Below, piece after piece: positions 1 through 64,000 of a DNA stretch of 64,000 nt (positions within the stretch are counted from its first letter, which is position 1; each line of letters starts with the position of its first letter). Location of the stretch: positions 1-64,000 of the forward strand of contig CALIAU010000012.1 of NCBI GenBank assembly GCA_938045585.1. Reading direction: 5' to 3'. The notes below the pieces were generated by a model, which worked only from the letters and a program-made list of their open reading frames with translations, made no database searches and was not told the origin of the DNA. The position numbers and the translations under genes are program-made. This DNA comes from an uncultured Saprospiraceae bacterium (GTDB lineage: Bacteria > Bacteroidota > Bacteroidia > Chitinophagales > Saprospiraceae).

Positions 1-1
1 T

Positions 2-3000
2 TGTAAGATTATTTATGAAGTGGATCCAGCAAATGGAGCAATCTTAAGTGAAAAAAGTGTAGCAGGTCTTGCAATTCCAGAAGGAATAACTATGGTCAAT
101 GATAATGAATTATGGGTCGCTGGTGAAGACAATGAATTACAGCAATTTGTCATTCCTGGTTCTACTTGTGATGACGGAAATCCAAACACCTTCAATGACG
201 AATATGATAGTTCATGTGGATGCGTTGGCACACTAGATCCTAACTTCTGTCCTAACCTAAATCTATTCATCGGAGATCCTTGTGATGATGGTGATCCTAA
301 CACCTCAAATGACATAGTAGATAATAATTGTAACTGTTCAGGTACTTCTATTAATACCTGTGATGGTATGTGGCCAGAATCAGAAAGTTTTGAAACAGAC
401 CTAGGTGATTGGACACAGGGAACGGATGACGACTTAGATTGGATAAGAGATTCTGGAGGAACACCTTCCAGTGGCACTGGACCATCTACGGGATCTGATG
501 GAAGCTGGTATATGTATGTAGAAGCATCGGGCTCAAACAGCCCAAATAAAACAGCAAGTTTGGTTTCAGAATGTTTCAATATTGCAACAACTGGTGGTGG
601 TACCATACTCTTTGACTATCACATGTTTGGAACTGTAACTGATCACATGTTAGAATTCCAAGTTACAACGGATGACGGAAACACATGGACTACGCTGTGG
701 AGTAATATAGGAAGTGATGGAGATGTCTGGACTACTGTAAACGTAAATCTTGACCTCTATGTAAACATAGAAGTATATTTCAGATTTCTTGGAACTACAG
801 GAAGTTCATGGTCTGGCGATATCGCTATAGATAACATATTAATCTTCGACACAGATGGCACGGATTGTCCTAATCTAGGATTAGATATAGGCGATCTGTG
901 TGACGATGGTGATCCAACCACTCTAAATGATACAGTAAACAGTAACTGTATTTGTGAGGGTACACTTGATCCTAACTTCTGTCCTAACCTAAATCTATTT
1001 ATTGGAGATGCTTGTGATGACGGTGATCCTAACACTTCAAATGATACAGTAGATAATAATTGTAACTGTACAGGAACTACCAATAATACCTGTGTTGGTA
1101 TGTGGCCAGAATCAGAGAGTTTTGAAACAAACTTAGGTGATTGGACACAGGGAACGGATGACGACTTAGATTGGATAAGAGACTCTGGGGGAACACCTTC
1201 CAGCGGGACGGGTCCATCCACTGGCTCTGATGGCAGCTGGTATATGTACGTGGAAGCCTCAGGATCTAACAACCCTAATAAAACAGCTAGTCTTGTCTCT
1301 GAATGTTTCAATGTCGCAACAAGTGGTGGTGGCACAATACTCTTTGACTATCATATGCTTGGAACTGTAACTGATCACATGTTAGAATTCCAAGTCACAA
1401 CAGATGATGGGAACACATGGACTACCCTGTGGAGCAATATCGGAAGTGATGGGAACATATGGACTAACGTAAACGTAAATCTTGACCTCTATGTAAACAT
1501 TGATGTCTATTTCAGATTTCTTGGAACTACAGGAAGCTCATGGTCTGGAGATATTGCAATAGACAATATATTGATATTCGACACGGATGGTGCTGATTGT
1601 CCTAACTTAGGATTAGATATAGGAGATCCATGTGACGATGGTAATCCAAATACTACTGGTGATATAGTGATTGGAGGATGTATCTGTCAAGGTATGGCAA
1701 TTGTTTGCGATGGCACCTTCCCTGAAACAGAAAGTTTTGAATCAGGTTTAGGGAATTGGACTCAGGGAACGGATGATGATCTAGATTGGATAAGAGACTC
1801 AGGGGGAACACCTTCTAGCGGAACGGGTCCATCCACTGGGTCTGATGGAAGCTGGTATATGTACGTGGAAGCCTCAGGCTCTAACAGTCCAAATAAAACA
1901 GCTAGTCTAGTCTCCGAATGTTTCAATGAACCATCTTCAGGTTCTAGCCAAATCACATTTGACTATCACATGAATGGAGTCGTTACAGACCACATGCTAG
2001 AATTCCAAGTAACATCTGATGGTGGAAATACATGGACAACTCTTTGGAGTAATGTAGGAAGTGATGGAGATGTATGGACTAATGTAAATATAGATTTAAC
2101 ATCATATCAGAATATGGAGGTGTACTATAGATTCCTTGGAACAACAGGTAGTTCTTGGTCTGGTGATACCGCAATTGATAATATAAATATGAGCTCAGGA
2201 CTTGGTTTTGATTGTCCTAGCCTGGGATTAAATATTGGTGACGCATGTGATGATGGAGACGCTGCTACTATAAATGATGTAGTGGATAATAATTGTAACT
2301 GTACGGGAACCTTTGTAGGTAATTCCATAGATATTACAAACTTTAACGCAGGCTGTGGAATTTCAACACTTGGTATAAATAACTTATCTGGAGTTACTTA
2401 TAGGCCTGAATCCAACACATTATTTGGCATAACGAATTTTCCAACTGAAGTACATGAAATTGATTTGGATGGAAATATATTACGCACCATTGTATTAAAT
2501 GGAGTTTTTAACGATACAGAAGGTATAGTGCACATAGGTGGAGACCAATTTTTCGTTGCTGAAGAAAGAGAGAGAAGAGTAACGCTAATTACTATTAGCG
2601 ACAACACCACAACAATTACCTTCCCTGGAAATGGTGCTATAGCTTTTGATGATTCTGGTCTCGGAGATAATTTTGGTTTTGAAGGACTAGCATATGATGC
2701 TTCAAATGATATATTATACATTGGAAGAGAAGGAGATTCGGACAACAATAATACTGGGACTGAACCTAAGGTGTACAAGGTAGATAATCCTCTTTCGGAA
2801 TTAGGAAATCTTATTACACCTGTTGAAGCATTCACCAGCCTACCTTCTTGTAACAATTTTGATATTGGTGGCTTAGCATTCACCTCAGTTGGATCACTCC
2901 TTCTAATTTCAGATAATTGCAGTACTATCTATGAATTAAATCCAAGTACCGGTTTTGAATTAAGTACAAAGTCGATTACAGGGTTTGCACAACCTGAAGG

Positions 3001-4087
3001 ACTCACCCTAATAAATGATAATGAATTATGGGTGGTAGGTGAACAAGATCAAATTGCACAGTTTGTCATTCCTGGCGCTACCTGTGAAGAGAACTGTTAT
3101 ACGGGAGCCACTTGGGACAATGCATGTAATTGTACTGGAGGAACTATAATTGATCAAGATGGAGATGGCGAGTGTGCTGGAAACGACCCTGACGATATGG
3201 ATCCATGTGTACCAGATGACACGGACCCATTATGTGGAGGTGGAAGTACTTGTACTACCCTCTTAAACAATGATTTTGAGTCCGGATGGCAAGGATGGGT
3301 TGACGGAGGCTCTGATTGTAGAAGAGATATTGCAGATGCTGTGTATGCTAATAGCGGATCATTTTGTATCCGTCTAAGAGACAACACAAGTTCATCGGTA
3401 ATGACCTCTCCTACCTTGAATACTACGAATAGTGATATTCTTGAGCTTAGCTTTAGTTACATAGCTAGAAGTATGGATAATTCAACAGAAGATTTCTGGC
3501 TTCAGATTTCTTCCGATAATGGTGCAACTTGGACGACAACTCATACTTGGGCACGTGACATCGATTTCCAAAATGATGTACGCGAAAATGAATTTGTCCT
3601 AATTGCTACACCACTAAACACAACTACAAAGATTAGGTTTAGATGTGATGCATCAACAAATCAAGATTGGGTCTATATTGACGATATAGTACTTCAAAAG
3701 TGTATAAACACTATTATACCAGATAACGATCCTGTAGATGCATATAACTCAGGAACAGAAACAATGGAGGATCTCAAGAGTATCTCCAATACTGCAGAGG
3801 AATTAGAATCCGAGAATAGGGAATTGACTAAATTAAAGAATCAATTATCCATTTATCCAAATCCTCTTAGAAAATCAAGCACTCTATTTGTGGAAGTCAT
3901 GAATCCAGAAAAGATTGTAGAACTTGAAATTCTAAGTTTAACTGGTAAACGTTTAATCTATTCTACATGGAATGAAGATTCAAATACTTTGGCACTCCCT
4001 ATTCAAAACGTATCAAATGGTTCTTATCTTCTTCGAGTTAAAACATTAGAAGGCATAATAACTAAGAAATTTATTGTGATCGAATAA
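2..4087 (+). CDS. secreted MAM / SdiA-regulated-type propeller protein with T9SS tail (5' end outside window)
   Basis: The frame is open from base 2 and the first possible start (GTG at 20) lies inside a domain, so the gene begins upstream of the window. The first ~50 residues match the end of a complete SdiA-regulated-type propeller further on (about 2320-3085), so at least two such domains existed. Order: propeller tail; three near-identical MAM-like jelly-roll modules starting at 359, 1091 and 1706, separated by cysteine-rich modules (CPNL..IGD.CDDG...CxC); the full propeller; an Asp/Cys-rich linker (DQDGDG, about 3085-3240); a divergent jelly-roll (about 3250-3705); and a T9SS sorting domain (from about 3838, IYPNP...KKFIVIE). 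The sorting domain implies export through the type IX system and display or release at the surface (family knowledge). Ligand unknown; an adhesin or matrix role is inference. A strong terminator follows. Confidence 0.85.
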   Translation, partial: CKIIYEVDPANGAILSEKSVAGLAIPEGITMVNDNELWVAGEDNELQQFVIPGSTCDDGNPNTFNDEYDSSCGCVGTLDPNFCPNLNLFIGDPCDDGDPNTSNDIVDNNCNCSGTSINTCDGMWPESESFETDLGDWTQGTDDDLDWIRDSGGTPSSGTGPSTGSDGSWYMYVEASGSNSPNKTASLVSECFNIATTGGGTILFDYHMFGTVTDHMLEFQVTTDDGNTWTTLWSNIGSDGDVWTTVNVNLDLYVNIEVYFRFLGTTGSSWSGDIAIDNILIFDTDGTDCPNLGLDIGDLCDDGDPTTLNDTVNSNCICEGTLDPNFCPNLNLFIGDACDDGDPNTSNDTVDNNCNCTGTTNNTCVGMWPESESFETNLGDWTQGTDDDLDWIRDSGGTPSSGTGPSTGSDGSWYMYVEASGSNNPNKTASLVSECFNVATSGGGTILFDYHMLGTVTDHMLEFQVTTDDGNTWTTLWSNIGSDGNIWTNVNVNLDLYVNIDVYFRFLGTTGSSWSGDIAIDNILIFDTDGADCPNLGLDIGDPCDDGNPNTTGDIVIGGCICQGMAIVCDGTFPETESFESGLGNWTQGTDDDLDWIRDSGGTPSSGTGPSTGSDGSWYMYVEASGSNSPNKTASLVSECFNEPSSGSSQITFDYHMNGVVTDHMLEFQVTSDGGNTWTTLWSNVGSDGDVWTNVNIDLTSYQNMEVYYRFLGTTGSSWSGDTAIDNINMSSGLGFDCPSLGLNIGDACDDGDAATINDVVDNNCNCTGTFVGNSIDITNFNAGCGISTLGINNLSGVTYRPESNTLFGITNFPTEVHEIDLDGNILRTIVLNGVFNDTEGIVHIGGDQFFVAEERERRVTLITISDNTTTITFPGNGAIAFDDSGLGDNFGFEGLAYDASNDILYIGREGDSDNNNTGTEPKVYKVDNPLSELGNLITPVEAFTSLPSCNNFDIGGLAFTSVGSLLLISDNCSTIYELNPSTGFELSTKSITGFAQPEGLTLINDNELWVVGEQDQIAQFVIPGATCEENCYTGATWDNACNCTGGTIIDQDGDGECAGNDPDDMDPCVPDDTDPLCGGGSTCTTLLNNDFESGWQGWVDGGSDCRRDIADAVYANSGSFCIRLRDNTSSSVMTSPTLNTTNSDILELSFSYIARSMDNSTEDFWLQISSDNGATWTTTHTWARDIDFQNDVRENEFVLIATPLNTTTKIRFRCDASTNQDWVYIDDIVLQKCINTIIPDNDPVDAYNSGTETMEDLKSISNTAEELESENRELTKLKNQLSIYPNPLRKSSTLFVEVMNPEKIVELEILSLTGKRLIYSTWNEDSNTLALPIQNVSNGSYLLRVKTLEGIITKKFIVIE
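359..2215 (+). repeat. three in-gene copies of a ~170-residue MAM-like module with Cys-rich spacers
   Basis: Copies begin at 359, 1091 and 1706 (spacing 732 and 615 nt). Copies 1 and 2 are separated by two cysteine-rich modules, copies 2 and 3 by one, which accounts for most of the spacing difference. The stretch from GDWTQGTDDD through TGPSTGSDGS is almost invariant in protein, while many third positions differ in the DNA. This suggests duplications followed by selection or gene conversion. Confidence 0.9.
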
Positions 4088-4109
4088 TTCAATTTAATGC
4101 ATTTGTCAA

Positions 4110-4140
4110 CCCCCAGGCCGTTTTGGCTTGGGGGTTTTTT
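4110..4140 (+). terminator. intrinsic terminator of the MAM/propeller gene
   Basis: A 10-bp stem (CCCCCAGGCC with GGCTTGGGGG, one G-U pair) with loop GTTTT is followed by six T. It lies 22 nt after the stop codon. Confidence 0.93.
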
Positions 4141-4314
4141 GTTGTACATCGCTACTGTAAACATTTTATAGTACGTAATCGTTACACTATAGTCGTTCAA
4201 AAGCACTTTTCAAATAGAAATTATGCTGTAATTGTTAAAAAACTATATATTTTTGAATAACCATAATCAAAGCACTAATTACCTATTCACTTTAAACCTG
4301 TTTAAAACATTAAA

Positions 4315-5190
4315 ATGAAAAATATTCGTTTTTTATTCATTCTTTCAATTGCAGTGCTTTTATTAAATGCTTGTGGAGACACCGAACCAGATCCAGGACC
4401 AGAGCCACCAGACAATAGTTTTTTCATTCCATCTACTGGCTATATTTCCCCTGATTCATATACGGGAAAATCTTTAGTCTGGGAAGATAATTTTGATGGA
4501 ACAGCATTAGATGCAGACACGTGGTGTCACGAAATAGGGGATGGCTGTGATAGGAATTTATGTGGTTGGGGAAATGAAGAATTACAGTCCTATAAAGAAG
4601 GAAACACAAGTGTAAAAGATGGCTACCTCGTCATAACAGCAAAAGAAGAAACAGATGGCACAAGAGATTATACCTCTAGTCGAATTATAACAAAGAACAA
4701 AGTATCTTTTCACAAAGGCAGGGTTGACATTCGCGCAGCCATGCCGTTTGGGCAGGGTATGTGGCCAGCACTTTGGATGCTTGGCAATAATATCGATGTT
4801 GTAAGTTGGCCAGCCTGTGGTGAAGTAGACATTATGGAAATGACAGGAGGCAGTGGTGATAGGGATAGTAAAGTATATGGTACAGCGCATTGGGCGGATC
4901 CCACAGGACAACATGCAGAATTTTCTGGTGACCGTACCCTAGAATCTGGTAAACTATATGACGAATTTCATGTTTACTCAATTGAATGGACGGATACAGC
5001 AATACGTTGGTATCTGGATGGAAGCCAGTATCATTCACTTAATATTTCTGCTGCTCAATTTTCAGAATTCCAACAAGAATTCTTCTTCGTTATGAATATT
5101 GCTGTAGGTGGTAATTTCCCGGGCAACCCAGATAGTACTACTGAATTCCCACAAAGAATGATCGTAGATTATATTCGTGTATTTCAATAA
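4315..5190 (+). CDS. GH16 family beta-glucanase (laminarinase-like) lipoprotein
   Basis: 291 residues. A signal peptide ends in a lipobox (LNAC, Cys20), followed by an acidic Pro-rich linker, so it is probably lipid-anchored. From about residue 52 it reads as one GH16 catalytic domain: WEDNFDG, a Trp-rich patch MWPALWML, and the signature GEVDIME with Glu170 (nucleophile), Asp172 and Glu175 (acid/base). The C-terminal strands (FFFVMNIAVGG, IVDYIRVFQ) are typical of laminarinase-type GH16. Expected activity is endo-hydrolysis of beta-1,3 or mixed-linkage glucan such as laminarin. No SusC/SusD pair is adjacent, so it is a solitary enzyme rather than part of a visible utilisation locus. Substrate is inferred from the subfamily look only. 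Confidence 0.93.
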   Translation: MKNIRFLFILSIAVLLLNACGDTEPDPGPEPPDNSFFIPSTGYISPDSYTGKSLVWEDNFDGTALDADTWCHEIGDGCDRNLCGWGNEELQSYKEGNTSVKDGYLVITAKEETDGTRDYTSSRIITKNKVSFHKGRVDIRAAMPFGQGMWPALWMLGNNIDVVSWPACGEVDIMEMTGGSGDRDSKVYGTAHWADPTGQHAEFSGDRTLESGKLYDEFHVYSIEWTDTAIRWYLDGSQYHSLNISAAQFSEFQQEFFFVMNIAVGGNFPGNPDSTTEFPQRMIVDYIRVFQ

Positions 5191-5291
5191 GCGCCTACAA
5201 ACTTACTCAGCTTAAAATAGGATCTCCCATAGGAAAAATTAAATCAGCAATTTTTTCGCTAGATTTGTTTACAACAAACTTCTAAGCAGCT

Positions 5292-5888
5292 ATGCAAGAT
5301 TTAAAATTTCCTATTAAGTTTTCATTTAAAATTTCTACTTTATCGAATGACTTTAGAGCTATCGATGCCACAGGTAAGTTAGTCGCCTATGTAAGACAGA
5401 AGATGTTTAAGCTGAAAGAGGAGATTTTAATTTATAGCAATGAAGATAAAACTAAGGTGAACTATGCTATTCGTGCTAACAAATGGTTAGACTTCTCTAC
5501 CGTCTATAGCTTTTATGATACGAATGAAACGGAGTTCGGTAAAATTGCAAGAAAAGGATGGCGTTCACTTTGGAAGGCTGAATACGAAATTATTGATCAG
5601 CATGGCAATTTACAATACCACGTAAGAGAAGAAAATGGAATGGTAAAGGTCTTAGACTCACTAATTGGACAAATTCCGATTATAAGTTTCTTTACTGGCT
5701 ATTTATTTAACCCCTCCTACTTAGTCACTGATCTCAAAGAAAAAGAGATTATTAGACTCTCTAAAGAAGCTTCCTTTTTTGGGAGTGAATTTCTTGTAGA
5801 AAAACTAAGCACTATAGACAACGATGATGACGATAGAATTATGCTAGGCTTAATGATGATGATCCTACTAGAAAGACAAAGAGGATAG
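5292..5888 (+). CDS. LURP-one-related / Tubby C-terminal-like protein
   Basis: 198 residues, no signal peptide. The pattern (FKISTLSNDFRAIDATGKLVA, YVRQKMFKLKEEI, IYSNEDKT, then WRSLWKAEYEI and FLVEKLS) resembles LURP-one/scramblase-like proteins, which fold as a 12-stranded barrel around a helix. Bacterial members have no established function; phospholipid binding is only an analogy. The helix-like C-terminal segment (IMLGLMMMILLERQRG) is normal for the family. It sits alone between GH16 and an opposing gene. Confidence 0.7.
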   Translation: MQDLKFPIKFSFKISTLSNDFRAIDATGKLVAYVRQKMFKLKEEILIYSNEDKTKVNYAIRANKWLDFSTVYSFYDTNETEFGKIARKGWRSLWKAEYEIIDQHGNLQYHVREENGMVKVLDSLIGQIPIISFFTGYLFNPSYLVTDLKEKEIIRLSKEASFFGSEFLVEKLSTIDNDDDDRIMLGLMMMILLERQRG

Positions 5889-5905
5889 TGCATGGGTTTA
5901 GCGGA

Positions 5906-5929
5906 CTGCCTGTTTAGACCCGTAGGCAG
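5906..5929. terminator. possible hairpin between convergent genes
   Basis: CTGCCT at 5906-5911 pairs with AGGCAG at 5924-5929 around a 12-nt loop. It lies between two converging genes but has no clear T tract, so a terminator role is uncertain. Confidence 0.3.
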
Positions 5930-5944
5930 GTTTCATGGCAAGTA

Positions 5945-6430
5945 TCAACTAAGTTGTAATGACTCTACCATTTCTTCAAAATCACAATCAAGCAGTTCTT
6001 CAAAATTCATTTTATATATCGCTTGCATCGTTTTCCCTCGCTGATAATCCTTATAAAACCCTTTCCATTGTGTGGGATAACAAATCAGTGCGACAACAAT
6101 TGAACCCATAACTGAAATTGATTTCTTTCCATTGCCAAACAAAAAGAAAAACAGCTTCGCTTCATTCAGCATGCCTATACCATAACCTGAGATAATATGA
6201 TAGATATCATGCGATTCATACAAAGATTGTATGTGCAGATTATTTCCTCTTAGGAATTGATATAGTTTAGCTCCTAAGGTAGATGGACCGTAATTCTTTA
6301 AGTTATCCATAGTCACATTCCATGGCTTTCTATTTGGATGTACTAGTTTAATGTAGGGTAGCTTAATAAGCTCTACTAGTTTTTGTAGATAATTATCACG
6401 TACTCGACTATAAAATGATCCCTTTTCCAT
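5945..6430 (-). CDS. COQ4-like protein
   Basis: 161 residues, ATG start at 6430. The COQ4 signature HDxxHx11E is exact: His74-Asp75, His78 and Glu90 (HDIYH...NE). In COQ4 this motif binds a metal; eukaryotic COQ4 is linked to coenzyme Q biosynthesis and recently to ring C1 decarboxylation/hydroxylation. The protein is somewhat shorter than mitochondrial COQ4. Bacteroidota normally use menaquinone, so ubiquinone synthesis is not a safe prediction; a modified role is more likely. No quinone gene is nearby. The family call is firm on the motif, the function is open. Confidence 0.75.
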   Translation of the reverse strand: MEKGSFYSRVRDNYLQKLVELIKLPYIKLVHPNRKPWNVTMDNLKNYGPSTLGAKLYQFLRGNNLHIQSLYESHDIYHIISGYGIGMLNEAKLFFFLFGNGKKSISVMGSIVVALICYPTQWKGFYKDYQRGKTMQAIYKMNFEELLDCDFEEMVESLQLS

Positions 6431-6586
6431 AATTCAGTTGTATTTTAACACCAAGCTATTAGCTATTGCTCAATCTTAATCCAATTGTTAGAATTCGTTC
6501 TGAATTGAAAAGGAACTGTAAGAGAAAAACAAGGAAGGATATAGGTCGAAGGAGTTAGCTCACTCAAAACTTATAAATGCATTCTT

Positions 6587-7054
6587 ATGAAAATTATACT
6601 TTACTCTACCCTGCTTCTCTTTTTATTTAGCTGCACTGAACAGCAAAAAGACGAATTAACTCTACATACGAATACTGAGGATCACCTAGCTATTGAGGGT
6701 GTAATCCAGAACTACTTTGATGGATGGCTTACAGGAGATACAACACTGGTCGGAAGCGCCATGCATGCAACATGTAATCTAAAATTTGTTCGTGAAGGAA
6801 AAATAGATCGTCGTAACCGAACACAGTACCTGAGTGGTTTCAAACCCAGACCTAGATTAAAAAATGCAGAGGGTAGAATCCTGTCAATAGATATAACACG
6901 CACAGCAGCTGAAGCTAAGATAGAGTTAGAAACCGCAGATCGTTTGTTTACAGATTATTTTAATCTCCTCAAGGAAGGAAACCGATGGTATATCACAGAT
7001 AAAGTATCTACTAATATCGCAAAGCCGGAGACGATTATAAAGACTGAGAATTAA
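6587..7054 (+). CDS. lumazine-binding-like / NTF2-like lipoprotein
   Basis: 155 residues. The signal peptide ends in LFSC (Cys16), so it is probably a lipoprotein. The rest reads as one NTF2-like cone domain of the putative lumazine-binding type: IEGVIQNYFDGWLTGDTTLVGSAMH near the start, and FTDYFNLLKEGNRWYITDKV at the end. Members are common in Bacteroidota, are usually periplasmic and have no established substrate; lumazine binding is a family label, not evidence of ligand. It is transcribed alone. Confidence 0.7.
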   Translation: MKIILYSTLLLFLFSCTEQQKDELTLHTNTEDHLAIEGVIQNYFDGWLTGDTTLVGSAMHATCNLKFVREGKIDRRNRTQYLSGFKPRPRLKNAEGRILSIDITRTAAEAKIELETADRLFTDYFNLLKEGNRWYITDKVSTNIAKPETIIKTEN

Positions 7055-7062
7055 CTTCAAAT

Positions 7063-7094
7063 AAAAAAGTGGAGATAGGATAACCCATCTCCAC
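7063..7094 (-). terminator. intrinsic terminator for the carbonic anhydrase operon
   Basis: GTGGAGAT (7069-7076) pairs perfectly with ATCTCCAC (7087-7094). Read on the minus strand the stem is followed by six T (7068-7063). It lies about 100 nt beyond the carbonic anhydrase stop codon. Confidence 0.75.
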
Positions 7095-7194
7095 AGTACA
7101 TTCCGAAATTTTAGAAACTTGAAGGGTGCTTCTGCGAATGCATTAAAGTTGTTCTGTGCGCTTTGCTATTAACAACACACTACTATTACTATTT

Positions 7195-7836
7195 TTATAA
7201 AAAACTGACCTTCCCAGTAGCTACATCATACATTGCTCCAACGACCTCAATCTCTCCATTATTAATCATCTCATTCAAGACTGGACTTTCCTCTTTGAGA
7301 CGCGCTATGTTTAGATGCACATTTTCTATTGCTACCTTATTTACAAATTCCAAATTCTTTGAACTTCTGTCTACTCCCTCAGCCGTTTCTACCTGAGCTA
7401 AGGCAGGGTTAATTTTGTCCAACATAGCTGTGAGATTACCTAACTTCGCATGATCGCATGCCCCTTTAACCGCACCACAAGACGTATGTCCCATAATTAC
7501 GATAAGCTTAGATCCCGCTAGTTTACACGCAAATTCGAGACTACCCAATATATCTTCATTCACAAAATTTCCTGCAACCCGCGCATTAAATATATCGCCA
7601 ATACCTTGATCAAAAATAATCTCCGTAGGTATTCTAGAATCGATACAACTCACTACAGCAGCAAATGGATATTGACCTGTTGCCGTATCCCCTATCTGAC
7701 TGTGAAGATCTCTATGTAGACTTGCCTTGTTTAGGAATCTTTTGTTTCCCTCAGCCAGCATCTCTTGAGCATCTCTAGCTTTTAAAGCTGCTTGAGATGT
7801 TTTTGTTTGTGTGAAATTCTTTAATTCTAAATTCAT
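7195..7836 (-). CDS. beta-class carbonic anhydrase
   Basis: 213 residues, cytoplasmic. It interconverts CO2 and bicarbonate. The zinc ligands of the beta class are visible: Cys64 and Asp66 in CIDSR, then His117 and Cys120 in HTSCGAVKGA. Length is usual for the family. It begins 11 nt after the SulP stop on the same strand, so the two are co-transcribed. SulP-carbonic anhydrase pairs are a recurring arrangement for bicarbonate uptake and use, which supports a carbon-supply or pH role rather than sulfate metabolism. Confidence 0.95.
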   Translation of the reverse strand: MNLELKNFTQTKTSQAALKARDAQEMLAEGNKRFLNKASLHRDLHSQIGDTATGQYPFAAVVSCIDSRIPTEIIFDQGIGDIFNARVAGNFVNEDILGSLEFACKLAGSKLIVIMGHTSCGAVKGACDHAKLGNLTAMLDKINPALAQVETAEGVDRSSKNLEFVNKVAIENVHLNIARLKEESPVLNEMINNGEIEVVGAMYDVATGKVSFL

Positions 7837-7847
7837 TACTTAAGTTT

Positions 7848-9455
7848 TTAGTTTGCCAAGGCAGGTTCTAGTTCAAAATCTTTAACTGATTTTTCCAATA
7901 TTTTCATTGCAGAATCTACAGGGCCTCGTCGTTTTAAGTCAATAATATGTGTTTCAATATTTCTTTCTTCAGCATTAATCAAAAACTCATCAATAATCTC
8001 TAAGACATCATGGTGGATGTTTCTAGAACTTGATGCATCAATGACAACTGTACTATCATTCGGAATTATGTTCAGAGCGCGCTGAATGTTTGCCTTATTC
8101 AAAAAGGTAACATCCTCTGAAAGTTGTATAGTGATTTTTCTATTATCATCATAATTTTCATCCTGCTCAAAAAAGAATGGCTTCTTATAATTTTCATACA
8201 AGACAAAAAAGATTGCCACTGCCATACCTATTCCAATTCCCATCAGTAAGTCTGTAAATACAATCGCAAGAATGGTAACCACAAAAGGAACAAAGTTGGT
8301 GTATCCCGTCTTAAACATTTGCTTAAATACAGCAGGCTTAGCAAGCTTATATCCTACCAAAATTAGAATTGCTGCAAGACTTGAAAGTGGAATAAGATTC
8401 AGTACAGTTGGTATAAGCATTGCACTGCCTAATAAAATAAAACCATGCAGTATTGCAGATGCCTTTGTTTTACCACCTGACTGGATGTTAGTCGAACTGC
8501 GCACGATAACCTGTGTAATAGGAAGACCTCCTATCAATCCCGAAACGAGATTACCGATACCCTGCGCTCGCAATTCTTTATTCGCTGGACTTACTCTTTT
8601 TAATGGATCTAATTTATCCGTAGCCTCAAGACATAATAATGTCTCCAATGAAGCAACTACGGCAATTGTTATTCCTACAGTATACACCTGCGGATTATTC
8701 CACTGACTAAAATCAGGGAAGGTAAATAGGTTTATAAATCCTGCAAAACTTTCAGCCACAGGTATTGACACTACCTGATCCATTTTCAATCCGTAAGAAC
8801 CGCCTGCAAAAACAAGATTTAAAATAATTCCCAGAGCAACAACTACGAGTGGGCCCTGTACAATTTTAAAGAGCTTAATTTTCTTCATAAACTTCTGTTC
8901 CCAAAGAATCAAAATTGCCAAGGATATACTTGAAATGATTATTGCACCTGGCGTGATATTCTCAAACATATAGTAGAACTGAGAAAAAGTATTATGCCCA
9001 TCATTTTGCGAAAACGCTAAACTTCCCTCATAATTCTTGTCATAGCCAAAGGCATGCGGAATTTGCTTGAGAAAAATAATGACTCCAATACCAGCCAGCA
9101 TTCCTTTGATAACAGAATTAGGGAAATAATAGCCAATAATACCCGCTTTAAGTACCCCAAGAATAAATTGGAAGACTCCTGCAATAACAACAGCAAGTAA
9201 GAATGTCTCAAATGCTCCTAGACTTTGGATAGCAGTCAATACGATAACGGCAAGACCCGCTGCAGGACCACTCACACCTAACTGAGATCCACTGAGCGCT
9301 CCGCAGACAATACCGCCTACTATTCCTGCTATAATTCCTGAAAATAAGGGAGCTCCTGAAGCTAGAGCAATCCCCAAACATAAGGGCACAGCAACCAAAA
9401 AGACTATAATGGATGCTGGCAAATCACTTTTTAAATTACTAATGTAAGGTTTCAT
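7848..9455 (-). CDS. SulP family anion permease with STAS domain (likely bicarbonate)
   Basis: 535 residues from ATG at 9455. A TTG at 9476 would extend it by 7 residues but lies inside the -7 promoter element, so ATG is chosen. The N-terminal ~420 residues are hydrophobic with SulP hallmarks (PASIIVFLVAVPLCLGIALA, SGPAAGLAV, LEATDKLDP, ITQVIVRSSTNIQSG). The C-terminal ~100 residues form a cytoplasmic STAS domain (VVIDASSSRNIHHDVLEIIDEF). SulP carriers move sulfate, bicarbonate or other anions. Pairing with a carbonic anhydrase favours bicarbonate, as in BicA-type carriers, but substrate cannot be read from sequence. Confidence 0.92.
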   Translation of the reverse strand: MKPYISNLKSDLPASIIVFLVAVPLCLGIALASGAPLFSGIIAGIVGGIVCGALSGSQLGVSGPAAGLAVIVLTAIQSLGAFETFLLAVVIAGVFQFILGVLKAGIIGYYFPNSVIKGMLAGIGVIIFLKQIPHAFGYDKNYEGSLAFSQNDGHNTFSQFYYMFENITPGAIIISSISLAILILWEQKFMKKIKLFKIVQGPLVVVALGIILNLVFAGGSYGLKMDQVVSIPVAESFAGFINLFTFPDFSQWNNPQVYTVGITIAVVASLETLLCLEATDKLDPLKRVSPANKELRAQGIGNLVSGLIGGLPITQVIVRSSTNIQSGGKTKASAILHGFILLGSAMLIPTVLNLIPLSSLAAILILVGYKLAKPAVFKQMFKTGYTNFVPFVVTILAIVFTDLLMGIGIGMAVAIFFVLYENYKKPFFFEQDENYDDNRKITIQLSEDVTFLNKANIQRALNIIPNDSTVVIDASSSRNIHHDVLEIIDEFLINAEERNIETHIIDLKRRGPVDSAMKILEKSVKDFELEPALAN

Positions 9456-9473
9456 GTTTTTCTGATTTTGACG

Positions 9474-9504
9474 CAAATATATAAATGTTAGTATTACTTA
9501 CAAA
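9474..9504 (-). promoter_or_regulatory. promoter of SulP-carbonic anhydrase operon
   Basis: On the minus strand TTTG (9504-9501), a 19-nt spacer and TATATTTG (9481-9474) match the Bacteroidota vegetative promoter TTTG-N19..21-TAnnTTTG exactly. The ATG lies 18 nt further on, giving a very short leader. Confidence 0.8.
9487..9501. promoter_or_regulatory. candidate TetR operator in the SulP promoter spacer
   Basis: GTTAGTATTACTTAC is a 15-bp near-palindrome (six of seven pairs match). It fills most of the spacer between the -33 and -7 boxes, the classic place for a repressor. A related, inverted copy lies at 9546-9559 in front of the TetR gene. Confidence 0.6.
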
Positions 9505-9545
9505 CAAATAAGCATTATTAATTTTAATGTCAGTATTTGTGTTAG

Positions 9546-9559
9546 AAGTATTAGTAACA
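9546..9559. promoter_or_regulatory. second arm of inverted repeat, upstream of TetR gene
   Basis: AAGTATTAGTAACA matches the reverse complement of TGTTAGTATTACTT (9486-9499) at 12 of 14 positions. It lies 23 nt before the ATG of the TetR gene, consistent with autoregulation. Confidence 0.5.
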
Positions 9560-9582
9560 ATTAATTATATTTATTGTTCATT

Positions 9583-10278
9583 ATGTTTGTATTTTCTGAT
9601 TCAAAAATCCCAGAAGGCCTTTATTTAAAGGATCCCCTGCAGAGTAAGCTGGGCAAAAAAATCATTAGCCATAGTATATTACTTATGGATGAGATTGGTT
9701 TTGAAGCCTTTAATTTTAAGAAATTAGCCCAAGCCATGGAGTCTAATGAGACTTCACTGTATCGGTATTTTGAAAACAAACACTTATTACTCCTCTATCT
9801 TGTCGTGTGGTATTGGGATTGGGTATCCTATCTAATTGACTATAACACAAAGAACATTGAAGACCCTAATCGCAGATTAGATCTCATTATCGACAACATA
9901 GTGCACGCAACCAAGGACAACCCGACCGTGGACTTTGTAAATGAAGCCGTGCTACATAGAATTATTATCACAGAATCTGCAAAAGCCTACCACACAAAAA
10001 ATATCGATGAGGAAAACAAACACGGTTTTTATCTCAGCTACAAGAAATTAATTCAAACGATTGCGGATGTCATTTTAGAAATAGATAAAAAGTTTCTTTA
10101 CCCACATTCCTTCGCTACCAATCTAGTGGAGATGGCTCATAATGAGATTTTCTTTGCCGAGCACATTCCAAGACTCTCAGACATAAAGGTCAAAAACGAA
10201 AACTATACACCCGTCGCAGATCTATTGAAGTTTTATAAGGATCGCATGCTTCAGTGTAAGCAACAAAAAAAGGGCTAA
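9583..10278 (+). CDS. TetR/AcrR family transcriptional regulator
   Basis: 231 residues from ATG at 9583 (a TTG nine bases upstream is less likely). The N-terminal ~60 residues form the TetR helix-turn-helix: KKIISHSILLMDEIGFEAFNF, then LAQAMESNETSLYRYFENKHLLL, where SLYRYFENK is the recognition helix region. The remainder is a helical ligand or dimer domain with no recognisable subfamily. It is transcribed away from the SulP-carbonic anhydrase operon across a ~127-nt spacer carrying an inverted repeat, so it probably controls that operon and itself. The inducer is unknown. Confidence 0.88.
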   Translation: MFVFSDSKIPEGLYLKDPLQSKLGKKIISHSILLMDEIGFEAFNFKKLAQAMESNETSLYRYFENKHLLLLYLVVWYWDWVSYLIDYNTKNIEDPNRRLDLIIDNIVHATKDNPTVDFVNEAVLHRIIITESAKAYHTKNIDEENKHGFYLSYKKLIQTIADVILEIDKKFLYPHSFATNLVEMAHNEIFFAEHIPRLSDIKVKNENYTPVADLLKFYKDRMLQCKQQKKG

Positions 10279-10297
10279 GTTAAACTCAGCCCTTTTT
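10265..10297. terminator. bidirectional terminator between TetR gene and ahcY
   Basis: AGGGCTAAGT (10271-10280) pairs with ACTCAGCCCT (10284-10293) with one A-C mismatch and loop TAA. An A run precedes and a T run follows, so it can work in both directions. The TetR stop codon is part of the stem. Confidence 0.8.
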
Positions 10298-10318
10298 ATA
10301 TCTATATACGTTTTAAAA

Positions 10319-11632
10319 TTAATACCTGTAATAGTCAGGCTTATATGGCCCTTCTTTTGGTACATTGATATAGCTCGCTTGATCCTGACTCAACTCTTCT
10401 AACTCTACCCCAATTTTCTCAAGGTGTAGTTTCGCTACCTTCTCATCTAAATGCTTAGGCAGCATATACACTTTGTTTTCATACTTATCTGTATTCTGCC
10501 ACAACTCTAACTGCGCCAGTACCTGATTTGTAAATGAATTAGACATTACAAATGACGGATGACCAGTAGCACATCCAAGGTTAACAAGTCTTCCTTCAGC
10601 AAGTACAAGAATATCGTTTCCATCAATTGTGTACTTATCTACCTGAGGCTTAATCTCTACCTTACTATCTCCATGCTTACCATTTAACCAAGCCATGTCA
10701 ATTTCATTATCGAAATGACCTATGTTACAAACAATTGTTTTGTCCTTCATCGCTTCAAAATGCTCAGCACTGATAATGTCTTTATTACCTGTTGCAGTTA
10801 CAACGATGTTCGCATCTTTTAATGCATTCTTCATTTTCTTCACAGCAAATCCATCCATTGCAGCCTGTAAGGCACAGATAGGATCTATCTCTGTTACTAT
10901 CACTCGACAACCTGCTCCTCGCAATGAGGCTGCACTACCCTTTCCTACATCACCGTATCCTGCAACAACAGCCACTTTTCCTGCCATCATAACATCTGTC
11001 GCTCTTCTGATCGCATCTACACAAGATTCTTTACAACCATACTTATTATCAAATTTTGACTTGGTTACCGAATCATTAATGTTGATTGCTGGAATTGGTA
11101 GAGTACCATTGATCACTCTTTCATACAATCTATGAACACCAGTAGTTGTTTCCTCACTGATGCCTCTTATATTTTTCACTAACTCTGGAAATCTGTCTAA
11201 GACCATATTCGTTAAGTCACCACCATCATCAAGAATCATATTTAATGGCTTCCCATCTTTAAATGCATGTAAGGTCTGCTCGATACACCAGTCAAATTCT
11301 TCTTCGTTCATCCCCTTCCAAGCAAATACCGGAATACCCGCTGCGGCAATTGCTGCTGCTGCATGATCCTGTGTAGAAAAAATATTACATGAAGACCAGG
11401 TTACATCCGCACCTAACGCCGTCAATGTTTCTATTAGAACTGCAGTTTGGATAGTCATGTGAAGACATCCAGCAATGTTAGCTCCTTTGAGTGGCTGACT
11501 ATCACCAAATTCTTCTCTCAAAGCCATCAAACCAGGCATTTCTGCCTCTGCTAAATCCATCTCCTTCCTTCCCCAATCCGCTAGACTGATGTCCTTTACT
11601 TTATAATTTGTTTTCGTGTCTGTAGATATCAT
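10319..11632 (-). CDS. ahcY: adenosylhomocysteinase (SAH hydrolase)
   Basis: 437 residues, full length, ATG at 11632. It cleaves S-adenosylhomocysteine to adenosine and homocysteine with bound NAD, closing the methylation cycle in the cytosol. Visible family blocks are the substrate loop [32 protein letters not shown], the catalytic [11 protein letters not shown], the NAD-binding GYGDVGKG (225-232), [10 protein letters not shown], and the C-terminal dimer tail KPDYYRY. It is monocistronic, with its own promoter (11657-11689) and a shared terminator downstream. Call is certain at family level. Confidence 0.98.
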
Positions 11633-11656
11633 TTATTTCTTTTTTGAATTTCGCTG

Positions 11657-11689
11657 CAAAGGTATGCTTTAGAGGACTGATTATCAATA
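11657..11689 (-). promoter_or_regulatory. ahcY promoter
   Basis: On the minus strand TATTG (11689-11685), a 20-nt spacer and TACCTTTG (11664-11657) fit the Bacteroidota TTTG/TAnnTTTG pattern. The -7 box is 24 nt before the ATG. Confidence 0.7.
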
Positions 11690-11705
11690 GTAATTGGACT
11701 TTTCT

Positions 11706-11832
11706 TTGGGAGTGCCCCTTCGCTTCACTGCGTTCCTCTCCGGGTCGTTCCCTTCTAGGCTCACCATGCGGTTCGGTCCCTCATCGGGACTGACTCTGGT
11801 CACCTTCCAGGCAACTCACTCAGACATCCACA
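11706..11832. repeat. dispersed GC-rich intergenic element, copy A
   Basis: A GC-rich island in an AT-rich chromosome. It opens with GGGAGTGCCCC, has GGGTCGTTCCCTTCTAGGCT in the middle and ends CTCACTCAGACATCC. The same blocks in the same order occur in copy B (22895-23055). It occupies most of the gap between ahcY and the next gene and has no coding character. Confidence 0.7.
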
Positions 11833-11861
11833 ATTCATCTACTCTCATAATTACCTGAGCC

Positions 11862-13046
11862 TTATTGCTGCACTACAAACTTCTTACTCGCTGTGCCCTT
11901 TTCCCCATGTAACTGCAAAACATACATTCCGGACGCAAGACCTCTCAAAGATATTGAACACGTATTGTTTGATGAATGTTCTCCATACTGAACTAATTCT
12001 CCTCTGATTGTGTAAATAGCATAATTATTGAAGGCATAATCCCTAGTATCAACGCTAAGAACTGTACTAACAGGATTTGGTGATAATGCAACTTCTACTT
12101 GCAACTCTTCCGACTCTATACTAGTCGTAGATTGCAATCGGTAAATAGATCCATCACGTGTACCCATATACAATCTGCCACCAGAAGTATGCAAAATAGC
12201 ATCATGATCGACCTCCCCTAAACCATCTGTATGTTGAGTCCATGATACACCATCCTCTGTAGAATACAATCCTGAACGTCGGGCTGCATACAAACTTCCA
12301 GCAAAAATATGTAAATCTCCTGCCGATTCATTTGCAACTGAAATCCAATTATCAATTCCTCCCTCCACCCCTTTTCGAAGTCGAGTGGAACCCATAAAAT
12401 AATCTCCCTTAAAATTGACTACATCATGCATTGGCCCAAAACCTGAACCTATCTGCTCCCAATTCTCCAGATCTCCGGAATAAAACAAGTCGCCATTAAA
12501 CGTGCCTAAAATTAATCCTCCATCTTCTGTAAAATGAAGTACGGAATTATCTGCCGTTAGTTTTAATTGGGGTGGTGAAATATCTTCAAACTCACAATCT
12601 GTAGCATTCCTATACTGAACTCCATCGTCTATAGTACCTATGTAAAATTTATCATCACGAATCTCTAAATCTAAAACACTTACACGGTCAGGACCAATTG
12701 GGTTTACACACTCAGGTGTTGGCTCATAACTGTCCATAGGAAGGCTCAGAAAATTTGGTAGAGCAAACTGACCGTGACCACCTAGATATACCCTGCCTTT
12801 GTGATCAAACATCTTTCGCCAAGTAATTCCATCCATTACCTTTGTCATCGGTTCTTCAAAACTGTCACCTACATAGAGGTCATCCCACACACAAACATAT
12901 GCGATATCATCATTTTGATACATCGAAAATACACGCCCATCTATGGTATTAATTTTCTCCCAAGTTTGCCCAAAAACCCCAAGATGAAGTACAATGAAAA
13001 ATACAATACTTAGAAATTTTAAAAACCCAATATTTAATCTACTCAT
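11862..13046 (-). CDS. secreted propeller-like protein with T9SS sorting domain
   Basis: 394 residues from ATG at 13046, which gives a clean signal peptide (FLSIVFFIVLHLGVFGQ). A GTG 87 nt upstream would put 29 residues before it and is rejected. The body has repeated blades such as GRVFSMYQNDD, DHKGRVYLGGHGQF, EDGGLILGTFNGDLFY, STEDGVSWTQHTDG and GGRLYMGTRDGSIYRL, resembling sialidase/photosystem-stability-type or BNR-like propellers. The C-terminus (VALSPNPVSTVLSV...SKKFVVQQ) is a T9SS sorting domain. Export and surface attachment are expected; substrate unknown. Confidence 0.8.
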   Translation of the reverse strand: MSRLNIGFLKFLSIVFFIVLHLGVFGQTWEKINTIDGRVFSMYQNDDIAYVCVWDDLYVGDSFEEPMTKVMDGITWRKMFDHKGRVYLGGHGQFALPNFLSLPMDSYEPTPECVNPIGPDRVSVLDLEIRDDKFYIGTIDDGVQYRNATDCEFEDISPPQLKLTADNSVLHFTEDGGLILGTFNGDLFYSGDLENWEQIGSGFGPMHDVVNFKGDYFMGSTRLRKGVEGGIDNWISVANESAGDLHIFAGSLYAARRSGLYSTEDGVSWTQHTDGLGEVDHDAILHTSGGRLYMGTRDGSIYRLQSTTSIESEELQVEVALSPNPVSTVLSVDTRDYAFNNYAIYTIRGELVQYGEHSSNNTCSISLRGLASGMYVLQLHGEKGTASKKFVVQQ

Positions 13047-13226
13047 AGTTGTTAGCTTTAACTTCAAATTGATAATTTCCTTTAGAATATACGGAGGAAG
13101 ATAAGCAAAAAGTTCTATGAAATTCACTATCACGCTCTTCTTATTACAACTGTAAAAATTACTTTAACTTTCAGATTTCTCTGTTTAAATAATTATCTGT
13201 AGCTTTCACATCAACAATTTTAACCA

Positions 13227-15770
13227 ATGAAATTTTCCATCCTCGCTTTCGGCCTGTTCTTTATACTATATTCTTGTGATGTGCAGGCTAGCATCATCCC
13301 ACATTACAATACAGAAACGACTCTTGACTATGATCTTGTCCCTTTTTGTAAAGACAAACTCTGCGGCTATGTAGATAGAAAGGGTAACGTAAAAATAAAA
13401 GCGGATTATGAAGGTCTTTCTTTTTTTAATACGGCAGGCTTTGCTCAGTTCAAAAAATTTGGACTCTATGGCGTAATAGACAGGTCCGGTAAAGAAATTT
13501 TAAGCGCATTTTCCACAAAACCTCTTTCACCTGTAGTTAACATCAAGAATCAAAAGAAGGAGGCTATTGCAAATGCCTACCTAGCCATTAACCTCAAAGC
13601 TAAGGAGTGGAGATATTTTATAGAAAAACCCAATCCCTATGTTTCACCCTCTTATCATCCTGCAAACGAAAAGCACCAATACAAAGTAAGCGATGCATAT
13701 TATGCAAGTTGGTCTAATCCTAATTTTTATGAGGGTATCCGTAGAGCTGTGTCCAAAGATGGTACTTGTAACTTTATAGACTTGGATGGAAACACCCTAC
13801 TCAATAATAATATTCCATACGGCGCCCCATCTAAACAAGCAATATATGTAATTGATGAGACGGACAAAATAGGCGCAATAGACCTAAAAGGAAATACAAT
13901 TATACCTAATGCATACTCCTATTTAGAGCATCAAGATAAATTTGGCTACACCGTAGCAACTGCAAATTCAAAAAGAGGCGTTCTAGACAAAAACTATAAT
14001 TTAATAATTGATACATCCCTCATTAGTATCCGACCTGTTTCAGAGGATAGATTCATAGTATCAAGAAAACGTAATCAATGGGAACTTGTTGATAAATCAT
14101 TACATCCTGTTTTTTCCAAAAGCTACACACGCTTAAGCAACTATCTAGGCTCACTCTATATAGTGCAGGATAACGAACAACACTATCTTTTAAACGAAAA
14201 AGAAGAAATACTTGCTGGACCTTTCAACAACATCATTCAACCACAAAAACACGCAGACGATTCGCAATATGTATTTAGTAAAGGAGATAACTCACTTACC
14301 CTTATAGACAACTCAGGCAAAACAATTTTCTCAGTTGACAAAAAATACTCTGTTAGGCCAGGCACCATAAAAGAGCATTACATCCTCAGCAGTATAGATC
14401 ATGGAAATCAACTTATTGATAATACTGGAAAGGTCCTTCTAGGGCCTGCCATGGAATCCATTCAAGCGGCAATGATGGAGGACAGTTATATCGTAAAAAA
14501 CAATGGGGAGATGGGAATATATTCCGCCGCAAAAGACTGGATTATACCCCTAGGCAATCAGGAGATAACTAGATTCACACAATCTGGAAGCGAAAAGAGT
14601 AAAATACGAATTAGTACCCCAAATGAAATCATCGTGTATACAGATAGCTTTTCAAATAAAACTGTAGAACCAAACAATTACAGCAACTGGGGAGCAGAAA
14701 AAAGAAATCGAAAAGAATTTGTAGAAGTCAACTTTGTCGATGGTCGACAAGTAATTTTCCCAAAAGATAAACAGGCTAGAATAGAATACACTTCTAAATA
14801 TGCCTACATGATTAAACGTTTTGACAATAAAAAAACGCTGGTCTATGATGAATACATGAATCCAATCTTACCAGAGGGTTTTTCTTTGCATAGAGATGAA
14901 GATATCCGCGCAGATGTATATTTTATTGTAACGAATCAGGCCTACGAATCAGGCCTAGTAGACATAGAAGGGAATTGGATTTTTCCACCTAAAGCACGAC
15001 AAAATGTGAATCTTATCGAAGACGCATATTGGACTGTAGGTACAAGAGAGGGTGGACATATTTATAACACCGATTTTGAACAACTCTCTACGAAACAATA
15101 TACTGGATTTAAAAAAGGAAAACCAGGACTAATCATTGGATATAATAAAGACAAAACTGTAGACATCCTAGATGCAAATGGAAAACTCATCATTGAAGGG
15201 GAATACACAAACCTGGTGCGTAATGAAACAGATTACTTGGTTTTAGAAAAATCTAAAGATAACGCAATTCGGAGCTGTCAAGTCGACGGTATGGGAAAGG
15301 AAACTAATTGCTATCCATATGCAGATTTCTATATTCCAGAAAACACAGACTATATTATTGCAAAGGATTTGCATGACTTTGGCGTAGTTGATAAACAGGG
15401 TGTAGAAAAAATACCATTTAAGTATAAATCCATTTCCTACAAACCTGAAGTTAAAACCTATGTGTGCCAATCGGAAGACTACAGCTGCCAGCTATATGAT
15501 AGTAACTTCAAACCATTCGGAACGAGCGGTAAGTTTATGAATCGAGTAGAAAAAATTGGTGAGGATTACTATTATCTCAAAGGATCTGATAAATCAGCAA
15601 TCTTTGATTTAAATGGACAATATCTTGGCACTACGGATAAGACCCTCCATGGTTCTGTGGCTACCAATAAGGCAAAATATCATAAGAATGGACTTATTTG
15701 GCTGTATGGTAAAGATGCTAGCTATTTCTTTGATGCACAAAACAAATTACTGCTTACACCAAAACAATAA
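13227..15770 (+). CDS. WG-repeat exported protein
   Basis: 847 residues. The N-terminal signal has a possible lipobox (LYSC), so it is exported and perhaps lipid-anchored. WG (KWG) repeats run along the length, for example CGYVDRKGNVKIKADYEGL, LYGVIDRSGKEI, IGAIDLKGNTIIP, ESGLVDIEGNWIFP and DFGVVDKQGVEKIPFKYKSI. Each is a short beta unit with V/I-D-x-x-G-x-x-I; the array probably forms an elongated or propeller structure. WG proteins are of unknown function. First gene of a tight four-gene operon; the next start follows one base after its stop, so translation is likely coupled. No T9SS tail. Confidence 0.85.
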   Translation: MKFSILAFGLFFILYSCDVQASIIPHYNTETTLDYDLVPFCKDKLCGYVDRKGNVKIKADYEGLSFFNTAGFAQFKKFGLYGVIDRSGKEILSAFSTKPLSPVVNIKNQKKEAIANAYLAINLKAKEWRYFIEKPNPYVSPSYHPANEKHQYKVSDAYYASWSNPNFYEGIRRAVSKDGTCNFIDLDGNTLLNNNIPYGAPSKQAIYVIDETDKIGAIDLKGNTIIPNAYSYLEHQDKFGYTVATANSKRGVLDKNYNLIIDTSLISIRPVSEDRFIVSRKRNQWELVDKSLHPVFSKSYTRLSNYLGSLYIVQDNEQHYLLNEKEEILAGPFNNIIQPQKHADDSQYVFSKGDNSLTLIDNSGKTIFSVDKKYSVRPGTIKEHYILSSIDHGNQLIDNTGKVLLGPAMESIQAAMMEDSYIVKNNGEMGIYSAAKDWIIPLGNQEITRFTQSGSEKSKIRISTPNEIIVYTDSFSNKTVEPNNYSNWGAEKRNRKEFVEVNFVDGRQVIFPKDKQARIEYTSKYAYMIKRFDNKKTLVYDEYMNPILPEGFSLHRDEDIRADVYFIVTNQAYESGLVDIEGNWIFPPKARQNVNLIEDAYWTVGTREGGHIYNTDFEQLSTKQYTGFKKGKPGLIIGYNKDKTVDILDANGKLIIEGEYTNLVRNETDYLVLEKSKDNAIRSCQVDGMGKETNCYPYADFYIPENTDYIIAKDLHDFGVVDKQGVEKIPFKYKSISYKPEVKTYVCQSEDYSCQLYDSNFKPFGTSGKFMNRVEKIGEDYYYLKGSDKSAIFDLNGQYLGTTDKTLHGSVATNKAKYHKNGLIWLYGKDASYFFDAQNKLLLTPKQ

Positions 15771-15771
15771 C

Positions 15772-16506
15772 ATGAGAATTATCATTTCATTCGCATTGCT
15801 TTCCCTATTCCTAAGCCCACAGCTTAGAGCGCAAGAAACGGAGCATGATATTTTCAAGGTGATAATTCAAGAATTATACGAAGAAGCAAAAACAAAAAAA
15901 GCAGCTCATATTGCAGCTTACCAAAAATCTTCAGAAGAGGTAAAGCCCTATGAAAATAGAAAACCACTAGTATCTGTCTTCGGAGCACCACAAAAAGAAG
16001 CAGAAGAAATAGTAAAGATTATTGAGGAAGCCTTTGAGGAAAATTCTACAGAAAAAAGTGGAGAACAAAAAAATGCAGCGCAAAAGAAAAGTGATCGCAA
16101 AATAAATTTTAAACAGATCCATATGGAAGATGGAAAAGGAGAGGCATTGACTCCTGCACATGCACAAAAGCCTAGAGAAACAGAATGGATAAGTAGTGAA
16201 ACCATAAGCTTCTCTTATGAGGAAATAATCGATGAATCAAATTATACAACGGAACAAAGGCAAGAATATGAAATCATTGGAAACCATAATTCCAATACCT
16301 TAGAACTGAATAGAATTGGATTCATTGAAGCAATTTATACCGAGACACAAACGCCTTCAGGCTACGCAAAGTTTAAAGATGAATTACACACAGCCGGCCA
16401 TGATATCCAAGCAATTATGCGTAGATCGTTTTTCTTGGAAAAGACTGAGCAGCTAGACTACCTCCGATCCAAATTAAATCAAATAATTGACGCCGTAATT
16501 TACTAG
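15772..16506 (+). CDS. exported charged protein of unknown function
   Basis: 244 residues from ATG at 15772, one base after the previous stop. An upstream in-frame start (15613) would lie inside the WG gene and is rejected because the chosen start gives a signal peptide (MRIIISFALLSLFLSPQLRAQ). The middle is rich in Lys and Glu (about residues 20-110), probably helical, followed by SSETISFSYEEIIDESNY. I do not recognise the family. Its position in the WG/propeller operon suggests a partner of those proteins. Confidence 0.75.
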   Translation: MRIIISFALLSLFLSPQLRAQETEHDIFKVIIQELYEEAKTKKAAHIAAYQKSSEEVKPYENRKPLVSVFGAPQKEAEEIVKIIEEAFEENSTEKSGEQKNAAQKKSDRKINFKQIHMEDGKGEALTPAHAQKPRETEWISSETISFSYEEIIDESNYTTEQRQEYEIIGNHNSNTLELNRIGFIEAIYTETQTPSGYAKFKDELHTAGHDIQAIMRRSFFLEKTEQLDYLRSKLNQIIDAVIY

Positions 16507-16510
16507 CATC

Positions 16511-18313
16511 ATGAAACACATTCATATCGTATTAATCCTATTTTCCTGCTGCCTACTCCAAGCACAGGAGTTCAAATCAATAAATGCAAGAACACAAATC
16601 AAAGGGATTGTAGAGGCGGAGAACGAACTTATATTCTATGGCGAAGGGATAATCTGGACTGACAAAGATGGCAGCGTAATACATACTGATCGGCTGCTTA
16701 AAGATCTACCTTCTTCTTCTATCACAGACCTACGTCTGGATAAGGAGGGCAATGCATGGATACTAACACACCAAGGAATTGGCCTAATAAAAGATAAGGA
16801 CAATATGTCCACTCTCTTTAAAAATGAAGACTTAGATGAATCTGGCTATCAAGTATTATATATTGATGAGAATGGCCTTGTATACACTGCCACATACGAA
16901 CACATATATAAACTCAAGCAGGATGGCACAAAAGAAATTGTACATGTTGCCACTGAAGCCAAAGAGCTTAGCTATATCAAGCGAATGCTTATAGATAAAC
17001 AAGGGAATATATTCGTCACTGCGTATCGTGACATGTACAAAATAACACCAGATGCTAAGGTGACAAAAATTAAAACAGATCCTCGAGGAAAAGTCAATTT
17101 TCAAAACCTAGTTGCTCATGAAGACGGATCAATAACAGCTGTAGGTCTTAAACAGCTTCTTACATTGCAAAATGATAGTCTCGTTCAATCATTTCATGCA
17201 AATGATCTTGTAAGAGGAATTAGCCTATACGCGAGCGAATTTGTCTCTAAAGATCATTATGCAATACTTGCTAAGGGAGGCAATCTGTTTATTCATAAGA
17301 ATGGAGAATGGACAAACTATATACCAGAAAATGATCTCAGGCCTGGTAATTACATGGACGATATCCTACTTGCTAGTGATGGACAAATCTGGATTACTAT
17401 GAGCGAAGAACCCATTCTACATTTTAATGGTTCAGAATGGAAACAAAAAAACCTCGTAGAGCATGCTCCTCTTTTAGATATTGTACGTCTTCCTGCCTTA
17501 CGTGATGGGAGACAAATGAGTTATATCAAAACCACACAGGAGTTTTACGAATGTAAAGACAAAGTTTTTACTCCTACTGGAATAAGAGAATCTGGAACAA
17601 AAGACACGGAATATGTAAAATCTTTGAGAACAGATAGCAAAGGAAATTTGTATTGGTCTACTAAAATTGGCTTAAACAAACATGATGGCAAGAATACCAC
17701 AAAGCTAATAGCAAACCAAGAAATTCATGCTTTCGGAGTTCTGGAAGATAAACTCATCGTAAGCACGAATAACCTACTCTCCGAATTCAAAAACGGAAAA
17801 ATGAAGGATATCTCTTCACAGGATCATAATCTTGGTTCATCCGATTTTAAATACATGAAAATCTATCAAAGCTATAAAGACGAACTCATACTATACACAA
17901 ATAGAAAACGAGGGCAATTGATGCTGTACGATGGAGAGGCGTACACTAAAGTTATTGACATTGAAGGCAAAAAAATTGGAACTGTCGAGCAGGTAATTAG
18001 TAGTAAATCAAAGACCCTGATCTTTACAGATAAAAATGGTATCGCTCAATATGATGAAACAGGTTTCCGCTGGCTAACATCCGCCTATGAAGACCCAAAT
18101 AAAAAACGGATGTCGAATTACCTCTGCCAAGATGGTGCAATTTGGTCAATTGACAATAAAGGATTCTTGGAGTATATTAAAGACGGAAAACATGTAAGTT
18201 TTAAGGCACCGATCAAAAATCTACATATGCACCTCCGTGCAGTTGTGAATACTAGTGAAGATGTGTATCAATTATACAGTCATAGAGATGTATTGGAATG
18301 CAATATGAAATAG
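16511..18313 (+). CDS. exported two-component-regulator-propeller-like protein
   Basis: 600 residues; the start lies four bases after the preceding stop. Signal peptide IVLILFSCCLLQAQ. Repeated blades have the look of Reg_prop units of hybrid sensors: SSSITDLRLDKEGNAWILTHQGIGLI, LADGQIWI-type strands (ILLASDGQIWITMSEEP), LRTDSKGNLYWSTKIGLNKHD, and SIDNKGFLEYI. There is no transmembrane, kinase or T9SS domain after the propeller, so it is a free periplasmic or surface propeller. Function unknown; third gene of the operon. Confidence 0.8.
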   Translation: MKHIHIVLILFSCCLLQAQEFKSINARTQIKGIVEAENELIFYGEGIIWTDKDGSVIHTDRLLKDLPSSSITDLRLDKEGNAWILTHQGIGLIKDKDNMSTLFKNEDLDESGYQVLYIDENGLVYTATYEHIYKLKQDGTKEIVHVATEAKELSYIKRMLIDKQGNIFVTAYRDMYKITPDAKVTKIKTDPRGKVNFQNLVAHEDGSITAVGLKQLLTLQNDSLVQSFHANDLVRGISLYASEFVSKDHYAILAKGGNLFIHKNGEWTNYIPENDLRPGNYMDDILLASDGQIWITMSEEPILHFNGSEWKQKNLVEHAPLLDIVRLPALRDGRQMSYIKTTQEFYECKDKVFTPTGIRESGTKDTEYVKSLRTDSKGNLYWSTKIGLNKHDGKNTTKLIANQEIHAFGVLEDKLIVSTNNLLSEFKNGKMKDISSQDHNLGSSDFKYMKIYQSYKDELILYTNRKRGQLMLYDGEAYTKVIDIEGKKIGTVEQVISSKSKTLIFTDKNGIAQYDETGFRWLTSAYEDPNKKRMSNYLCQDGAIWSIDNKGFLEYIKDGKHVSFKAPIKNLHMHLRAVVNTSEDVYQLYSHRDVLECNMK

Positions 18314-18372
18314 TAGAATCTTTGGTGTCTTGAACAGTCACTTAAGTTATTAGCCAATAAAAACAGGATATA

Positions 18373-19185
18373 TTGAAAAAGCCATTGTTGATACTTACTA
18401 TCATTCTTGTACATTTTTCTTGCAAAGAGAATCCCCGTCCTAGCGAACTACATAGCATAAGCAAAGAAAATAAATCAGTTGAATCCAGGTCTACTAAGAG
18501 CAAGGATAAAAACATGCACCTAGCAAAGCCAAGAAACCATGAGATAAAAACTAAGAAGAAGACAAAGGAGAAAATAGAGAATAATAAATTAGATCCATTA
18601 GCAGCTACTAAACGTAAAATTTCAAGAAACCAATCAATTCCAAGTTTTAGAGTGGATTCCATTGAGCAAAACTATATACACAGCATTAACACATACAGAG
18701 AACTCACCTGTGATGTGAAAAAATACATGCATACGAATACTTTCAATATTCATTTCAATGACACATATGCAAACTCAAGTAACAATACAGGACTGACTGA
18801 TGGTACATTATTCTGTCTAAGAGATTTAGCATTGCACGATACCGATTTTTCGAAATTGATTTTCGGAAGAAATGAAGGGGGACACACAAGTGATGAGGTA
18901 CAAATAGTAACGGCAAATAATGATCAAAATAGAATTTACACCCTTCCTCTGTCTTATCAAGAGAGATGGGATGGCTATCAAACTGATGTAGAATCTACCA
19001 TACATAGAAACATGATAAATCGTAAAATTACCAATAGATATGGCTGGTCTAACATGCATCCTGACTCATTAGCTAAGCAAGCAAGAAGGGAAGTGTTACA
19101 AGTCATTCATTTACATGAAAATGGTGAAATGGAATTGATGACTGAAGAAGTTTCTACTTACAATATGGATGATCTAATCAACTAA
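18373..19185 (+). CDS. probable lipoprotein of unknown function
   Basis: 270 residues from TTG at 18373; the frame has a stop 13 bases upstream and the next ATG (residue 48) would lose the signal, so TTG is the likely start. The N-terminus (KKPLLILTIILVHFSC) looks like a lipoprotein signal. A strongly basic Lys-rich stretch follows (about residues 35-85), then an ordered region (TCDVKKYMHTNTFNIHFNDT, WDGYQTDVESTIHR). I do not recognise it. It is 59 nt after the propeller gene and probably closes that operon. Confidence 0.6.
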   Translation: MKKPLLILTIILVHFSCKENPRPSELHSISKENKSVESRSTKSKDKNMHLAKPRNHEIKTKKKTKEKIENNKLDPLAATKRKISRNQSIPSFRVDSIEQNYIHSINTYRELTCDVKKYMHTNTFNIHFNDTYANSSNNTGLTDGTLFCLRDLALHDTDFSKLIFGRNEGGHTSDEVQIVTANNDQNRIYTLPLSYQERWDGYQTDVESTIHRNMINRKITNRYGWSNMHPDSLAKQARREVLQVIHLHENGEMELMTEEVSTYNMDDLIN

Positions 19186-19222
19186 GCTGGAGTAGATTTT
19201 GGAATTGAAAACATGCAAAGTA

Positions 19223-20647
19223 TTAGTCCTCTTCTATCGCACATTCAAGTTTAAGATTGGCTTTACTACACGCCTTATTTGATTGGATTACAATATTCAA
19301 ATTACTTTTTAAGGCCTCACACAACCAAGGAGCTGCACATGTCTCCAGCTTACTATTTGAAGAGATACGCAACTTAGCATTCTCAGAGAAAGATACATCT
19401 ATACCATCCAGATTTTCTAAAGCGGAACACGATTCAATTTGAAGCAATTGCAATGGATTTTTCTTATATACAAATCCATCTAAAGAAGTCAACATTCTAT
19501 TTCCACTAATTTCTAATGCATTAAAATGTAAACCCCCGAGTACTGGTAGACTAGTAAATTTTGTTTGAAAATAAACTAATCTGTCTATATACAATTCCTC
19601 AGTATTCAAATATGTCTTATCCGCAAAACTAAGCTCTTGTATTCTTAATTTTTTTACATCTAATCCAGACCTAAGTATGGAGCTTAAACCTCCCGATCTT
19701 AATTTTAACTCTTGAACGCTTTTTAATTTTGGAAATTGGAAAACTCCGTGCAGATCCCCATCCCTTTTCCCCACTTCAATATACCTTGCCTCTCTTAAGT
19801 TTGAAAATGCGTTCAAGACACTTGGCGAAGCGTTTTCAATCCCGAGATAATCAAGATATTGCAACTTATGGAATCCCAATATTTTTGCACCAGGCTTTAC
19901 TTTGATAAACACCGACTCACAAGAATCTAAATCACCAAAAAATACTTGCTTAGGAGCATAGCTTATATCAAGCCGAATCGTTTTTGCATACTTGAGTTTC
20001 CTAAACACTTTTGCATCTGTATCAGTGCTTAGCTTTAGCTCTAGCGTACCCTCTACTCTCTCCAATGATGGGAATTCATTATCCAAATGAACAAGCTCCC
20101 AGTTTTCTAATCTGACATTTCCTCCTACCTGCCATAACTGTGGGAACCTCGTTTTATTTTCCTTATATAGGTAGGCTTCTAAGTTTCCACCTATCTTTAT
20201 CAACTCTGGAAAGTGGTATTGCTTATCAGCTGTGTTTATTCCTACAAAGTACTTTAGATCACCGCCGATCACTACCAAACTCGAATTATCCAAGCCAGCT
20301 GTAATATCGTTTCCGCGCAGATGTACATTTCCACTTACCTTTTCTAGCTTGTTGAGGACGGAAATATCCTTTAGCCATGGATTTTGGTCTACCACAAGAT
20401 CACCATTCACAGTACGTATGTTTTTGAGCCCTTCAATCTTGCTTATACGCGTCTCTGCCATATAAGAATTAGGCCCTATAATAAGACTAGAATCCAGTTC
20501 GGTACAATTAGGATATTGTTTAGCAAAACTTGCTATCTCTTCGTCACTGACTAGATGTAAAACCCCTTCAGGACACTGCCCTAGCAGCACATTTTGCGCA
20601 TAAAAAAAAGATAAGATTAGTACAACAATAGATTGAATCCCTCGCAT
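19223..20647 (-). CDS. exported receptor-L-domain (LRR-like) protein
   Basis: 474 residues from ATG at 20647 (a GTG six bases upstream is possible). Signal peptide ends near VLLGQ. The body is a run of irregular leucine-rich solenoid units of receptor L-domain type: GLKNIRTVNGDLVVDQNPWL, LEKVSGNVHLRGNDI, ELIKIGGNLEAYL and VGGNVRLENWELV. The start (QCPEGVLHLVSDEEIASFA...C) resembles the beginning of the 1654-residue protein at 45770-50734 (QCTGNVTLTSQSEVNAFAC). A C-terminal Cys pair is present (CAAPWLCEAL). No T9SS tail is visible, unlike the larger protein. Probably a surface or periplasmic binding protein; ligand unknown. Confidence 0.75.
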   Translation of the reverse strand: MRGIQSIVVLILSFFYAQNVLLGQCPEGVLHLVSDEEIASFAKQYPNCTELDSSLIIGPNSYMAETRISKIEGLKNIRTVNGDLVVDQNPWLKDISVLNKLEKVSGNVHLRGNDITAGLDNSSLVVIGGDLKYFVGINTADKQYHFPELIKIGGNLEAYLYKENKTRFPQLWQVGGNVRLENWELVHLDNEFPSLERVEGTLELKLSTDTDAKVFRKLKYAKTIRLDISYAPKQVFFGDLDSCESVFIKVKPGAKILGFHKLQYLDYLGIENASPSVLNAFSNLREARYIEVGKRDGDLHGVFQFPKLKSVQELKLRSGGLSSILRSGLDVKKLRIQELSFADKTYLNTEELYIDRLVYFQTKFTSLPVLGGLHFNALEISGNRMLTSLDGFVYKKNPLQLLQIESCSALENLDGIDVSFSENAKLRISSNSKLETCAAPWLCEALKSNLNIVIQSNKACSKANLKLECAIEED

Positions 20648-20693
20648 ACACACTAAGATATTGAAAACTCTGAAAGTCAGACTGCTCGAAAAG

Positions 20694-20734
20694 TCTAGCG
20701 TCTAGTATCTAGCGTCTAGATTCTACCTTCTAGA
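20694..20734 (-). repeat. heptanucleotide minisatellite (TAGANNN)n, site 1
   Basis: On the minus strand the sequence reads TAGAAGG, TAGAATC, TAGACGC, TAGATAC, TAGACGC, TAGA: an exact seven-base period with TAGA constant. The first TAG is the gyrB stop codon itself. Confidence 0.85.
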
Positions 20735-22676
20735 TATCAATATTCGCATACTTCGCATTCTGCTCTATGAATGCTCTACGAGGAGGCACCTCATCACCCA
20801 TCAACATAGTGAAGACCTGATCAGTTTGTAAGGCATCTTCTATAGTTACCTGTCGCAGGATGCGTGTATCTGGATCCATCGTTGTTTCCCAAAGTTGATC
20901 AGCATTCATCTCACCCAGTCCCTTATAACGTTGCGTCTTTATATTGGCATCTTCTTTTCCTTTAGAATAGAATTCGACTGCTTCTTGACGCTCCTCTTCA
21001 CTCCAACAATATCTAAACTGCTTGCCTTTCTTTACCTGATACAATGGTGGCGCAGCAATATAAATATAACCCTGCTCCACAAGAGGTTTCATATAACGGA
21101 AGAAGAAGGTAAGGATAAGTGTAACAATATGGCTCCCATCGATATCCGCATCACACATGATGACTACCTTATGGTATCTCAGTTTTTCTATATTAAGATG
21201 GCGCTGACCCTCTTTTTCTTCAATAGATACGCCAAGGGCAGTAAACATATTTTTGATCTCTTCATTCTCATAGATCTTATGTTCCATTGCCTTTTCGACA
21301 TTCAATATCTTACCACGTAGAGGAAGAATTGCTTGGAAGTGTCTATCTCTTCCTTGCTTCGCTGTTCCTCCTGCCGAATCCCCCTCAACAAGAAATATTT
21401 CAGACTCTTCTGGAGACTTCGAACTACAATCTGATAATTTTCCAGGAAGACCACCGCCTGCAAGTACATTCTTTCTTTGCACCATTTCACGCGCCTTGCG
21501 GGCCGCATGCCTAGCTGTAGCAGCAAGTATAACCTTATCGATAATGCGCTTGGCTTGATCTTTATTTTCTTCTAGATAATTCTTGAGTACCTCTCCTACT
21601 GCTCTGGAAACTATTCCAGTTACCTCAGAGTTACCTAACTCACCCTTAGTTTGTCCTTTAAACTGCGGCTCTGGCACTTTAACAGAAACAACAGAGGTAA
21701 GTCCTTCTCTAAAATCCTCACCTGAAATTTTAAACTTAAGCTTAGAGAACATGCCATTATCCTCACCATACTTCGCAAAGACTCTATTTACGGCTCTACG
21801 AAAGCCACTAACGTGCGTTCCTCCTTCTCGTGTGTTAATATTATTTACAAACGAATAAATATTCTCAGAGAAGCTCGTATTGTATTGCATTGCCACCTCA
21901 ATCTCTACATTCTCTTCCTTCGCTTTTACAAAAATAGGTTCGTCTATGAGTGGCGTACGTACCTTGTCTATATGCATAACAAACTCCTTTAATCCACCCT
22001 CACTAAAAAAACGCTCTGTTCTAGCTTTTCCATTTTCATCAATATCACGTTCGTCTGTCAGATTCAGTATAAGGCCAGAATTCAAATATGACAACTCACG
22101 CATTCTTGCGGAAAGCACATCATATTTATATTCACCCGTATCAAAAATCGTTTTATCTGGCCAAAACGTTACAGTAGTACCCGTTACGTCTGTAGTCCCG
22201 GTTTCTGTTACAGGTCCCTTTGGTATTCCTTCACTGTATTCTTGTTGAAACACTTTACCCCCTCTGTGCACCTCTACAAGCAACTTTTCAGAAAGTGCAT
22301 TCACACAGGATACACCCACACCATGCAGACCACCAGAAACCTTATAGGTATCTTTATCAAACTTTCCACCTGCGTGTAACACTGTCATAACAACCTCAAG
22401 AGCAGACTTACCCAACTTCTCATGCATACCCGTAGGTATCCCTCTACCATCATCCTTAACAGAGATAGAATTATCCTTATGGATAAACATATCAATCACC
22501 TTACAATGACCTGCCAGATGCTCGTCTATAGAGTTGTCCACAACCTCCCAAACGAGGTGGTGAAGACCCTTGGTGTCCGTACTTCCTATATACATCCCAG
22601 GGCGCTTTCGCACCGCTTCTAATCCCTCTAATGCTTGTATATTACTAGCATCATAATTGCCATTCTGCTTACTCAT
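20730..22676 (-). CDS. gyrB: DNA gyrase subunit B
   Basis: 648 residues. ATPase subunit of gyrase, introducing negative supercoils with GyrA. Order: GHKL ATPase (VRKRPGMYIGST, VVDNSIDEHLAG, DDGRGIP, GGLHGVG), transducer domain, TOPRIM (EGDSAGG at 431-437; DADIDGSHI), and the GyrB C-terminal signature (QRYKGLGEMNADQLWETTM). Length is that of the ~640-residue GyrB without the large insertion of gammaproteobacteria. ParE is the main alternative; the ending NAKYANIDI and overall sequence favour GyrB. The gene is alone, with a TACCTTTG promoter element upstream. Confidence 0.96.
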   Translation of the reverse strand: MSKQNGNYDASNIQALEGLEAVRKRPGMYIGSTDTKGLHHLVWEVVDNSIDEHLAGHCKVIDMFIHKDNSISVKDDGRGIPTGMHEKLGKSALEVVMTVLHAGGKFDKDTYKVSGGLHGVGVSCVNALSEKLLVEVHRGGKVFQQEYSEGIPKGPVTETGTTDVTGTTVTFWPDKTIFDTGEYKYDVLSARMRELSYLNSGLILNLTDERDIDENGKARTERFFSEGGLKEFVMHIDKVRTPLIDEPIFVKAKEENVEIEVAMQYNTSFSENIYSFVNNINTREGGTHVSGFRRAVNRVFAKYGEDNGMFSKLKFKISGEDFREGLTSVVSVKVPEPQFKGQTKGELGNSEVTGIVSRAVGEVLKNYLEENKDQAKRIIDKVILAATARHAARKAREMVQRKNVLAGGGLPGKLSDCSSKSPEESEIFLVEGDSAGGTAKQGRDRHFQAILPLRGKILNVEKAMEHKIYENEEIKNMFTALGVSIEEKEGQRHLNIEKLRYHKVVIMCDADIDGSHIVTLILTFFFRYMKPLVEQGYIYIAAPPLYQVKKGKQFRYCWSEEERQEAVEFYSKGKEDANIKTQRYKGLGEMNADQLWETTMDPDTRILRQVTIEDALQTDQVFTMLMGDEVPPRRAFIEQNAKYANIDI

Positions 22677-22711
22677 CTATTCGTATAATTTTTGCTGTTA
22701 TTTAGACACTG

Positions 22712-22719
22712 CAAAGGTA
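22712..22719 (-). promoter_or_regulatory. -7 promoter element of gyrB
   Basis: TACCTTTG on the minus strand, 36 nt before the gyrB ATG, matches the Bacteroidota -7 box TAnnTTTG. The -33 box is not obvious. Confidence 0.55.
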
Positions 22720-22894
22720 GGCATTTTTAGACTAGAAAACCTCTTTTCTGCAATATGATTCACAGTCTAAAACCCCCGTATTTATTGACTTATTAAGATT
22801 AATTTTAAGGAGTCTCTAACATCCTGAATTCATAGGAGATTTCAATGATAAATACTCTTTAAGAATAAGTTTGTTATTTTATTATTTTTTGACT

Positions 22895-23055
22895 TTGGGC
22901 GTGCCCCATTCTGCCTCTTTTCTCTAAGCCCATACACCAGAATCGGTCGCTCCCTTCTGAGCTCGCCATTCGGCTCGGTCCTGCCAGACCATCTAGGTCA
23001 GATCACGACGGACTAGCGTCCCTCTACAGGCAGCTCACGCTTAGGAACATCCATT
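22895..23055. repeat. dispersed GC-rich intergenic element, copy B
   Basis: It opens TTTGGGCGTGCCCC, has GGTCGCTCCCTTCTGAGCTC and CGGCTCGGTCC in the middle, and ends GCAGCTCACGCTTAGGAACAT. These blocks match copy A (11706-11832) in order, with an extra insertion. The 577-nt gap 22677-23253 holds only this element and the gyrB promoter; I see nothing else in it. Confidence 0.7.
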
Positions 23056-23253
23056 GATTATTGTGTTTTAAACACTAAGCATATTTTATTTCAGACAACA
23101 TGAATAAAACAAACCCATAGCAAATTATATTCTGTCCCAAACTACAGATATAAAATTATATGAAATTAATATACAAGAACTCAGAATTTCATAGCATATT
23201 ACATTTCCATTATCCAACACTTCTCATTATTTAATCAAATCAATTAAAATTAA

Positions 23254-24930
23254 ATGAAGAAATTCATACCTATCCTTCTATTTTCTTTTCTGGCACTTGT
23301 TAGCCTTGATGCCCAACGAAATTGTGGTTCACATGAACATATGCTCCAACAAATCCAAGATGATCCTAATATGGCAAAGAGAATGGAATCCATTCAAAAA
23401 CAAACTAATAAATATCTAGAAAATCCACAGCGACTCAACGGTACTGTTATAACCATTCCAGTTGTGGTACACGTTGTTTGGAAAACAAATGCACAAAATG
23501 TCTCAGATGCCCAGATTCAATCACAATTAGATGTGCTTACAGACGATTTTAGAAGACTAAATGCAGACGCAGATAACACGTGGAGTCAAGCAGCAGATGC
23601 AGAAATTGAATTTTGCCTAGCAACTGTGGATCCAGATGGTAATGCAACAACCGGTATCCAAAGAAGAAAAACAAACAAGCCCTCTTTTAGTGCTAACGAT
23701 TTTATGAAATTTAATAATAAGGGTGGCATAGATGCTTGGCCTGCAGATGACTACCTTAATTTTTGGGTATGCAACCTTGGAAGTGGCTTATTGGGATATG
23801 CACAGTTCCCTGGTGGAGCAGATGCTACAGATGGAGTAGTAGTGGATTATGCATATTTTGGAACAATTGGAACAGCGACTGCTCCTTTTGATCTCGGAAG
23901 AACTGCAACACATGAAGTAGGTCACTGGCTAAACCTTAGACACATTTGGGGAGATGGTGGCTGTAATGTAGATGATTTTGTTTCTGATACTCCTGTATCT
24001 GATGCCTCAAATGGCGGTTGCGCAATAGGACATGTTTCTTGCGGAACAGTAGACATGGTACAAAACTACATGGACTATTCTGATGATGCCTGTATGAACT
24101 TATTTACAGAAGGACAATCTGATAGAATGGATGCACTATTTGCACCAGGTGGCGCAAGAGAAAGTCTTCTTAGTAGCAATGGCTGTGGAGATGGCGGTGG
24201 AAACACTGAAACTTGTTCTGATGGGATCCTTAATAACGGAGAAACTGAAGTGGACTGCGGGGGACCTAATTGTGATCCCTGCGAAACTGAAGAAACTTGT
24301 TCTGATGGCATCTTAAATAATGGCGAAACAGAAGTAGATTGTGGAGGACCTAATTGTGATCCTTGTGGAGGCGGAGGAAGCTGTGACACACCTTCAGGGA
24401 CATTTGCTTCTAACATTAAACCAAAACGAGCTAAAGTAAATTGGACCGCAGTTGGATCAGCGACTAGCTACAATATTCAAATTGATGAAGCTGGACAAAC
24501 AAATTGGAATAATTTTACTACTTCAAATACTAACAGAACTATCTCTGGACTTTCAAATGGACAATCCTACGACTGGAGAGTACAAGCAGTCTGTGGAAAT
24601 GACCTAAGCGAATGGAGTCCTGTTTGTAACTTTACTGCAGGAAATAGTTCATCAGGAGACTGCGCTGCAAGACTTCTACAGGAACTAAATAAAGACTTCT
24701 CCGTATTCCCTAATCCAGCGCAGGATAGAATTAATATCTCTGACATTGATCTTAACTCTGCAACAAGAGTTCAAATCTTAGGCTTAAACGGAAATGTTAT
24801 TAAAACAGCTTCAGCAAATGAAATCTTTAATGGAATTAATATTGCTGATCTTAATAATGGAATGTATTTAATGAAAGTTAATTTCAGCGACAACACATTT
24901 ACTATTAAAAAATTCATTACTCTCAAATAA
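23254..24930 (+). CDS. secreted M43 (pappalysin/cytophagalysin) metalloprotease with T9SS tail
   Basis: 558 residues with a signal peptide (LLFSFLALVSLDAQ). The protease has the extended zinc motif HEVGHWLNLRH (His220, Glu221, His224, His230) and the Met-turn region VQNYMDYSDDACM, as in M43. After it come two Cys-rich repeats (CSDGILNNGETEVDCGGP; 24217-24285 and 24298-24366), a fibronectin type III domain (about residues 378-470; SGTFASNIKPKRAKVNWTA) and a T9SS sorting domain (FSVFPNPAQDRINIS...TIKKFITLK). It is expected to be exported through T9SS and act outside the cell on proteins or peptides. A strong terminator follows, so it is monocistronic. Confidence 0.93.
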   Translation: MKKFIPILLFSFLALVSLDAQRNCGSHEHMLQQIQDDPNMAKRMESIQKQTNKYLENPQRLNGTVITIPVVVHVVWKTNAQNVSDAQIQSQLDVLTDDFRRLNADADNTWSQAADAEIEFCLATVDPDGNATTGIQRRKTNKPSFSANDFMKFNNKGGIDAWPADDYLNFWVCNLGSGLLGYAQFPGGADATDGVVVDYAYFGTIGTATAPFDLGRTATHEVGHWLNLRHIWGDGGCNVDDFVSDTPVSDASNGGCAIGHVSCGTVDMVQNYMDYSDDACMNLFTEGQSDRMDALFAPGGARESLLSSNGCGDGGGNTETCSDGILNNGETEVDCGGPNCDPCETEETCSDGILNNGETEVDCGGPNCDPCGGGGSCDTPSGTFASNIKPKRAKVNWTAVGSATSYNIQIDEAGQTNWNNFTTSNTNRTISGLSNGQSYDWRVQAVCGNDLSEWSPVCNFTAGNSSSGDCAARLLQELNKDFSVFPNPAQDRINISDIDLNSATRVQILGLNGNVIKTASANEIFNGINIADLNNGMYLMKVNFSDNTFTIKKFITLK

Positions 24931-24950
24931 AAAAACCTCTTACTATTAAA

Positions 24951-24982
24951 AGAGCCAGTTCGCTAGACTGGCTCTTTTTTTT
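24951..24982 (+). terminator. intrinsic terminator of the M43 protease gene
   Basis: AGAGCCAGT (24951-24959) pairs perfectly with ACTGGCTCT (24967-24975) around a 7-nt loop, followed by a run of T. Confidence 0.93.
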
Positions 24983-24993
24983 GCTTTCTAATA

Positions 24994-25102
24994 AAAGTTA
25001 AATCCCATGTCATAGCAAAATCTACAGTCTATCTTTGAAGATGCCATTCTAGATATCTTCCCAACAGCTAGCGATAAGAATCAATTAAAAAAGAAATTGT
25101 AA
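24994..25102 (+). pseudogene. remnant: 3' end of a paralogue of the 25492-26163 lipoprotein gene
   Basis: This 109-nt stretch aligns with the last 109 nt of the intact gene. It encodes DAILDIFPTASDKNQLKKKL then stop, against DAILDIFPNTSHNNQLKKNL in the intact protein. One extra T before the GAAGATGCC block breaks the frame with TGA. The rest of this copy is gone, so it is a dead fragment. Confidence 0.75.
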
Positions 25103-25166
25103 AACATTTATTTTAACACGGCTAAATCTAGCATGAATAAACCCATTCTGAATCATACATAAATAA

Positions 25167-25346
25167 CTTATCCGTTCGTCTCTTCGCCCATTTGTCCTTC
25201 ATCCCTTTTACATGAAGATAATTCCAGATAAAAATGTCCAAGTACTATTATCGCTTACCTCAGCTCCCAGTGAAGGAAGAATTGGAGATAGTCTTAGACT
25301 CGTTTTTAAAAACGACCTTGAAATAAGCCTCCTATTGAAGTTCTGA
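25167..25346 (+). pseudogene. remnant or small ORF: central domain of the same lipoprotein family
   Basis: An open frame ending at 25346; from ATG at 25212 it encodes 44 residues (MKIIPDKNVQVLLSL...). It resembles the centre of the intact protein: IIPDKNVQVLL against IEPDSMAKVIL, and SEGRIGDSLRLVFKN against NEGTLEDKLFIHLKN. It has no signal peptide and stops early. It lies after, not before, the C-terminal fragment, so the two remnants come from different copies. A short live protein is possible but less likely. Confidence 0.5.
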
Positions 25347-25491
25347 ACAATCTAGAATACAAGTCTATAACTCACAGGTAGATTCATAACAAAAACTTAA
25401 AAAAAGTTAAACAAACTTTAAGAGCCAGATTGCTTTTTGTATTGTAATTCTTATGACGCATATTAAAATTCAATTAGAAAAATTAACCAGT

Positions 25492-26163
25492 ATGCATAAA
25501 TTCCTAAGCATCTTATTCTGTACATGTTTTTTATTGACTTCGTGTACACAATTTCTTACAAAAAGTAATACTGAAACAAGCTCCGCAGCTCTGTATCATA
25601 GTTACTCTTCCAAATCAGATGCAAATAAAAAAAGTCGCTACAAGCAAATCAACAGAAATATTGAATTTGAATATGTAGATATAGAACCAGACTCCATGGC
25701 TAAGGTGATTCTCATGTTCAACTCAGGACTTAACGAAGGAACTCTAGAAGACAAGTTATTTATTCATCTTAAGAATGGAGACGAACTCGCCCTAGAGTTA
25801 GCATCTTCAAATTCGAATGAATATGTAGAAAGCTACTCGTACAATAGTTCAGTTCCTGTTACACAAACTAAGACGATTAATGATCCCGGAGGAATAGATC
25901 TACAGGTGCAAGCAGATGGCACACACAAGCAAGTAATACGACCGGCTTCTTCAAAAACAGTCCAAGTAACCGAAAACCAAAATAGAAACCATGCTGGCTC
26001 AAAAACACAGCTGTTCAATAAGGGCAGATTGTTTCTCAATGCAGATCATATTCAACAAATTAAGACCCATGGCATTGCAAAGTTTACAGTCTACCTAGAA
26101 GATGCAATCCTTGATATCTTTCCCAATACATCCCATAATAATCAACTGAAGAAGAATTTGTAA
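25492..26163 (+). CDS. lipoprotein of unknown function
   Basis: 223 residues from ATG at 25492, which places a canonical lipobox (LLTSC) at the end of a good signal; an ATG 39 nt upstream would add 13 residues before it. The body contains IEFEYVDIEPDSMAKVILMF and a predicted beta-rich region, then a Gln/Thr-rich segment and a C-terminal KFTVYLEDAILDIF. I do not recognise the family. Two degraded relatives lie just upstream (24994-25102 and 25167-25346), so this locus has seen tandem duplication and loss. Confidence 0.7.
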   Translation: MHKFLSILFCTCFLLTSCTQFLTKSNTETSSAALYHSYSSKSDANKKSRYKQINRNIEFEYVDIEPDSMAKVILMFNSGLNEGTLEDKLFIHLKNGDELALELASSNSNEYVESYSYNSSVPVTQTKTINDPGGIDLQVQADGTHKQVIRPASSKTVQVTENQNRNHAGSKTQLFNKGRLFLNADHIQQIKTHGIAKFTVYLEDAILDIFPNTSHNNQLKKNL

Positions 26164-26318
26164 ACCTAAGCGCATAAAGAACTGTGCTAAGCATAGGAGA
26201 GAAGTACGGTTAGAATTTTATATTATAAATCAATTAATGAGAGTTAAATAAGGTCTATCTTTTGTATTCATTCCCAAAGAATATATCTTAGGTCCTAATA
26301 GTTGAATAAAACAGAATT

Positions 26319-26546
26319 ATGAAAACAATGACCTGTAAGCAATTGGGCGGAGCCTGTGACAAGGAATTTTCTGCGCATACCTTTGAAGAAATTGCTAAAC
26401 TAAGCAAAGCACATGGCGCTGAAATGTTTAAGATTGCTGATCCTGCACATATGGACGCCATGAACAAAATGCGCGAACTCATGCATTCTCCTGAGGATAT
26501 GCAGGCTTGGTTTGAGGATAAGAGAAAAGAATTTGAAGCGCTGTAG
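26319..26546 (+). CDS. DUF1059-type small protein
   Basis: 75 residues, cytoplasmic. It matches the small family that begins KTMTCKxLGGACDxEF and ends ...WFEDKRKEFEAL. Two Cys are in the conserved positions (CKQLGGACD). Family function is unknown. It stands alone upstream of a lipoprotein gene, 38 nt away, and may share its transcript. Confidence 0.8.
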   Translation: MKTMTCKQLGGACDKEFSAHTFEEIAKLSKAHGAEMFKIADPAHMDAMNKMRELMHSPEDMQAWFEDKRKEFEAL

Positions 26547-26584
26547 GAAGAGATTTTAAGACGCTAAATTTTTAAATAAAAAAA

Positions 26585-27244
26585 ATGAAAACACCCTATC
26601 TAATCCTATTTATTTGCATCGTATTTGCAAGCTGCTATTCTACTGCTAATAATCATAGTCCTTCTGCGATGAACCGTCAAGCTCCGTTTAAAGGAGAGCC
26701 TGGCAAGTGTTACGCCAAGTGTTTGATTCCTGATCAAGTTAAAGCAACGACTGAGAATTATCCTATTTATACAGGAACAGATACTCTCTTAAATAGCAAT
26801 ATTGAAAAGCAAGTTATTCTTCTAGAAGAAAAATCTACAAAATGGGTGAAGAAAAAAGCGGATAGAAACTGTATGTCGTCTAACCCAGATGATTGTTTAG
26901 TCTGGTGCCTTGTAGAAAGTCCAGCAGTCTATGCTGAAGCCTATGTAGTTATCGATACGAGTAGCTTTAAAGAATTTGAACTCAAACCTATGACATCTAA
27001 CTCCATAGTTTCTTTGGGTGGATTTACCGAATGGAAAGAAGTTATCTGTGATAACAATATTTCTGAACGACTTATTTCTGATGTACAATTAAAATTAGCC
27101 CAAGAAGGACATTATACAGCCCCAGTTACATCACAATATGACCAAGCAACAAAAGAAGCCTTGAAAGCGTATCAACAGACGCATGGTCTTCCTATTGGTA
27201 GTTTGAATCTAGAAACTTTGGATGCACTGAATGTAATATACTAG
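26585..27244 (+). CDS. lipoprotein with C-terminal peptidoglycan-binding domain
   Basis: 219 residues. Signal with lipobox-like FASC (Cys18). Residues 35-160 form a Cys-containing domain (GKCYAKCLIPDQV, DCLVWCLVESPAVY) I do not recognise. The C-terminal ~55 residues match the PG-binding-1 three-helix domain: SDVQLKLAQEGHYT..., YDQATKEALKAYQQTHGLP, LNLETLDAL. It is probably tethered to a membrane lipid and contacts the cell wall. It ends one base before the converging PLD-family gene. Confidence 0.82.
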   Translation: MKTPYLILFICIVFASCYSTANNHSPSAMNRQAPFKGEPGKCYAKCLIPDQVKATTENYPIYTGTDTLLNSNIEKQVILLEEKSTKWVKKKADRNCMSSNPDDCLVWCLVESPAVYAEAYVVIDTSSFKEFELKPMTSNSIVSLGGFTEWKEVICDNNISERLISDVQLKLAQEGHYTAPVTSQYDQATKEALKAYQQTHGLPIGSLNLETLDALNVIY

Positions 27245-27245
27245 A

Positions 27246-28790
27246 CTATAATATCCCCTTTGGTAAAATTTTACGCGTCCAGGTTTTAATGCGCTTTTTC
27301 TTACTGACCATGCCATCAGGATTAAAATCTCCGCGTATTTGCCAGGCATTTTCTGCCTTGAACTCTTCTTCTATACCTCGCATGACATTTTCTGCCACCT
27401 CTTTTGAATCAATGATTGTCAAACATTCGGTATTCAAATTTGCACTTCTAGGATCCAGATTAAAAGTTCCTATCACGCTAATATGATTATCCACAACCAT
27501 CGTTTTTGCATGCAAACCAAAAATAGGTGTGAAATCTAGCTTGGTCTGTAACTCCTCTGTCATTATTTTTTTGCGCACCGCAGCATCTGGCCTAAATTCA
27601 TACACCTCCACACCGGTTGCCAATAAATTTTTCCTGTCCGATTGGTAACTACTGAAGGCCTCGATATTGTCCGTTGAGGCTAAACTATTGGTTAGAATAC
27701 GTATGCGTACTCCTCTATCTACAGCCTTCTTAAAAATAGTACGACTTAATTCAGTTGTTATGAGATAGGGGGACTGGATGTCAACAGAATGTGTAGCACT
27801 GTTTACTAATTCTATCAATCTTTCTGTTGTTTTACCTCCTCCACCTAAGCCTCTTGTCTCATCATTTTTTCCTGGTTTATCCGATATAAACTCTAGCTCC
27901 TCTAGCCAAAATAACTCATTGGACTCCTTAATTGCTTCTATAGTAGTTTTAAAATCAGCTACCTTATTCCGTATCTGTGGCCAGTAGTTTTCCGGGTTAC
28001 AGGCATACTGATGCAAGCGTTCAAAATTAGGATCTGAAATCCAGTCCTCTTCGTCCACTAAAGACCGGATGTCCGTACTTAGTGCATCATCCCAAAACTC
28101 ACTGAAAGAATTGGATACATCTTGGCAAACTTCTCCTAGTAAAAGAACATCTCTATCTCTAAAGTTATAGGCATGATCAAAATCAAAATATTCGTCAGCG
28201 ATATTACGGCCACCGGTAATAACAACCTTACCATCTACAATAAAGGTCTTATTGTGCATCCGTTGATTCACTCCTCTAAAATCTGTTATCACATTCTTGA
28301 GTTTGCCTACCAAACTTTTACCAATATTGATTCCAGGGTTGTAAATCTTTATTGAAATATTCTCATGGGCGTCCAAGGTGAGAATATCCTGCACTGAGGC
28401 ATCAACCATAATATCGTCAATCAAAATGCGCACCTTTACTCCTCTATCCGCTGCACGTACTAAATAATCACAGGCTATAAGTCCAATATTATCTGTAGAA
28501 AAAATGAAATATTGAATATCGATAGTTTGCTCAGCATAGGAACACAACCAAGCACGTGAAATCATAGAAGCTCCTCCATTTTCTAGTACGCAGACACCTG
28601 AAGTATTTTTCATTTGATCTGCTACATCATTCAGTTCCGCAGTTAAACTTGTATTTTTTACTGGGTGTACAGCAGCGCAGAAATCTTCAATACTAGGTGC
28701 CAAAGAACTATGATCAGATTTACAGCTACATAGGAAAGAAAGCAATCCAAATAAGATAAGACAAGTAAATATTTGAGTTTTAAAATTCAT
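27246..28790 (-). CDS. phospholipase D family lipoprotein (cardiolipin synthase C / YmdC-like)
   Basis: 514 residues from ATG at 28790, which gives a lipoprotein signal (LLSFLCSC); an upstream TTG would add 26 residues. Two HKD motifs are complete: His179-x-Lys181...Asp186 (HNKTFIVDG, followed by GGRN) and His427-x-Lys429...Asp434 (HAKTMVVDN, followed by GTFNLDPRSANLNTE). The spacing and the segment IQSPYLITTE fit the YmdC/ClsC branch, which makes cardiolipin from phosphatidylglycerol and phosphatidylethanolamine. Phosphatidyl transfer or hydrolysis at the envelope is expected; the exact reaction is inferred. Confidence 0.88.
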   Translation of the reverse strand: MNFKTQIFTCLILFGLLSFLCSCKSDHSSLAPSIEDFCAAVHPVKNTSLTAELNDVADQMKNTSGVCVLENGGASMISRAWLCSYAEQTIDIQYFIFSTDNIGLIACDYLVRAADRGVKVRILIDDIMVDASVQDILTLDAHENISIKIYNPGINIGKSLVGKLKNVITDFRGVNQRMHNKTFIVDGKVVITGGRNIADEYFDFDHAYNFRDRDVLLLGEVCQDVSNSFSEFWDDALSTDIRSLVDEEDWISDPNFERLHQYACNPENYWPQIRNKVADFKTTIEAIKESNELFWLEELEFISDKPGKNDETRGLGGGGKTTERLIELVNSATHSVDIQSPYLITTELSRTIFKKAVDRGVRIRILTNSLASTDNIEAFSSYQSDRKNLLATGVEVYEFRPDAAVRKKIMTEELQTKLDFTPIFGLHAKTMVVDNHISVIGTFNLDPRSANLNTECLTIIDSKEVAENVMRGIEEEFKAENAWQIRGDFNPDGMVSKKKRIKTWTRKILPKGIL

Positions 28791-29059
28791 CAGTAGACAA
28801 GATAAAATAATTCTTGTTTGCTTAACAACTAAGTCATTTTCAGAATCAAGAAAATTAGAATAGTTCAATTAGTTTTTATTTCTTCTCAGACAGCTTATCA
28901 CTCTGCGAAACATTCTTAATTTCGCATCCTAGATTAAATATTAGACAGATTTACTTACACCGATTCCATAGCAACATTAGAAACATAAAGCTTCCTGAGT
29001 GCTTTACGTTTCCTTTCTATTATACTCCACACGCCCTTACAAAAATTGCAGCATCGGAA

Positions 29060-30619
29060 TTGCAAGATTATTTAGAAACACAAAATGATTTTCAACACAA
29101 CTTTGGCATTGGGCAATACACAAAAGGTGCTCCACAGGGCAAAATGTTTGGCGTATTAGTTGTGCAAGACAAAAAACATAATCTAGGATATTTGACTGCA
29201 TACTCAGGAGCTATACCAGAAACAACGGGTAATTACTTCTTTGTACCTCCCGTATATGATGTGTTAAACCCAGAAGGGGATTTCATGCAAAATGAGGTCA
29301 TTAGAAATGCACTGAATAAAGAAGTGGACACACTTGAACAGGATACAGAATACCTCCAAAGTGTGCTGGATCTTGACAACACTAAAAATCAAGCGCAAGC
29401 AATAATCCTGATTGAAAAGGAAAAAATTAGACAGGCCAAAAAATTGAGAAAGCAAAAACGGATGGAAGGGCAAGCCAAGCTTAGTCCAGAAGATTTTATA
29501 ATCCTGAAAGAACAACTCGCCAAGGAAAGTGTCGCTAAAAAGAATGCATTAAAGAAAATACAGGAGCATTGGAATGAAAAAATCTCTGAAAAAGAAAACG
29601 CCCTGCTTCCCTTTGAAGAAAAGTTACTGAATTTAAAAACACAACGAAAGCAGAACTCCCGCGCTCAGCAGCAAATGATTTTTGACAATTATAAATTCTT
29701 AAACAAAAACAAAACTGTCAAAACAATTAATGATATTTTTCCAAATACCCAAGAACATATGCCTCCTTCAGGAACCGGTGATTGTGCGGCTCCAAAGTTA
29801 CTCCAATACGCCTTTCAAAATGACTTGACACCAATCTCAATGGGGGAATTTTGGTGGGGCGCTTCCCCTGCTAAAGAAATACGAAAACACGGCGTGTTCT
29901 ATCCAGCATGTGGTAGTAGGTGTAAGCCCATACTAGAACATATGCTTGCAGGTATAGAACTAGAAGAAAACCCATTTATTCAGAGTGACTTGGCAAAAAA
30001 AGAAATTAAAATTGTGTATGAAGATCCTTCCATGCTTATCATTAACAAGCCAGCTGAATTGCTCTCTGTCCGTGGTAAACTTGTTTCTGACTCTGTACAA
30101 ACACGTATACAAGCCTTATATCCTGAGCTAGAAGGCCCCTTTATTGTTCATAGATTAGATATGTCCACCTCAGGGCTTATGATACTGGCAAAAACTAGGG
30201 AAGACCATAAAGCTCTGCAAAAACAATTTATAGAGAAAACTGTGCAAAAAAGATATGTTGCAATTTTAAATGGAATCATCTCTCAAGATGCAGGCACCAT
30301 TGAACTGCCGCTATGTCTTGACATTCTAGATAGGCCTCGACAATTGGTTTGTGATACACATGGTAAATATGCTAAGACAGAATGGAAGGTCGTAGAGCGC
30401 ACAAACAACAAAACTCGGATACACTTCTTTCCTATAACTGGAAGAACCCATCAATTACGCGTTCATGCATCACACCCAAAGGGCCTTAATACTTCCATTC
30501 TTGGAGATGATTTATATGGTACAAAATCAGACCGACTGTATTTGCACGCTGAACAAATAATCTTTCAGCATCCTAGATCTGGAAATGATCTTAATTTTAC
30601 GGAAAAGGCTAGTTTTTAA
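29060..30619 (+). CDS. RluA family pseudouridine synthase with long N-terminal extension
   Basis: 519 residues from TTG at 29060. The C-terminal ~200 residues are an RluA domain: YEDPSMLIINKPAELLSVRG, HRLDMSTSGLM with catalytic Asp367, and GRTHQLRVHASHP. It converts uridine to pseudouridine in RNA. The N-terminal ~330 residues (with a Lys/Glu-rich coiled coil, about 110-200, and APKLLQYAF...FWWGASP...FYPACGSRCKPILEHML) match the long Bacteroidota/gammaproteobacterial branch. The true protein probably starts earlier: in-frame codons before 29060 encode FTFPFYYTPHALTKIAASE, a usual N-terminal block of this branch, but no ATG, GTG or TTG occurs in that frame back to the stop at 28856. Confidence 0.88.
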   Translation: MQDYLETQNDFQHNFGIGQYTKGAPQGKMFGVLVVQDKKHNLGYLTAYSGAIPETTGNYFFVPPVYDVLNPEGDFMQNEVIRNALNKEVDTLEQDTEYLQSVLDLDNTKNQAQAIILIEKEKIRQAKKLRKQKRMEGQAKLSPEDFIILKEQLAKESVAKKNALKKIQEHWNEKISEKENALLPFEEKLLNLKTQRKQNSRAQQQMIFDNYKFLNKNKTVKTINDIFPNTQEHMPPSGTGDCAAPKLLQYAFQNDLTPISMGEFWWGASPAKEIRKHGVFYPACGSRCKPILEHMLAGIELEENPFIQSDLAKKEIKIVYEDPSMLIINKPAELLSVRGKLVSDSVQTRIQALYPELEGPFIVHRLDMSTSGLMILAKTREDHKALQKQFIEKTVQKRYVAILNGIISQDAGTIELPLCLDILDRPRQLVCDTHGKYAKTEWKVVERTNNKTRIHFFPITGRTHQLRVHASHPKGLNTSILGDDLYGTKSDRLYLHAEQIIFQHPRSGNDLNFTEKASF

Positions 30620-30676
30620 ATCTAAAAATAGATTGTAAATAAACTAATGCTTAACTGCACTTACTAACTTACTCAA

Positions 30677-32932
30677 TCAATTTAAATTCTTCTGGACTAG
30701 CGGCATTTTTAAATTGACCCTAAATCCATTATCAGTTGAAAAGTCAATGCTAGCTCCGATTTCTTGTGCACGTTTCTTCATGCTTTCTGTGCCTACCCCA
30801 GATGTTTTAACCCGCTCAACTAAGCCGTTATTGTGAATATCAAGTACAAATTGGTTCTGATCAAACCCAACACCAATATTGACCACATCACCCTTAGCAT
30901 GTTTTAAAATATTAGTAATTGCTTCTTTAAAAATCAAATATATATTCTGTCTATGTTCTGGTAAAACATGCATATCACTACGCCAATTAAACTTTTCAAA
31001 ATTCAATTTAAAATCTTTAAGGTCAAGATTTTCCTCCGCATAATCTAAAATGCGATCTAACAAATTTTCATACTTATCCTTACTTGAGTCTATTGCCCAT
31101 ACTGTGTCGCGCATATTTTGTACAGCTTTCCTGCTATTTATGACGATATTATTGAAGGTATCTTTTTTATCATCAGCAATTTCCATGGCAGCTAACTCTG
31201 TCTGCATGGCTAGACTATTTAGCAATGAACTGACATCATCATGTAAGTTCCTTGATAATCTAGTTCTAAATTTTTGGTTCTCCTCTAATTGGGTTTCTCG
31301 TTGTCTAATTTTTGTAAATCTTCTAAAAAAATAAAAAACTAACCCAAAGAAAAGCACCGTAGCTCCTAAGGCATAAGAAAACATTGTGTTTCTAAATGAT
31401 GCTATCTTATTTTCAGCTTCTAAGGCAATAATCTCTTTTTCTTTCTCAGTCGTTTTTAGCTTTTCAGCATACTCGTTAGCAACTTCTATATTTCTATTTA
31501 CTATGAAGGAGTCTTGTAAGCTTAATAACTTAGATTGATAAAATGCTTGTAAATTAAAATTCTTTTTTGCCTCATATAATTTACTGTAATTCTGGTATAG
31601 TAATTTTCGATTTTCATAAGGTTCCTCAACTGTCATCACTTGGTTAAAGTCATCTAAGACCTCTTGGACATTTTCCAAATTTGGCCCTTTCGTACTTGCC
31701 TTCTCACTCTTTTCAAACCACTCGAGATACATCTCAGACATTTTAAGTAATGCAGGATTATAGTTCATTTGGTTATCCGTATCAACCATCAAATCTAATC
31801 CTTTTGACATATAGTTTTCTGCTAACTCATACTGCTCTTTTTTATAAGCAACAACCCCAAGACCAAAATTAGAAATACCCTGACCTAGCTGATGTCCAAA
31901 TGTATTTGCTAGTTCCAAATTTTTAGTATAAAAGTAACTTGCCGAATCTATTTCAATCTCTAAATATAGCTCTGCAAGTGATTCATACAAATATCCTAAA
32001 AGTCCATTATTTGAAGTTTGCTCGGCTTTGAATCTACCTTTATTGTAATAATCAAGTGCATCCTCTTTTCTATCCATTTCTAAATGTATATCACCTAAAA
32101 TCTGATACGCATTTATAATCCCATACTGGTCATTTGAACGCTCCTTTACTTCTAAACTTAGTTGTGCATACTTAATTGCTGACTCATAATCAGCCTTCAT
32201 CATATAGACTTTAGAGAGATTAAAATATCCAGTTCCTAAAAAAAAATCTTTCTTCTGTAAATGAAAAATATCATTACTTGCAGTTATATATTCTATCGTC
32301 TTATCCAGGTCACTTTTATAATTTAAAAAAAATACACCTAGGTTACCGTAACTTCTTGCAATTCCTGATGAATCTTTTATATCTAAATTAATTTCCAAAC
32401 TTTTTTCTAGATAATACTGTATACTGTCATCACCAGTCTCTACTATCCAAGCATATCTACTATACATGTCTGCAAGTATGGAAGAATCTTTAATTGCCTC
32501 TGCTACTTTTAAACTATACTGTGAGTAATAGGAAGCGGTTTCCATAGGACCAGCTCTCATATAATAATTCCCTAGACCTCCTAAATATTTTGCCTTATTT
32601 GATGAGTCTTCCATACTTTCAGCAATGGGAAGTCCTTTATTCAGATAAAGCTGAAAGCTTTCGCTATCCATAGAACTCAAAATGGGATCTAACATATATA
32701 AACAAACAGATAATACTTTATCCTTATCCTCCATCTGCTCAGCAATGGAAAGTGCTTCTTTACAAAGATCTAACTGTGGCATTGGTCCCGCCTGTTGAAG
32801 CCTTTTTAATTTTATACTATCAATCAATTGATTATAAAGCTCTACTCTATCTTGACTAATAACACTATTAAGATTAGTAAGTAGGAAACTAAATACTAAA
32901 ATATACTTTAGTTGTTTTAGATGATTATTCAT
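30677..32932 (-). CDS. TPR-containing sensor histidine kinase (HisKA_3 / NarL-system type)
   Basis: 751 residues. Signal peptide, then about nine tetratricopeptide units (residues ~60-440) in the periplasm, a coiled coil, one membrane helix (FSYALGATVLFFGLVFYFF, ~515-535), a HisKA_3 dimerisation domain with phospho-acceptor His564 (RNLHDDVSSLL), and a short HATPase (IFKEAITNILKHAKG; G box SGVGTESMKKRA). Such kinases pair with LuxR/NarL-type response regulators; one lies at 45078-45707. It is the last gene of a minus-strand run after the FN3 gene and a kinase relic. A closely similar kinase is at 55051-57351. Confidence 0.92.
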   Translation of the reverse strand: MNNHLKQLKYILVFSFLLTNLNSVISQDRVELYNQLIDSIKLKRLQQAGPMPQLDLCKEALSIAEQMEDKDKVLSVCLYMLDPILSSMDSESFQLYLNKGLPIAESMEDSSNKAKYLGGLGNYYMRAGPMETASYYSQYSLKVAEAIKDSSILADMYSRYAWIVETGDDSIQYYLEKSLEINLDIKDSSGIARSYGNLGVFFLNYKSDLDKTIEYITASNDIFHLQKKDFFLGTGYFNLSKVYMMKADYESAIKYAQLSLEVKERSNDQYGIINAYQILGDIHLEMDRKEDALDYYNKGRFKAEQTSNNGLLGYLYESLAELYLEIEIDSASYFYTKNLELANTFGHQLGQGISNFGLGVVAYKKEQYELAENYMSKGLDLMVDTDNQMNYNPALLKMSEMYLEWFEKSEKASTKGPNLENVQEVLDDFNQVMTVEEPYENRKLLYQNYSKLYEAKKNFNLQAFYQSKLLSLQDSFIVNRNIEVANEYAEKLKTTEKEKEIIALEAENKIASFRNTMFSYALGATVLFFGLVFYFFRRFTKIRQRETQLEENQKFRTRLSRNLHDDVSSLLNSLAMQTELAAMEIADDKKDTFNNIVINSRKAVQNMRDTVWAIDSSKDKYENLLDRILDYAEENLDLKDFKLNFEKFNWRSDMHVLPEHRQNIYLIFKEAITNILKHAKGDVVNIGVGFDQNQFVLDIHNNGLVERVKTSGVGTESMKKRAQEIGASIDFSTDNGFRVNLKMPLVQKNLN

Positions 32933-32953
32933 TTATTGCGTGTTATAATTACA

Positions 32954-33316
32954 TTAAGTAATTTTTATTGGCACTTTTAAACTCAAGCTAAACTCTTGCT
33001 CATACATGAACTTTAAATCGGCACCAATTTCCTGAGCTCTCTTTTTCATACTTTCCATTCCTTCACCAGATTTATTTTCACGGTGAACTTCTCCATTTTT
33101 TTGACCTGCCTTTTTGACCACATCTAAAGCTTGGTTACATAATTCCAATGCCAATTGGGGGTTCTTAGAGGAAACTTGAACACGATAGATACTATCAACT
33201 AGTAAACGTACTTCTGATTTTTCTGTAGCTTGGCTTTGTGCGCTAAGACTATGTATAATAGACGTAAGGCTGACTATAAGTAAAACATACTTAATAGTTG
33301 ACAAAAAGAAGTTCAT
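32954..33316 (-). pseudogene. internally deleted TPR histidine kinase: signal peptide and first TPR fused to ATPase tail
   Basis: 120 residues, frame intact. Residues 1-70 (signal ending SLSAQ, then LLVDSIYRVQ...PQLALELCNQALDVVKKAG) match the start of the neighbouring kinase (LKYILVFS...LIDSIKLK...PQLDLCKEAL). Residues ~80-120 (GEGMESMKKRAQEIGADLKF...LKVPIKI) match that kinase's very C-terminus (GVGTESMKKRAQEIGASIDF...LKMPLVQ). Everything between, about 630 residues including all TPRs, membrane helix, phospho-His and most of the ATPase, is missing. It is therefore the wreck of a second, tandem kinase. It could still be expressed as a small exported protein but cannot act as a kinase. Confidence 0.8.
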
Positions 33317-33479
33317 TGTTTGATTGTTTTGTTGTTCCTTCCTTTAAAGTAATCATTTCTATTAAGAATTTAGTGTCGCATATACATCCTTAACACTTTA
33401 CATTACATAGGGTATAATTCTATTTGATAAATTCAGAAATTCGAAACGTTCATAAATGTGTCTACGTCTCTTAAAAAAA

Positions 33480-35567
33480 TCAGAGAGTAACCCTTTTACT
33501 CATTTTTGATTTACGACCATCTTTGGCTTGCGCACGTACTGCATACACATTGTCATTTCCTTCTGTATACTTTAAAGCTAAACTTGTTTTCCCACTCAGC
33601 ATTTTAATCAACACAAGATCTCCTTCAGCATCTTGCTTGTATACAAGAAACTTATACTCTGATAATTGATCATATGACCAATGTAAGACTAATCTCTCCC
33701 CGTCTAAATCAAGACTTACATCCTCTATATCTTCTATATAATAAGATTTTAATGCCTCCAACAATAGGGTGTTTTCTGATTCAGAATAATTTTGCGCATC
33801 ATCTTTAGTAACTAATTTATATTCATAAAGCTTAGCCTCTTCCACGTTTCTATCTACGTAAACTTGATGGTTCATATCAAAATCAGACACCAACTCCCAA
33901 TCTATAGTTGGAGATTTCCTCATTAATTCAATACTCACTACATCATCACTCTGGCTCGCGATCCAAGTAAACTGTATACCCTCTTCTGTAACATTATACG
34001 ACTCAAAAATAGATGCTTCAGGTGCAATTGTATCTGGTCTTTCTACAATAACGATATCAGAATAATTTGATCTGTTGTAATTAAAATCCATCGCGACTAG
34101 CCTATAATATCGTTCTTTCGTTAGTGTGGCTAAACTTAGCTCATCTACAAAATATTCCTTCTTGATCACCCTTACATTCTGTTTTACAAAGGGCTGATCC
34201 TTCCCATTGGAATAAAACAATTCATAGCCAAGTAAATCTTCATCCGGCGGCTTAGTCCATTCAATTAGCACCACTCCATTACTATCAATCTCAGCACGGA
34301 GTTCTGTAGGCACTCCAGGAGGTGTACTGTCTTTTACCAAAAAAGACTTTGGAAGACTTCTAGACCTGTTTCCATTTAAATCTATTGCTTCTACAAGAAA
34401 ATATGTACCTAATGGATCAGCTGGCCTCTTACTTTCTAGCTGCATATCATTTTTCGCAAGCAAAGTGTCATTCACTTTCTCAAAAGGACCATCGTAATCC
34501 TTTGATCTGTAAACATCAAATCCTGCAATATCTCCATGCAGACTGGCATCCTGCCAATTCCAACTTAGGTTCATCAGGCCTCCTTCCTCACCTAAAACCA
34601 CTAGGTCAAAAGGTTGATCTGGAGCTGTCAAATCTTTTGCTATTCCAGAAGCAACATTACTAGGAGTTGTCAAGTCTCCAAATGGGTCAATACCTATTAT
34701 GCGATAATAATATTCTGTACCATTATCCACAGAATCTATGTAGCTCGTAAATTCACTTGTTTGTCGCAGTTCAGTCAATGCATTAATAAATGGCTGATCC
34801 AACATCCTTTGAAAGTTAATTCCATCAGTTGATTTCTCTATGTGATAAGCTACTAGATCTAAACTCCCTAGAAAATATCCACCACCACCCCATTGAAGCT
34901 TTAAGGCACTATCTTCTTCTACAATTTCAAGCTGAGGTGCGCTAAATTCATCAAGTCCATAATATGCAGCTGTAAAATAGCTGGTATCTGAACTCATACC
35001 CGTCACTGGATTTTGCACATAGATTCTGTATCTAGTAGGATTAAAGAAACTTGTATCCTTCTCTACATAAGAAAAACCAGAAGCTGCTGCTGCTATCTTA
35101 TCTAGGTCTGCTGCAAATAGATTAAAGCCATGCCTGCGAGACAATTCATTCGCTTGGTTTACAAAGCCTTCTTCTGCTTCAGAATCACCATAGATACACA
35201 TAGCTGCTATATGTACATACTTAAATTCCTCCGCTTTATAGGCCATCCACTTTTCCTTTTCCCATGGTCTAAATACGCCTTCTCCAACAGGCTCATAGTT
35301 GCCATCATTTCCAAGTCTTTCAAAAGTATAGCCATGATCAATGCCCATTTGCCAAACCCTAGGGCTAACTGGTGCCCATCTAAAGTGTATACCATCGCGC
35401 GTGGTTTTTGATAAGATTTTGATATCGTCTGAGGAAGATTTACTTTGATCAGTGAGTTCTTCAAATAGCTTAGCTAACTTTAAACTGTCCTCCTGAATAC
35501 CCTGAGCAATTATATCCATTGAATTGCCAGTGATAATAATGACTAAATAAAATATAAATTTTTTCAT
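33480..35567 (-). CDS. exported fibronectin type III repeat protein (TANFOR-locus partner)
   Basis: 695 residues with signal peptide (FYLVIIITGNSMDIIAQ). After an N-terminal region (ILSKTTRDGIHFRWAPVSPRVWQMG, about 50-200) come about four to five FN3 domains from residue ~205: APQLEIVEEDSALKLQWGG, APDQPFDLVVLGEEGGLMNLSW, TPPGVPTELRAEIDSNGVVLIEW, APEASIFESYNVTEEGIQFTW and a last unit. No catalytic domain, no T9SS tail. It starts 12 nt after the stop of the 2517-residue gene, so it belongs to the same operon and probably the same surface complex. Specific function unknown. Confidence 0.85.
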   Translation of the reverse strand: MKKFIFYLVIIITGNSMDIIAQGIQEDSLKLAKLFEELTDQSKSSSDDIKILSKTTRDGIHFRWAPVSPRVWQMGIDHGYTFERLGNDGNYEPVGEGVFRPWEKEKWMAYKAEEFKYVHIAAMCIYGDSEAEEGFVNQANELSRRHGFNLFAADLDKIAAAASGFSYVEKDTSFFNPTRYRIYVQNPVTGMSSDTSYFTAAYYGLDEFSAPQLEIVEEDSALKLQWGGGGYFLGSLDLVAYHIEKSTDGINFQRMLDQPFINALTELRQTSEFTSYIDSVDNGTEYYYRIIGIDPFGDLTTPSNVASGIAKDLTAPDQPFDLVVLGEEGGLMNLSWNWQDASLHGDIAGFDVYRSKDYDGPFEKVNDTLLAKNDMQLESKRPADPLGTYFLVEAIDLNGNRSRSLPKSFLVKDSTPPGVPTELRAEIDSNGVVLIEWTKPPDEDLLGYELFYSNGKDQPFVKQNVRVIKKEYFVDELSLATLTKERYYRLVAMDFNYNRSNYSDIVIVERPDTIAPEASIFESYNVTEEGIQFTWIASQSDDVVSIELMRKSPTIDWELVSDFDMNHQVYVDRNVEEAKLYEYKLVTKDDAQNYSESENTLLLEALKSYYIEDIEDVSLDLDGERLVLHWSYDQLSEYKFLVYKQDAEGDLVLIKMLSGKTSLALKYTEGNDNVYAVRAQAKDGRKSKMSKRVTL

Positions 35568-35578
35568 AGCTCTAAATT

Positions 35579-38500
35579 TTATTTATAAGGTTTAAAGAAA
35601 GACACTTGTGGCTGCGCTACCGTTTTATGATAAAAATTTCCATTCTCCAAAACAGGTATAGTATATGTAAATGTTACTTTATGTTCATCATGTTCTTTAT
35701 AAGCTTCTTGGTACATATACTTGTATGTAGCCTCTAAACGATGATCCACAGCCCAGCTTTGACTCCCTGCATGATATGTCCAATTTTCCCAATGCCCTGC
35801 ATCCATTGTATCCCACCAGAATTGCTCAAATTCTTTAAAAACAGAATAGTGTAAATCTTTGAAGCGATGCTTATATTGATTAGAATCCCATCCAACAAGA
35901 GTATACATCAAATGGTCAAATTTTCTATAATCCTCAAGACTTGGATAGTAACTATTTAATTTGGAATTAATGTTTGTCTTACTTATCCCAGATTGGCTAT
36001 AAATTGCACGTGCTCTCTGATCATCAAAGTCAAAAGTCATTCCAGCAATATTAGAATAATCTAAATCAAACATAGAAGGCAGAGTCAAAACGACATCTTG
36101 AACGGGATACCCTACTTGCTGCGCAACTGAATAAGCACTCATAAACCAATCATAGAAGTAATTCCCTGTTAGGGTCAAACGATTCTCCTGGACAAAGGCG
36201 CAATTTTTATTTACCGTTCTGCTTTCATCTATCGATCTAGTTCCTACCTCTTGTTCAGAAAAAGCTTCACCATTATAAATTTCTAATTTATAATCTCTAG
36301 TATACCAGTTTCTATTCTCCTGATTACTAGACATACTTATAGCTTTTGAGTGGTTCAATATTTTATCTTCAAACTTCCTAAACTTACTCGTTCTAAAACC
36401 ATAGCTACCAAGCACTTTACCTGCAGGCTTTTGTTCATCTGCGTTACTGTAGGTTTTACCTTGTTTAGTATACGTGACGCTAGAAGAACTATTTGAAACA
36501 ACTTCATTGGAAAGTGTATTGGAAGAAATATTGAAGTTTGGATTTTCATACCATATCCTCTCTATCCTTAATTCGTAATGGCTCTGCGTTTGCAATGCAT
36601 TCCGTGGAACAAAGTCGTAATAGATAATATTATTACTAGCATCATAATTAGCCTCAGAGCTTCCTATAAACGCGTAAGTTGGACTTCCAAAATTCATGAA
36701 TGGTAATGTCTTAGAATATACTCTCGCTACAATTTTGGAGTGCCATTTTTGATTTGCCGGCTCATACTTTTCAAATAAGTCCGATTGCGATTTATCTAGT
36801 TTTATGAGACCTTGATTATATTCATTATTATCTATCATGTAGTTTATCTCATCTCTAAAAGGATAGCAATCCGTGATGTTTTCCCAAACCAAATTCTTTG
36901 GCATCTTTCCTGTTGTAAATTTTATGCTTTTAGTTTCAGTGGCCTGAGCAACTCCATCTCGTAAAACCTGCAGTTCGACTAATACAGTATATTCCATTTC
37001 CTCTTCTAAAACACTAGCGGGATTTAGATAGCTAGATTTGTTATCCCATGCCATTTCAGATCTTTCTAGGCTTGCTACTATCTCATTTCCCTTTTTCAAA
37101 TCAAACCTTGTCAATCTGACATCAAACTCCAGCTCCTCTCCTGATTTACTTATCGCAGTATATACTTTAAGTTCATTTGAAAAAGAGACCTGCGGCTTCA
37201 CAAAGGGAGAAACTTGATCTCCTCCTGGAATAATTTGCTCTATAAACGTTACACCTGCGAGAGGATATATATCCTCATCTTTAGTATCACATTTTTCTCC
37301 TATTCTTATAGGCACAGAAACATCTCCAGTAACTAACCCCCCCAGGGCACTAAAGCCTAATCTAAAATCTGAATATGCATAGATTGGATTTGGAAATCCT
37401 CCTTGTAATAAAAATGCTCCATATAGATGAAAAAGATCAATCTTTCCTTGGTACAGAAAACAATCTACATCTAATCCAACCCTACCATCCACGCCACCAT
37501 AAATTTGACCTTTCGCATAATACTGTTCATTCCCCATACCAAAGCTTGGCTCCGTTCGATTAGAACAACTTACTAATGAATCTGGTCGCAGGCTGACATC
37601 AAATCCCAATTCTGCGTCAAAATTTGCATATAAAAAAGCAACATCTACATCCACATCTACATCTACGAGTAAGCCCGCTCCCATTGCCAGACCAGAACCA
37701 TAGTTCTTTCCTAGCTTCTTTTTAGGATCTCCAAAAGAAGAGGTAAAATCCTGTTCCTGTCCCCTTTCTAAAATACTCCGAATAAATGGAGGTACTTGGA
37801 AATCATCAAATTCAATTTCCTTTCCTGCGGAAGCCTGGAGATAAAACTTCCCTTCAATTTTAGCTTCTATCCCTTGACCAAGACTAGGTAATTCAAACTT
37901 CAGACTTCCTTTGTTATGAATTCTGCCAAAATTCAATTCGAAGGATGCATCAGGTCCAGTAATTATATCAAGATTCCCATCGACTACAGTAAAAGAATCT
38001 TTTGCATTATCCATATTCCCAACCATAAGCCTTTTTCCTATGTTGGCCAAAGCCAAAAATTCACCTTTAATTTGTGTATACGTCCTATTTGCATTTGGTG
38101 GATAAACCCGCAGATTACTTATAAATCGAATCCCTGAAAAGTTGGTTCCTGTTTCATATACAAATGGTCTTTTCTGAAACATATCCAGATTTCCTTTCAA
38201 CTCAATAAATTCAAAGCCACCGTGTGCAAGATTAATTTGCAAACCAAATCCTAGACTACCTGACAGTAGTTCTGGCTTTGTGTATGCCATATGCAAATCA
38301 AACTTAAACCCAAAGCTCTTTTTTTGAGGAACATATTTTATCTTGGGATCCATACTGGTAGGTTCAACATCCTTCATATTAATATAAAACCCACCTCCTG
38401 CTCCATGTATGGCCATACCTGAATTACCTATTGGAATTCCTACACGCGTGTTTAGATAATTCGCAAACAAATATAAATACGTTGTCGTATCTTGACTTGT

Positions 38501-41500
38501 TACACCAAATCGGCCCGCCACATCCACTTTTATTCCAGCTGTTTTAATAGCAAGCTCACCCAAAACACCATCACCAAAAGTGGGGTCATCATTGTACCAG
38601 CTCACCGTGCCTTCTATATCTGTAGGCCCCAGCTGAGAATCGATACTGAGATCAGCAGCAGCTAAATCATTATACATAAGGCTATATTTTCCATTTGTAT
38701 CATCAAGTATACAGTCAATGCTGATCTCCGCTTCAGCGCCTAATTCAAATGCTTTCCCAGCATTTACAATTGCAACATGACCTCCAACAGTGAGACGGAG
38801 AATTTTATCATTGACTCCATCGTCCAATGGCTCAAGAGATACGACATCTAAACCAAAATCAAAACCATTTGCCTTAGGCGTTATAACAATTGGTTTTTTT
38901 GGAACAAGGATACTATCTACTTTCACCGAATCATCTTTATGTATCGCCTTTGGAATACCTGCTAAAGAAAAAATTGGTTTTTTAAAGATATCCTTAGCTG
39001 TTTTCTTTGTCGTATCTCCTTTCTTCTTAACCGTATTAATGCCTAGATTTTGAAACCGTAAGGAGGGAAATGCTAACATTTGATAGGCTTTTTGATCTTG
39101 CTCAGCATCCCCTTCTCCAAGCACTACATAACCATGCAATGTGGCATCTACACCTCTTCCAGAAGTATCGATTTTAATGGTAATATTTGATGTAGTTGCG
39201 AACTCTATGCTGGATCGAATACTAGGAATATTATATGGCTCTGCTGTGGGCTTAATTGTCAGTGATAATGCCGGTGGATTTTTCTGAGTTTTGTCATCTT
39301 GCTCATTGCGCTCGCTCAGATCAATTAGGCCTTTATAATTAAAATAATCCCCTTGTTCAAACACTGGTAAGCCTAATCGTCCATCTAATGAGATGTGTCG
39401 GATCTGTGTCCTGAAGATATCTATTTTGAATAGATCCATGGAAAATGTACATCCTCCTACTGACCCTTTTTCTACAGACAAAATATTCTCTCCCGTTGCT
39501 GCTAAACTCAATCCCGTGTCGTCCCAAATGAAATTATTTAAACCAATCTTTAATCTTTCATCTTCTGATCCTCCTGCGAAGTTTTCTGGAAATACTAAAG
39601 ACATTTCTTTGAAATAAAATCCTTTCCAATTTTTCCCAGCATCTTCCGGCAGATAACCAGTAGGAAAAGTCATACCATCTATCATTTTTTTCGCCGAACT
39701 ATCCCACCAACCCTGTTTGAAAGTAAAGACATACCCAGGCAATTTCGTGACTTGGAAAGGAGTACAATTTGCTCCTAACATCCAATTCTTTGTGTCTTGC
39801 ACAATACCTGATACTGTAATCTTCGCTTTAACATCTAGATTTTTTATCACTTCATTTTCATCATCAACTGGTTCAACAAGGTCTCTATTAAGTGCTAGTG
39901 ACATACTTAAGCCCGCTTCCTTAAATCCATTGCAGTTTATTTCTATATACGTACCGGTAGATTCATTGTCTGCTGCTTCAAATATGATTTTACCCATAGG
40001 AAGGTCTATAGGAACTATATAGTCCTCCGAAAGAAATAAACGTACTTGAGGTGCAAGTCCTTCATTGTCAAAACAAATCTTATCTGCCGCAAACGAAGGA
40101 AGCTGATCTCCCCATTCAGGAATATCTAGGCTAAACAAAGCCATCATTTCATTCTTTTTTGGAGTAAAACTCATCTTCGCAATTCCAATTACCGTTGTAT
40201 CCTGTCCTTCAATTCTATCTAGACCCAAGGGCAGGCTAACTGCCACCATACCTGACAATGCTGATGTGAGTTTACCTACTGAACGCAGGCTTGTACTTAT
40301 TCCTTTAGCCAGTTTATGATCTACTTTTGCTTTTCCGGCTACTATCTCTACTACCTCATCGACACTCGTATAACCCGTATCATATACTGCCTCTGCTGTT
40401 CCTGAAAATATTTCTCCAGCCGCATTTCTTTTTAAGCCACTAAATGACACTTTGATCTTAGTTCCTGCACCTAAAAATCCAATTGTAATTTCTGCGGTAC
40501 CGTTATATCCAAAATTCATATTCCCACTCTCTATCCTCGTTATCTTAAAATCTAGGTTATTCATTTTCAGAATTTCTGTAGTATTGCTATTCGTGATCTC
40601 AACCGAAGTCATATCAGTTGGCAGAGCTGCAATACAATTTGTTCCAGGACATCCATCCAGCTGCTCTAAACCCTTATTAATGATCACTATGTTTCCATAG
40701 CCATTATTTGTATACGTAATCTTATCAATATCCTTAGAAATTGCCTGCACTACTATTGCATACTTATGGTTAAACACCATAGAATCTGGTAGAAAATCTA
40801 TATTTCTATCCGTAATGATAGTGTCCATCAACTTTTGCTTAAATACAAAGTTTTCTATAGTCGCTTCACAATTTTGTCCTGTCAAATCCAGCATTTTAAA
40901 TCGATACTCTGTTGCATTAATTACTGTCATGGAGTCATACCTTTCCGTATCTATACCATGCACCCATTTTAGTTTTACAGTATCATTCATGGTAAACAAT
41001 CCATCCTCAGGAGATAGAATTACTGGTAAGGAACTCTTCTCAGATTTTGTGAAAACTACGATTGGACCATATCCATCATTTCCATATTTTTTTACCTCTG
41101 TACCCTGCGCCTTTATGGCCACTGCATATTTGTGATCTTCAATGAGCGTATCTGGACGAACAGTTTGTAACAAGGTGTCTTTTGCAATTATACTTTTGTC
41201 AATGAATAAGTCACCTGTAAAATCTTCCTTGGTAGGTACTTGTATTCCCTTTTCTGTTAAATCAATAATTTGTATTTTATAAAAGCTAGAATCTGCCCAG
41301 CCTGTATGTTTCACATCATCTAGTGCATGATCCCATACAATATGAATAGTAGAATCGTTGCGGGTAGAATGATCTACAGGAAATGTTAAGAAAGGCAGGG
41401 GTATTGTATCTGGTTCCGCAGTAGCAGGAAGTTTAGTAATCTTCCTAATATTACTGAAAATACCAGACGTTGGAATATCATAATTTAGACTGCTAGATTT

Positions 41501-43132
41501 CACCACTACACTTATTGCAAATGTATTCCCATAAGAAAATGCATGTATACTTGGCAATTTGATTTCAGCGGTCTGAGTATTTGCATCCTTTGGCTTAGTC
41601 AAAGGAACAGACACTACCTGTGTAGCATCCGCAACGTTAAAATCATAGGAAGAAATATTGGTCTTTTGCACCTTGGTCAAGTCAAGAATTTTCAATTCAT
41701 ATAGGAGTGTTTTTCTTACCCCTGAAAAATCGATAGTATCATAGGCATGTTTCCAGCTCAATGTAATTATACTATCGATTTTAAAGCTATTGATAGGATA
41801 AATCAATTCAGGCGCAGGAAGCTTTCCACCCTCAGTAATCTTGAAGTTAAAAACCTGGCTGAACCCTTGATTAAGAATAACATCTTCTTCCGAATCACTT
41901 ACTGCGCGTATAATAATCTGATAATTTTTACCGACTTCCCAAGAGACATCATTATTATCTAGAATAATAGAGGTCTGCACACCTTCTTCTTCCCAAAGAT
42001 ATTTCTCGAAAACTGCGTCGTCATATATATTAATATCGCTGATATGAATAATGCTATCTAAGTAGAGCTCGACACTATCTAGTGTAAAACATATTGAATC
42101 AGGATTACATGCAATAATAACAGCACTGTAATTTAAATTACCCTTGGCATTATCTGATTGATGTTCCCAGTTGATAATGACCTTATCGTCAATTGCAAAA
42201 GAACTTTCAGCATCCGTATTTAAAATAATAGGTGCAGCTAAATCTATTTCTTCTATTCTTACATCTTCATAAGTAAATACGTTGATTTCACTATGACCAC
42301 CAAATTGAAAAGCAAGTTGGTTTTCAGGGTCTGACACAGAAACACGAATAGCATATTCGTGCTCATGTTCTAGGAATACATCTATATTATTAAAAAATTG
42401 CGTTGAAAATAAATTTGTAAATGTCTCATTATAAACGGAGGGTGTTGCATCATTTAGCATTGCTAATTGAATATTATCAACTGACTCTGCTGTCAAATCA
42501 ATTACCTTCACTGTGTACTCTAATCTGGCTTGACTTAAGAAATCATTCACATTATGATCCCACGAAATAAATTCATTTTCCCCAAAAACCGCTCCGTCAT
42601 AGGGAGTAAAAATTATTGGACGTTCACCATAAAACACATCAAAAAAGATACAGCCTAAACTGGGATCAGATAGAGTTATACCATTTTGATCAAATGCCTT
42701 GAGACAGATTCTATATTCTCCTTCCGGAATCTGCCTATTCAGCAAAATGGCATTTTGTTCTTCCTGTGTCAATCCAGATACAGTTAGATTATCGGAAGTA
42801 AAATCAGAAAAGATATCGCGTACTTGCTGTGGTGTTAAGATTGTGACACCGGGTGCTAATGTTATTGGATCATTTAGAATACCATCTGAACTCAGACTTA
42901 TCGCGCCACTTGTTTCTTCAAAGGAAAAACTAAAATAAACTTCTTGATCTACACTTGCTAAATTACTGAGTTGGATGACACCCAATTCCAAATTATCTAA
43001 ATAGGCATCCAAGTTGGTAGGGTAAGGTGCGCTGAGTAGAATATCTGCCTCAATTGTATACGTCTGCGCCTTTGAAGCAAAGGATAGAAAAATAGCAACA
43101 CAGTATATAATTATCTTTTGGAAGGTTTTCAT
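35579..43132 (-). CDS. giant exported TANFOR-domain-like protein
   Basis: 2517 residues, signal peptide ending SFASKAQ. Residues ~23-170 resemble the TANFOR domain of Tannerella and other Bacteroidota (SAPYPTNLDAYLDN..., LTPQQVRDIFSDF, IPEGEYRICLKAFDQNG). Then four Ig/FN3-like modules with a common opening at about 298, 436, 577 and 700 (LIYPINSFKIDSIITLSWKH; FPVDHSTRNDSTIHIVWDH; LSPEDGLFTMNDTVKLKWVH). Residues ~830-1950 are a long run of alternating hydrophobic/polar strands (including VDVDVDVDV), perhaps a beta-solenoid or groove. FN3-like region ~1960-2110, then an unrecognised tail. No T9SS sorting domain. Its start overlaps the stop of the barrel gene by four bases (ATGA), indicating coupled translation. 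Confidence 0.85.
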   Translation of the reverse strand: MKTFQKIIIYCVAIFLSFASKAQTYTIEADILLSAPYPTNLDAYLDNLELGVIQLSNLASVDQEVYFSFSFEETSGAISLSSDGILNDPITLAPGVTILTPQQVRDIFSDFTSDNLTVSGLTQEEQNAILLNRQIPEGEYRICLKAFDQNGITLSDPSLGCIFFDVFYGERPIIFTPYDGAVFGENEFISWDHNVNDFLSQARLEYTVKVIDLTAESVDNIQLAMLNDATPSVYNETFTNLFSTQFFNNIDVFLEHEHEYAIRVSVSDPENQLAFQFGGHSEINVFTYEDVRIEEIDLAAPIILNTDAESSFAIDDKVIINWEHQSDNAKGNLNYSAVIIACNPDSICFTLDSVELYLDSIIHISDINIYDDAVFEKYLWEEEGVQTSIILDNNDVSWEVGKNYQIIIRAVSDSEEDVILNQGFSQVFNFKITEGGKLPAPELIYPINSFKIDSIITLSWKHAYDTIDFSGVRKTLLYELKILDLTKVQKTNISSYDFNVADATQVVSVPLTKPKDANTQTAEIKLPSIHAFSYGNTFAISVVVKSSSLNYDIPTSGIFSNIRKITKLPATAEPDTIPLPFLTFPVDHSTRNDSTIHIVWDHALDDVKHTGWADSSFYKIQIIDLTEKGIQVPTKEDFTGDLFIDKSIIAKDTLLQTVRPDTLIEDHKYAVAIKAQGTEVKKYGNDGYGPIVVFTKSEKSSLPVILSPEDGLFTMNDTVKLKWVHGIDTERYDSMTVINATEYRFKMLDLTGQNCEATIENFVFKQKLMDTIITDRNIDFLPDSMVFNHKYAIVVQAISKDIDKITYTNNGYGNIVIINKGLEQLDGCPGTNCIAALPTDMTSVEITNSNTTEILKMNNLDFKITRIESGNMNFGYNGTAEITIGFLGAGTKIKVSFSGLKRNAAGEIFSGTAEAVYDTGYTSVDEVVEIVAGKAKVDHKLAKGISTSLRSVGKLTSALSGMVAVSLPLGLDRIEGQDTTVIGIAKMSFTPKKNEMMALFSLDIPEWGDQLPSFAADKICFDNEGLAPQVRLFLSEDYIVPIDLPMGKIIFEAADNESTGTYIEINCNGFKEAGLSMSLALNRDLVEPVDDENEVIKNLDVKAKITVSGIVQDTKNWMLGANCTPFQVTKLPGYVFTFKQGWWDSSAKKMIDGMTFPTGYLPEDAGKNWKGFYFKEMSLVFPENFAGGSEDERLKIGLNNFIWDDTGLSLAATGENILSVEKGSVGGCTFSMDLFKIDIFRTQIRHISLDGRLGLPVFEQGDYFNYKGLIDLSERNEQDDKTQKNPPALSLTIKPTAEPYNIPSIRSSIEFATTSNITIKIDTSGRGVDATLHGYVVLGEGDAEQDQKAYQMLAFPSLRFQNLGINTVKKKGDTTKKTAKDIFKKPIFSLAGIPKAIHKDDSVKVDSILVPKKPIVITPKANGFDFGLDVVSLEPLDDGVNDKILRLTVGGHVAIVNAGKAFELGAEAEISIDCILDDTNGKYSLMYNDLAAADLSIDSQLGPTDIEGTVSWYNDDPTFGDGVLGELAIKTAGIKVDVAGRFGVTSQDTTTYLYLFANYLNTRVGIPIGNSGMAIHGAGGGFYINMKDVEPTSMDPKIKYVPQKKSFGFKFDLHMAYTKPELLSGSLGFGLQINLAHGGFEFIELKGNLDMFQKRPFVYETGTNFSGIRFISNLRVYPPNANRTYTQIKGEFLALANIGKRLMVGNMDNAKDSFTVVDGNLDIITGPDASFELNFGRIHNKGSLKFELPSLGQGIEAKIEGKFYLQASAGKEIEFDDFQVPPFIRSILERGQEQDFTSSFGDPKKKLGKNYGSGLAMGAGLLVDVDVDVDVAFLYANFDAELGFDVSLRPDSLVSCSNRTEPSFGMGNEQYYAKGQIYGGVDGRVGLDVDCFLYQGKIDLFHLYGAFLLQGGFPNPIYAYSDFRLGFSALGGLVTGDVSVPIRIGEKCDTKDEDIYPLAGVTFIEQIIPGGDQVSPFVKPQVSFSNELKVYTAISKSGEELEFDVRLTRFDLKKGNEIVASLERSEMAWDNKSSYLNPASVLEEEMEYTVLVELQVLRDGVAQATETKSIKFTTGKMPKNLVWENITDCYPFRDEINYMIDNNEYNQGLIKLDKSQSDLFEKYEPANQKWHSKIVARVYSKTLPFMNFGSPTYAFIGSSEANYDASNNIIYYDFVPRNALQTQSHYELRIERIWYENPNFNISSNTLSNEVVSNSSSSVTYTKQGKTYSNADEQKPAGKVLGSYGFRTSKFRKFEDKILNHSKAISMSSNQENRNWYTRDYKLEIYNGEAFSEQEVGTRSIDESRTVNKNCAFVQENRLTLTGNYFYDWFMSAYSVAQQVGYPVQDVVLTLPSMFDLDYSNIAGMTFDFDDQRARAIYSQSGISKTNINSKLNSYYPSLEDYRKFDHLMYTLVGWDSNQYKHRFKDLHYSVFKEFEQFWWDTMDAGHWENWTYHAGSQSWAVDHRLEATYKYMYQEAYKEHDEHKVTFTYTIPVLENGNFYHKTVAQPQVSFFKPYK

Positions 43133-44868
43133 GATTTGGACTTTTGAATTTGCGATTGACTTTTATTCATTCTTGAAGAAGACACATCAGGTAATCTAAA
43201 AGAAACTCTTAGGTTTCCGCGCAGTTCTCTGTATGCCGTGGTCCCTGAGCGTTCGATCATATTTATCATTCCAGATATGTTCACAGATTTTTCCATTCTG
43301 TATTTAGCACCAATTCTGCCTGTAATAGAGTACCCTGCAGAAGTTCCATCTAGATAGTTCTGAAATCCACCTAAGCCTAGGTTAAAAGTCATTTTATCTT
43401 CAGAAAGTTTTTTAGAAAATCCAAGATGAACTCCTGCCCTTTCTCGTTCTATATTTTTTATCTCATTTCGATTCGCTATTACACTCAGATTAAGATTCAT
43501 TCCACTAGACTCCAAGTTCAGGTTGTAATTTAGATTTACAACATTGTTTTTGATATTATTCTCTGTAGCTTGATCTGCTATTACATCACTTAAATTTTGA
43601 TGATTATAAGCCAAACTTATTGTAGATCGTTTGTCTTTATCCCCAAACATAAATCGCGGTGTGATACCATATGCTGCATTCGCTCTAGCATAACGCAATG
43701 AGTCATTTACAGCTACTAAACCTGGGGAACGATCAGTTTGGAAGTTAGCATATCTTGCCAACACAGTAAGATTTCGAGAGGCAAGCATGGACACATTGGT
43801 GCTAAGTATTTGACGCGTATTTGTTACTTTTCTCAGGTTATTGAGATTATTCCTTTGGATACCACCCCGACCATTAAAACGAAATTTACCTTCCAATAAT
43901 GAGAAATTGAATCTCACTAGATAATTTTCATAATCCTCTTGAAAATAAAATGCACCTAAGCTTTTATACAAGGGATCCACTCTTCTATATTCCCCTCCAA
44001 AGCCTAATCTTTTAAATCTAAAATCTATACTTGCCCTTCCAGCAAACTGAATTTTTGTGGAAGAGTTTATGGTCAGTTGAGAGCCGTATCTTTCTCTTAA
44101 GTTTTTTGTATCCTCTGTGATTAATATATCGCTTGATTCTTGGTTTGCTGTATGAGCACTGCCACTCAGCTCTGCTTTAAAACTCAACCATCTGACTGGA
44201 GAGAGACCAAAAGAACTACCTAGAACTATATTTTCCTGTGGGCGGTTATTCTTCAAATCATTCAAGGACTGATCTATACTATTTATATCATCTTTTGCTT
44301 TAAATGCGATCAGATCAATAAAGTTTGTCGCCGTCCCATAACCTGCCTTAATAGCAAAGGCATTTCTTTTATAGGATGGGAGTGCCTCAGGCATATTTAA
44401 TAGAGTATCAATTTGGATGAACGCATTTTCCATGTTACCTCTGACAATAGAAAATCTAAATCGTCCTGGTGTGAGGTCTACAGCCGCACCAGATATAACT
44501 TGAGATGACAATGTGTACGTACTTAAGCTCTTTGTAAATTTTCCAGCATTAATTGCAAGCCATTTATATCTTGGATTAAAGCTCAATCTATTAAACGGAT
44601 TTGTAACACTACCTGCTTGGTCCCTATAACTTAGACTAATAGGAATATCAAAACCATACACTGAAACTGTAGGGCTAGCTGTAATGAAGTAAGCAAATGG
44701 ACTTCGCCTACTCTCTCTATTTATGGCATTATAAAATGAAGTTCCAATTGATACATTTCCAGAGATCGAAAAAAGAGGTCCTCCAAATTGCTCTAAATTT
44801 TGAGCTTCTAAACTTGTAAAAAAACATAGGAAAATACCTAGGATACAATATTTTTTTGCCTGGAACAT
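43129..44868 (-). CDS. outer-membrane beta-barrel protein (TANFOR-locus)
   Basis: 579 residues, signal peptide (LGIFLCFFTSLEAQ). The body is strands alternating polar and aromatic/hydrophobic residues (FRFSIVRGNMENAFI, ALAIKAGYG-like FAIKAGYGTATNFIDLIAF, SIDFRFKRLGFGGEYRRV, NLNVSVIAN-type), typical of a large outer-membrane barrel of ~22 strands or more. There is no TonB box or plug domain. A short basic tail (SSSRMNKSQSQIQKSKS) follows the last strand. First gene of the operon, overlapping the giant protein's start by four bases. Likely the membrane anchor or exporter for the giant and FN3 proteins (inference). Confidence 0.82.
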   Translation of the reverse strand: MFQAKKYCILGIFLCFFTSLEAQNLEQFGGPLFSISGNVSIGTSFYNAINRESRRSPFAYFITASPTVSVYGFDIPISLSYRDQAGSVTNPFNRLSFNPRYKWLAINAGKFTKSLSTYTLSSQVISGAAVDLTPGRFRFSIVRGNMENAFIQIDTLLNMPEALPSYKRNAFAIKAGYGTATNFIDLIAFKAKDDINSIDQSLNDLKNNRPQENIVLGSSFGLSPVRWLSFKAELSGSAHTANQESSDILITEDTKNLRERYGSQLTINSSTKIQFAGRASIDFRFKRLGFGGEYRRVDPLYKSLGAFYFQEDYENYLVRFNFSLLEGKFRFNGRGGIQRNNLNNLRKVTNTRQILSTNVSMLASRNLTVLARYANFQTDRSPGLVAVNDSLRYARANAAYGITPRFMFGDKDKRSTISLAYNHQNLSDVIADQATENNIKNNVVNLNYNLNLESSGMNLNLSVIANRNEIKNIERERAGVHLGFSKKLSEDKMTFNLGLGGFQNYLDGTSAGYSITGRIGAKYRMEKSVNISGMINMIERSGTTAYRELRGNLRVSFRLPDVSSSRMNKSQSQIQKSKS

Positions 44869-44939
44869 AGTAGTGGAAGTTTAGAAGTTGTTTGAATTTT
44901 CTAATAATGACTAAGCCTCTCTTCAATTAAAATTTAATT

Positions 44940-44947
44940 GTAATTTA
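44940..44947 (-). promoter_or_regulatory. -7 promoter element of the barrel/TANFOR/FN3 operon
   Basis: TAAATTAC on the minus strand is a weak TAnnTTTG match, 72 nt before the ATG. It starts exactly 22 nt after the palindrome at 44970-44985. No TTTG lies at the normal -33 distance, as expected for an activator-dependent promoter. Confidence 0.45.
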
Positions 44948-44969
44948 GTGTATGTCCGAAACAGAGAAC

Positions 44970-44985
44970 CTACATCAATATGTAG
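44970..44985. promoter_or_regulatory. palindromic operator, site 1 (CTACAT-N4-ATGTAG)
   Basis: CTACAT CAAT ATGTAG, a perfect 6+6 inverted repeat. It lies in the 209-nt divergent space between the barrel gene (102 bp upstream of its ATG) and the LuxR response regulator gene (92 bp upstream). The same site recurs at 50832-50847 with shared flanks. Confidence 0.75.
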
Positions 44986-45077
44986 TATTCTCACATTTTA
45001 TCTCAAATTTGTTATATAACAATAGTTTTCATTGCCATTTATTTAATTAAATTGAGCTAGTAGACTTATAAACTGAA

Positions 45078-45707
45078 ATGATAAATCTTGGTATTATTGA
45101 GGACGATCTTGTTTTAAGAACGACTCTTGTTAAGTATTTTGATTATACTCCTGATGTCACAGTCCTTTTTGACTGTGAATCAGCGGATCAAGGAATCAGC
45201 AAATTAAAATCAATCCCTGAAGTAGAATTTATTTTACTAGACATAGGGCTACCTGGTATGGATGGTTTAGACGCTATCGAGCATTTCAAAAAAGTCAATA
45301 AAAATATCGAAATAATAATCCTTTCCAGTTATGAGGATGAAACAAAAATATTAAAAGCGCTTTGCTTAGGAGCCAGCTCATACATTTCAAAAAGAGAAGG
45401 TCTCGCAGTAATTCTCAATACCTTAAAATTAGTACAACAGGGTGGATCTTATATGTCCCCAAATATTGCCAGGGAAATTGCAAATTACTTTTTATCTGGA
45501 AAAAGAAGTAAGCCCAAACTGCAATTAACAAAAAGACAGTGTGAGATAATTAATCTTATGGTAGATGGTAAGACGTACTCTACTATAGCTAAGGATTTGT
45601 TTATCTCTGTAGACACTGTACGTTATCATATCAAACAGATTTACCAGACATTCCACGTGAATAATAAAGCGGAAGCTATAAGCTACTATCTAAGACATAT
45701 ATCTTAA
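45078..45707 (+). CDS. LuxR/NarL-type response regulator
   Basis: 209 residues. Receiver domain ~1-120: acidic pair Glu8-Asp9-Asp10, phospho-acceptor Asp55 in LLDIGLPGMDG, Ser/Lys at SS and SYISKRE. C-terminal LuxR helix-turn-helix: LTKRQCEIINLMVDGKTYS, IAKDLFISVDTVRYHIKQIY. Such regulators are phosphorylated by HisKA_3 kinases like those at 30677-32932 and 55051-57351, then bind palindromic DNA. It is divergent from the barrel/TANFOR operon with a perfect palindrome in between, and faces the 1654-residue gene that carries the same palindrome upstream. It is the obvious candidate regulator of both. Confidence 0.95.
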   Translation: MINLGIIEDDLVLRTTLVKYFDYTPDVTVLFDCESADQGISKLKSIPEVEFILLDIGLPGMDGLDAIEHFKKVNKNIEIIILSSYEDETKILKALCLGASSYISKREGLAVILNTLKLVQQGGSYMSPNIAREIANYFLSGKRSKPKLQLTKRQCEIINLMVDGKTYSTIAKDLFISVDTVRYHIKQIYQTFHVNNKAEAISYYLRHIS

Positions 45708-45743
45708 CACATAGGCACTGCATTAGCAGTGCCTATGTGTTTC
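45707..45743. terminator. terminator hairpin between convergent genes
   Basis: ACACATAGGCACTG (45707-45720) and CAGTGCCTATGTGT (45727-45740) form a perfect 14-bp stem with a 6-nt loop, starting in the last base of the regulator's stop codon. It separates the regulator from the converging 1654-residue gene. The T tract is short. Confidence 0.8.
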
Positions 45744-45769
45744 TACAAATTCCATTAAAATCAAATCAA

Positions 45770-48700
45770 CTAATATTTAAATATACGTTGCGTAACAAGC
45801 TCTTTGCTATTTCTTATTCTTATCAAATAAAACCCATAATTAAATCGAGACATATTAAGCTGTATGGATTCTTGATTAATAATATTTTTTGAATCAAGCT
45901 TAACTCCTTTTGCATCAAATATTTCCACAACTGTTGGTAAAAAGTAATGTTTATCCCAACTTACAGTAAGTACATCACTCACTGGATTAGGATAGGATGA
46001 AATCTTAGATAACAGTTCTAACTCGTGAGTATTTGTACTTAAGAAAATTTCAAATTCAAATTCTTGACTACAAGCTAAGCCGTCTGTTATAGTAACAATA
46101 TGGGTACCTACACTTAAGTCCATGGTCATACTTCCCATATCTCCATTATCCCATAATATAGTAAAAGGTTCAGTTCCACCTTCAATGACTATTTCTGCTA
46201 TTCCTCCTTCGCTACCTATTGCATCTGTTGTAGTAATATCAGCAGTATAGGTAAAAATATCTCCAAGTGCATAAGTCTCTACTGCATTACACCCATTACT
46301 TGTTGAAACCGTTACACTATAAGAACCCAAGGCATCCACGGTCACTACTTCTTCATTACTACTGAAGCCCATAGGTCCTGACCACTCTACAGAAACAATT
46401 TCTTCATCTGAAATAACAGCAAGATCTACAGACCTATCTATACAATTGAAGAGTTCTTCACTTATAAATACATTCGGCACCTCATTATCTTCAAGCACCT
46501 CTATAGTCTCAAAATTGGTGCAAGCATTAGGACCTGTTACCGTCAATGTATATTCACCTGCGAGATTAATGGTTGGATTTTGATCTGAACTTGTAAATCC
46601 GTTTGGTCCAGTCCAACTATAGCTCACTCCTGCTGTAGTAGAACTTCCCATTAAGCTTATTTCAGGGTTTTCACAATCTATTACTCCACCTTCAATCATG
46701 ATATCTGGCTGCGTAAGATCTTCTAATACTTGTGCAGTAGCTGAGTTTATGCAGCCGTTTGGTGCTAGTATTTCCAAAACATAATCTCCTGGATTTTCAA
46801 CTATTGGATTTTGATCTGAACTTGTAAATCCGTTTGGTCCAGTCCAACTATAGCTCACTCCTGCTGTGGCAGAACTTCCCATTAAGCTTACCTCAAAATT
46901 TTGACAATCTAATACTCCACCTCCGATCATGATATCTGGCTGTGCGAGATCTTCTAATACCTGCGCAGTAGCGGTGTTTATGCAGCCGTTTGATGCTAGT
47001 ATTTCCAGAACATAATCTCCTGGATTTTCAACTGTTGGGTTTTGATCTGAACTTGTAAATCCGTTTGGTCCGGTCCAACTATAGCTCACTCCTGCTGTGG
47101 TAGAATTTCCCATTAAACTGACCTCAAAATTTTGACAATCGAGCACTCCTCCAGAAACCATAATATCTGGTACATCTATATCTTGATCTACTATTACGGT
47201 TTGAGCAGATTCACATCCCTCTACAGTGCTAACGACCAAGGTATATTCTCCCCCCTCAAAGACAATAGGGTTTTGAACATCTGAGCTGTATCCAGATGGA
47301 CCAGTCCAGAAGTAACTAACGTTTGCTGTAGTAGACCCTCCCATCAGCTGAACACCATTCCCAGAACAATCCAGTATTCCTCCTTCTGCAATTACATCAG
47401 GTAAATCATTCACAGTTATCATTATTTCATCCATTGCACAACAACCATTCGTAGAAGTTACTATAACTGAGTATAGGCCAGTATCAAATACCTCAATAGT
47501 AGGACTGGTTTCACCTGTGGACCATACATAGGTATCACCGCCCGGAATGGGACCTAAGACTATTCCGTTGGATTCACAAATATTTTCATCAGGGCCAAGG
47601 TCAGCTACAAAATCATTTATAACTGTAACCATCCAATTTTCTGTTGCAGTATTGCCACAATCATCTGTAACAGTCCATGTAAATTCTTGCGTTTCTGCAA
47701 AACCACCTGTAGTACAATCTCCGTTTATAATAACTACACTTTCTACAATATCACTTGATACATCTCCTTGGCAGACATCATTCGCTGTAATAGTTGGAAT
47801 TGCAGGAAATGGTTCACTACAATTTATAGTCACATCAGGAATCACGCCATCTAAGATGGGTGCATCATTATCTTCTAATGCAATCTCCACTATAAAGTTA
47901 ATCGGATTCACATTTCCTGCATCGTCGGTTGTCTCATACGTATATGTCACTACTTCTGAATTACCACAGCCTAAGAAAGTAGAAATTTCAAAACTGACAG
48001 TTGCTACTCCGCATGCGTCAGTAGAAGTAGGTGCATTTGCATTTGCAATCAAGTCTGCATCATCGAGACCGCAGATCCCTGTTATAGAAATAATGCCTGA
48101 AGGGTCATCCCATACTGGTGCTGTATTATCTTGAACCGAAACAAGGGTTATGCAACTTACACTTTGTTCTAACGCATCTGATGCTACAAATTCAAATAGC
48201 CAATCTCCTGATAAATTTAGATCATAGGCTACTTCAGTTCCTGGAGAGAAAACACCAGAGCTTATATTACCATCAGGATCTGTGATTAAAAGATCCAACA
48301 AGCTAACTCCACAATCATCTGTAGGAATAGGATGGACAATATTTACTTGTGCAATACAAGTACCGCTAGGGTCATTAATCAAATCTACTGTTATATCAAA
48401 GGGACAATCAAGCATAGGAACACCTGCATCTATCTCACTAATATCATCACATCCAGTGTCGTTATTATTCAGAATTACAACACCTCCGATTGGAACATTT
48501 GGTACGATACAACAATCAGATAAGATAAAGTTATTTGCAATATTTAAGTCTCCTCCTACAAAGCCAATAAACTCTAAGTTGCTAATATCTGAAATAGAAG
48601 TACTTCCAATACTTAGATCTCCTCCAATCATAACATCCATACCTAAGAAGGGAAAGCCATTACTCCACAAGCCTGTATTTATAGTAAAATCTCCTTGTAT

Positions 48701-50734
48701 ATCTGTCAATGAACCAAATCCAGACATCCCACCAAGAATTAAATTCCCAGTAAAAACTACTCCGTCATTTATAATATTCAAATTCTGTAAACCTGAAACA
48801 TCTAACAATGCATCATTAAATGAGATATTTAAGGCGCCCAAGCTGGTCACAGAATTGAAGCCAGTAAGATCTACCAAGTCATCATTATTTGTAAGCTGCA
48901 AAAGACCTCCTACTGATTGTAGAGAGTTGAATGACAAATCTTGTGCAGTAATATTACCAATTACAAGATTTCCATTTACAGATTCTAAATTATCTAATGC
49001 AGAAAGGTCAGACAGGGCAGTATTTCCTACAATATCCAGATTAGTCCCTACTGTGATCAGTGATTCCAATCCATTCAAACTTGTTAAGCTTAAATTGTTC
49101 TGAATTAGTAATCTAGTATTTACGGCAGTCATGTTGCTGAGCGCTGATAAATCCGTGATAGGATCTGTACCATCGTCAACAATTCTGAGAGTACCGTCGA
49201 ATACAGTACAATCAAATGCATCCACTGCAGCTTGTGTAGTTAATGATACTATTCCAAAACATGGTATCGAAGCATCTTCAACAGTTACTTCATAGCTGCA
49301 ATCATCTGTCATAGTATTGTTAGCAGTAACCGTAAATGTTATTGTGTTTATTCCTATTGGTAGTGTAAATATTTCCGTAACGCCTGGAACTACTGCTACA
49401 TTACTAAATACAGTTGCTCCATTTTCATCTAGAGCATCAGCAGTAAATGACACAAGCTCACAATCATATGCAACTGTAGGTACAGTAACGCTAACATTTG
49501 CAGTTGTTTGTCCACTCGCTGCGTTTGCTGTTATATCAACTGGACAGCTTATTGAAGGTGGACTATTTAATACTGTATCAAAAAACGCACATATATTTCC
49601 ACCGTTATTTTGTTCTACTATATTGCCTGTTGTAATAGCTGCTAAAGGAATAATATCACAACAATCAATGCTCATATTATCTGTTACCTCTAAACTCGCT
49701 ATGCTTGTCAAAGATCCAAATGCATCTATTGAGACAAGATTAGGGTTATCAAATATTGCCAAATAATTTGTAACTATTTGAAGATCAGGAAAAATGTCAT
49801 CTATACTGGATATATCACTATCTCTAATTGTTATAAAATCAATAGTAAAAATATTTGAAAAAATATTTAAAAGGTCTCCACTATTAGCAAATTCAAATCC
49901 CCCTAAGTCCACTAAGTTGCTAAAGTCTGGAACTGACACTAAGGAAGGAAGGTTTAAATACTGTATTTGAGCTGCCGATGTCACCGCATGGAATGCATCA
50001 ATTGTTGTAAGCTGGGGACTATCGCGAATGAGTAGGGAAAAAATAACAGTTGTTAAATTATCAAAGCCAGTTATGGTCTGTAAATTTGATCCATTAATTC
50101 CTAGTAGACCCACAGTTACTAAGTTATTAAATCCATCTACTTCTGTAAAAGCTCCGTTTAAATTAAACTGAGTAGGAACAGATGTAAGTTGTGGAAAATC
50201 AGGAATATCCACTAATGTTCCTCCACCAATACTAAGTGAATTTCCTATGCTTGATAAATTATCAAAAGTTGTAAATGAAACTATATCATTTGAGAATATG
50301 CTCAAATCGCCACCAACTGTTTGTAAGTTTGGAAAATAACTAATATCATTTAAGATATTGTTGAACGATAATTCTAATGTTCCTCCTACATCCGTAAGTC
50401 CTTGAAGACCATCAAGACTTAGCAAAAAATCACTATTGAAAACTCTTAAATCGCCATCAACTACATTTAGCCCAGCTGTCGTGTTATTAAAAATGGGTGT
50501 TAAATCCACTATATTGTCTACTCCATCATTATCGTCAGTAATAGTTAAATTTCCTGTGAAATTAGAACAAGCAAAAGCATTTACCTCTGATTGACTTGTT
50601 AAAGTGACATTACCTGTACATTGCCCAAATAGATAGGGTGCGTATTGTAAAATGAAAAAAAATGTAAAAACTAAAGTATATATTGTCTTTCTGGCTGATA
50701 TAAATATCATATTTAAAGGAAGTTGTTTGCACAT
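45770..50734 (-). CDS. giant T9SS surface protein with L-domains, HYR and PKD/Ig-like repeats
   Basis: 1654 residues; ATG at 50734, or ATG at 50710 which gives a shorter, cleaner signal (YTLVFTFFFILQYAPYLFGQ). Order: receptor L-domain solenoid 1 (~40-385), HYR domain (~390-490; ISCPVDITANAASGQ), L-domain 2 (~491-770), two to three HYR-like domains (~775-1040; DITVDLINDPSGTCIAQV), a PKD-like domain (~1045-1105), about five Ig/PKD-like repeats (~1110-1480; LMGSSTTAGVSYSWTGPNGF), an SprB-like repeat (~1490-1558; GTEPFTILWDNGDMG) and a T9SS sorting domain (~1569-1654; SSYPNPVSDVLTVS). Surface adhesion or gliding-type function is plausible but unproven. The upstream palindrome shared with the TANFOR operon suggests joint control. 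Confidence 0.9.
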   Translation of the reverse strand: MCKQLPLNMIFISARKTIYTLVFTFFFILQYAPYLFGQCTGNVTLTSQSEVNAFACSNFTGNLTITDDNDGVDNIVDLTPIFNNTTAGLNVVDGDLRVFNSDFLLSLDGLQGLTDVGGTLELSFNNILNDISYFPNLQTVGGDLSIFSNDIVSFTTFDNLSSIGNSLSIGGGTLVDIPDFPQLTSVPTQFNLNGAFTEVDGFNNLVTVGLLGINGSNLQTITGFDNLTTVIFSLLIRDSPQLTTIDAFHAVTSAAQIQYLNLPSLVSVPDFSNLVDLGGFEFANSGDLLNIFSNIFTIDFITIRDSDISSIDDIFPDLQIVTNYLAIFDNPNLVSIDAFGSLTSIASLEVTDNMSIDCCDIIPLAAITTGNIVEQNNGGNICAFFDTVLNSPPSISCPVDITANAASGQTTANVSVTVPTVAYDCELVSFTADALDENGATVFSNVAVVPGVTEIFTLPIGINTITFTVTANNTMTDDCSYEVTVEDASIPCFGIVSLTTQAAVDAFDCTVFDGTLRIVDDGTDPITDLSALSNMTAVNTRLLIQNNLSLTSLNGLESLITVGTNLDIVGNTALSDLSALDNLESVNGNLVIGNITAQDLSFNSLQSVGGLLQLTNNDDLVDLTGFNSVTSLGALNISFNDALLDVSGLQNLNIINDGVVFTGNLILGGMSGFGSLTDIQGDFTINTGLWSNGFPFLGMDVMIGGDLSIGSTSISDISNLEFIGFVGGDLNIANNFILSDCCIVPNVPIGGVVILNNNDTGCDDISEIDAGVPMLDCPFDITVDLINDPSGTCIAQVNIVHPIPTDDCGVSLLDLLITDPDGNISSGVFSPGTEVAYDLNLSGDWLFEFVASDALEQSVSCITLVSVQDNTAPVWDDPSGIISITGICGLDDADLIANANAPTSTDACGVATVSFEISTFLGCGNSEVVTYTYETTDDAGNVNPINFIVEIALEDNDAPILDGVIPDVTINCSEPFPAIPTITANDVCQGDVSSDIVESVVIINGDCTTGGFAETQEFTWTVTDDCGNTATENWMVTVINDFVADLGPDENICESNGIVLGPIPGGDTYVWSTGETSPTIEVFDTGLYSVIVTSTNGCCAMDEIMITVNDLPDVIAEGGILDCSGNGVQLMGGSTTANVSYFWTGPSGYSSDVQNPIVFEGGEYTLVVSTVEGCESAQTVIVDQDIDVPDIMVSGGVLDCQNFEVSLMGNSTTAGVSYSWTGPNGFTSSDQNPTVENPGDYVLEILASNGCINTATAQVLEDLAQPDIMIGGGVLDCQNFEVSLMGSSATAGVSYSWTGPNGFTSSDQNPIVENPGDYVLEILAPNGCINSATAQVLEDLTQPDIMIEGGVIDCENPEISLMGSSTTAGVSYSWTGPNGFTSSDQNPTINLAGEYTLTVTGPNACTNFETIEVLEDNEVPNVFISEELFNCIDRSVDLAVISDEEIVSVEWSGPMGFSSNEEVVTVDALGSYSVTVSTSNGCNAVETYALGDIFTYTADITTTDAIGSEGGIAEIVIEGGTEPFTILWDNGDMGSMTMDLSVGTHIVTITDGLACSQEFEFEIFLSTNTHELELLSKISSYPNPVSDVLTVSWDKHYFLPTVVEIFDAKGVKLDSKNIINQESIQLNMSRFNYGFYLIRIRNSKELVTQRIFKY
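46571..47270 (-). repeat. tandem 231-nt (77-residue) Ig/PKD-like repeats inside the giant gene
   Basis: Three near-identical units have the same word (GATCTGAACTTGTAAATCCG on the plus strand) at 46582, 46813 and 47044, exactly 231 nt apart; a fourth, more diverged unit follows upstream in the gene. Such identity at DNA level indicates recent duplication or homogenisation. Confidence 0.85.
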
Positions 50735-50801
50735 AAGAATCGTTTAAAAGATTTAATATTCATCCAATCAACTTAAAAGAGTTTGGATGTTCAGTTTAAG
50801 C

Positions 50802-50829
50802 CAAATGTAAAAACTCTTCCTATCTCAAA
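50802..50829 (-). promoter_or_regulatory. promoter of the 1654-residue surface protein gene
   Basis: On the minus strand TTTG (50829-50826), a short 16-nt spacer and a perfect -7 box TACATTTG (50809-50802). The -7 box starts exactly 22 nt after the palindrome at 50832-50847. The suboptimal spacer would fit activator dependence. Confidence 0.65.
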
Positions 50830-50831
50830 AC

Positions 50832-50847
50832 CTACATGAATATGTAG
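50832..50847. promoter_or_regulatory. palindromic operator, site 2 (CTACAT-N4-ATGTAG)
   Basis: CTACAT GAAT ATGTAG, a perfect 6+6 inverted repeat, 98 bp upstream of the ATG at 50734. Read toward the gene, ACTACATATT-S-ATGTAGGTT is shared with site 1 (44970-44985). Confidence 0.75.
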
Positions 50848-51091
50848 TTAAGCTAGATTCGTGTGAAAATGAACGAAACATTAGACTTGTTGTGCTTAAA
50901 TACTTGATTTACGATAGTCAATCAAAATCCTGCTCGAATTTAAGTATTAGCTTTTACGTATCTTAAAACCCTATATATGTACACTTAATTATTATTCTTA
51001 GCTTGGGCTCAAATACTATTTCATTATTCATGCCGTTATACATTTATTCGATTCAATTCCAAGTCCATTTTATCACCACAAATACTAAGCT

Positions 51092-52216
51092 ATGCGTATT
51101 CTAAGCATTCTGTCTCTTCTATGTCTTACTCTCAACCTAGCTATCTCCCAAAATCGCGAGGCAATTGAATTTTATAACGAGGGAGTTGAATTATTCAAGC
51201 AGAAAAAATATGCAGAAGCAATTAAGAAATATAGCAGGACGATTAACATGATGCCTGAGCATATTAACGCCTACTACAACCGCGGAAATTCCTATCTACA
51301 ACTAAAAAAGTATAATTCTGCTATCAATGATTTTATTTCTGTTACAGATTTACAGCCAGATCATAAAAAGGGTTTCTTCTACATGGGCTATGCCTATATG
51401 CGTAAGAAACAATATGATAAGGGCATAGCACACTTTAGTTCTGCTATTAAGATAGATCCAGACTATGCCAAAGCATATATGCAACGCGGAGTTGCTTACA
51501 TGAAAGAAGAACAATACAACGAGGCAATACGTGATTTTTCCAAAACGATTGATTTAGATCCCGAAAACGCCACAAAAGCCTATACAAATAGAGCACTCTG
51601 TGCAACAAAAAACAAAAATTACAAAGCTGCTATTGAAGACTATAATAGCGCATTACAGGCAGATTCTAAAAACACAAAATTACTGTTTAAACGTGCGAAG
51701 GTATATTTACTAACTGAGAATTTTGAAGAGGCATTATCGGATTTTGAAACTTACAAAAAGAAGAAGGGAGAGGGTGTCGAAGTAAATTACTATATCGGAT
51801 ATTTAAAACTAAAGATGGGAGAATATGAAGAGGCAAATAAGCTCTTTGGTGCGGTTCTTTTTAATGACCCTACCCATCTTTCTGCTGCTAAAAACAAAGC
51901 TATTTGTAGCCTTAGTTTAGAAAACTACGAGGAGACTTTAAAGGACCACGATTTATTAATCAAGCTAGGTGAAAAGACAGAGGATAATTTCTTTAATAGA
52001 GGCACTGCTTTTTTAAATTTAGAAATGTACGAACAGGCAATCAATGATTTTACAAGTGCAATAAAAGTAAATCCGGAACTTGGACAGGCATATTTTAATA
52101 GAGCAAATGCATTTGTGAAAGTAAAGGAGGATGAGAAAGCATGTGAAGACATAACGAAGGCAGCTCAATTAAAGGTAGACGGTGCCGATCAGTATATTGC
52201 AGTCCTTTGTAATTAA
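51092..52216 (+). CDS. exported TPR-repeat protein
   Basis: 374 residues. Signal peptide (LSLLCLTLNLAISQ), then about ten tetratricopeptide units to the C-terminus: FYNEGVELFKQKKYAEAIKKY, AYYNRGNSYLQLKKYNSAI, AYMQRGVAYMKEEQYNEAIRDF, FFNRGTAFLNLEMYEQAINDF. No other domain. TPR solenoids are protein-binding scaffolds; the partner is unknown. The gene is divergent from the 1654-residue gene and probably monocistronic. Confidence 0.88.
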   Translation: MRILSILSLLCLTLNLAISQNREAIEFYNEGVELFKQKKYAEAIKKYSRTINMMPEHINAYYNRGNSYLQLKKYNSAINDFISVTDLQPDHKKGFFYMGYAYMRKKQYDKGIAHFSSAIKIDPDYAKAYMQRGVAYMKEEQYNEAIRDFSKTIDLDPENATKAYTNRALCATKNKNYKAAIEDYNSALQADSKNTKLLFKRAKVYLLTENFEEALSDFETYKKKKGEGVEVNYYIGYLKLKMGEYEEANKLFGAVLFNDPTHLSAAKNKAICSLSLENYEETLKDHDLLIKLGEKTEDNFFNRGTAFLNLEMYEQAINDFTSAIKVNPELGQAYFNRANAFVKVKEDEKACEDITKAAQLKVDGADQYIAVLCN

Positions 52217-52233
52217 AAAGGGACTCCCAACAA

Positions 52234-52764
52234 CTACTGCACTTCTATCTTATCAATCAGAAGTCTAAAGGACTCTTCCTTTTTGTTTCCAACAAGAATG
52301 CCTATTTCTTGTAACTGTCCATCATTAAAGTTTTCACCATCTAGGGTACGGCCGCGAAAGGAAGGATACATCTTAGCAAAGGGAACTTCAATAGTTTCCC
52401 AGTCACCGCTGGTCTGCATCTTATACACATAAGAATAATAGTGCTTTGAGTTTTTCTTTGAACGAAATTGATAGCCTTTCCCATCTCCCTTTACGCGGAG
52501 AACAAACTTTGTTTTTCCTCTAAGATCTAAGGTTTCGCTGTAAAATCGAATGGAAGAAAAACCGCCATTATTATCTAAGGAAACATCCCCTGAAAACTCT
52601 CCATGCCCTTCCGCATTTAATCTAAACTGGCCCTGCGATAGACCGCCCATTACACCATCATCTACCACGTACCAATTCGTCATATCACTATCTGCATTAA
52701 AATCGAAGATGAGTTGGGATTCCATAGAAAGAAATAAAAACGTTATAATTAGTAAATTCTTCAT
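52234..52764 (-). CDS. CIA30 family protein
   Basis: 176 residues. After a short hydrophobic N-terminus (LLIITFLFLSMES) comes a galactose-binding-like jelly-roll of CIA30 type: NWYVVDDGVMGGLSQGQFRL, GGFSSIRFYSETLDL, VKGDGKGYQFRSK, and EIGILVGNKKEESFRLLIDKIEV. CIA30 in mitochondria is a complex I assembly factor; the free-standing bacterial members have no proven role and no complex I genes are nearby. Its promoter lies at 52815-52822. Confidence 0.88.
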   Translation of the reverse strand: MKNLLIITFLFLSMESQLIFDFNADSDMTNWYVVDDGVMGGLSQGQFRLNAEGHGEFSGDVSLDNNGGFSSIRFYSETLDLRGKTKFVLRVKGDGKGYQFRSKKNSKHYYSYVYKMQTSGDWETIEVPFAKMYPSFRGRTLDGENFNDGQLQEIGILVGNKKEESFRLLIDKIEVQ

Positions 52765-52814
52765 AGATCAATAATAAAGACCTAACCACTAATACGGTAA
52801 ATTGTTCTTGAGTA

Positions 52815-52822
52815 CAAAGGTA
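52815..52822 (-). promoter_or_regulatory. -7 promoter element of the CIA30 gene
   Basis: TACCTTTG on the minus strand matches TAnnTTTG, 50 nt before the CIA30 ATG. The -33 box is not clear. Confidence 0.5.
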
Positions 52823-52831
52823 CTAGTATGA

Positions 52832-53350
52832 CTATTCAAAGGGCTGAGCAATAAACTTAGTTTCTAAAAACTTCTTTTCCCATTCCCCGTTTTCACGTAC
52901 ACCAACAATAAATATATAGTTGGAATCATCTAGATACTCCCAGGCATCCGTAAGTTCAATGTGTTCATATACATAGGAATAGTATAGATTTTTACCCTCA
53001 GCAGAAACAACACCTTCTGTCTTACCACCAAACACATCATACTCCACAAATTCTATTTGATCTAACTCAGAATTTACTCTGCGTATGCCAAAGTTCCGAT
53101 CTCCATACTCTGTTTGTTCCTCATCTATAAAGCCCTTAGAGTGTACAAGGACAAGACTAGAGTCTAAGCTATATGTGAATGACACTTCTTGTTTAAACTT
53201 GCCACCCTTCTCCCAGTTTGTTTCTGCCTTCCAGCTTTTGTTCACTAGATTATTAAAGACGCTAAGATCTGCTACCTGACTATTTAATTTACAGATAGGT
53301 AGTAATATACATAGGATCAAAAATGGGAGACTTGCAAAAACTCTGTACAT
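52832..53350 (-). CDS. exported protein of unknown function
   Basis: 172 residues with a signal peptide (SLPFLILCILLPICKLNSQ). The body (SWKAETNWEKGGKFKQEVSFTYSLDSSLVLVHSKGF, QIEFVEYDVFGGKTEG, DAWEYLDDSNYIFIVGV) looks like a small lipocalin-like or DUF1579-type beta-barrel, but I cannot assign it. It starts two bases after the last base of the HxlR stop codon, so it is co-transcribed with that regulator. Confidence 0.7.
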   Translation of the reverse strand: MYRVFASLPFLILCILLPICKLNSQVADLSVFNNLVNKSWKAETNWEKGGKFKQEVSFTYSLDSSLVLVHSKGFIDEEQTEYGDRNFGIRRVNSELDQIEFVEYDVFGGKTEGVVSAEGKNLYYSYVYEHIELTDAWEYLDDSNYIFIVGVRENGEWEKKFLETKFIAQPFE

Positions 53351-53351
53351 T

Positions 53352-53759
53352 TTATTTTATTTCTTTCAATAGATATTTATCTAAAAACCATCGGTTCAAA
53401 TCTATCGTTTTTTCAGTGAATTGTGTTCCAAACTCTGTCAGTTTGTATTCCACCTTTGGAGGTACGACAGCATAGACTTTTCTGTGTATCACCTTATGCG
53501 ATTCTAATTTTTTTAAGGTTACCGACAACATCCTAGAAGAAATACCTCGGATGTTAGTTTGCAATTCTCCAAATCGCAGAGTACCATAGTAAGCCAGATT
53601 ATAGATAACGAATAGACTCCATTTGTCCATAAGTACTGCCATTAAATCCTTGGTAATGCAAAATCCTTTTTTCTTTCTATTCTTCATAGACCGAACAAAA
53701 AAATCTTCTACCTTATTTTTAAGCCTAAGCCCCTGATTATCAACTTTAGTTACTCCCAT
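53352..53759 (-). CDS. HxlR family transcriptional regulator
   Basis: 135 residues, a single winged-helix domain of HxlR type: DLMAVLMDKWSLFVIYNL, GTLRFGELQTNIRGISSRMLSVTLKKLE (recognition helix), VVPPKVEYKLTEFG (wing). A Cys at residue 33 (KGFCIT) is at the position of the redox-sensing Cys in YodB/HypR-like members, so thiol sensing is possible. The gene is divergent from a DinB-like gene and the 103-nt space contains a TACT...AGTA palindrome. Confidence 0.9.
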   Translation of the reverse strand: MGVTKVDNQGLRLKNKVEDFFVRSMKNRKKKGFCITKDLMAVLMDKWSLFVIYNLAYYGTLRFGELQTNIRGISSRMLSVTLKKLESHKVIHRKVYAVVPPKVEYKLTEFGTQFTEKTIDLNRWFLDKYLLKEIK

Positions 53760-53785
53760 GTTATTAAGTACCTGTTCTGTTAGTT

Positions 53786-53839
53786 ATTGTTTACTCTAAA
53801 ATACCTGTATATCTTTAGCATACTTACTAAAAGTAACTA
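53786..53839 (+). promoter_or_regulatory. promoter of the DinB-like gene with HxlR-type palindrome
   Basis: ATTG (53786-53789), a 20-nt spacer and TATCTTTA (53810-53817) fit a Bacteroidota promoter. Just downstream, TTACT-AAA-AGTAA (53824-53836) is a perfect 5+5 inverted repeat in a TACTTACTAAAAGTAACTA context, resembling sites of HxlR/YodB-type regulators. Its place at the start of transcription suits repression. Confidence 0.5.
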
Positions 53840-53862
53840 AAGAATACTTAAAAATCAAAATT

Positions 53863-54399
53863 ATGAATCTAAGTACTAAAGATGAGCTCATCCAAGAGCT
53901 AAATAAAAGTTTTAAAGAAACTACAGACTGGGTGCTAGCGCAACCGAAAGAGCATTTCAATAGCATTATACATGAAGGGAAATGGACCATCGCTGGACAT
54001 ATCTATCATTTGATAAAAAGCACAAAAGTGGTGTATCAAGGCATGTCCATGCCTAAGGAAGGGCTCCAATCATTATTTGGTAAGATCGAACATAGGGAAC
54101 GAGACTATGGACAAATTCTAACTAGATACACAGAGACTCTTTCAAATACTAATGCTGGTTCACCTAATGCATATGCTCCAGCAGCTGGTCGTAGTTTTGA
54201 CTTAGATACACTTTTGAAAAGATTGGATGGTGAACGACAAGCGTTTATTGACAGTCTAAGCAAATGGAGTGAAGAAGATCTTAGTAAGTACCAATTGCCC
54301 CATCCCTTTATTGGAAATCTAACAATTAGAGAGTTTGCGTACTTTACCATCCTACATACCTATCATCATTTAAATATTCTCAAAGATCGGTATGAATGA
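53863..54399 (+). CDS. DinB-superfamily protein (DinB_2-like)
   Basis: 178 residues, cytoplasmic four-helix bundle. Putative metal ligands are in GKWTIAGHIYHLIKST near residue 45 and the C-terminal ILHTYHHLNILKDRYE, giving the three-His arrangement of the superfamily. Bacterial members include bacillithiol or mycothiol transferases and many proteins with unknown substrates. The divergent HxlR regulator suggests induction by an electrophile or other small molecule (inference). Confidence 0.8.
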   Translation: MNLSTKDELIQELNKSFKETTDWVLAQPKEHFNSIIHEGKWTIAGHIYHLIKSTKVVYQGMSMPKEGLQSLFGKIEHRERDYGQILTRYTETLSNTNAGSPNAYAPAAGRSFDLDTLLKRLDGERQAFIDSLSKWSEEDLSKYQLPHPFIGNLTIREFAYFTILHTYHHLNILKDRYE

Positions 54400-54418
54400 T
54401 CTATAGATATATCCAATC

Positions 54419-54907
54419 TTAAAATAAAATATGCACTGCTCCCCCATCATGCACTGCGTTATAATGCTTTATCTCTTTGTCACTCTTAATAATTGTCATC
54501 ACACAGCTCTTAAGTACTCCTGCACCCTTCCCGTGGATAATAGTGCATTCGCTTTTGTACGATCTCTTAGCTGCCGCTAGGTACTCTTCGAAGGCCGTTA
54601 CTTGAAAGTCTAATATGCGTTCTGGACGACTACCTACAAGGTTTGGGTTTAAATTTTCTATGTGCAGGTCTATGCTATCGCCAACAAAGTTCTTTTTGCT
54701 GGGCCCTGTCTCATCATTAAAAACAAGTTTTTTTGTCTCTTTAGGTGGCACGTACATGACTAAATCATTTTCTGCCGCTAAATAAATTTTACCCTCAGAT
54801 TTTATGATTGCATTTCCGTTTTTATGGATGCCCTCAAAGCTTCCTATCCTTCCAGTAGAAGTGATTTCTAGTTCGTCTCCTATCCATAGGTCTTTGAGTT
54901 TAATCAT
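54419..54907 (-). CDS. Smr-domain protein
   Basis: 162 residues. N-terminal ~60 residues are a small beta domain (LWIGDELEITSTGRIGSFEGI), followed by a Smr domain: IDLHIENL (LDLHG-like motif), EYLAAAKRSYKSECTIIHGKGAGVLK (HGxGxG motif) and the end VHDGGAVHILF. Smr domains bind and sometimes nick DNA or RNA, as at the MutS2 C-terminus; here it is free of MutS2. The last motif G of LDLHG is replaced by I. Function unproven. Confidence 0.82.
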   Translation of the reverse strand: MIKLKDLWIGDELEITSTGRIGSFEGIHKNGNAIIKSEGKIYLAAENDLVMYVPPKETKKLVFNDETGPSKKNFVGDSIDLHIENLNPNLVGSRPERILDFQVTAFEEYLAAAKRSYKSECTIIHGKGAGVLKSCVMTIIKSDKEIKHYNAVHDGGAVHILF

Positions 54908-54951
54908 GGGGGTAAAGATAGGGTTTATGGTGGGAATGGATGGAGGTAAGA

Positions 54952-54987
54952 AGACGTTAGATGTTAGACGCTAGACGCTAGATTTTA
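54952..54987 (+). repeat. heptanucleotide minisatellite (TAGANNN)n, site 2
   Basis: Units read AGACGT, TAGATGT, TAGACGC, TAGACGC, TAGATTT, then TAGGAGC, with a strict seven-base period. It lies in the 143-nt gap between the Smr and sensor kinase genes. Confidence 0.85.
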
Positions 54988-55050
54988 GGAGCGACGGACA
55001 GACGAAAATAATTGAATAGGAATCAGGATGGAGAGATAGAGAGGATAATT

Positions 55051-57351
55051 TTAATGTAAGGGGAATTTACATTCAATGTGAAAACCATTATCAACGTAAT
55101 GACGAAATCTACCCTTTAGTCGTTCTGTTCTTAGTTTGATATTTGATAGGCCAGTACCTGATGTTTTTATAGTATCAGGATCCGCTTCTCCATAATCACG
55201 TATGTGCAGCTTTATTTCTTTATTGCTTTGTGTGATTACGCAATCCACTTTTTTTGTATTGCTATATTTTACAACATTTGTTGCAGCTTCCTTGAATATC
55301 AAATAGATGGCCTGTCTTAGATCTGGTCTGAGCATGGTGGAGGCATCCAATGATCCGAAATCTACATGTATATCTACATCCACTGGTTGTAAAATGTCTG
55401 CTCCAAAATCTAGGATTCTGTCTTTGAGATCTAGGTAGGAATCTTTTCTAGAATCAATCGCCCAAACCGTATCTCTCATTTTTTCCATAGCCTCTCTGCT
55501 CATCTTTGCCATGTTCTGGACTTGAGAAATATTCTTTTCTCCCACATGCAACTCCATTAATTCGGACTGCATAGCAAGGCCTGTAAGTATAGATCCCACA
55601 TCATCATGTAATTCGCTGGAGAGATTAGATCTAAAAATTTCCCTTTCTTCCATTGCTTTCCTTTCCTGCTTATTCTTCCATAAGAAAAAGCCTAAAAGAC
55701 CACCTAAGAGTACAACAAAGAAGCTACCTAGTAAGCCAGCTTGTACTTTCTGATTTCTTAATTCTGCAATCTCTTGACTTGATTTTAATTGCGATATTTC
55801 TAATTCTTGCTGTGCTGTTTTATACTTCGTCTGCCAGTTAGCAACAGCATCCGCATTTTCTTTAGAATAGATAGAATCTTTGATTGCAATATATTTTTTT
55901 AAGAAGATTGCCTCATTTCTGGAGTTACCTTCTAAATTGTAGAACAGACTAAGTGCTTCATAGGCTTCACGTTTATTCTCAGAATCGTTTATGGTTTCTG
56001 CCATGTCATGTGCTTGTAAAAGCAAGTTCTCTATTTCATTCGCACTAAAATCAACCCTATTTGATTTCTTTAATTCTAATCCAGTTGCAGAGTCTTCCTT
56101 TTTTTGTGTAAGATAGATCTTAGCTATTCCAGTTAAAATTGCAGAGATATACTGCTTATGCCCTATTTCTTTGGCTAAGCTAAGAGCATCTAGATACTGC
56201 GCATATGCCGACTTGTATTCTAAGGATGTTAGATAATCCTCACCCAAATTGTAGTGCCCTGCTACCCTCCCTTTTTTGTTCTTGGTAGCAACACTAATTT
56301 CAAGTCCTTTTTGATGATGCTCCACTGCTTTATCAAATTTTTCTTGCTGTCTAAAAATGCTTCCTATCCGCTGATGACAAGCAATTTCCAATGCGCGGTA
56401 TCCTATATCCGAAGCAATTTCTATAGCTTTCAAAAATCCCTTTAGCGCCTCTTCTTTATTCTCCATATCCATCTGAATAGCAGCAATATTGAAATGGGAC
56501 ATGGACATGCCTCTTATGTTTTTATTCTCCTCTTTTATTTCTAAGGAGCGCATATAGTACTCCAACGCTTCAGGATAATTGCCTGAGATATGTTCTATGT
56601 TTCCGAGGTTATTCAACACGGGGCCTAAACTGTTCTCATAGCCATGTTTCAAGGCATAGGATTCTGACTTAATATAACTTTCCTTTGCTAGGTTTTTTTC
56701 ACCCTTTGCACGCATAATTCTACCCTTCTGAAGATAAGATTCCACGACATGTATACTGGGTTCAAGTTCAGCAAATCCCTGGATTGCTTGCTCCACAGCT
56801 GCTAAACCCTCTTCATAATCTCCCGTTTTATAAAAGTAGAACGAATAGGCTTTTTGTAATAGGTTTTGTGTATAAGCATCCTCAAACTGGAGATTTGCTG
56901 CCTGATCTAATTTTTCTTTGGCTTCAGGAAGTGAACCTAATGTATTCAAAATCTCACTTGTTTCAATAAGTATTGCGGCCTGAGATTTAGGCAAAGATTC
57001 AGCAATTGCTTTTAGCTGGAGCTGTTCTAGTTCTTCTAATAATATCTTTTCAAACCCTTTCCCGTCTAATTCTTGTATTGCAGTTAATTTAAGACCAATA
57101 CCTTCTTTTGCCGTAAGATCTAAGCGGTCAATAATCTGCAGTAGTTTTTTTAGATCAGATTCTTCTTCGAGATCATTTTCAATTAGCGCTCGTATGGATG
57201 CTATCTTCTTATCTTTATCTGTAGTAGTGTTTATTTCGTGCCAAATGGAATCTGGCACCACCGAAGCATGTATATGTACTGAGGGTATATTTGATAGTAC
57301 AAGGATACAGAAAATAGTATATGAAAGCCAGTTTGCTATTTGTGTGTACAA
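55051..57351 (-). CDS. TPR-containing sensor histidine kinase (HisKA_3 type)
   Basis: 766 residues from TTG at 57351; this is the only start that keeps the signal peptide (YTIFCILVLSNIPSVHIHAS). Periplasmic TPR solenoid (~50-500; SLGPVLNNLGNIEHISGNYPEAL, AGHYNLGEDYLTSLEYKSAY), membrane helix (LLGSFFVVLLGGLLGFFLW, ~540), HisKA_3 with phospho-His582 (SSELHDDVGSIL), HATPase (IFKEAATNVVKYS; SGTGLSNIKLR). Same architecture as the kinase at 30677-32932. No response regulator is adjacent, so it may signal to the one at 45078-45707. Confidence 0.92.
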   Translation of the reverse strand: MYTQIANWLSYTIFCILVLSNIPSVHIHASVVPDSIWHEINTTTDKDKKIASIRALIENDLEEESDLKKLLQIIDRLDLTAKEGIGLKLTAIQELDGKGFEKILLEELEQLQLKAIAESLPKSQAAILIETSEILNTLGSLPEAKEKLDQAANLQFEDAYTQNLLQKAYSFYFYKTGDYEEGLAAVEQAIQGFAELEPSIHVVESYLQKGRIMRAKGEKNLAKESYIKSESYALKHGYENSLGPVLNNLGNIEHISGNYPEALEYYMRSLEIKEENKNIRGMSMSHFNIAAIQMDMENKEEALKGFLKAIEIASDIGYRALEIACHQRIGSIFRQQEKFDKAVEHHQKGLEISVATKNKKGRVAGHYNLGEDYLTSLEYKSAYAQYLDALSLAKEIGHKQYISAILTGIAKIYLTQKKEDSATGLELKKSNRVDFSANEIENLLLQAHDMAETINDSENKREAYEALSLFYNLEGNSRNEAIFLKKYIAIKDSIYSKENADAVANWQTKYKTAQQELEISQLKSSQEIAELRNQKVQAGLLGSFFVVLLGGLLGFFLWKNKQERKAMEEREIFRSNLSSELHDDVGSILTGLAMQSELMELHVGEKNISQVQNMAKMSREAMEKMRDTVWAIDSRKDSYLDLKDRILDFGADILQPVDVDIHVDFGSLDASTMLRPDLRQAIYLIFKEAATNVVKYSNTKKVDCVITQSNKEIKLHIRDYGEADPDTIKTSGTGLSNIKLRTERLKGRFRHYVDNGFHIECKFPLH

Positions 57352-57465
57352 TTTGGCATTGTGTTGTAAGTAGTTTAAAATAATGACTTTGAAAACTACG
57401 AAAATAAATACGAATTATATGCATGTAGAATCATGCTCCTGTCGGGGGACGTACAAGAAAATGAA

Positions 57466-58848
57466 TTAGTTTTCGCGAGCAAATTGAATCCTTGTTTGCA
57501 ATTGATCTATTGCGTTGTCCCACTGTCCAATGCTAATCGCATCACCATATTTATCACTCGCTTCGCGGGTAGATGATCTAATTTGATCGCGCCATTTTTC
57601 TATTACAGGAGAAAGGGCATCATCAGAAAATGGGCCTTCAATAAATTCTGTTTTGAGGGCATCATATTCTGATTCAAACTGGACCCAGGCAGATACTAAT
57701 TTATCACAGGCAGCAGAACGCTGATAAACGCCAAAGGCGCCATGGCTAAATCCATTACAGTCTGCAGATATTTCTCCCCAATCGTCCGCAATAGGTATAA
57801 CGGGATTCACATCTGTTATAATATTTTCAAAGGCATGGTCTAAATCCCAAGGAATCAAATAGACTTTATTTTCACTAGGCTCCTCATACCAATAAAAATT
57901 ATGCGGAGCACATCCAGAAGTTCCATTGCAATACCAATGGAAGGGACCATCATCATTCCGAATTGTACGATCTACTACTGCTAGTGCAATTGTTTTATCG
58001 ATATCCATTCTTTCTGACACAAGCTCAGACAATTCATGTGTTTCTGCATCTGAGACGCGCTGTGCAAAATCTCGGATGATTTCTGGGTTTGGGTTTTCAT
58101 CTTCATTGGTTTTCAATGCTGCAAGATATTTTGCATCTGCATGTGGTTTACCATCTTCTTGGAGAGGCCAGATTTCTTTATATACGTTTCCTGTACCATC
58201 TTCAAAGTGATCTCTTGCGAATCTTCCATCTATCTGTTCGACCAAAGCATAGACCCCATAGAACTGTCCATTAATAGTTAAACGCGCATGTACTGCCCTA
58301 GGTGCCGGCACTCCCATTTGTGCAAATAGATAGTATCCCAGTCTTTCTCGCATCTGTGTAGGATCATTATTCATTGAATGAAACTGCAATTTCTTCAGTC
58401 CATAGAACTTGGTATCTGCACCATCCCAGTTTATCTTTACTTTCATAGAAAGCTTCGTACAGGTTTTGTGTCCTGAGGGGTCAGCCCAGTTTGGTCCAGA
58501 AAGGCAACCAACAAATGCGCCTAAAGATCCTTTGTAACGAATACCAACGGGACTAATCGTTTCTCCTTCAAAGGTGATACTTCCTTCTACATATTCTTCC
58601 GCTGAAGGGTCTGCATTTATCCTTTCGTAGGATGATTCTGGTAAATTAATTTCAAAGCTATGCAGCTTTTCTTGATCGAATATATACTCAGAATCTGTGT
58701 TTAGGTATTTCTCTTCTCCGGTGGGAATGATGGTTTCTACCTCATCATCTATGCCTGGCCCTGGATTAGTCGGTGTGGGCTCATCTGCAGCACATGCTAG
58801 TAAGCACACTGAAAAAAATCCAAGCATTATTTTTTGATAGGAACCCAT
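57466..58848 (-). CDS. CotH-family protein kinase-like lipoprotein
   Basis: 460 residues. Lipoprotein signal (LLAC, Cys19) and an acidic/Pro linker precede a CotH domain: FEINLPESSYERI, GIRYKGSLGAF, FYGLKKLQFHSMNNDPTQMRERLGYYLF, INGQFYGVYALVEQIDGRF, and VYLIPWDLDHAFEN with Asp335 and Asp337 in the family's metal-binding position. CotH proteins are atypical extracytoplasmic kinases, known from Bacillus spore coat; in Bacteroidota they are surface or periplasmic proteins without known substrates. It stands alone. Confidence 0.9.
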   Translation of the reverse strand: MGSYQKIMLGFFSVCLLACAADEPTPTNPGPGIDDEVETIIPTGEEKYLNTDSEYIFDQEKLHSFEINLPESSYERINADPSAEEYVEGSITFEGETISPVGIRYKGSLGAFVGCLSGPNWADPSGHKTCTKLSMKVKINWDGADTKFYGLKKLQFHSMNNDPTQMRERLGYYLFAQMGVPAPRAVHARLTINGQFYGVYALVEQIDGRFARDHFEDGTGNVYKEIWPLQEDGKPHADAKYLAALKTNEDENPNPEIIRDFAQRVSDAETHELSELVSERMDIDKTIALAVVDRTIRNDDGPFHWYCNGTSGCAPHNFYWYEEPSENKVYLIPWDLDHAFENIITDVNPVIPIADDWGEISADCNGFSHGAFGVYQRSAACDKLVSAWVQFESEYDALKTEFIEGPFSDDALSPVIEKWRDQIRSSTREASDKYGDAISIGQWDNAIDQLQTRIQFAREN

Positions 58849-58926
58849 CTACTAAAGTTACATGAAATAATCAGAGAAGTCTAGTCTACAAAAAGTAATA
58901 TATAGAACTGTGCAGTTTTAGTACTT

Positions 58927-59011
58927 GCATGAGGGTTAGTAAGGGACCTGCAAGGTGTCGCCAAAGGCGACGGAACCCCTGGATGACCCGACCCGCAGGG
59001 GCATGCCCTAA
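58927..59011 (-). repeat. dispersed GC-rich intergenic element, copy C
   Basis: On the minus strand it reads GGGCATGCCCCTGCGGGTCG, then a GGGGTTCCGTCGCC block and ends TACTAACCCTCATGC. It shares the opening GGGCRTGCCCC and the GGGTCG block with copies A and B but is a shorter subtype; an internal hairpin (GTCGCC/GGCGAC) is present. I recall elements of this kind between genes in many Bacteroidota. Confidence 0.65.
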
Positions 59012-59020
59012 GGAGGGAGA

Positions 59021-59049
59021 TGCTAGATAATAGACGCTAGACGCTAGAT
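59021..59049 (+). repeat. heptanucleotide minisatellite (TAGANNN)n, site 3
   Basis: Units TAGATAA, TAGACGC, TAGACGC, TAGATAG with a seven-base period, 10 nt after GC-rich copy C. Confidence 0.85.
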
Positions 59050-59203
59050 AGGGAGGGTGGTTTTTGTGATGCTATACTATTATATAAGGTCTAGAATGTA
59101 GGATTTTAGGGCTAAAAAGGGGGTTCTGTAAAATTTTATGCGATTTTTCTATTGTAAATCAATGAGTTATGAGGACGAGGAGCTAAAATTTATGCTAAAA
59201 AGA

Positions 59204-59235
59204 CTTGTTTTCTCAAAAAAAGCGAATTACATTTG
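59204..59235 (+). promoter_or_regulatory. promoter of the rplM operon
   Basis: CTTG (59204-59207), a 20-nt spacer and a perfect -7 box TACATTTG (59228-59235), 68 nt before the rplM GTG. Confidence 0.75.
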
Positions 59236-59303
59236 CGTCCGCTTAGGGGGAAGCCAGGATTCTGGGCCTTTGAAAGCGATATTAAACATATAAAATTAAG
59301 ACA

Positions 59304-59747
59304 GTGAATACATTAAGTTATAAAACAAAATCTGCCAATAAGGAAACGGTAGAGAGAAAGTGGGTGCTTTTTGATGCTGAGGGTCAGGTAGTAGGAAGAA
59401 TGTGTACGCAAATTGCTACTATTCTTAGAGGAAAGCATAAGCCTTCTTACACGCCACATTGCGATACTGGGGATAACGTAATTGTTATCAATGCGGACAA
59501 GGTTCGTTTTACCGGTGCTAAAATGACAGATAAGGAGTACATCACCTATTCTGGTTATACAGGTGGTCAAAAGCGTAAGACTGCAGCTCAGATGATGGAG
59601 AAAAAGCCAGGTTTTATCGTAGAGAATGCGGTACGTGGTATGTTACCAAAAAATAAATTAGGGAGAGCAATGTTCTCAAAGTTACATGTATACGGTGGTG
59701 CTGAGCATCCACATGCAGCTCAGAAACCTGAAAAATTTGAAAATTAA
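59304..59747 (+). CDS. rplM: 50S ribosomal protein L13
   Basis: 147 residues from GTG at 59304; the family's N-terminus (NTLSYKTKSANKETVERKWVL in Bacteroidota form) begins right there, which fixes the start. Hallmarks: DAEGQVVGRMCTQIATILRGK, YTPHCDTGDNVIVINADKVRFTG, GMLPKNKLGRAMFSKLHVY, and the end HPHAAQKPE. Large-subunit protein, assembly of 23S rRNA. First gene of the rplM-rpsI-rpsB-tsf operon; rpsI follows after two bases. Confidence 0.98.
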   Translation: MNTLSYKTKSANKETVERKWVLFDAEGQVVGRMCTQIATILRGKHKPSYTPHCDTGDNVIVINADKVRFTGAKMTDKEYITYSGYTGGQKRKTAAQMMEKKPGFIVENAVRGMLPKNKLGRAMFSKLHVYGGAEHPHAAQKPEKFEN

Positions 59748-59749
59748 TC

Positions 59750-60136
59750 ATGGAAGTAATAAACACTATAGGAAGAAGAAAGTCTGCCGTAGCGAGAGTA
59801 TATCTTTCTGCTGGTAAGGGAGACATCGTTGTAAACGGAAAACCGTACAAGGAGTATTTCCCGCAGACGAACGTTCAGTATAATATTGAAGATCCATTTA
59901 ACACACTAGATATCGCTGGTACGTTTGACGTAAAGGTGAATGTGAAAGGGGGTGGATTTAAAGGACAAGCGGAGGCAATCCGTATGGCTATCTCAAGGGC
60001 TCTTTGCAAGGTGAGCGAAGACTACAGAACGCCATTGAAAACGAAGAAGTATCTATCTAGAGATGCGAGAGTGGTAGAGAGAAAGAAATTTGGAAAGCCA
60101 AAGGCGAGAAAGAGTTTCCAGTTTTCAAAGAGATAA
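59750..60136 (+). CDS. rpsI: 30S ribosomal protein S9
   Basis: 128 residues, complete. Signature blocks: IGRRKSAVARVYLSAGKG, VNVKGGGFKGQAEAIRMAISRAL, and the basic C-terminal tail ending QFSKR that reaches the P-site tRNA. Start is two bases after rplM, the conserved L13-S9 arrangement. Confidence 0.98.
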   Translation: MEVINTIGRRKSAVARVYLSAGKGDIVVNGKPYKEYFPQTNVQYNIEDPFNTLDIAGTFDVKVNVKGGGFKGQAEAIRMAISRALCKVSEDYRTPLKTKKYLSRDARVVERKKFGKPKARKSFQFSKR

Positions 60137-60200
60137 TTTCTTTTTGTTCCTATTATTTGAACCTGCTTACCTATATGGTGGGCACAATTAAAAAAGTAAA

Positions 60201-60926
60201 ATGAGTAAAGCAGTATATAAAGAATTATTAGATGCAGGTGTACACTTTGGACACATGAAAAGAAAATGGAATCCTAAGATGCTTCCTTATATCTTCATGG
60301 AAAGAAAGGGTATCCACATCATAGATCTTAACCGTACTATCGAATGTATGGATGAGTCTTGTGCAGCACTTAAGTCTATCGCTAAGTCTGGTAGAAAAAT
60401 CATGTTTGTTGCCACAAAAAAACAAGCAAGAGAAATCGTAGCTAAAGCTGCGAAGCAGGTGAACATGCCCTATGTAACTGAAAGATGGTTAGGGGGTATG
60501 ATGACTAACTTCTCTACGATCAAAAGAAGTCTTAAGAAGATGAATAGCATCGATAAGATGTTAGCGGATACCAATGTAACGAGTATCACTAAGAAGGAAA
60601 GACTTATGCTTACGCGTGAGCGTAACAAATTGGAGAAGGTGCTAGGTGGTATCGCTAATCTAAACAGATTACCTGCGGCTATCTTCATCGTAGACATTCA
60701 CCATGAGCACATTGCTCTTGCTGAGGCACAGAAATTAGGAATTAGAACATTTGCAATGGTAGATACTAACTCTAACCCGCAGCTTGTGGACTTCCCAATT
60801 CCTGCAAACGATGATGCTTCTAAGTCTATCCAAGCTATTACTGGTCATGCTGTAAAAGCAATCCAGGAGGGTCTAGATGAGAGAAGAAAAATGAAAGAGC
60901 AAAAAGATCAAAAAGCAGAAGCTTAA
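60201..60926 (+). CDS. rpsB: 30S ribosomal protein S2
   Basis: 241 residues. Family blocks: LLDAGVHFGHMKRKWNPKM, FMERKGIHIIDLNRT, FVATKKQAREIV, ERWLGGMMTNFSTIKRSLKKM, PAAIFIVDIHHEHIALAEAQKLGI, DTNSNPQLVDFPIPANDDA. Cytoplasmic small-subunit protein. It lies 64 nt after rpsI and 30 nt before tsf; rpsB-tsf linkage is nearly universal. Confidence 0.98.
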   Translation: MSKAVYKELLDAGVHFGHMKRKWNPKMLPYIFMERKGIHIIDLNRTIECMDESCAALKSIAKSGRKIMFVATKKQAREIVAKAAKQVNMPYVTERWLGGMMTNFSTIKRSLKKMNSIDKMLADTNVTSITKKERLMLTRERNKLEKVLGGIANLNRLPAAIFIVDIHHEHIALAEAQKLGIRTFAMVDTNSNPQLVDFPIPANDDASKSIQAITGHAVKAIQEGLDERRKMKEQKDQKAEA

Positions 60927-60956
60927 TTACCTTAACGACTAAATTTAAACATTATA

Positions 60957-61790
60957 ATGAGTGTACAAATAACTGCAGGTGACGTAAAAAAATTACGAGA
61001 CACTACCGGTGCTGGAATGATGGATTGCAAGAAGGCTCTTGTGGAAGCAGCTGGTGACTTAGAAAAAGCTGTAGAAATCCTTAGAAAGAAAGGACAGAAA
61101 TTATCTGAGAAGAGAGCGGACAGAGAGGCAAAAGAAGGTGTTGTAATTGCGCAGGTTGCTGGTGACAATTCTAAAGGAATTGTTGTTAGACTAAGTTCAG
61201 AAACTGACTTCGTTGCTAAAAACGAAGACTTTATAAACCTTACTAAGAAGATTGCTGATATTGCATTAGAAAAATTCCCTGCATCTAAGGACGAATTGCT
61301 AGCTGCTGATTTTGGTGGCATCACTATCGGTGAAAAAGTAATCGAGCAAACAGGTGTTATTGGAGAAAAGATTGAATTGACTGCATACGAAAGATTAGAG
61401 GCGCCAATGGTAGCACAGTATATCCACATGGGTAACAAAGCGGGTGTTATCGTAGGTCTTAATAAGGCATCAGATGCATTTGTAACGCCTGCAAGAGATG
61501 TTGCAATGCAGGTTGCTGCAATGAAGCCTATTGCTGTTAACCAAGATGGTATCTCTCAGGAGGTAATCGACAAAGAAATAGAAATAGGAAAAGAGATTGC
61601 AAGAAAGGCAGGGAAGCCAGAGGAGATGTTAGAAAGAATTGCAACAGGTAAATTAAATAAGTTCTTCAAGGAGAACACATTGCTTAATCAAGCATTTGTA
61701 AAGGACAGTAAGCAAACTGTAGAAACATTCCTTAAAGGAGTGGATCCTGAACTAACAGTGGTTGATTTTAAGCATGTAAAATTAGGATAA
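60957..61790 (+). CDS. tsf: elongation factor Ts
   Basis: 277 residues. Guanine nucleotide exchange factor for EF-Tu. N-terminal UBA-like domain with KKLRDTTGAGMMDCKKALVEA, then GDNSKGIVVRLSSETDFVAKNEDF (conserved TDFV contact to EF-Tu) and QVAAMKPIAVN, with the usual C-terminal module ending VDFKHVKLG. A strong terminator follows only 12 nt after the stop. Confidence 0.98.
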   Translation: MSVQITAGDVKKLRDTTGAGMMDCKKALVEAAGDLEKAVEILRKKGQKLSEKRADREAKEGVVIAQVAGDNSKGIVVRLSSETDFVAKNEDFINLTKKIADIALEKFPASKDELLAADFGGITIGEKVIEQTGVIGEKIELTAYERLEAPMVAQYIHMGNKAGVIVGLNKASDAFVTPARDVAMQVAAMKPIAVNQDGISQEVIDKEIEIGKEIARKAGKPEEMLERIATGKLNKFFKENTLLNQAFVKDSKQTVETFLKGVDPELTVVDFKHVKLG

Positions 61791-61802
61791 TTAGTATTTT
61801 AG

Positions 61803-61832
61803 AGCGATTCAAAAATGAATCGCTTTTTTTTT
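61803..61832 (+). terminator. intrinsic terminator between tsf and pyrH
   Basis: AGCGATTC (61803-61810) pairs perfectly with GAATCGCT (61817-61824) around a 6-nt loop, followed by nine T. The pyrH ATG is only four bases after the T tract. Confidence 0.9.
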
Positions 61833-61836
61833 GCCT

Positions 61837-62556
61837 ATGAATAATGTAAAATATAAACGCGTTCTCCTCAAACTTAGTGGGGAATCGCTAATGGGAAGTA
61901 CGGGTTTTGGAATTGATCCAGAACGTCTTAGCCATTATGCCAAGGAAATCAAACAACTTACAGAAGCAGGCGTAGAAACTGCTGTTGTTATTGGTGGTGG
62001 AAACATCTTCCGTGGTCTACAAGCAGAAGACAGTGCTATAGAGCGTGTCCAAGGTGATTACATGGGAATGCTCGCTACCTGTATAAATGGTCTGGCCTTA
62101 CAAAGTGCGTTAGAAAATCATGGTGTTTTCTCTCGATTAGTATCTGCCATAGAAATGCGTGAGATAGCAGAACCCTATATTCGTAGGAGAGCACACCGTC
62201 ATCTAGAAAAAGGACGCGTGGTAATTTTCTCAGGTGGAACAGGTAGTCCTTATTTTACTACAGATTCTGCAGCTGCATTGCGCGCGAGTGAAATGAATGC
62301 GGATGCTATCTTAAAGGGCACACGCGTAAATGGAATCTATACCGCGGACCCTGAAAAAGATACTTCTGCTACCATGTTTGAAGATCTTAGTTTCAAAAAA
62401 GCAATATCACTTGGATTGAAGGTCATGGATATGACTGCCTTCACCATGTGTAAAGAAAACAATGTGCCTATCGTTGTCTTCAACATAAATACGCCTGGCA
62501 ATTTGCTTAAGGCAGCGCGTGGTGAGAAGGTGGGGACGTTGGTGCATGTGGAGTAG
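61837..62556 (+). CDS. pyrH: uridylate (UMP) kinase
   Basis: 239 residues from ATG at 61837; a TTG six bases earlier is in the terminator's T tract and less likely. It phosphorylates UMP to UDP with ATP in pyrimidine nucleotide synthesis. Amino-acid-kinase blocks: KRVLLKLSGESLMG, VVIGGGNIFRG, GDYMGMLATCINGLALQSALE, GGTGSPYFTTDSAAALRA, DAILKGTRVNGIYTADPEKD. The usual downstream neighbour frr is absent; a DinB-like gene follows. Confidence 0.97.
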   Translation: MNNVKYKRVLLKLSGESLMGSTGFGIDPERLSHYAKEIKQLTEAGVETAVVIGGGNIFRGLQAEDSAIERVQGDYMGMLATCINGLALQSALENHGVFSRLVSAIEMREIAEPYIRRRAHRHLEKGRVVIFSGGTGSPYFTTDSAAALRASEMNADAILKGTRVNGIYTADPEKDTSATMFEDLSFKKAISLGLKVMDMTAFTMCKENNVPIVVFNINTPGNLLKAARGEKVGTLVHVE

Positions 62557-62664
62557 GGTGACACTGCGTGTCACCGGGTTTTTGCACTGTGTGCTGGTTT
62601 CTTGGTTTCTTGGTTTGAGTGTGTAAGAATCTAAGGTCTTAAGTCTTTTCTTTATCTTCAAAAC

Positions 62665-63174
62665 ATGGAAGATCAAATCTTAATTGAAATTCAAAAGGAA
62701 ATACGCCTGCGGATGATCGAGGAGAGCATTCCTAGAATTACGCAGTGCCTTCAAGTCCTGAATGAGGATGAGATATGGAGTAGATCGAATACGAATACAA
62801 ATCCGATGGGTAACTTAGTCTTACATCTATGTGGAAATGTGCGTCAGTATCTAATTTCATCTATTGGTGGACAGCCTGATAATCGGGATCGAGATTCAGA
62901 GTTCAGTCTTGCATCAAGAGTAAGCAAGGAAACTTTAATTGCAGAACTCTCCAAACTTCAAACCGAGATAGAGCATGTTGTATCAAAGATCTCTACACAA
63001 GAATTATTACACACACGTTCTGTCCAAGGTTTCCAGATGAACGGAATTCAAATCATCATTCATGTCATTGAACACTTTTCTTATCACACAGGCCAAATAG
63101 CTTTTTTCACAAAACAACTAAAAGATGTGGATTTGAAGTTTTATGGCGACTTGGACTTGAATGTTACTGGATGA
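62665..63174 (+). CDS. DinB-like protein (DUF1572-like)
   Basis: 169 residues, cytoplasmic. The four-helix bundle pattern is seen in NTNPMGNLVLHLCGNVRQYLIS (first His ligand in the LVLHLCGN helix) and IIIHVIEHFSYHTGQIAFFTKQL (two further His in HFSYH). Substrate unknown. It is distinct from the DinB_2-like gene at 53863-54399. It follows pyrH by 108 nt; heptamer site 4 comes right after its stop. Confidence 0.8.
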   Translation: MEDQILIEIQKEIRLRMIEESIPRITQCLQVLNEDEIWSRSNTNTNPMGNLVLHLCGNVRQYLISSIGGQPDNRDRDSEFSLASRVSKETLIAELSKLQTEIEHVVSKISTQELLHTRSVQGFQMNGIQIIIHVIEHFSYHTGQIAFFTKQLKDVDLKFYGDLDLNVTG

Positions 63175-63183
63175 GACAGAGAC

Positions 63184-63207
63184 GATTTAGACGTTAGATA
63201 CTAGACC
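63184..63207 (+). repeat. heptanucleotide minisatellite (TAGANNN)n, site 4
   Basis: Units TAGACGT, TAGATAC, TAGACCA with a seven-base period, in the 35-nt space between two converging genes. Confidence 0.75.
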
Positions 63208-63209
63208 AG

Positions 63210-63908
63210 TTACTCTGTGATTGCAATGGCACCTAAGGAAATACGTATTCCTTCTATAACTTTCAATCGCATAATACAGGCTTCTAAGGTGGCACCAGTC
63301 GTCACGATATCATCCACTAAGAGAATATGTTTATTTATCAGTAGTTCTTCGTTCTGTAAGACGAAGCTATCAAAAACATTCTCCAATCTTTGATTTCTAT
63401 TCTTCCTTGTTTGACTGTCTGACTTCCGCACTTTTAACAAACAAGAGCTATTCACTTCAGCAGAAATATGAGTGGCAATTCCTTGAGCAAAAACTTCGCT
63501 CTGATTGTATCCTCTCTTTCGTTTTTTTAACCGATGTAGAGGGACTGGAATTATATAGTCTACTTCCTTATATTGATTTGATTGTATAAATAGTTCTCCA
63601 AACATTTTACCCAAGGTAAACCCTATGTCCCTTCTGTTCCGATATTTTAATTTGCTCAGCATATCATGCACTCTCCCCCCTTTTTGTAACTGAAAGATCG
63701 CTAGCCCACATTCTAATTGTTGACGTCCAAGAAAATGCAACAGAAAATCATTGTCGTAATTATCAAAATGATCCGTGAACGGAATATGGAATAAGCAGTC
63801 TAAGCAAAATGCATGTTGAGACACTGGCACTTCCACAGAACAGGCAAGACAATATTCTGGGTAGAGTAAGAAAACAAGATCGCTAAGAATGGTTTGTAGA
63901 GCACGCAT
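63210..63908 (-). CDS. ComF family protein (phosphoribosyltransferase-like)
   Basis: 232 residues. N-terminal four-Cys zinc ribbon (YCLACSVE...FCLDCL), linker with KGGRVHDMLSKLKYRNRRDIG, then the phosphoribosyltransferase domain: DYIIPVPLHRLKKRKRGYNQSEVFAQGIA and the PRPP loop ILLVDDIVTTGATLEAC. ComF is needed for DNA uptake in naturally competent bacteria, where it acts in the cytoplasm on incoming single strands; in others the function is unsettled. No competence operon is adjacent. Confidence 0.93.
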   Translation of the reverse strand: MRALQTILSDLVFLLYPEYCLACSVEVPVSQHAFCLDCLFHIPFTDHFDNYDNDFLLHFLGRQQLECGLAIFQLQKGGRVHDMLSKLKYRNRRDIGFTLGKMFGELFIQSNQYKEVDYIIPVPLHRLKKRKRGYNQSEVFAQGIATHISAEVNSSCLLKVRKSDSQTRKNRNQRLENVFDSFVLQNEELLINKHILLVDDIVTTGATLEACIMRLKVIEGIRISLGAIAITE

Positions 63909-63968
63909 ATGTTTGGTTTACTCTTTATGTTGTTTTTTTGTCAAAGGTAATCAAGACGGAGGGCTTGC

Positions 63969-63984
63969 CTGCGTGCGCATGCAG
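63969..63984. repeat. REP-like GC-rich palindrome at the right edge
   Basis: CTGCGTGCGCATGCAG is a 16-bp palindrome with one mismatched pair type, flanked by GGCTTGC and TCAGGATGAAGCG. It lies upstream of comF in a GC-rich patch cut by the window end. Confidence 0.4.
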
Positions 63985-64000
63985 TCAGGATGAAGCGATA

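Follow-up and report, generated by a model that had tools for sequence, protein, structure and literature searches.

NarL of Escherichia coli and the response regulator encoded at 45078-45707 of the DNA analysed here have the same domain layout and recognition helices that can be aligned, and the likeness extends to the inverted repeat of short half-sites in both. NarL 7-2-7 sites have a 2-bp gap between heptamers, and the NarL heptamer TACCCAT has CCCAT in common with the CCAT-class relatives described below. The sites reported here differ in their 4-bp gap, in the half-site CTACAT and in a promoter with the Bacteroidota TAnnTTTG box; a search of open-licence papers for work on NarL promoters and contacts found none. 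A NarL/FixJ-family regulator binds the Bacillus ComA box, TTGCGG-N4-CCGCAA, an inverted repeat of 6-4-6 layout. The box differs from the sites described here in half-site letters, promoter type and targets. ComA (2krf) was among the weak PDB matches of the DNA-binding domain of the regulator (E 0.0095). PorX of Porphyromonas is not known to be a LuxR/NarL-type protein. The Porphyromonas PorXY-SigP system reportedly ties two-component control to type IX secretion in Bacteroidota (PMC5005315, PMC4800418), and what is regulated, via a sigma factor, is secretion components (PMC4800418), whereas the targets considered here are a likely secreted substrate and the neighbouring operon. Our locus resembles known neighbourhoods of TANFOR genes and type IX substrates in that a large TANFOR-like protein lies beside Fn3 and Por_Secre_tail proteins, an association that was inferred from gene neighbourhood in the parts of the paper covered (PMC7073777). 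Those parts mention no regulator or operator, the sole match to "regulat" being in the reference list, and no description of such an operator was recognised in the portion of the open-licence PMC literature consulted.

The window, a stretch of 64,000 nucleotides from an uncultured Saprospiraceae bacterium, contains the following features.

30677-32932, minus strand: TPR-HisKA_3-HATPase sensor histidine kinase (Pfam; HATPase_c below its cut-off), downstream of operon 1
32954-33316, minus strand: decayed kinase copy, kinase N-terminus fused to kinase C-terminus with the middle gone
33480-35567, minus strand: 695-aa fibronectin-type-III protein (Pfam fn3), third gene of operon 1
35579-43132, minus strand: 2517-aa protein with a weakly TANFOR-like N-terminus; homologue in the related genome G018, 34% over 2218 columns
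43129-44868, minus strand: 579-aa protein, first gene of operon 1, earlier called an outer-membrane barrel; homologues in G018 (50%) and G386 (39%)
44940-44947, minus strand: -7-like box TAAATTAC, on the barrel-operon side of operator 1 at a distance of 22 nt, 4/6 fixed positions of TAnnTTTG
44970-44985, no strand: predicted operator 1, exact CTACAT-N4-ATGTAG located between the barrel operon and the regulator gene, whose starts diverge; the genome has just one other copy
45078-45707, plus strand: NarL/LuxR-type response regulator, 209 aa (Pfam Response_reg and GerE), receiver D55, recognition helix SVDTVRYHIKQ
45770-50734, minus strand: 1654-aa surface protein; receptor-L repeats and, at the C-terminus, a sorting domain for type IX secretion (Pfam Recep_L_domain, Por_Secre_tail)
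50802-50809, minus strand: -7 box TACATTTG, on the side of operator 2 that faces the 1654-aa gene, at a distance of 22 nt, 6/6 fixed positions of TAnnTTTG
50832-50847, no strand: predicted operator 2, exact CTACAT-N4-ATGTAG upstream of the 1654-aa surface-protein gene, the second of the two in the genome

An earlier sequence-only reading had proposed that one palindrome precedes two surface-protein loci with the same promoter geometry. Both palindromes are exact at the positions it gave (CTACATCAATATGTAG at 44970-44985, CTACATGAATATGTAG at 50832-50847), and read toward the genes they have the proposed letters ACTACATATT-S-ATGTAGGTT in common. The distances to the annotated ATGs are 101 bp for the barrel operon and 97 bp for the 1654-aa gene, one base less than the proposed 102 and 98 bp; the 92 bp from site 1 to the regulator start agree with the coordinates. 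Exactly 22 nt separate the palindrome from the -7 box at both sites, as claimed; the box is good at site 2 and poor at site 1, where it is weak taken alone because only four of six fixed positions match.

The LuxR-type response regulator that the reading had placed between the sites matches Pfam Response_reg (63.8 bits) and, in its C-terminal helix-turn-helix, Pfam GerE (54.2 bits); D55 and K105 are invariant across the 15 rows of alignment A1, and the protein is a member of the NarL/FixJ (LuxR-type) response regulators. The 1654-aa protein matches PF18962 (43.9 bits) and TIGR04183 (29.5 bits, cut-off 23) and carries the type A sorting domain, a C-terminal Por_Secre_tail, of type IX secretion substrates; its homologue in G018 aligns at 42% over 648 columns. 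The names given to operon 1 fared less well. No Pfam or NCBIfam match was found for the 579-aa protein, the "barrel" of the earlier reading. The 2517-aa protein had no NCBIfam match at E up to 10, and TIGR02542 scored 19.7 bits (E 0.0016) against its start, below the curated cut-off of 67, which makes the TANFOR label weak and sets the protein apart from the TANFOR proteins of PMC7073777. The kinase gene downstream was absent from the earlier account.

The palindromes are very probably the operators of the 45078-45707 regulator, through which both surface loci would be switched on together by class II activation, with the downstream TPR kinase as the likely input. A phosphorylated regulator dimer would bind CTACAT-N4-ATGTAG, with one of its two GerE helices on each half-site. 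The palindrome ends 22 nt upstream of a -7 box of the Bacteroidota type, which lies at the -12 position, and this spacing would place its centre near -42/-43, where the dimer could touch the polymerase next to the -33 region. Operator 2 would then switch on the 1654-aa surface protein with its type IX sorting domain and, together with it, operator 1 would switch on the 579-aa/TANFOR-like/Fn3 operon. The TPR histidine kinase downstream of operon 1 would supply the signal; its position makes it the probable partner of the regulator. The sequence itself shows the two sites, their uniqueness in the genome, a constant promoter geometry among relatives and covariation with the recognition helix; that the regulator binds the DNA, depends on phosphorylation, activates instead of repressing and pairs with this kinase is inferred.

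The genome (4,307,782 bases, 4.31 Mb, in 44 contigs, 98% complete) was scanned for the motif, as the sequence-only reading had suggested. CTACAT-N4-ATGTAG has two exact matches, the sites of the window, each before a surface-protein locus, compared with none for the reversed control. At up to one mismatch there are 16 sites against 21 in the control, that is, no surrounding enrichment. The composite palindrome-N22-TAnnTTTG at up to two mismatches occurs only at the two window sites (0 and 2 mismatches); at up to three it is found at 16 places against 10 in the control, and the 14 places other than the window sites all have three. In this genome the exact motif is non-coding and precedes no other gene set, the opposite of an occurrence in coding DNA or before unrelated genes that the reading had named as counter-evidence. 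Chance as the origin of the pair was rejected on this uniqueness and on the composite-site counts relative to controls.

The upstream regions of relatives, a comparison also proposed earlier, were surveyed in 191 loci (the window, L041-L080 and L173-L322) with 181 distinct regulators. A related palindrome (half-site, 4-bp gap, half-site) lies within 300 bp upstream of 59 of the 181 homologues, a count that omits more distant sites such as that of a paralogue in the window genome at 337 bp; in the same loci, family palindromes precede 54 of 991 other ORFs. Of these 54, 21 have their start no more than 700 bp from that of the regulator; among the other 33, many resemble, on inspection, additional sites for the local regulator. 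In an unbiased census upstream of homologues, gap 4 gave 71 perfect 6-n-6 half-site/locus combinations and other gaps from 0 to 10 gave 19-55, with 40 at gap 2, so that the 7-2-7 spacing of NarL did not stand out. Sixty shuffles, run on 180 of the 181 rows, gave a mean of 23 and a maximum of 35 combinations at gap 4; the core ACAT at gap 4 was found in 24 loci, compared with at most 2 in the shuffles. The other 122 of the 181 homologues have no such palindrome within 300 bp upstream, among them 44 of the 85 with D/N at residue 179, 51 of the 68 with E at 179 and 13 of the 20 with D/N plus Y/F. Some of the homologues follow a kinase gene, in which case the operator may be sited elsewhere than directly before the regulator.

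A TAnnTTTG-like box starts 22 or 23 nt past the palindrome in 46 of the 59 loci (other offsets average 0.4), and in 27 of 37 after clustering of the regulators at 60% identity (other offsets 0.3 each). This spacing would be that of a class II activator. In only 17 of the 59 loci does a possible -33 TTG adjoin the palindrome (to within one base), which suggests that many of the promoters need help. Both observations count against the unlikely reading that the regulator binds the palindromes and represses both loci, or represses them when unphosphorylated and merely permits expression otherwise; repressor sites are usually less strictly placed. The sign of regulation is not readable from the sequence, and a dimer on a promoter-adjacent site could also block polymerase; activation remains the reading that we prefer. 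Self-control appears common in the family because the -7 box faces the regulator in 46 loci. The earlier suggestion that the window regulator controls itself is less certain: on the regulator side of site 1 no good -7 box lies at 22-23 nt, and the best candidate, CAAATTTG, is 18 nt away.

The letters of the half-site were compared with the recognition helix. Residue 179 is Asp or Asn in 31/31 ACAT loci and Glu in 6/6 CCAT loci; within the ACAT loci, residue 183 is Tyr or Phe in 5/5 with CTACAT and in 0/26 of the rest. The GCAT class comprises 7 loci, 6 of them with Arg at the tenth helix position. In four genomes picked by DNA pattern (3/3 of one search, plus G375), the locus encodes a regulator of the family that has Asp and Phe at these two positions. 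G375 was examined as a possible counter-example: its CTACAT composite match, which is outside ORFs, lies 9 bp after the ORF of a family regulator with SIDTVRFH, and its other sampled family regulator has Ser and the site CCACAT. Beyond the ACAT class, Tyr/Phe need not bring T at base 2 (L213, L185, L314, L221), and CTACCC sites also occur without Tyr/Phe, a limit of the residue-183 rule. A tree sign test covered 52 loci of the ACAT, CCAT and ACCC classes, with the GCAT class left out, and was underpowered at both residues: on well-supported branches, residue 183 gave 2 independent pairs, both agreeing, and residue 179 gave 3, of which 1-2 agreed, the rest being undifferentiated and none opposed. 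These patterns support the view that half-site and recognition helix change together across the family.

That a different transcription factor binds the palindromes, the neighbouring regulator being coincidental, is very improbable. In its favour, the genome holds 15 matches to the regulator with E values of 0.001 or less, counting the regulator. Evidence for the window regulator comes from its nearest paralogue in the genome, with His at residue 183: 337 bp upstream it has the only CCACAT-N4-ATGTGG of the genome. Against another factor, the letters of the operator vary with two residues in the recognition helix of the neighbouring regulator in the 31 ACAT loci and the four pattern-found genomes, and homologues of the barrel gene elsewhere lack a perfect palindrome of this kind. 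Among 39 barrel matches listed, 36 were examined (19 genomes, including the four paralogues of the window genome), and 0 of these 36 loci had a perfect xxACAT-N4-ATGTxx in the upstream 500 bp or so, compared with one in the window and in G018. The barrel gene of G035, beside the closest regulator homologue, is also without a perfect palindrome. An operator of barrel operons in general was rejected on the same 0/36. Counting against the main reading, the sole site of the G035 regulator (D and Y, next to a barrel operon) is CTACCG-N4-GTGTAG, which has three mismatches; a 6/6 box follows it at 22 nt.

G018 keeps the layout of the window with changed letters: each of the two homologous surface loci is preceded by a strict composite site, and the rest of that genome has none. 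The G018 and window regulators share only 42% identity and are not sisters in the tree. The only strict composite sites of G018, G261 and G386 precede the homologous operons. Homologues of both surface loci are under the same kind of site in four genomes of three genera, and a functional tie of the two loci is therefore suggested. This regulatory evidence, which goes beyond gene adjacency, indicates that a type IX-sorted surface protein and a TANFOR-like/barrel/Fn3 operon may work together, and it bears on the open question raised in PMC7073777. The strict composite match is absent from 10 of 28 genomes chosen for such regulators. The matches in those genomes number 37. By inspection, a family regulator or a large surface/barrel gene follows only 16 of them; another 2 are within ORFs (G059, G384), and what follows the others is some different gene. 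The earlier proposal of a single regulon under the encoded LuxR/NarL-type regulator, with the palindrome beside polymerase, draws support from the palindrome counts (59/181 against 54/991), the 22-23 nt spacing, the helix covariation and the G018 sites.

With moderate confidence, we propose that this NarL-type family in Bacteroidota and some neighbouring phyla follows one blueprint, a 6-4-6 palindrome and then TAnnTTTG at 22-23 nt. The half-site would be largely readable from the helix: D/N179 for ACAT, E179 for CCAT or ACCC, with GCAT and ACCC side-classes and, within ACAT, Y/F183 for CTACAT and D/S/T/H183 for mostly YCACAT. Surface-protein and TANFOR-like/type IX operons would carry private two-component switches, kept apart from paralogues by this code. 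For a widespread Bacteroidota group of LuxR-type regulators, the results thereby define an exact arrangement of operator and promoter that is open to test, with operators predictable from protein sequence.

An origin of the palindromes as RNA hairpins, as terminators or as a small mobile repeat is hardly credible, even though those of L058, L070 and L055 lie a few bases past a stop codon, since the spacing to the -7 box is fixed and the genome has only two exact copies. Moreover, ORFs diverge from the site in the window, G018 and G005 and no gene ends at it, a layout that for the window rejects a terminator or hairpin. Across 60 genomes (the window genome and relatives, forward strand) the bare motif occurs 18 times against 37 in the control and, not being enriched, is no general repeat. 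In G001, of the same genus and with a best regulator of the TCACCC type, exact CTACAT sites without a -7 box lie inside ORFs; isolated exact copies thus do exist elsewhere.

The sequence-only reading had described two exact CTACAT-N4-ATGTAG palindromes and called for a whole-genome motif scan. Both palindromes were present at the following places, and when the host genome G000 was scanned whole (4.31 Mb, 98% complete) the sequence occurred at these two places only (reversed control, 0).

44970-44985: site 1, between the divergent starts of the barrel operon and the regulator
50832-50847: site 2, upstream of the gene for a 1654-aa surface protein
45078-45707 (+): the regulator, a NarL/LuxR-type response regulator of 209 aa
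43129-44868 (-): barrel operon, 579-aa protein called barrel
35579-43132 (-): barrel operon, 2517-aa protein, weakly TANFOR-like
33480-35567 (-): barrel operon, 695-aa Fn3 protein

Copies with at most one mismatch were not enriched in G000 (16 vs 21 in the control). When the palindrome was followed by 22 nt and a -7 box (TAnnTTTG), site 2 matched without mismatch and site 1 with two. Allowing three mismatches gave 16 places in G000 vs 10 in the control; the 14 besides sites 1 and 2 all had three mismatches, and one of them was site 1 scanned in the direction of the regulator. The -7 box of site 1 was poor (4/6 fixed positions), and no such box was found at 22-23 nt on the regulator side of this site.

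Domain scanning identified the product of 45078-45707 as a receiver and GerE protein, with D55 and K105 invariant across a 15-row alignment. Its recognition helix, SVDTVRYHIKQ, aligned with TESTVKVHVKH of NarL, placing D179, R182, Y183 and K186 at helix positions 3, 6, 7 and 10, respectively. R182, Y183 and K186 correspond to NarL K188, V189 and K192, which we take to be base contacts.

We collected 181 distinct homologues of the regulator from the window, 40 loci of G-numbered genomes, 80 loci of named genomes and 70 further loci, and counted perfect 6-n-6 palindromes (n = 0 to 10) in the 300 bp upstream without specifying a motif. The counts peaked at n = 4, with 71 half-site/locus combinations vs 19-55 at other gaps; 60 shuffles at n = 4 gave a mean of 23 and a maximum of 35. 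The commonest half-sites at this gap were CCACAT (17), TCACCC (6), CTACAT (5) and TCCCAT (3), and the core ACAT was found at 24 loci, compared with at most 2 in the shuffles. Under a looser definition (core ACAT, CCAT, GCAT or ACCC, one broken pair tolerated), sites lay upstream of 59/181 homologues vs 54/991 other ORFs of the same loci; none was found within 300 bp upstream of the other 122 homologues. For 21 of the 54, the start lay no more than 700 bp from that of the regulator, and the intergenic region was often shared; on reading the list, many of the other 33 were second sites matching the class of the local regulator.

The half-site covaried with the helix. Position 3 was Asp or Asn at all 31 ACAT-class loci vs Glu at all six CCAT-class loci (after clustering, 16 vs 5; chance about 5e-5 if clusters are independent). 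Seven GCAT loci were mixed at this position. TCACCC-type loci had Glu in nine cases; other ACCC-type loci, whose helix is different, had Asn in five and His in one. Within the ACAT class, the half-site was CTACAT in 5/5 loci with Tyr or Phe at position 7 vs 0/26 others (after clustering, 4/4 vs 0/12; chance about 5e-4). On a tree of 52 loci, made with the helix left out, Tyr/Phe and CTACAT each changed five times, coincident in all 31 ACAT rows. Formal tests on well-supported branches yielded two pairs for position 7, both agreeing and too few for significance, and three for position 3, one or two agreeing and none opposed; 5/51 rows (Asn with ACCC) departed from the position 3 rule.

Two further groups were observed. 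A sister class of regulators with the helix S[VI]ET[VI]R[ST]H..KK[MLI]Y accompanied operators of the TCACCC-N4-GGGTGA type, in some cases with one pair broken (L045, L273, L177, L178, L278, L282, L287, L175 and L299); by reading, 7/9 of these loci had the same promoter spacing as described below. Arg at the tenth helix position accompanied GCAT-core palindromes at 6/7 GCAT loci (L201, L213, L217, L190, L221 and L232), a pairing that suggests a third specificity class.

The CTACAT composite pattern alone was then used as a query against 395 genomes across the phylum and 395 across the class (overlapping sets). The phylum-wide set returned only the window's own genome, and the class-wide set three others. 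Each of the three loci encoded a member of the regulator family in which positions 3 and 7 were Asp and Phe (GIDTVRFH at two loci from one genus, SIDTVRFR at the third). At L410, one of the three, a 2314-aa Por_Secre_tail protein was encoded downstream of the matched palindrome, and a further palindrome lay upstream of the regulator. In a fourth genome, G375, a CTACAT composite match from the survey of 28 genomes described below lay 9 bp past the ORF of a family regulator with SIDTVRFH; its other sampled regulator (L318) had Ser at position 7 and CCACAT. G035, a predicted CTACAT user, had only a degenerate site (three mismatches) with a 6/6 -7 box at 22 nt.

Promoter geometry was conserved. 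Taking the site nearest the regulator at each locus and boxes with at least 5/6 matches to TAnnTTTG, the -7 box began 22 nt (12 loci) or 23 nt (34) past the palindrome at 46/59 loci; 58 other offsets averaged 0.40 loci (maximum 3). With regulators clustered at 60% identity, the figures were 27/37 vs 0.31 per other offset. A -7 box begins near -12, so this spacing would put the palindrome centre at about -42.5 to -43.5, the position of a class II activator. TTG abutted the palindrome, within one base, at 17/59 loci.

The putative target genes also recurred in relatives. G018 carried the strict composite pattern twice, upstream of a barrel/2273-aa/690-aa operon and of a 1742-aa surface-protein gene, with TCACAT and CCACAT half-sites and Ser at position 7. 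G261 and G386 each had a single strict site, ahead of genes for a surface protein, a barrel, a giant protein and a protein of 691 or 689 aa, respectively, followed on that strand by the regulator gene. Identities in G018 and G386 were 42% and 36% for the 1654-aa protein, 50% and 39% for the barrel, and 34% and 24% for the 2517-aa protein. In 28 genomes picked for carrying such regulators, a core-and-box pattern gave 37 matches vs 4 in the control, in 18 genomes. By reading, with domain scans for part of the downstream genes, a large surface-protein or barrel gene lay downstream of 8 matches, a family regulator downstream of another 8, a small FeeM-like gene downstream of 3 and other genes downstream of 16 (kinase, peptidase and MACPF protein among them), and 2 matches lay within ORFs; two G360 matches, whose overlap with coding sequence came only from an ORF's early start or from an ORF of 119 aa, were counted by downstream gene.

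At L335 (G034:C135), a composite operator-promoter lay upstream of 1892-4972 (-). The product of this ORF, 1027 aa long, has ricin-type lectin repeats together with a MACPF domain and may be a pore-forming protein controlled by a regulator of this family. At L391, L390 and L358, in three genomes, a gene of about 200 aa divergent from the regulator had its own composite site, and proteins with CPPNCGG near the end came after the regulator; the L391 product, the one scanned, weakly resembled FeeM (an N-acyl amino acid synthase), with a score under the Pfam cut-off.

Within G000, the paralogue most similar to the regulator was G000:C1:174241-174855 (44% identity), which had His at position 7. The only CCACAT-N4-ATGTGG in the genome lay 337 bp upstream of this paralogue, which suggests that the two proteins recognise different half-sites. 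Four more barrel-gene paralogues were present, three of them adjoined by a relative of the 2517-aa protein; none had a perfect palindrome of the xxACAT-N4-ATGTxx kind within 500 bp upstream.

G000:C4:11260-12900: barrel paralogue
G000:C41:9811-11433: barrel paralogue
G000:C11:137629-139128: barrel paralogue
G000:C1:225996-227423: barrel paralogue

A TPR-HisKA_3-HATPase kinase (30677-32932; HATPase_c below cut-off) is encoded downstream of the barrel operon on the same strand, a position from which we infer that it is the partner of the regulator. Kinase-length neighbours at L408, L410 and L055, the three scanned, were propeller-type HisKA_3 proteins. The 120-codon ORF preceding the kinase (32954-33316, -) comprises the N-terminus and C-terminus of a similar kinase with the middle missing and, judged by this composition, is a decayed duplicate.
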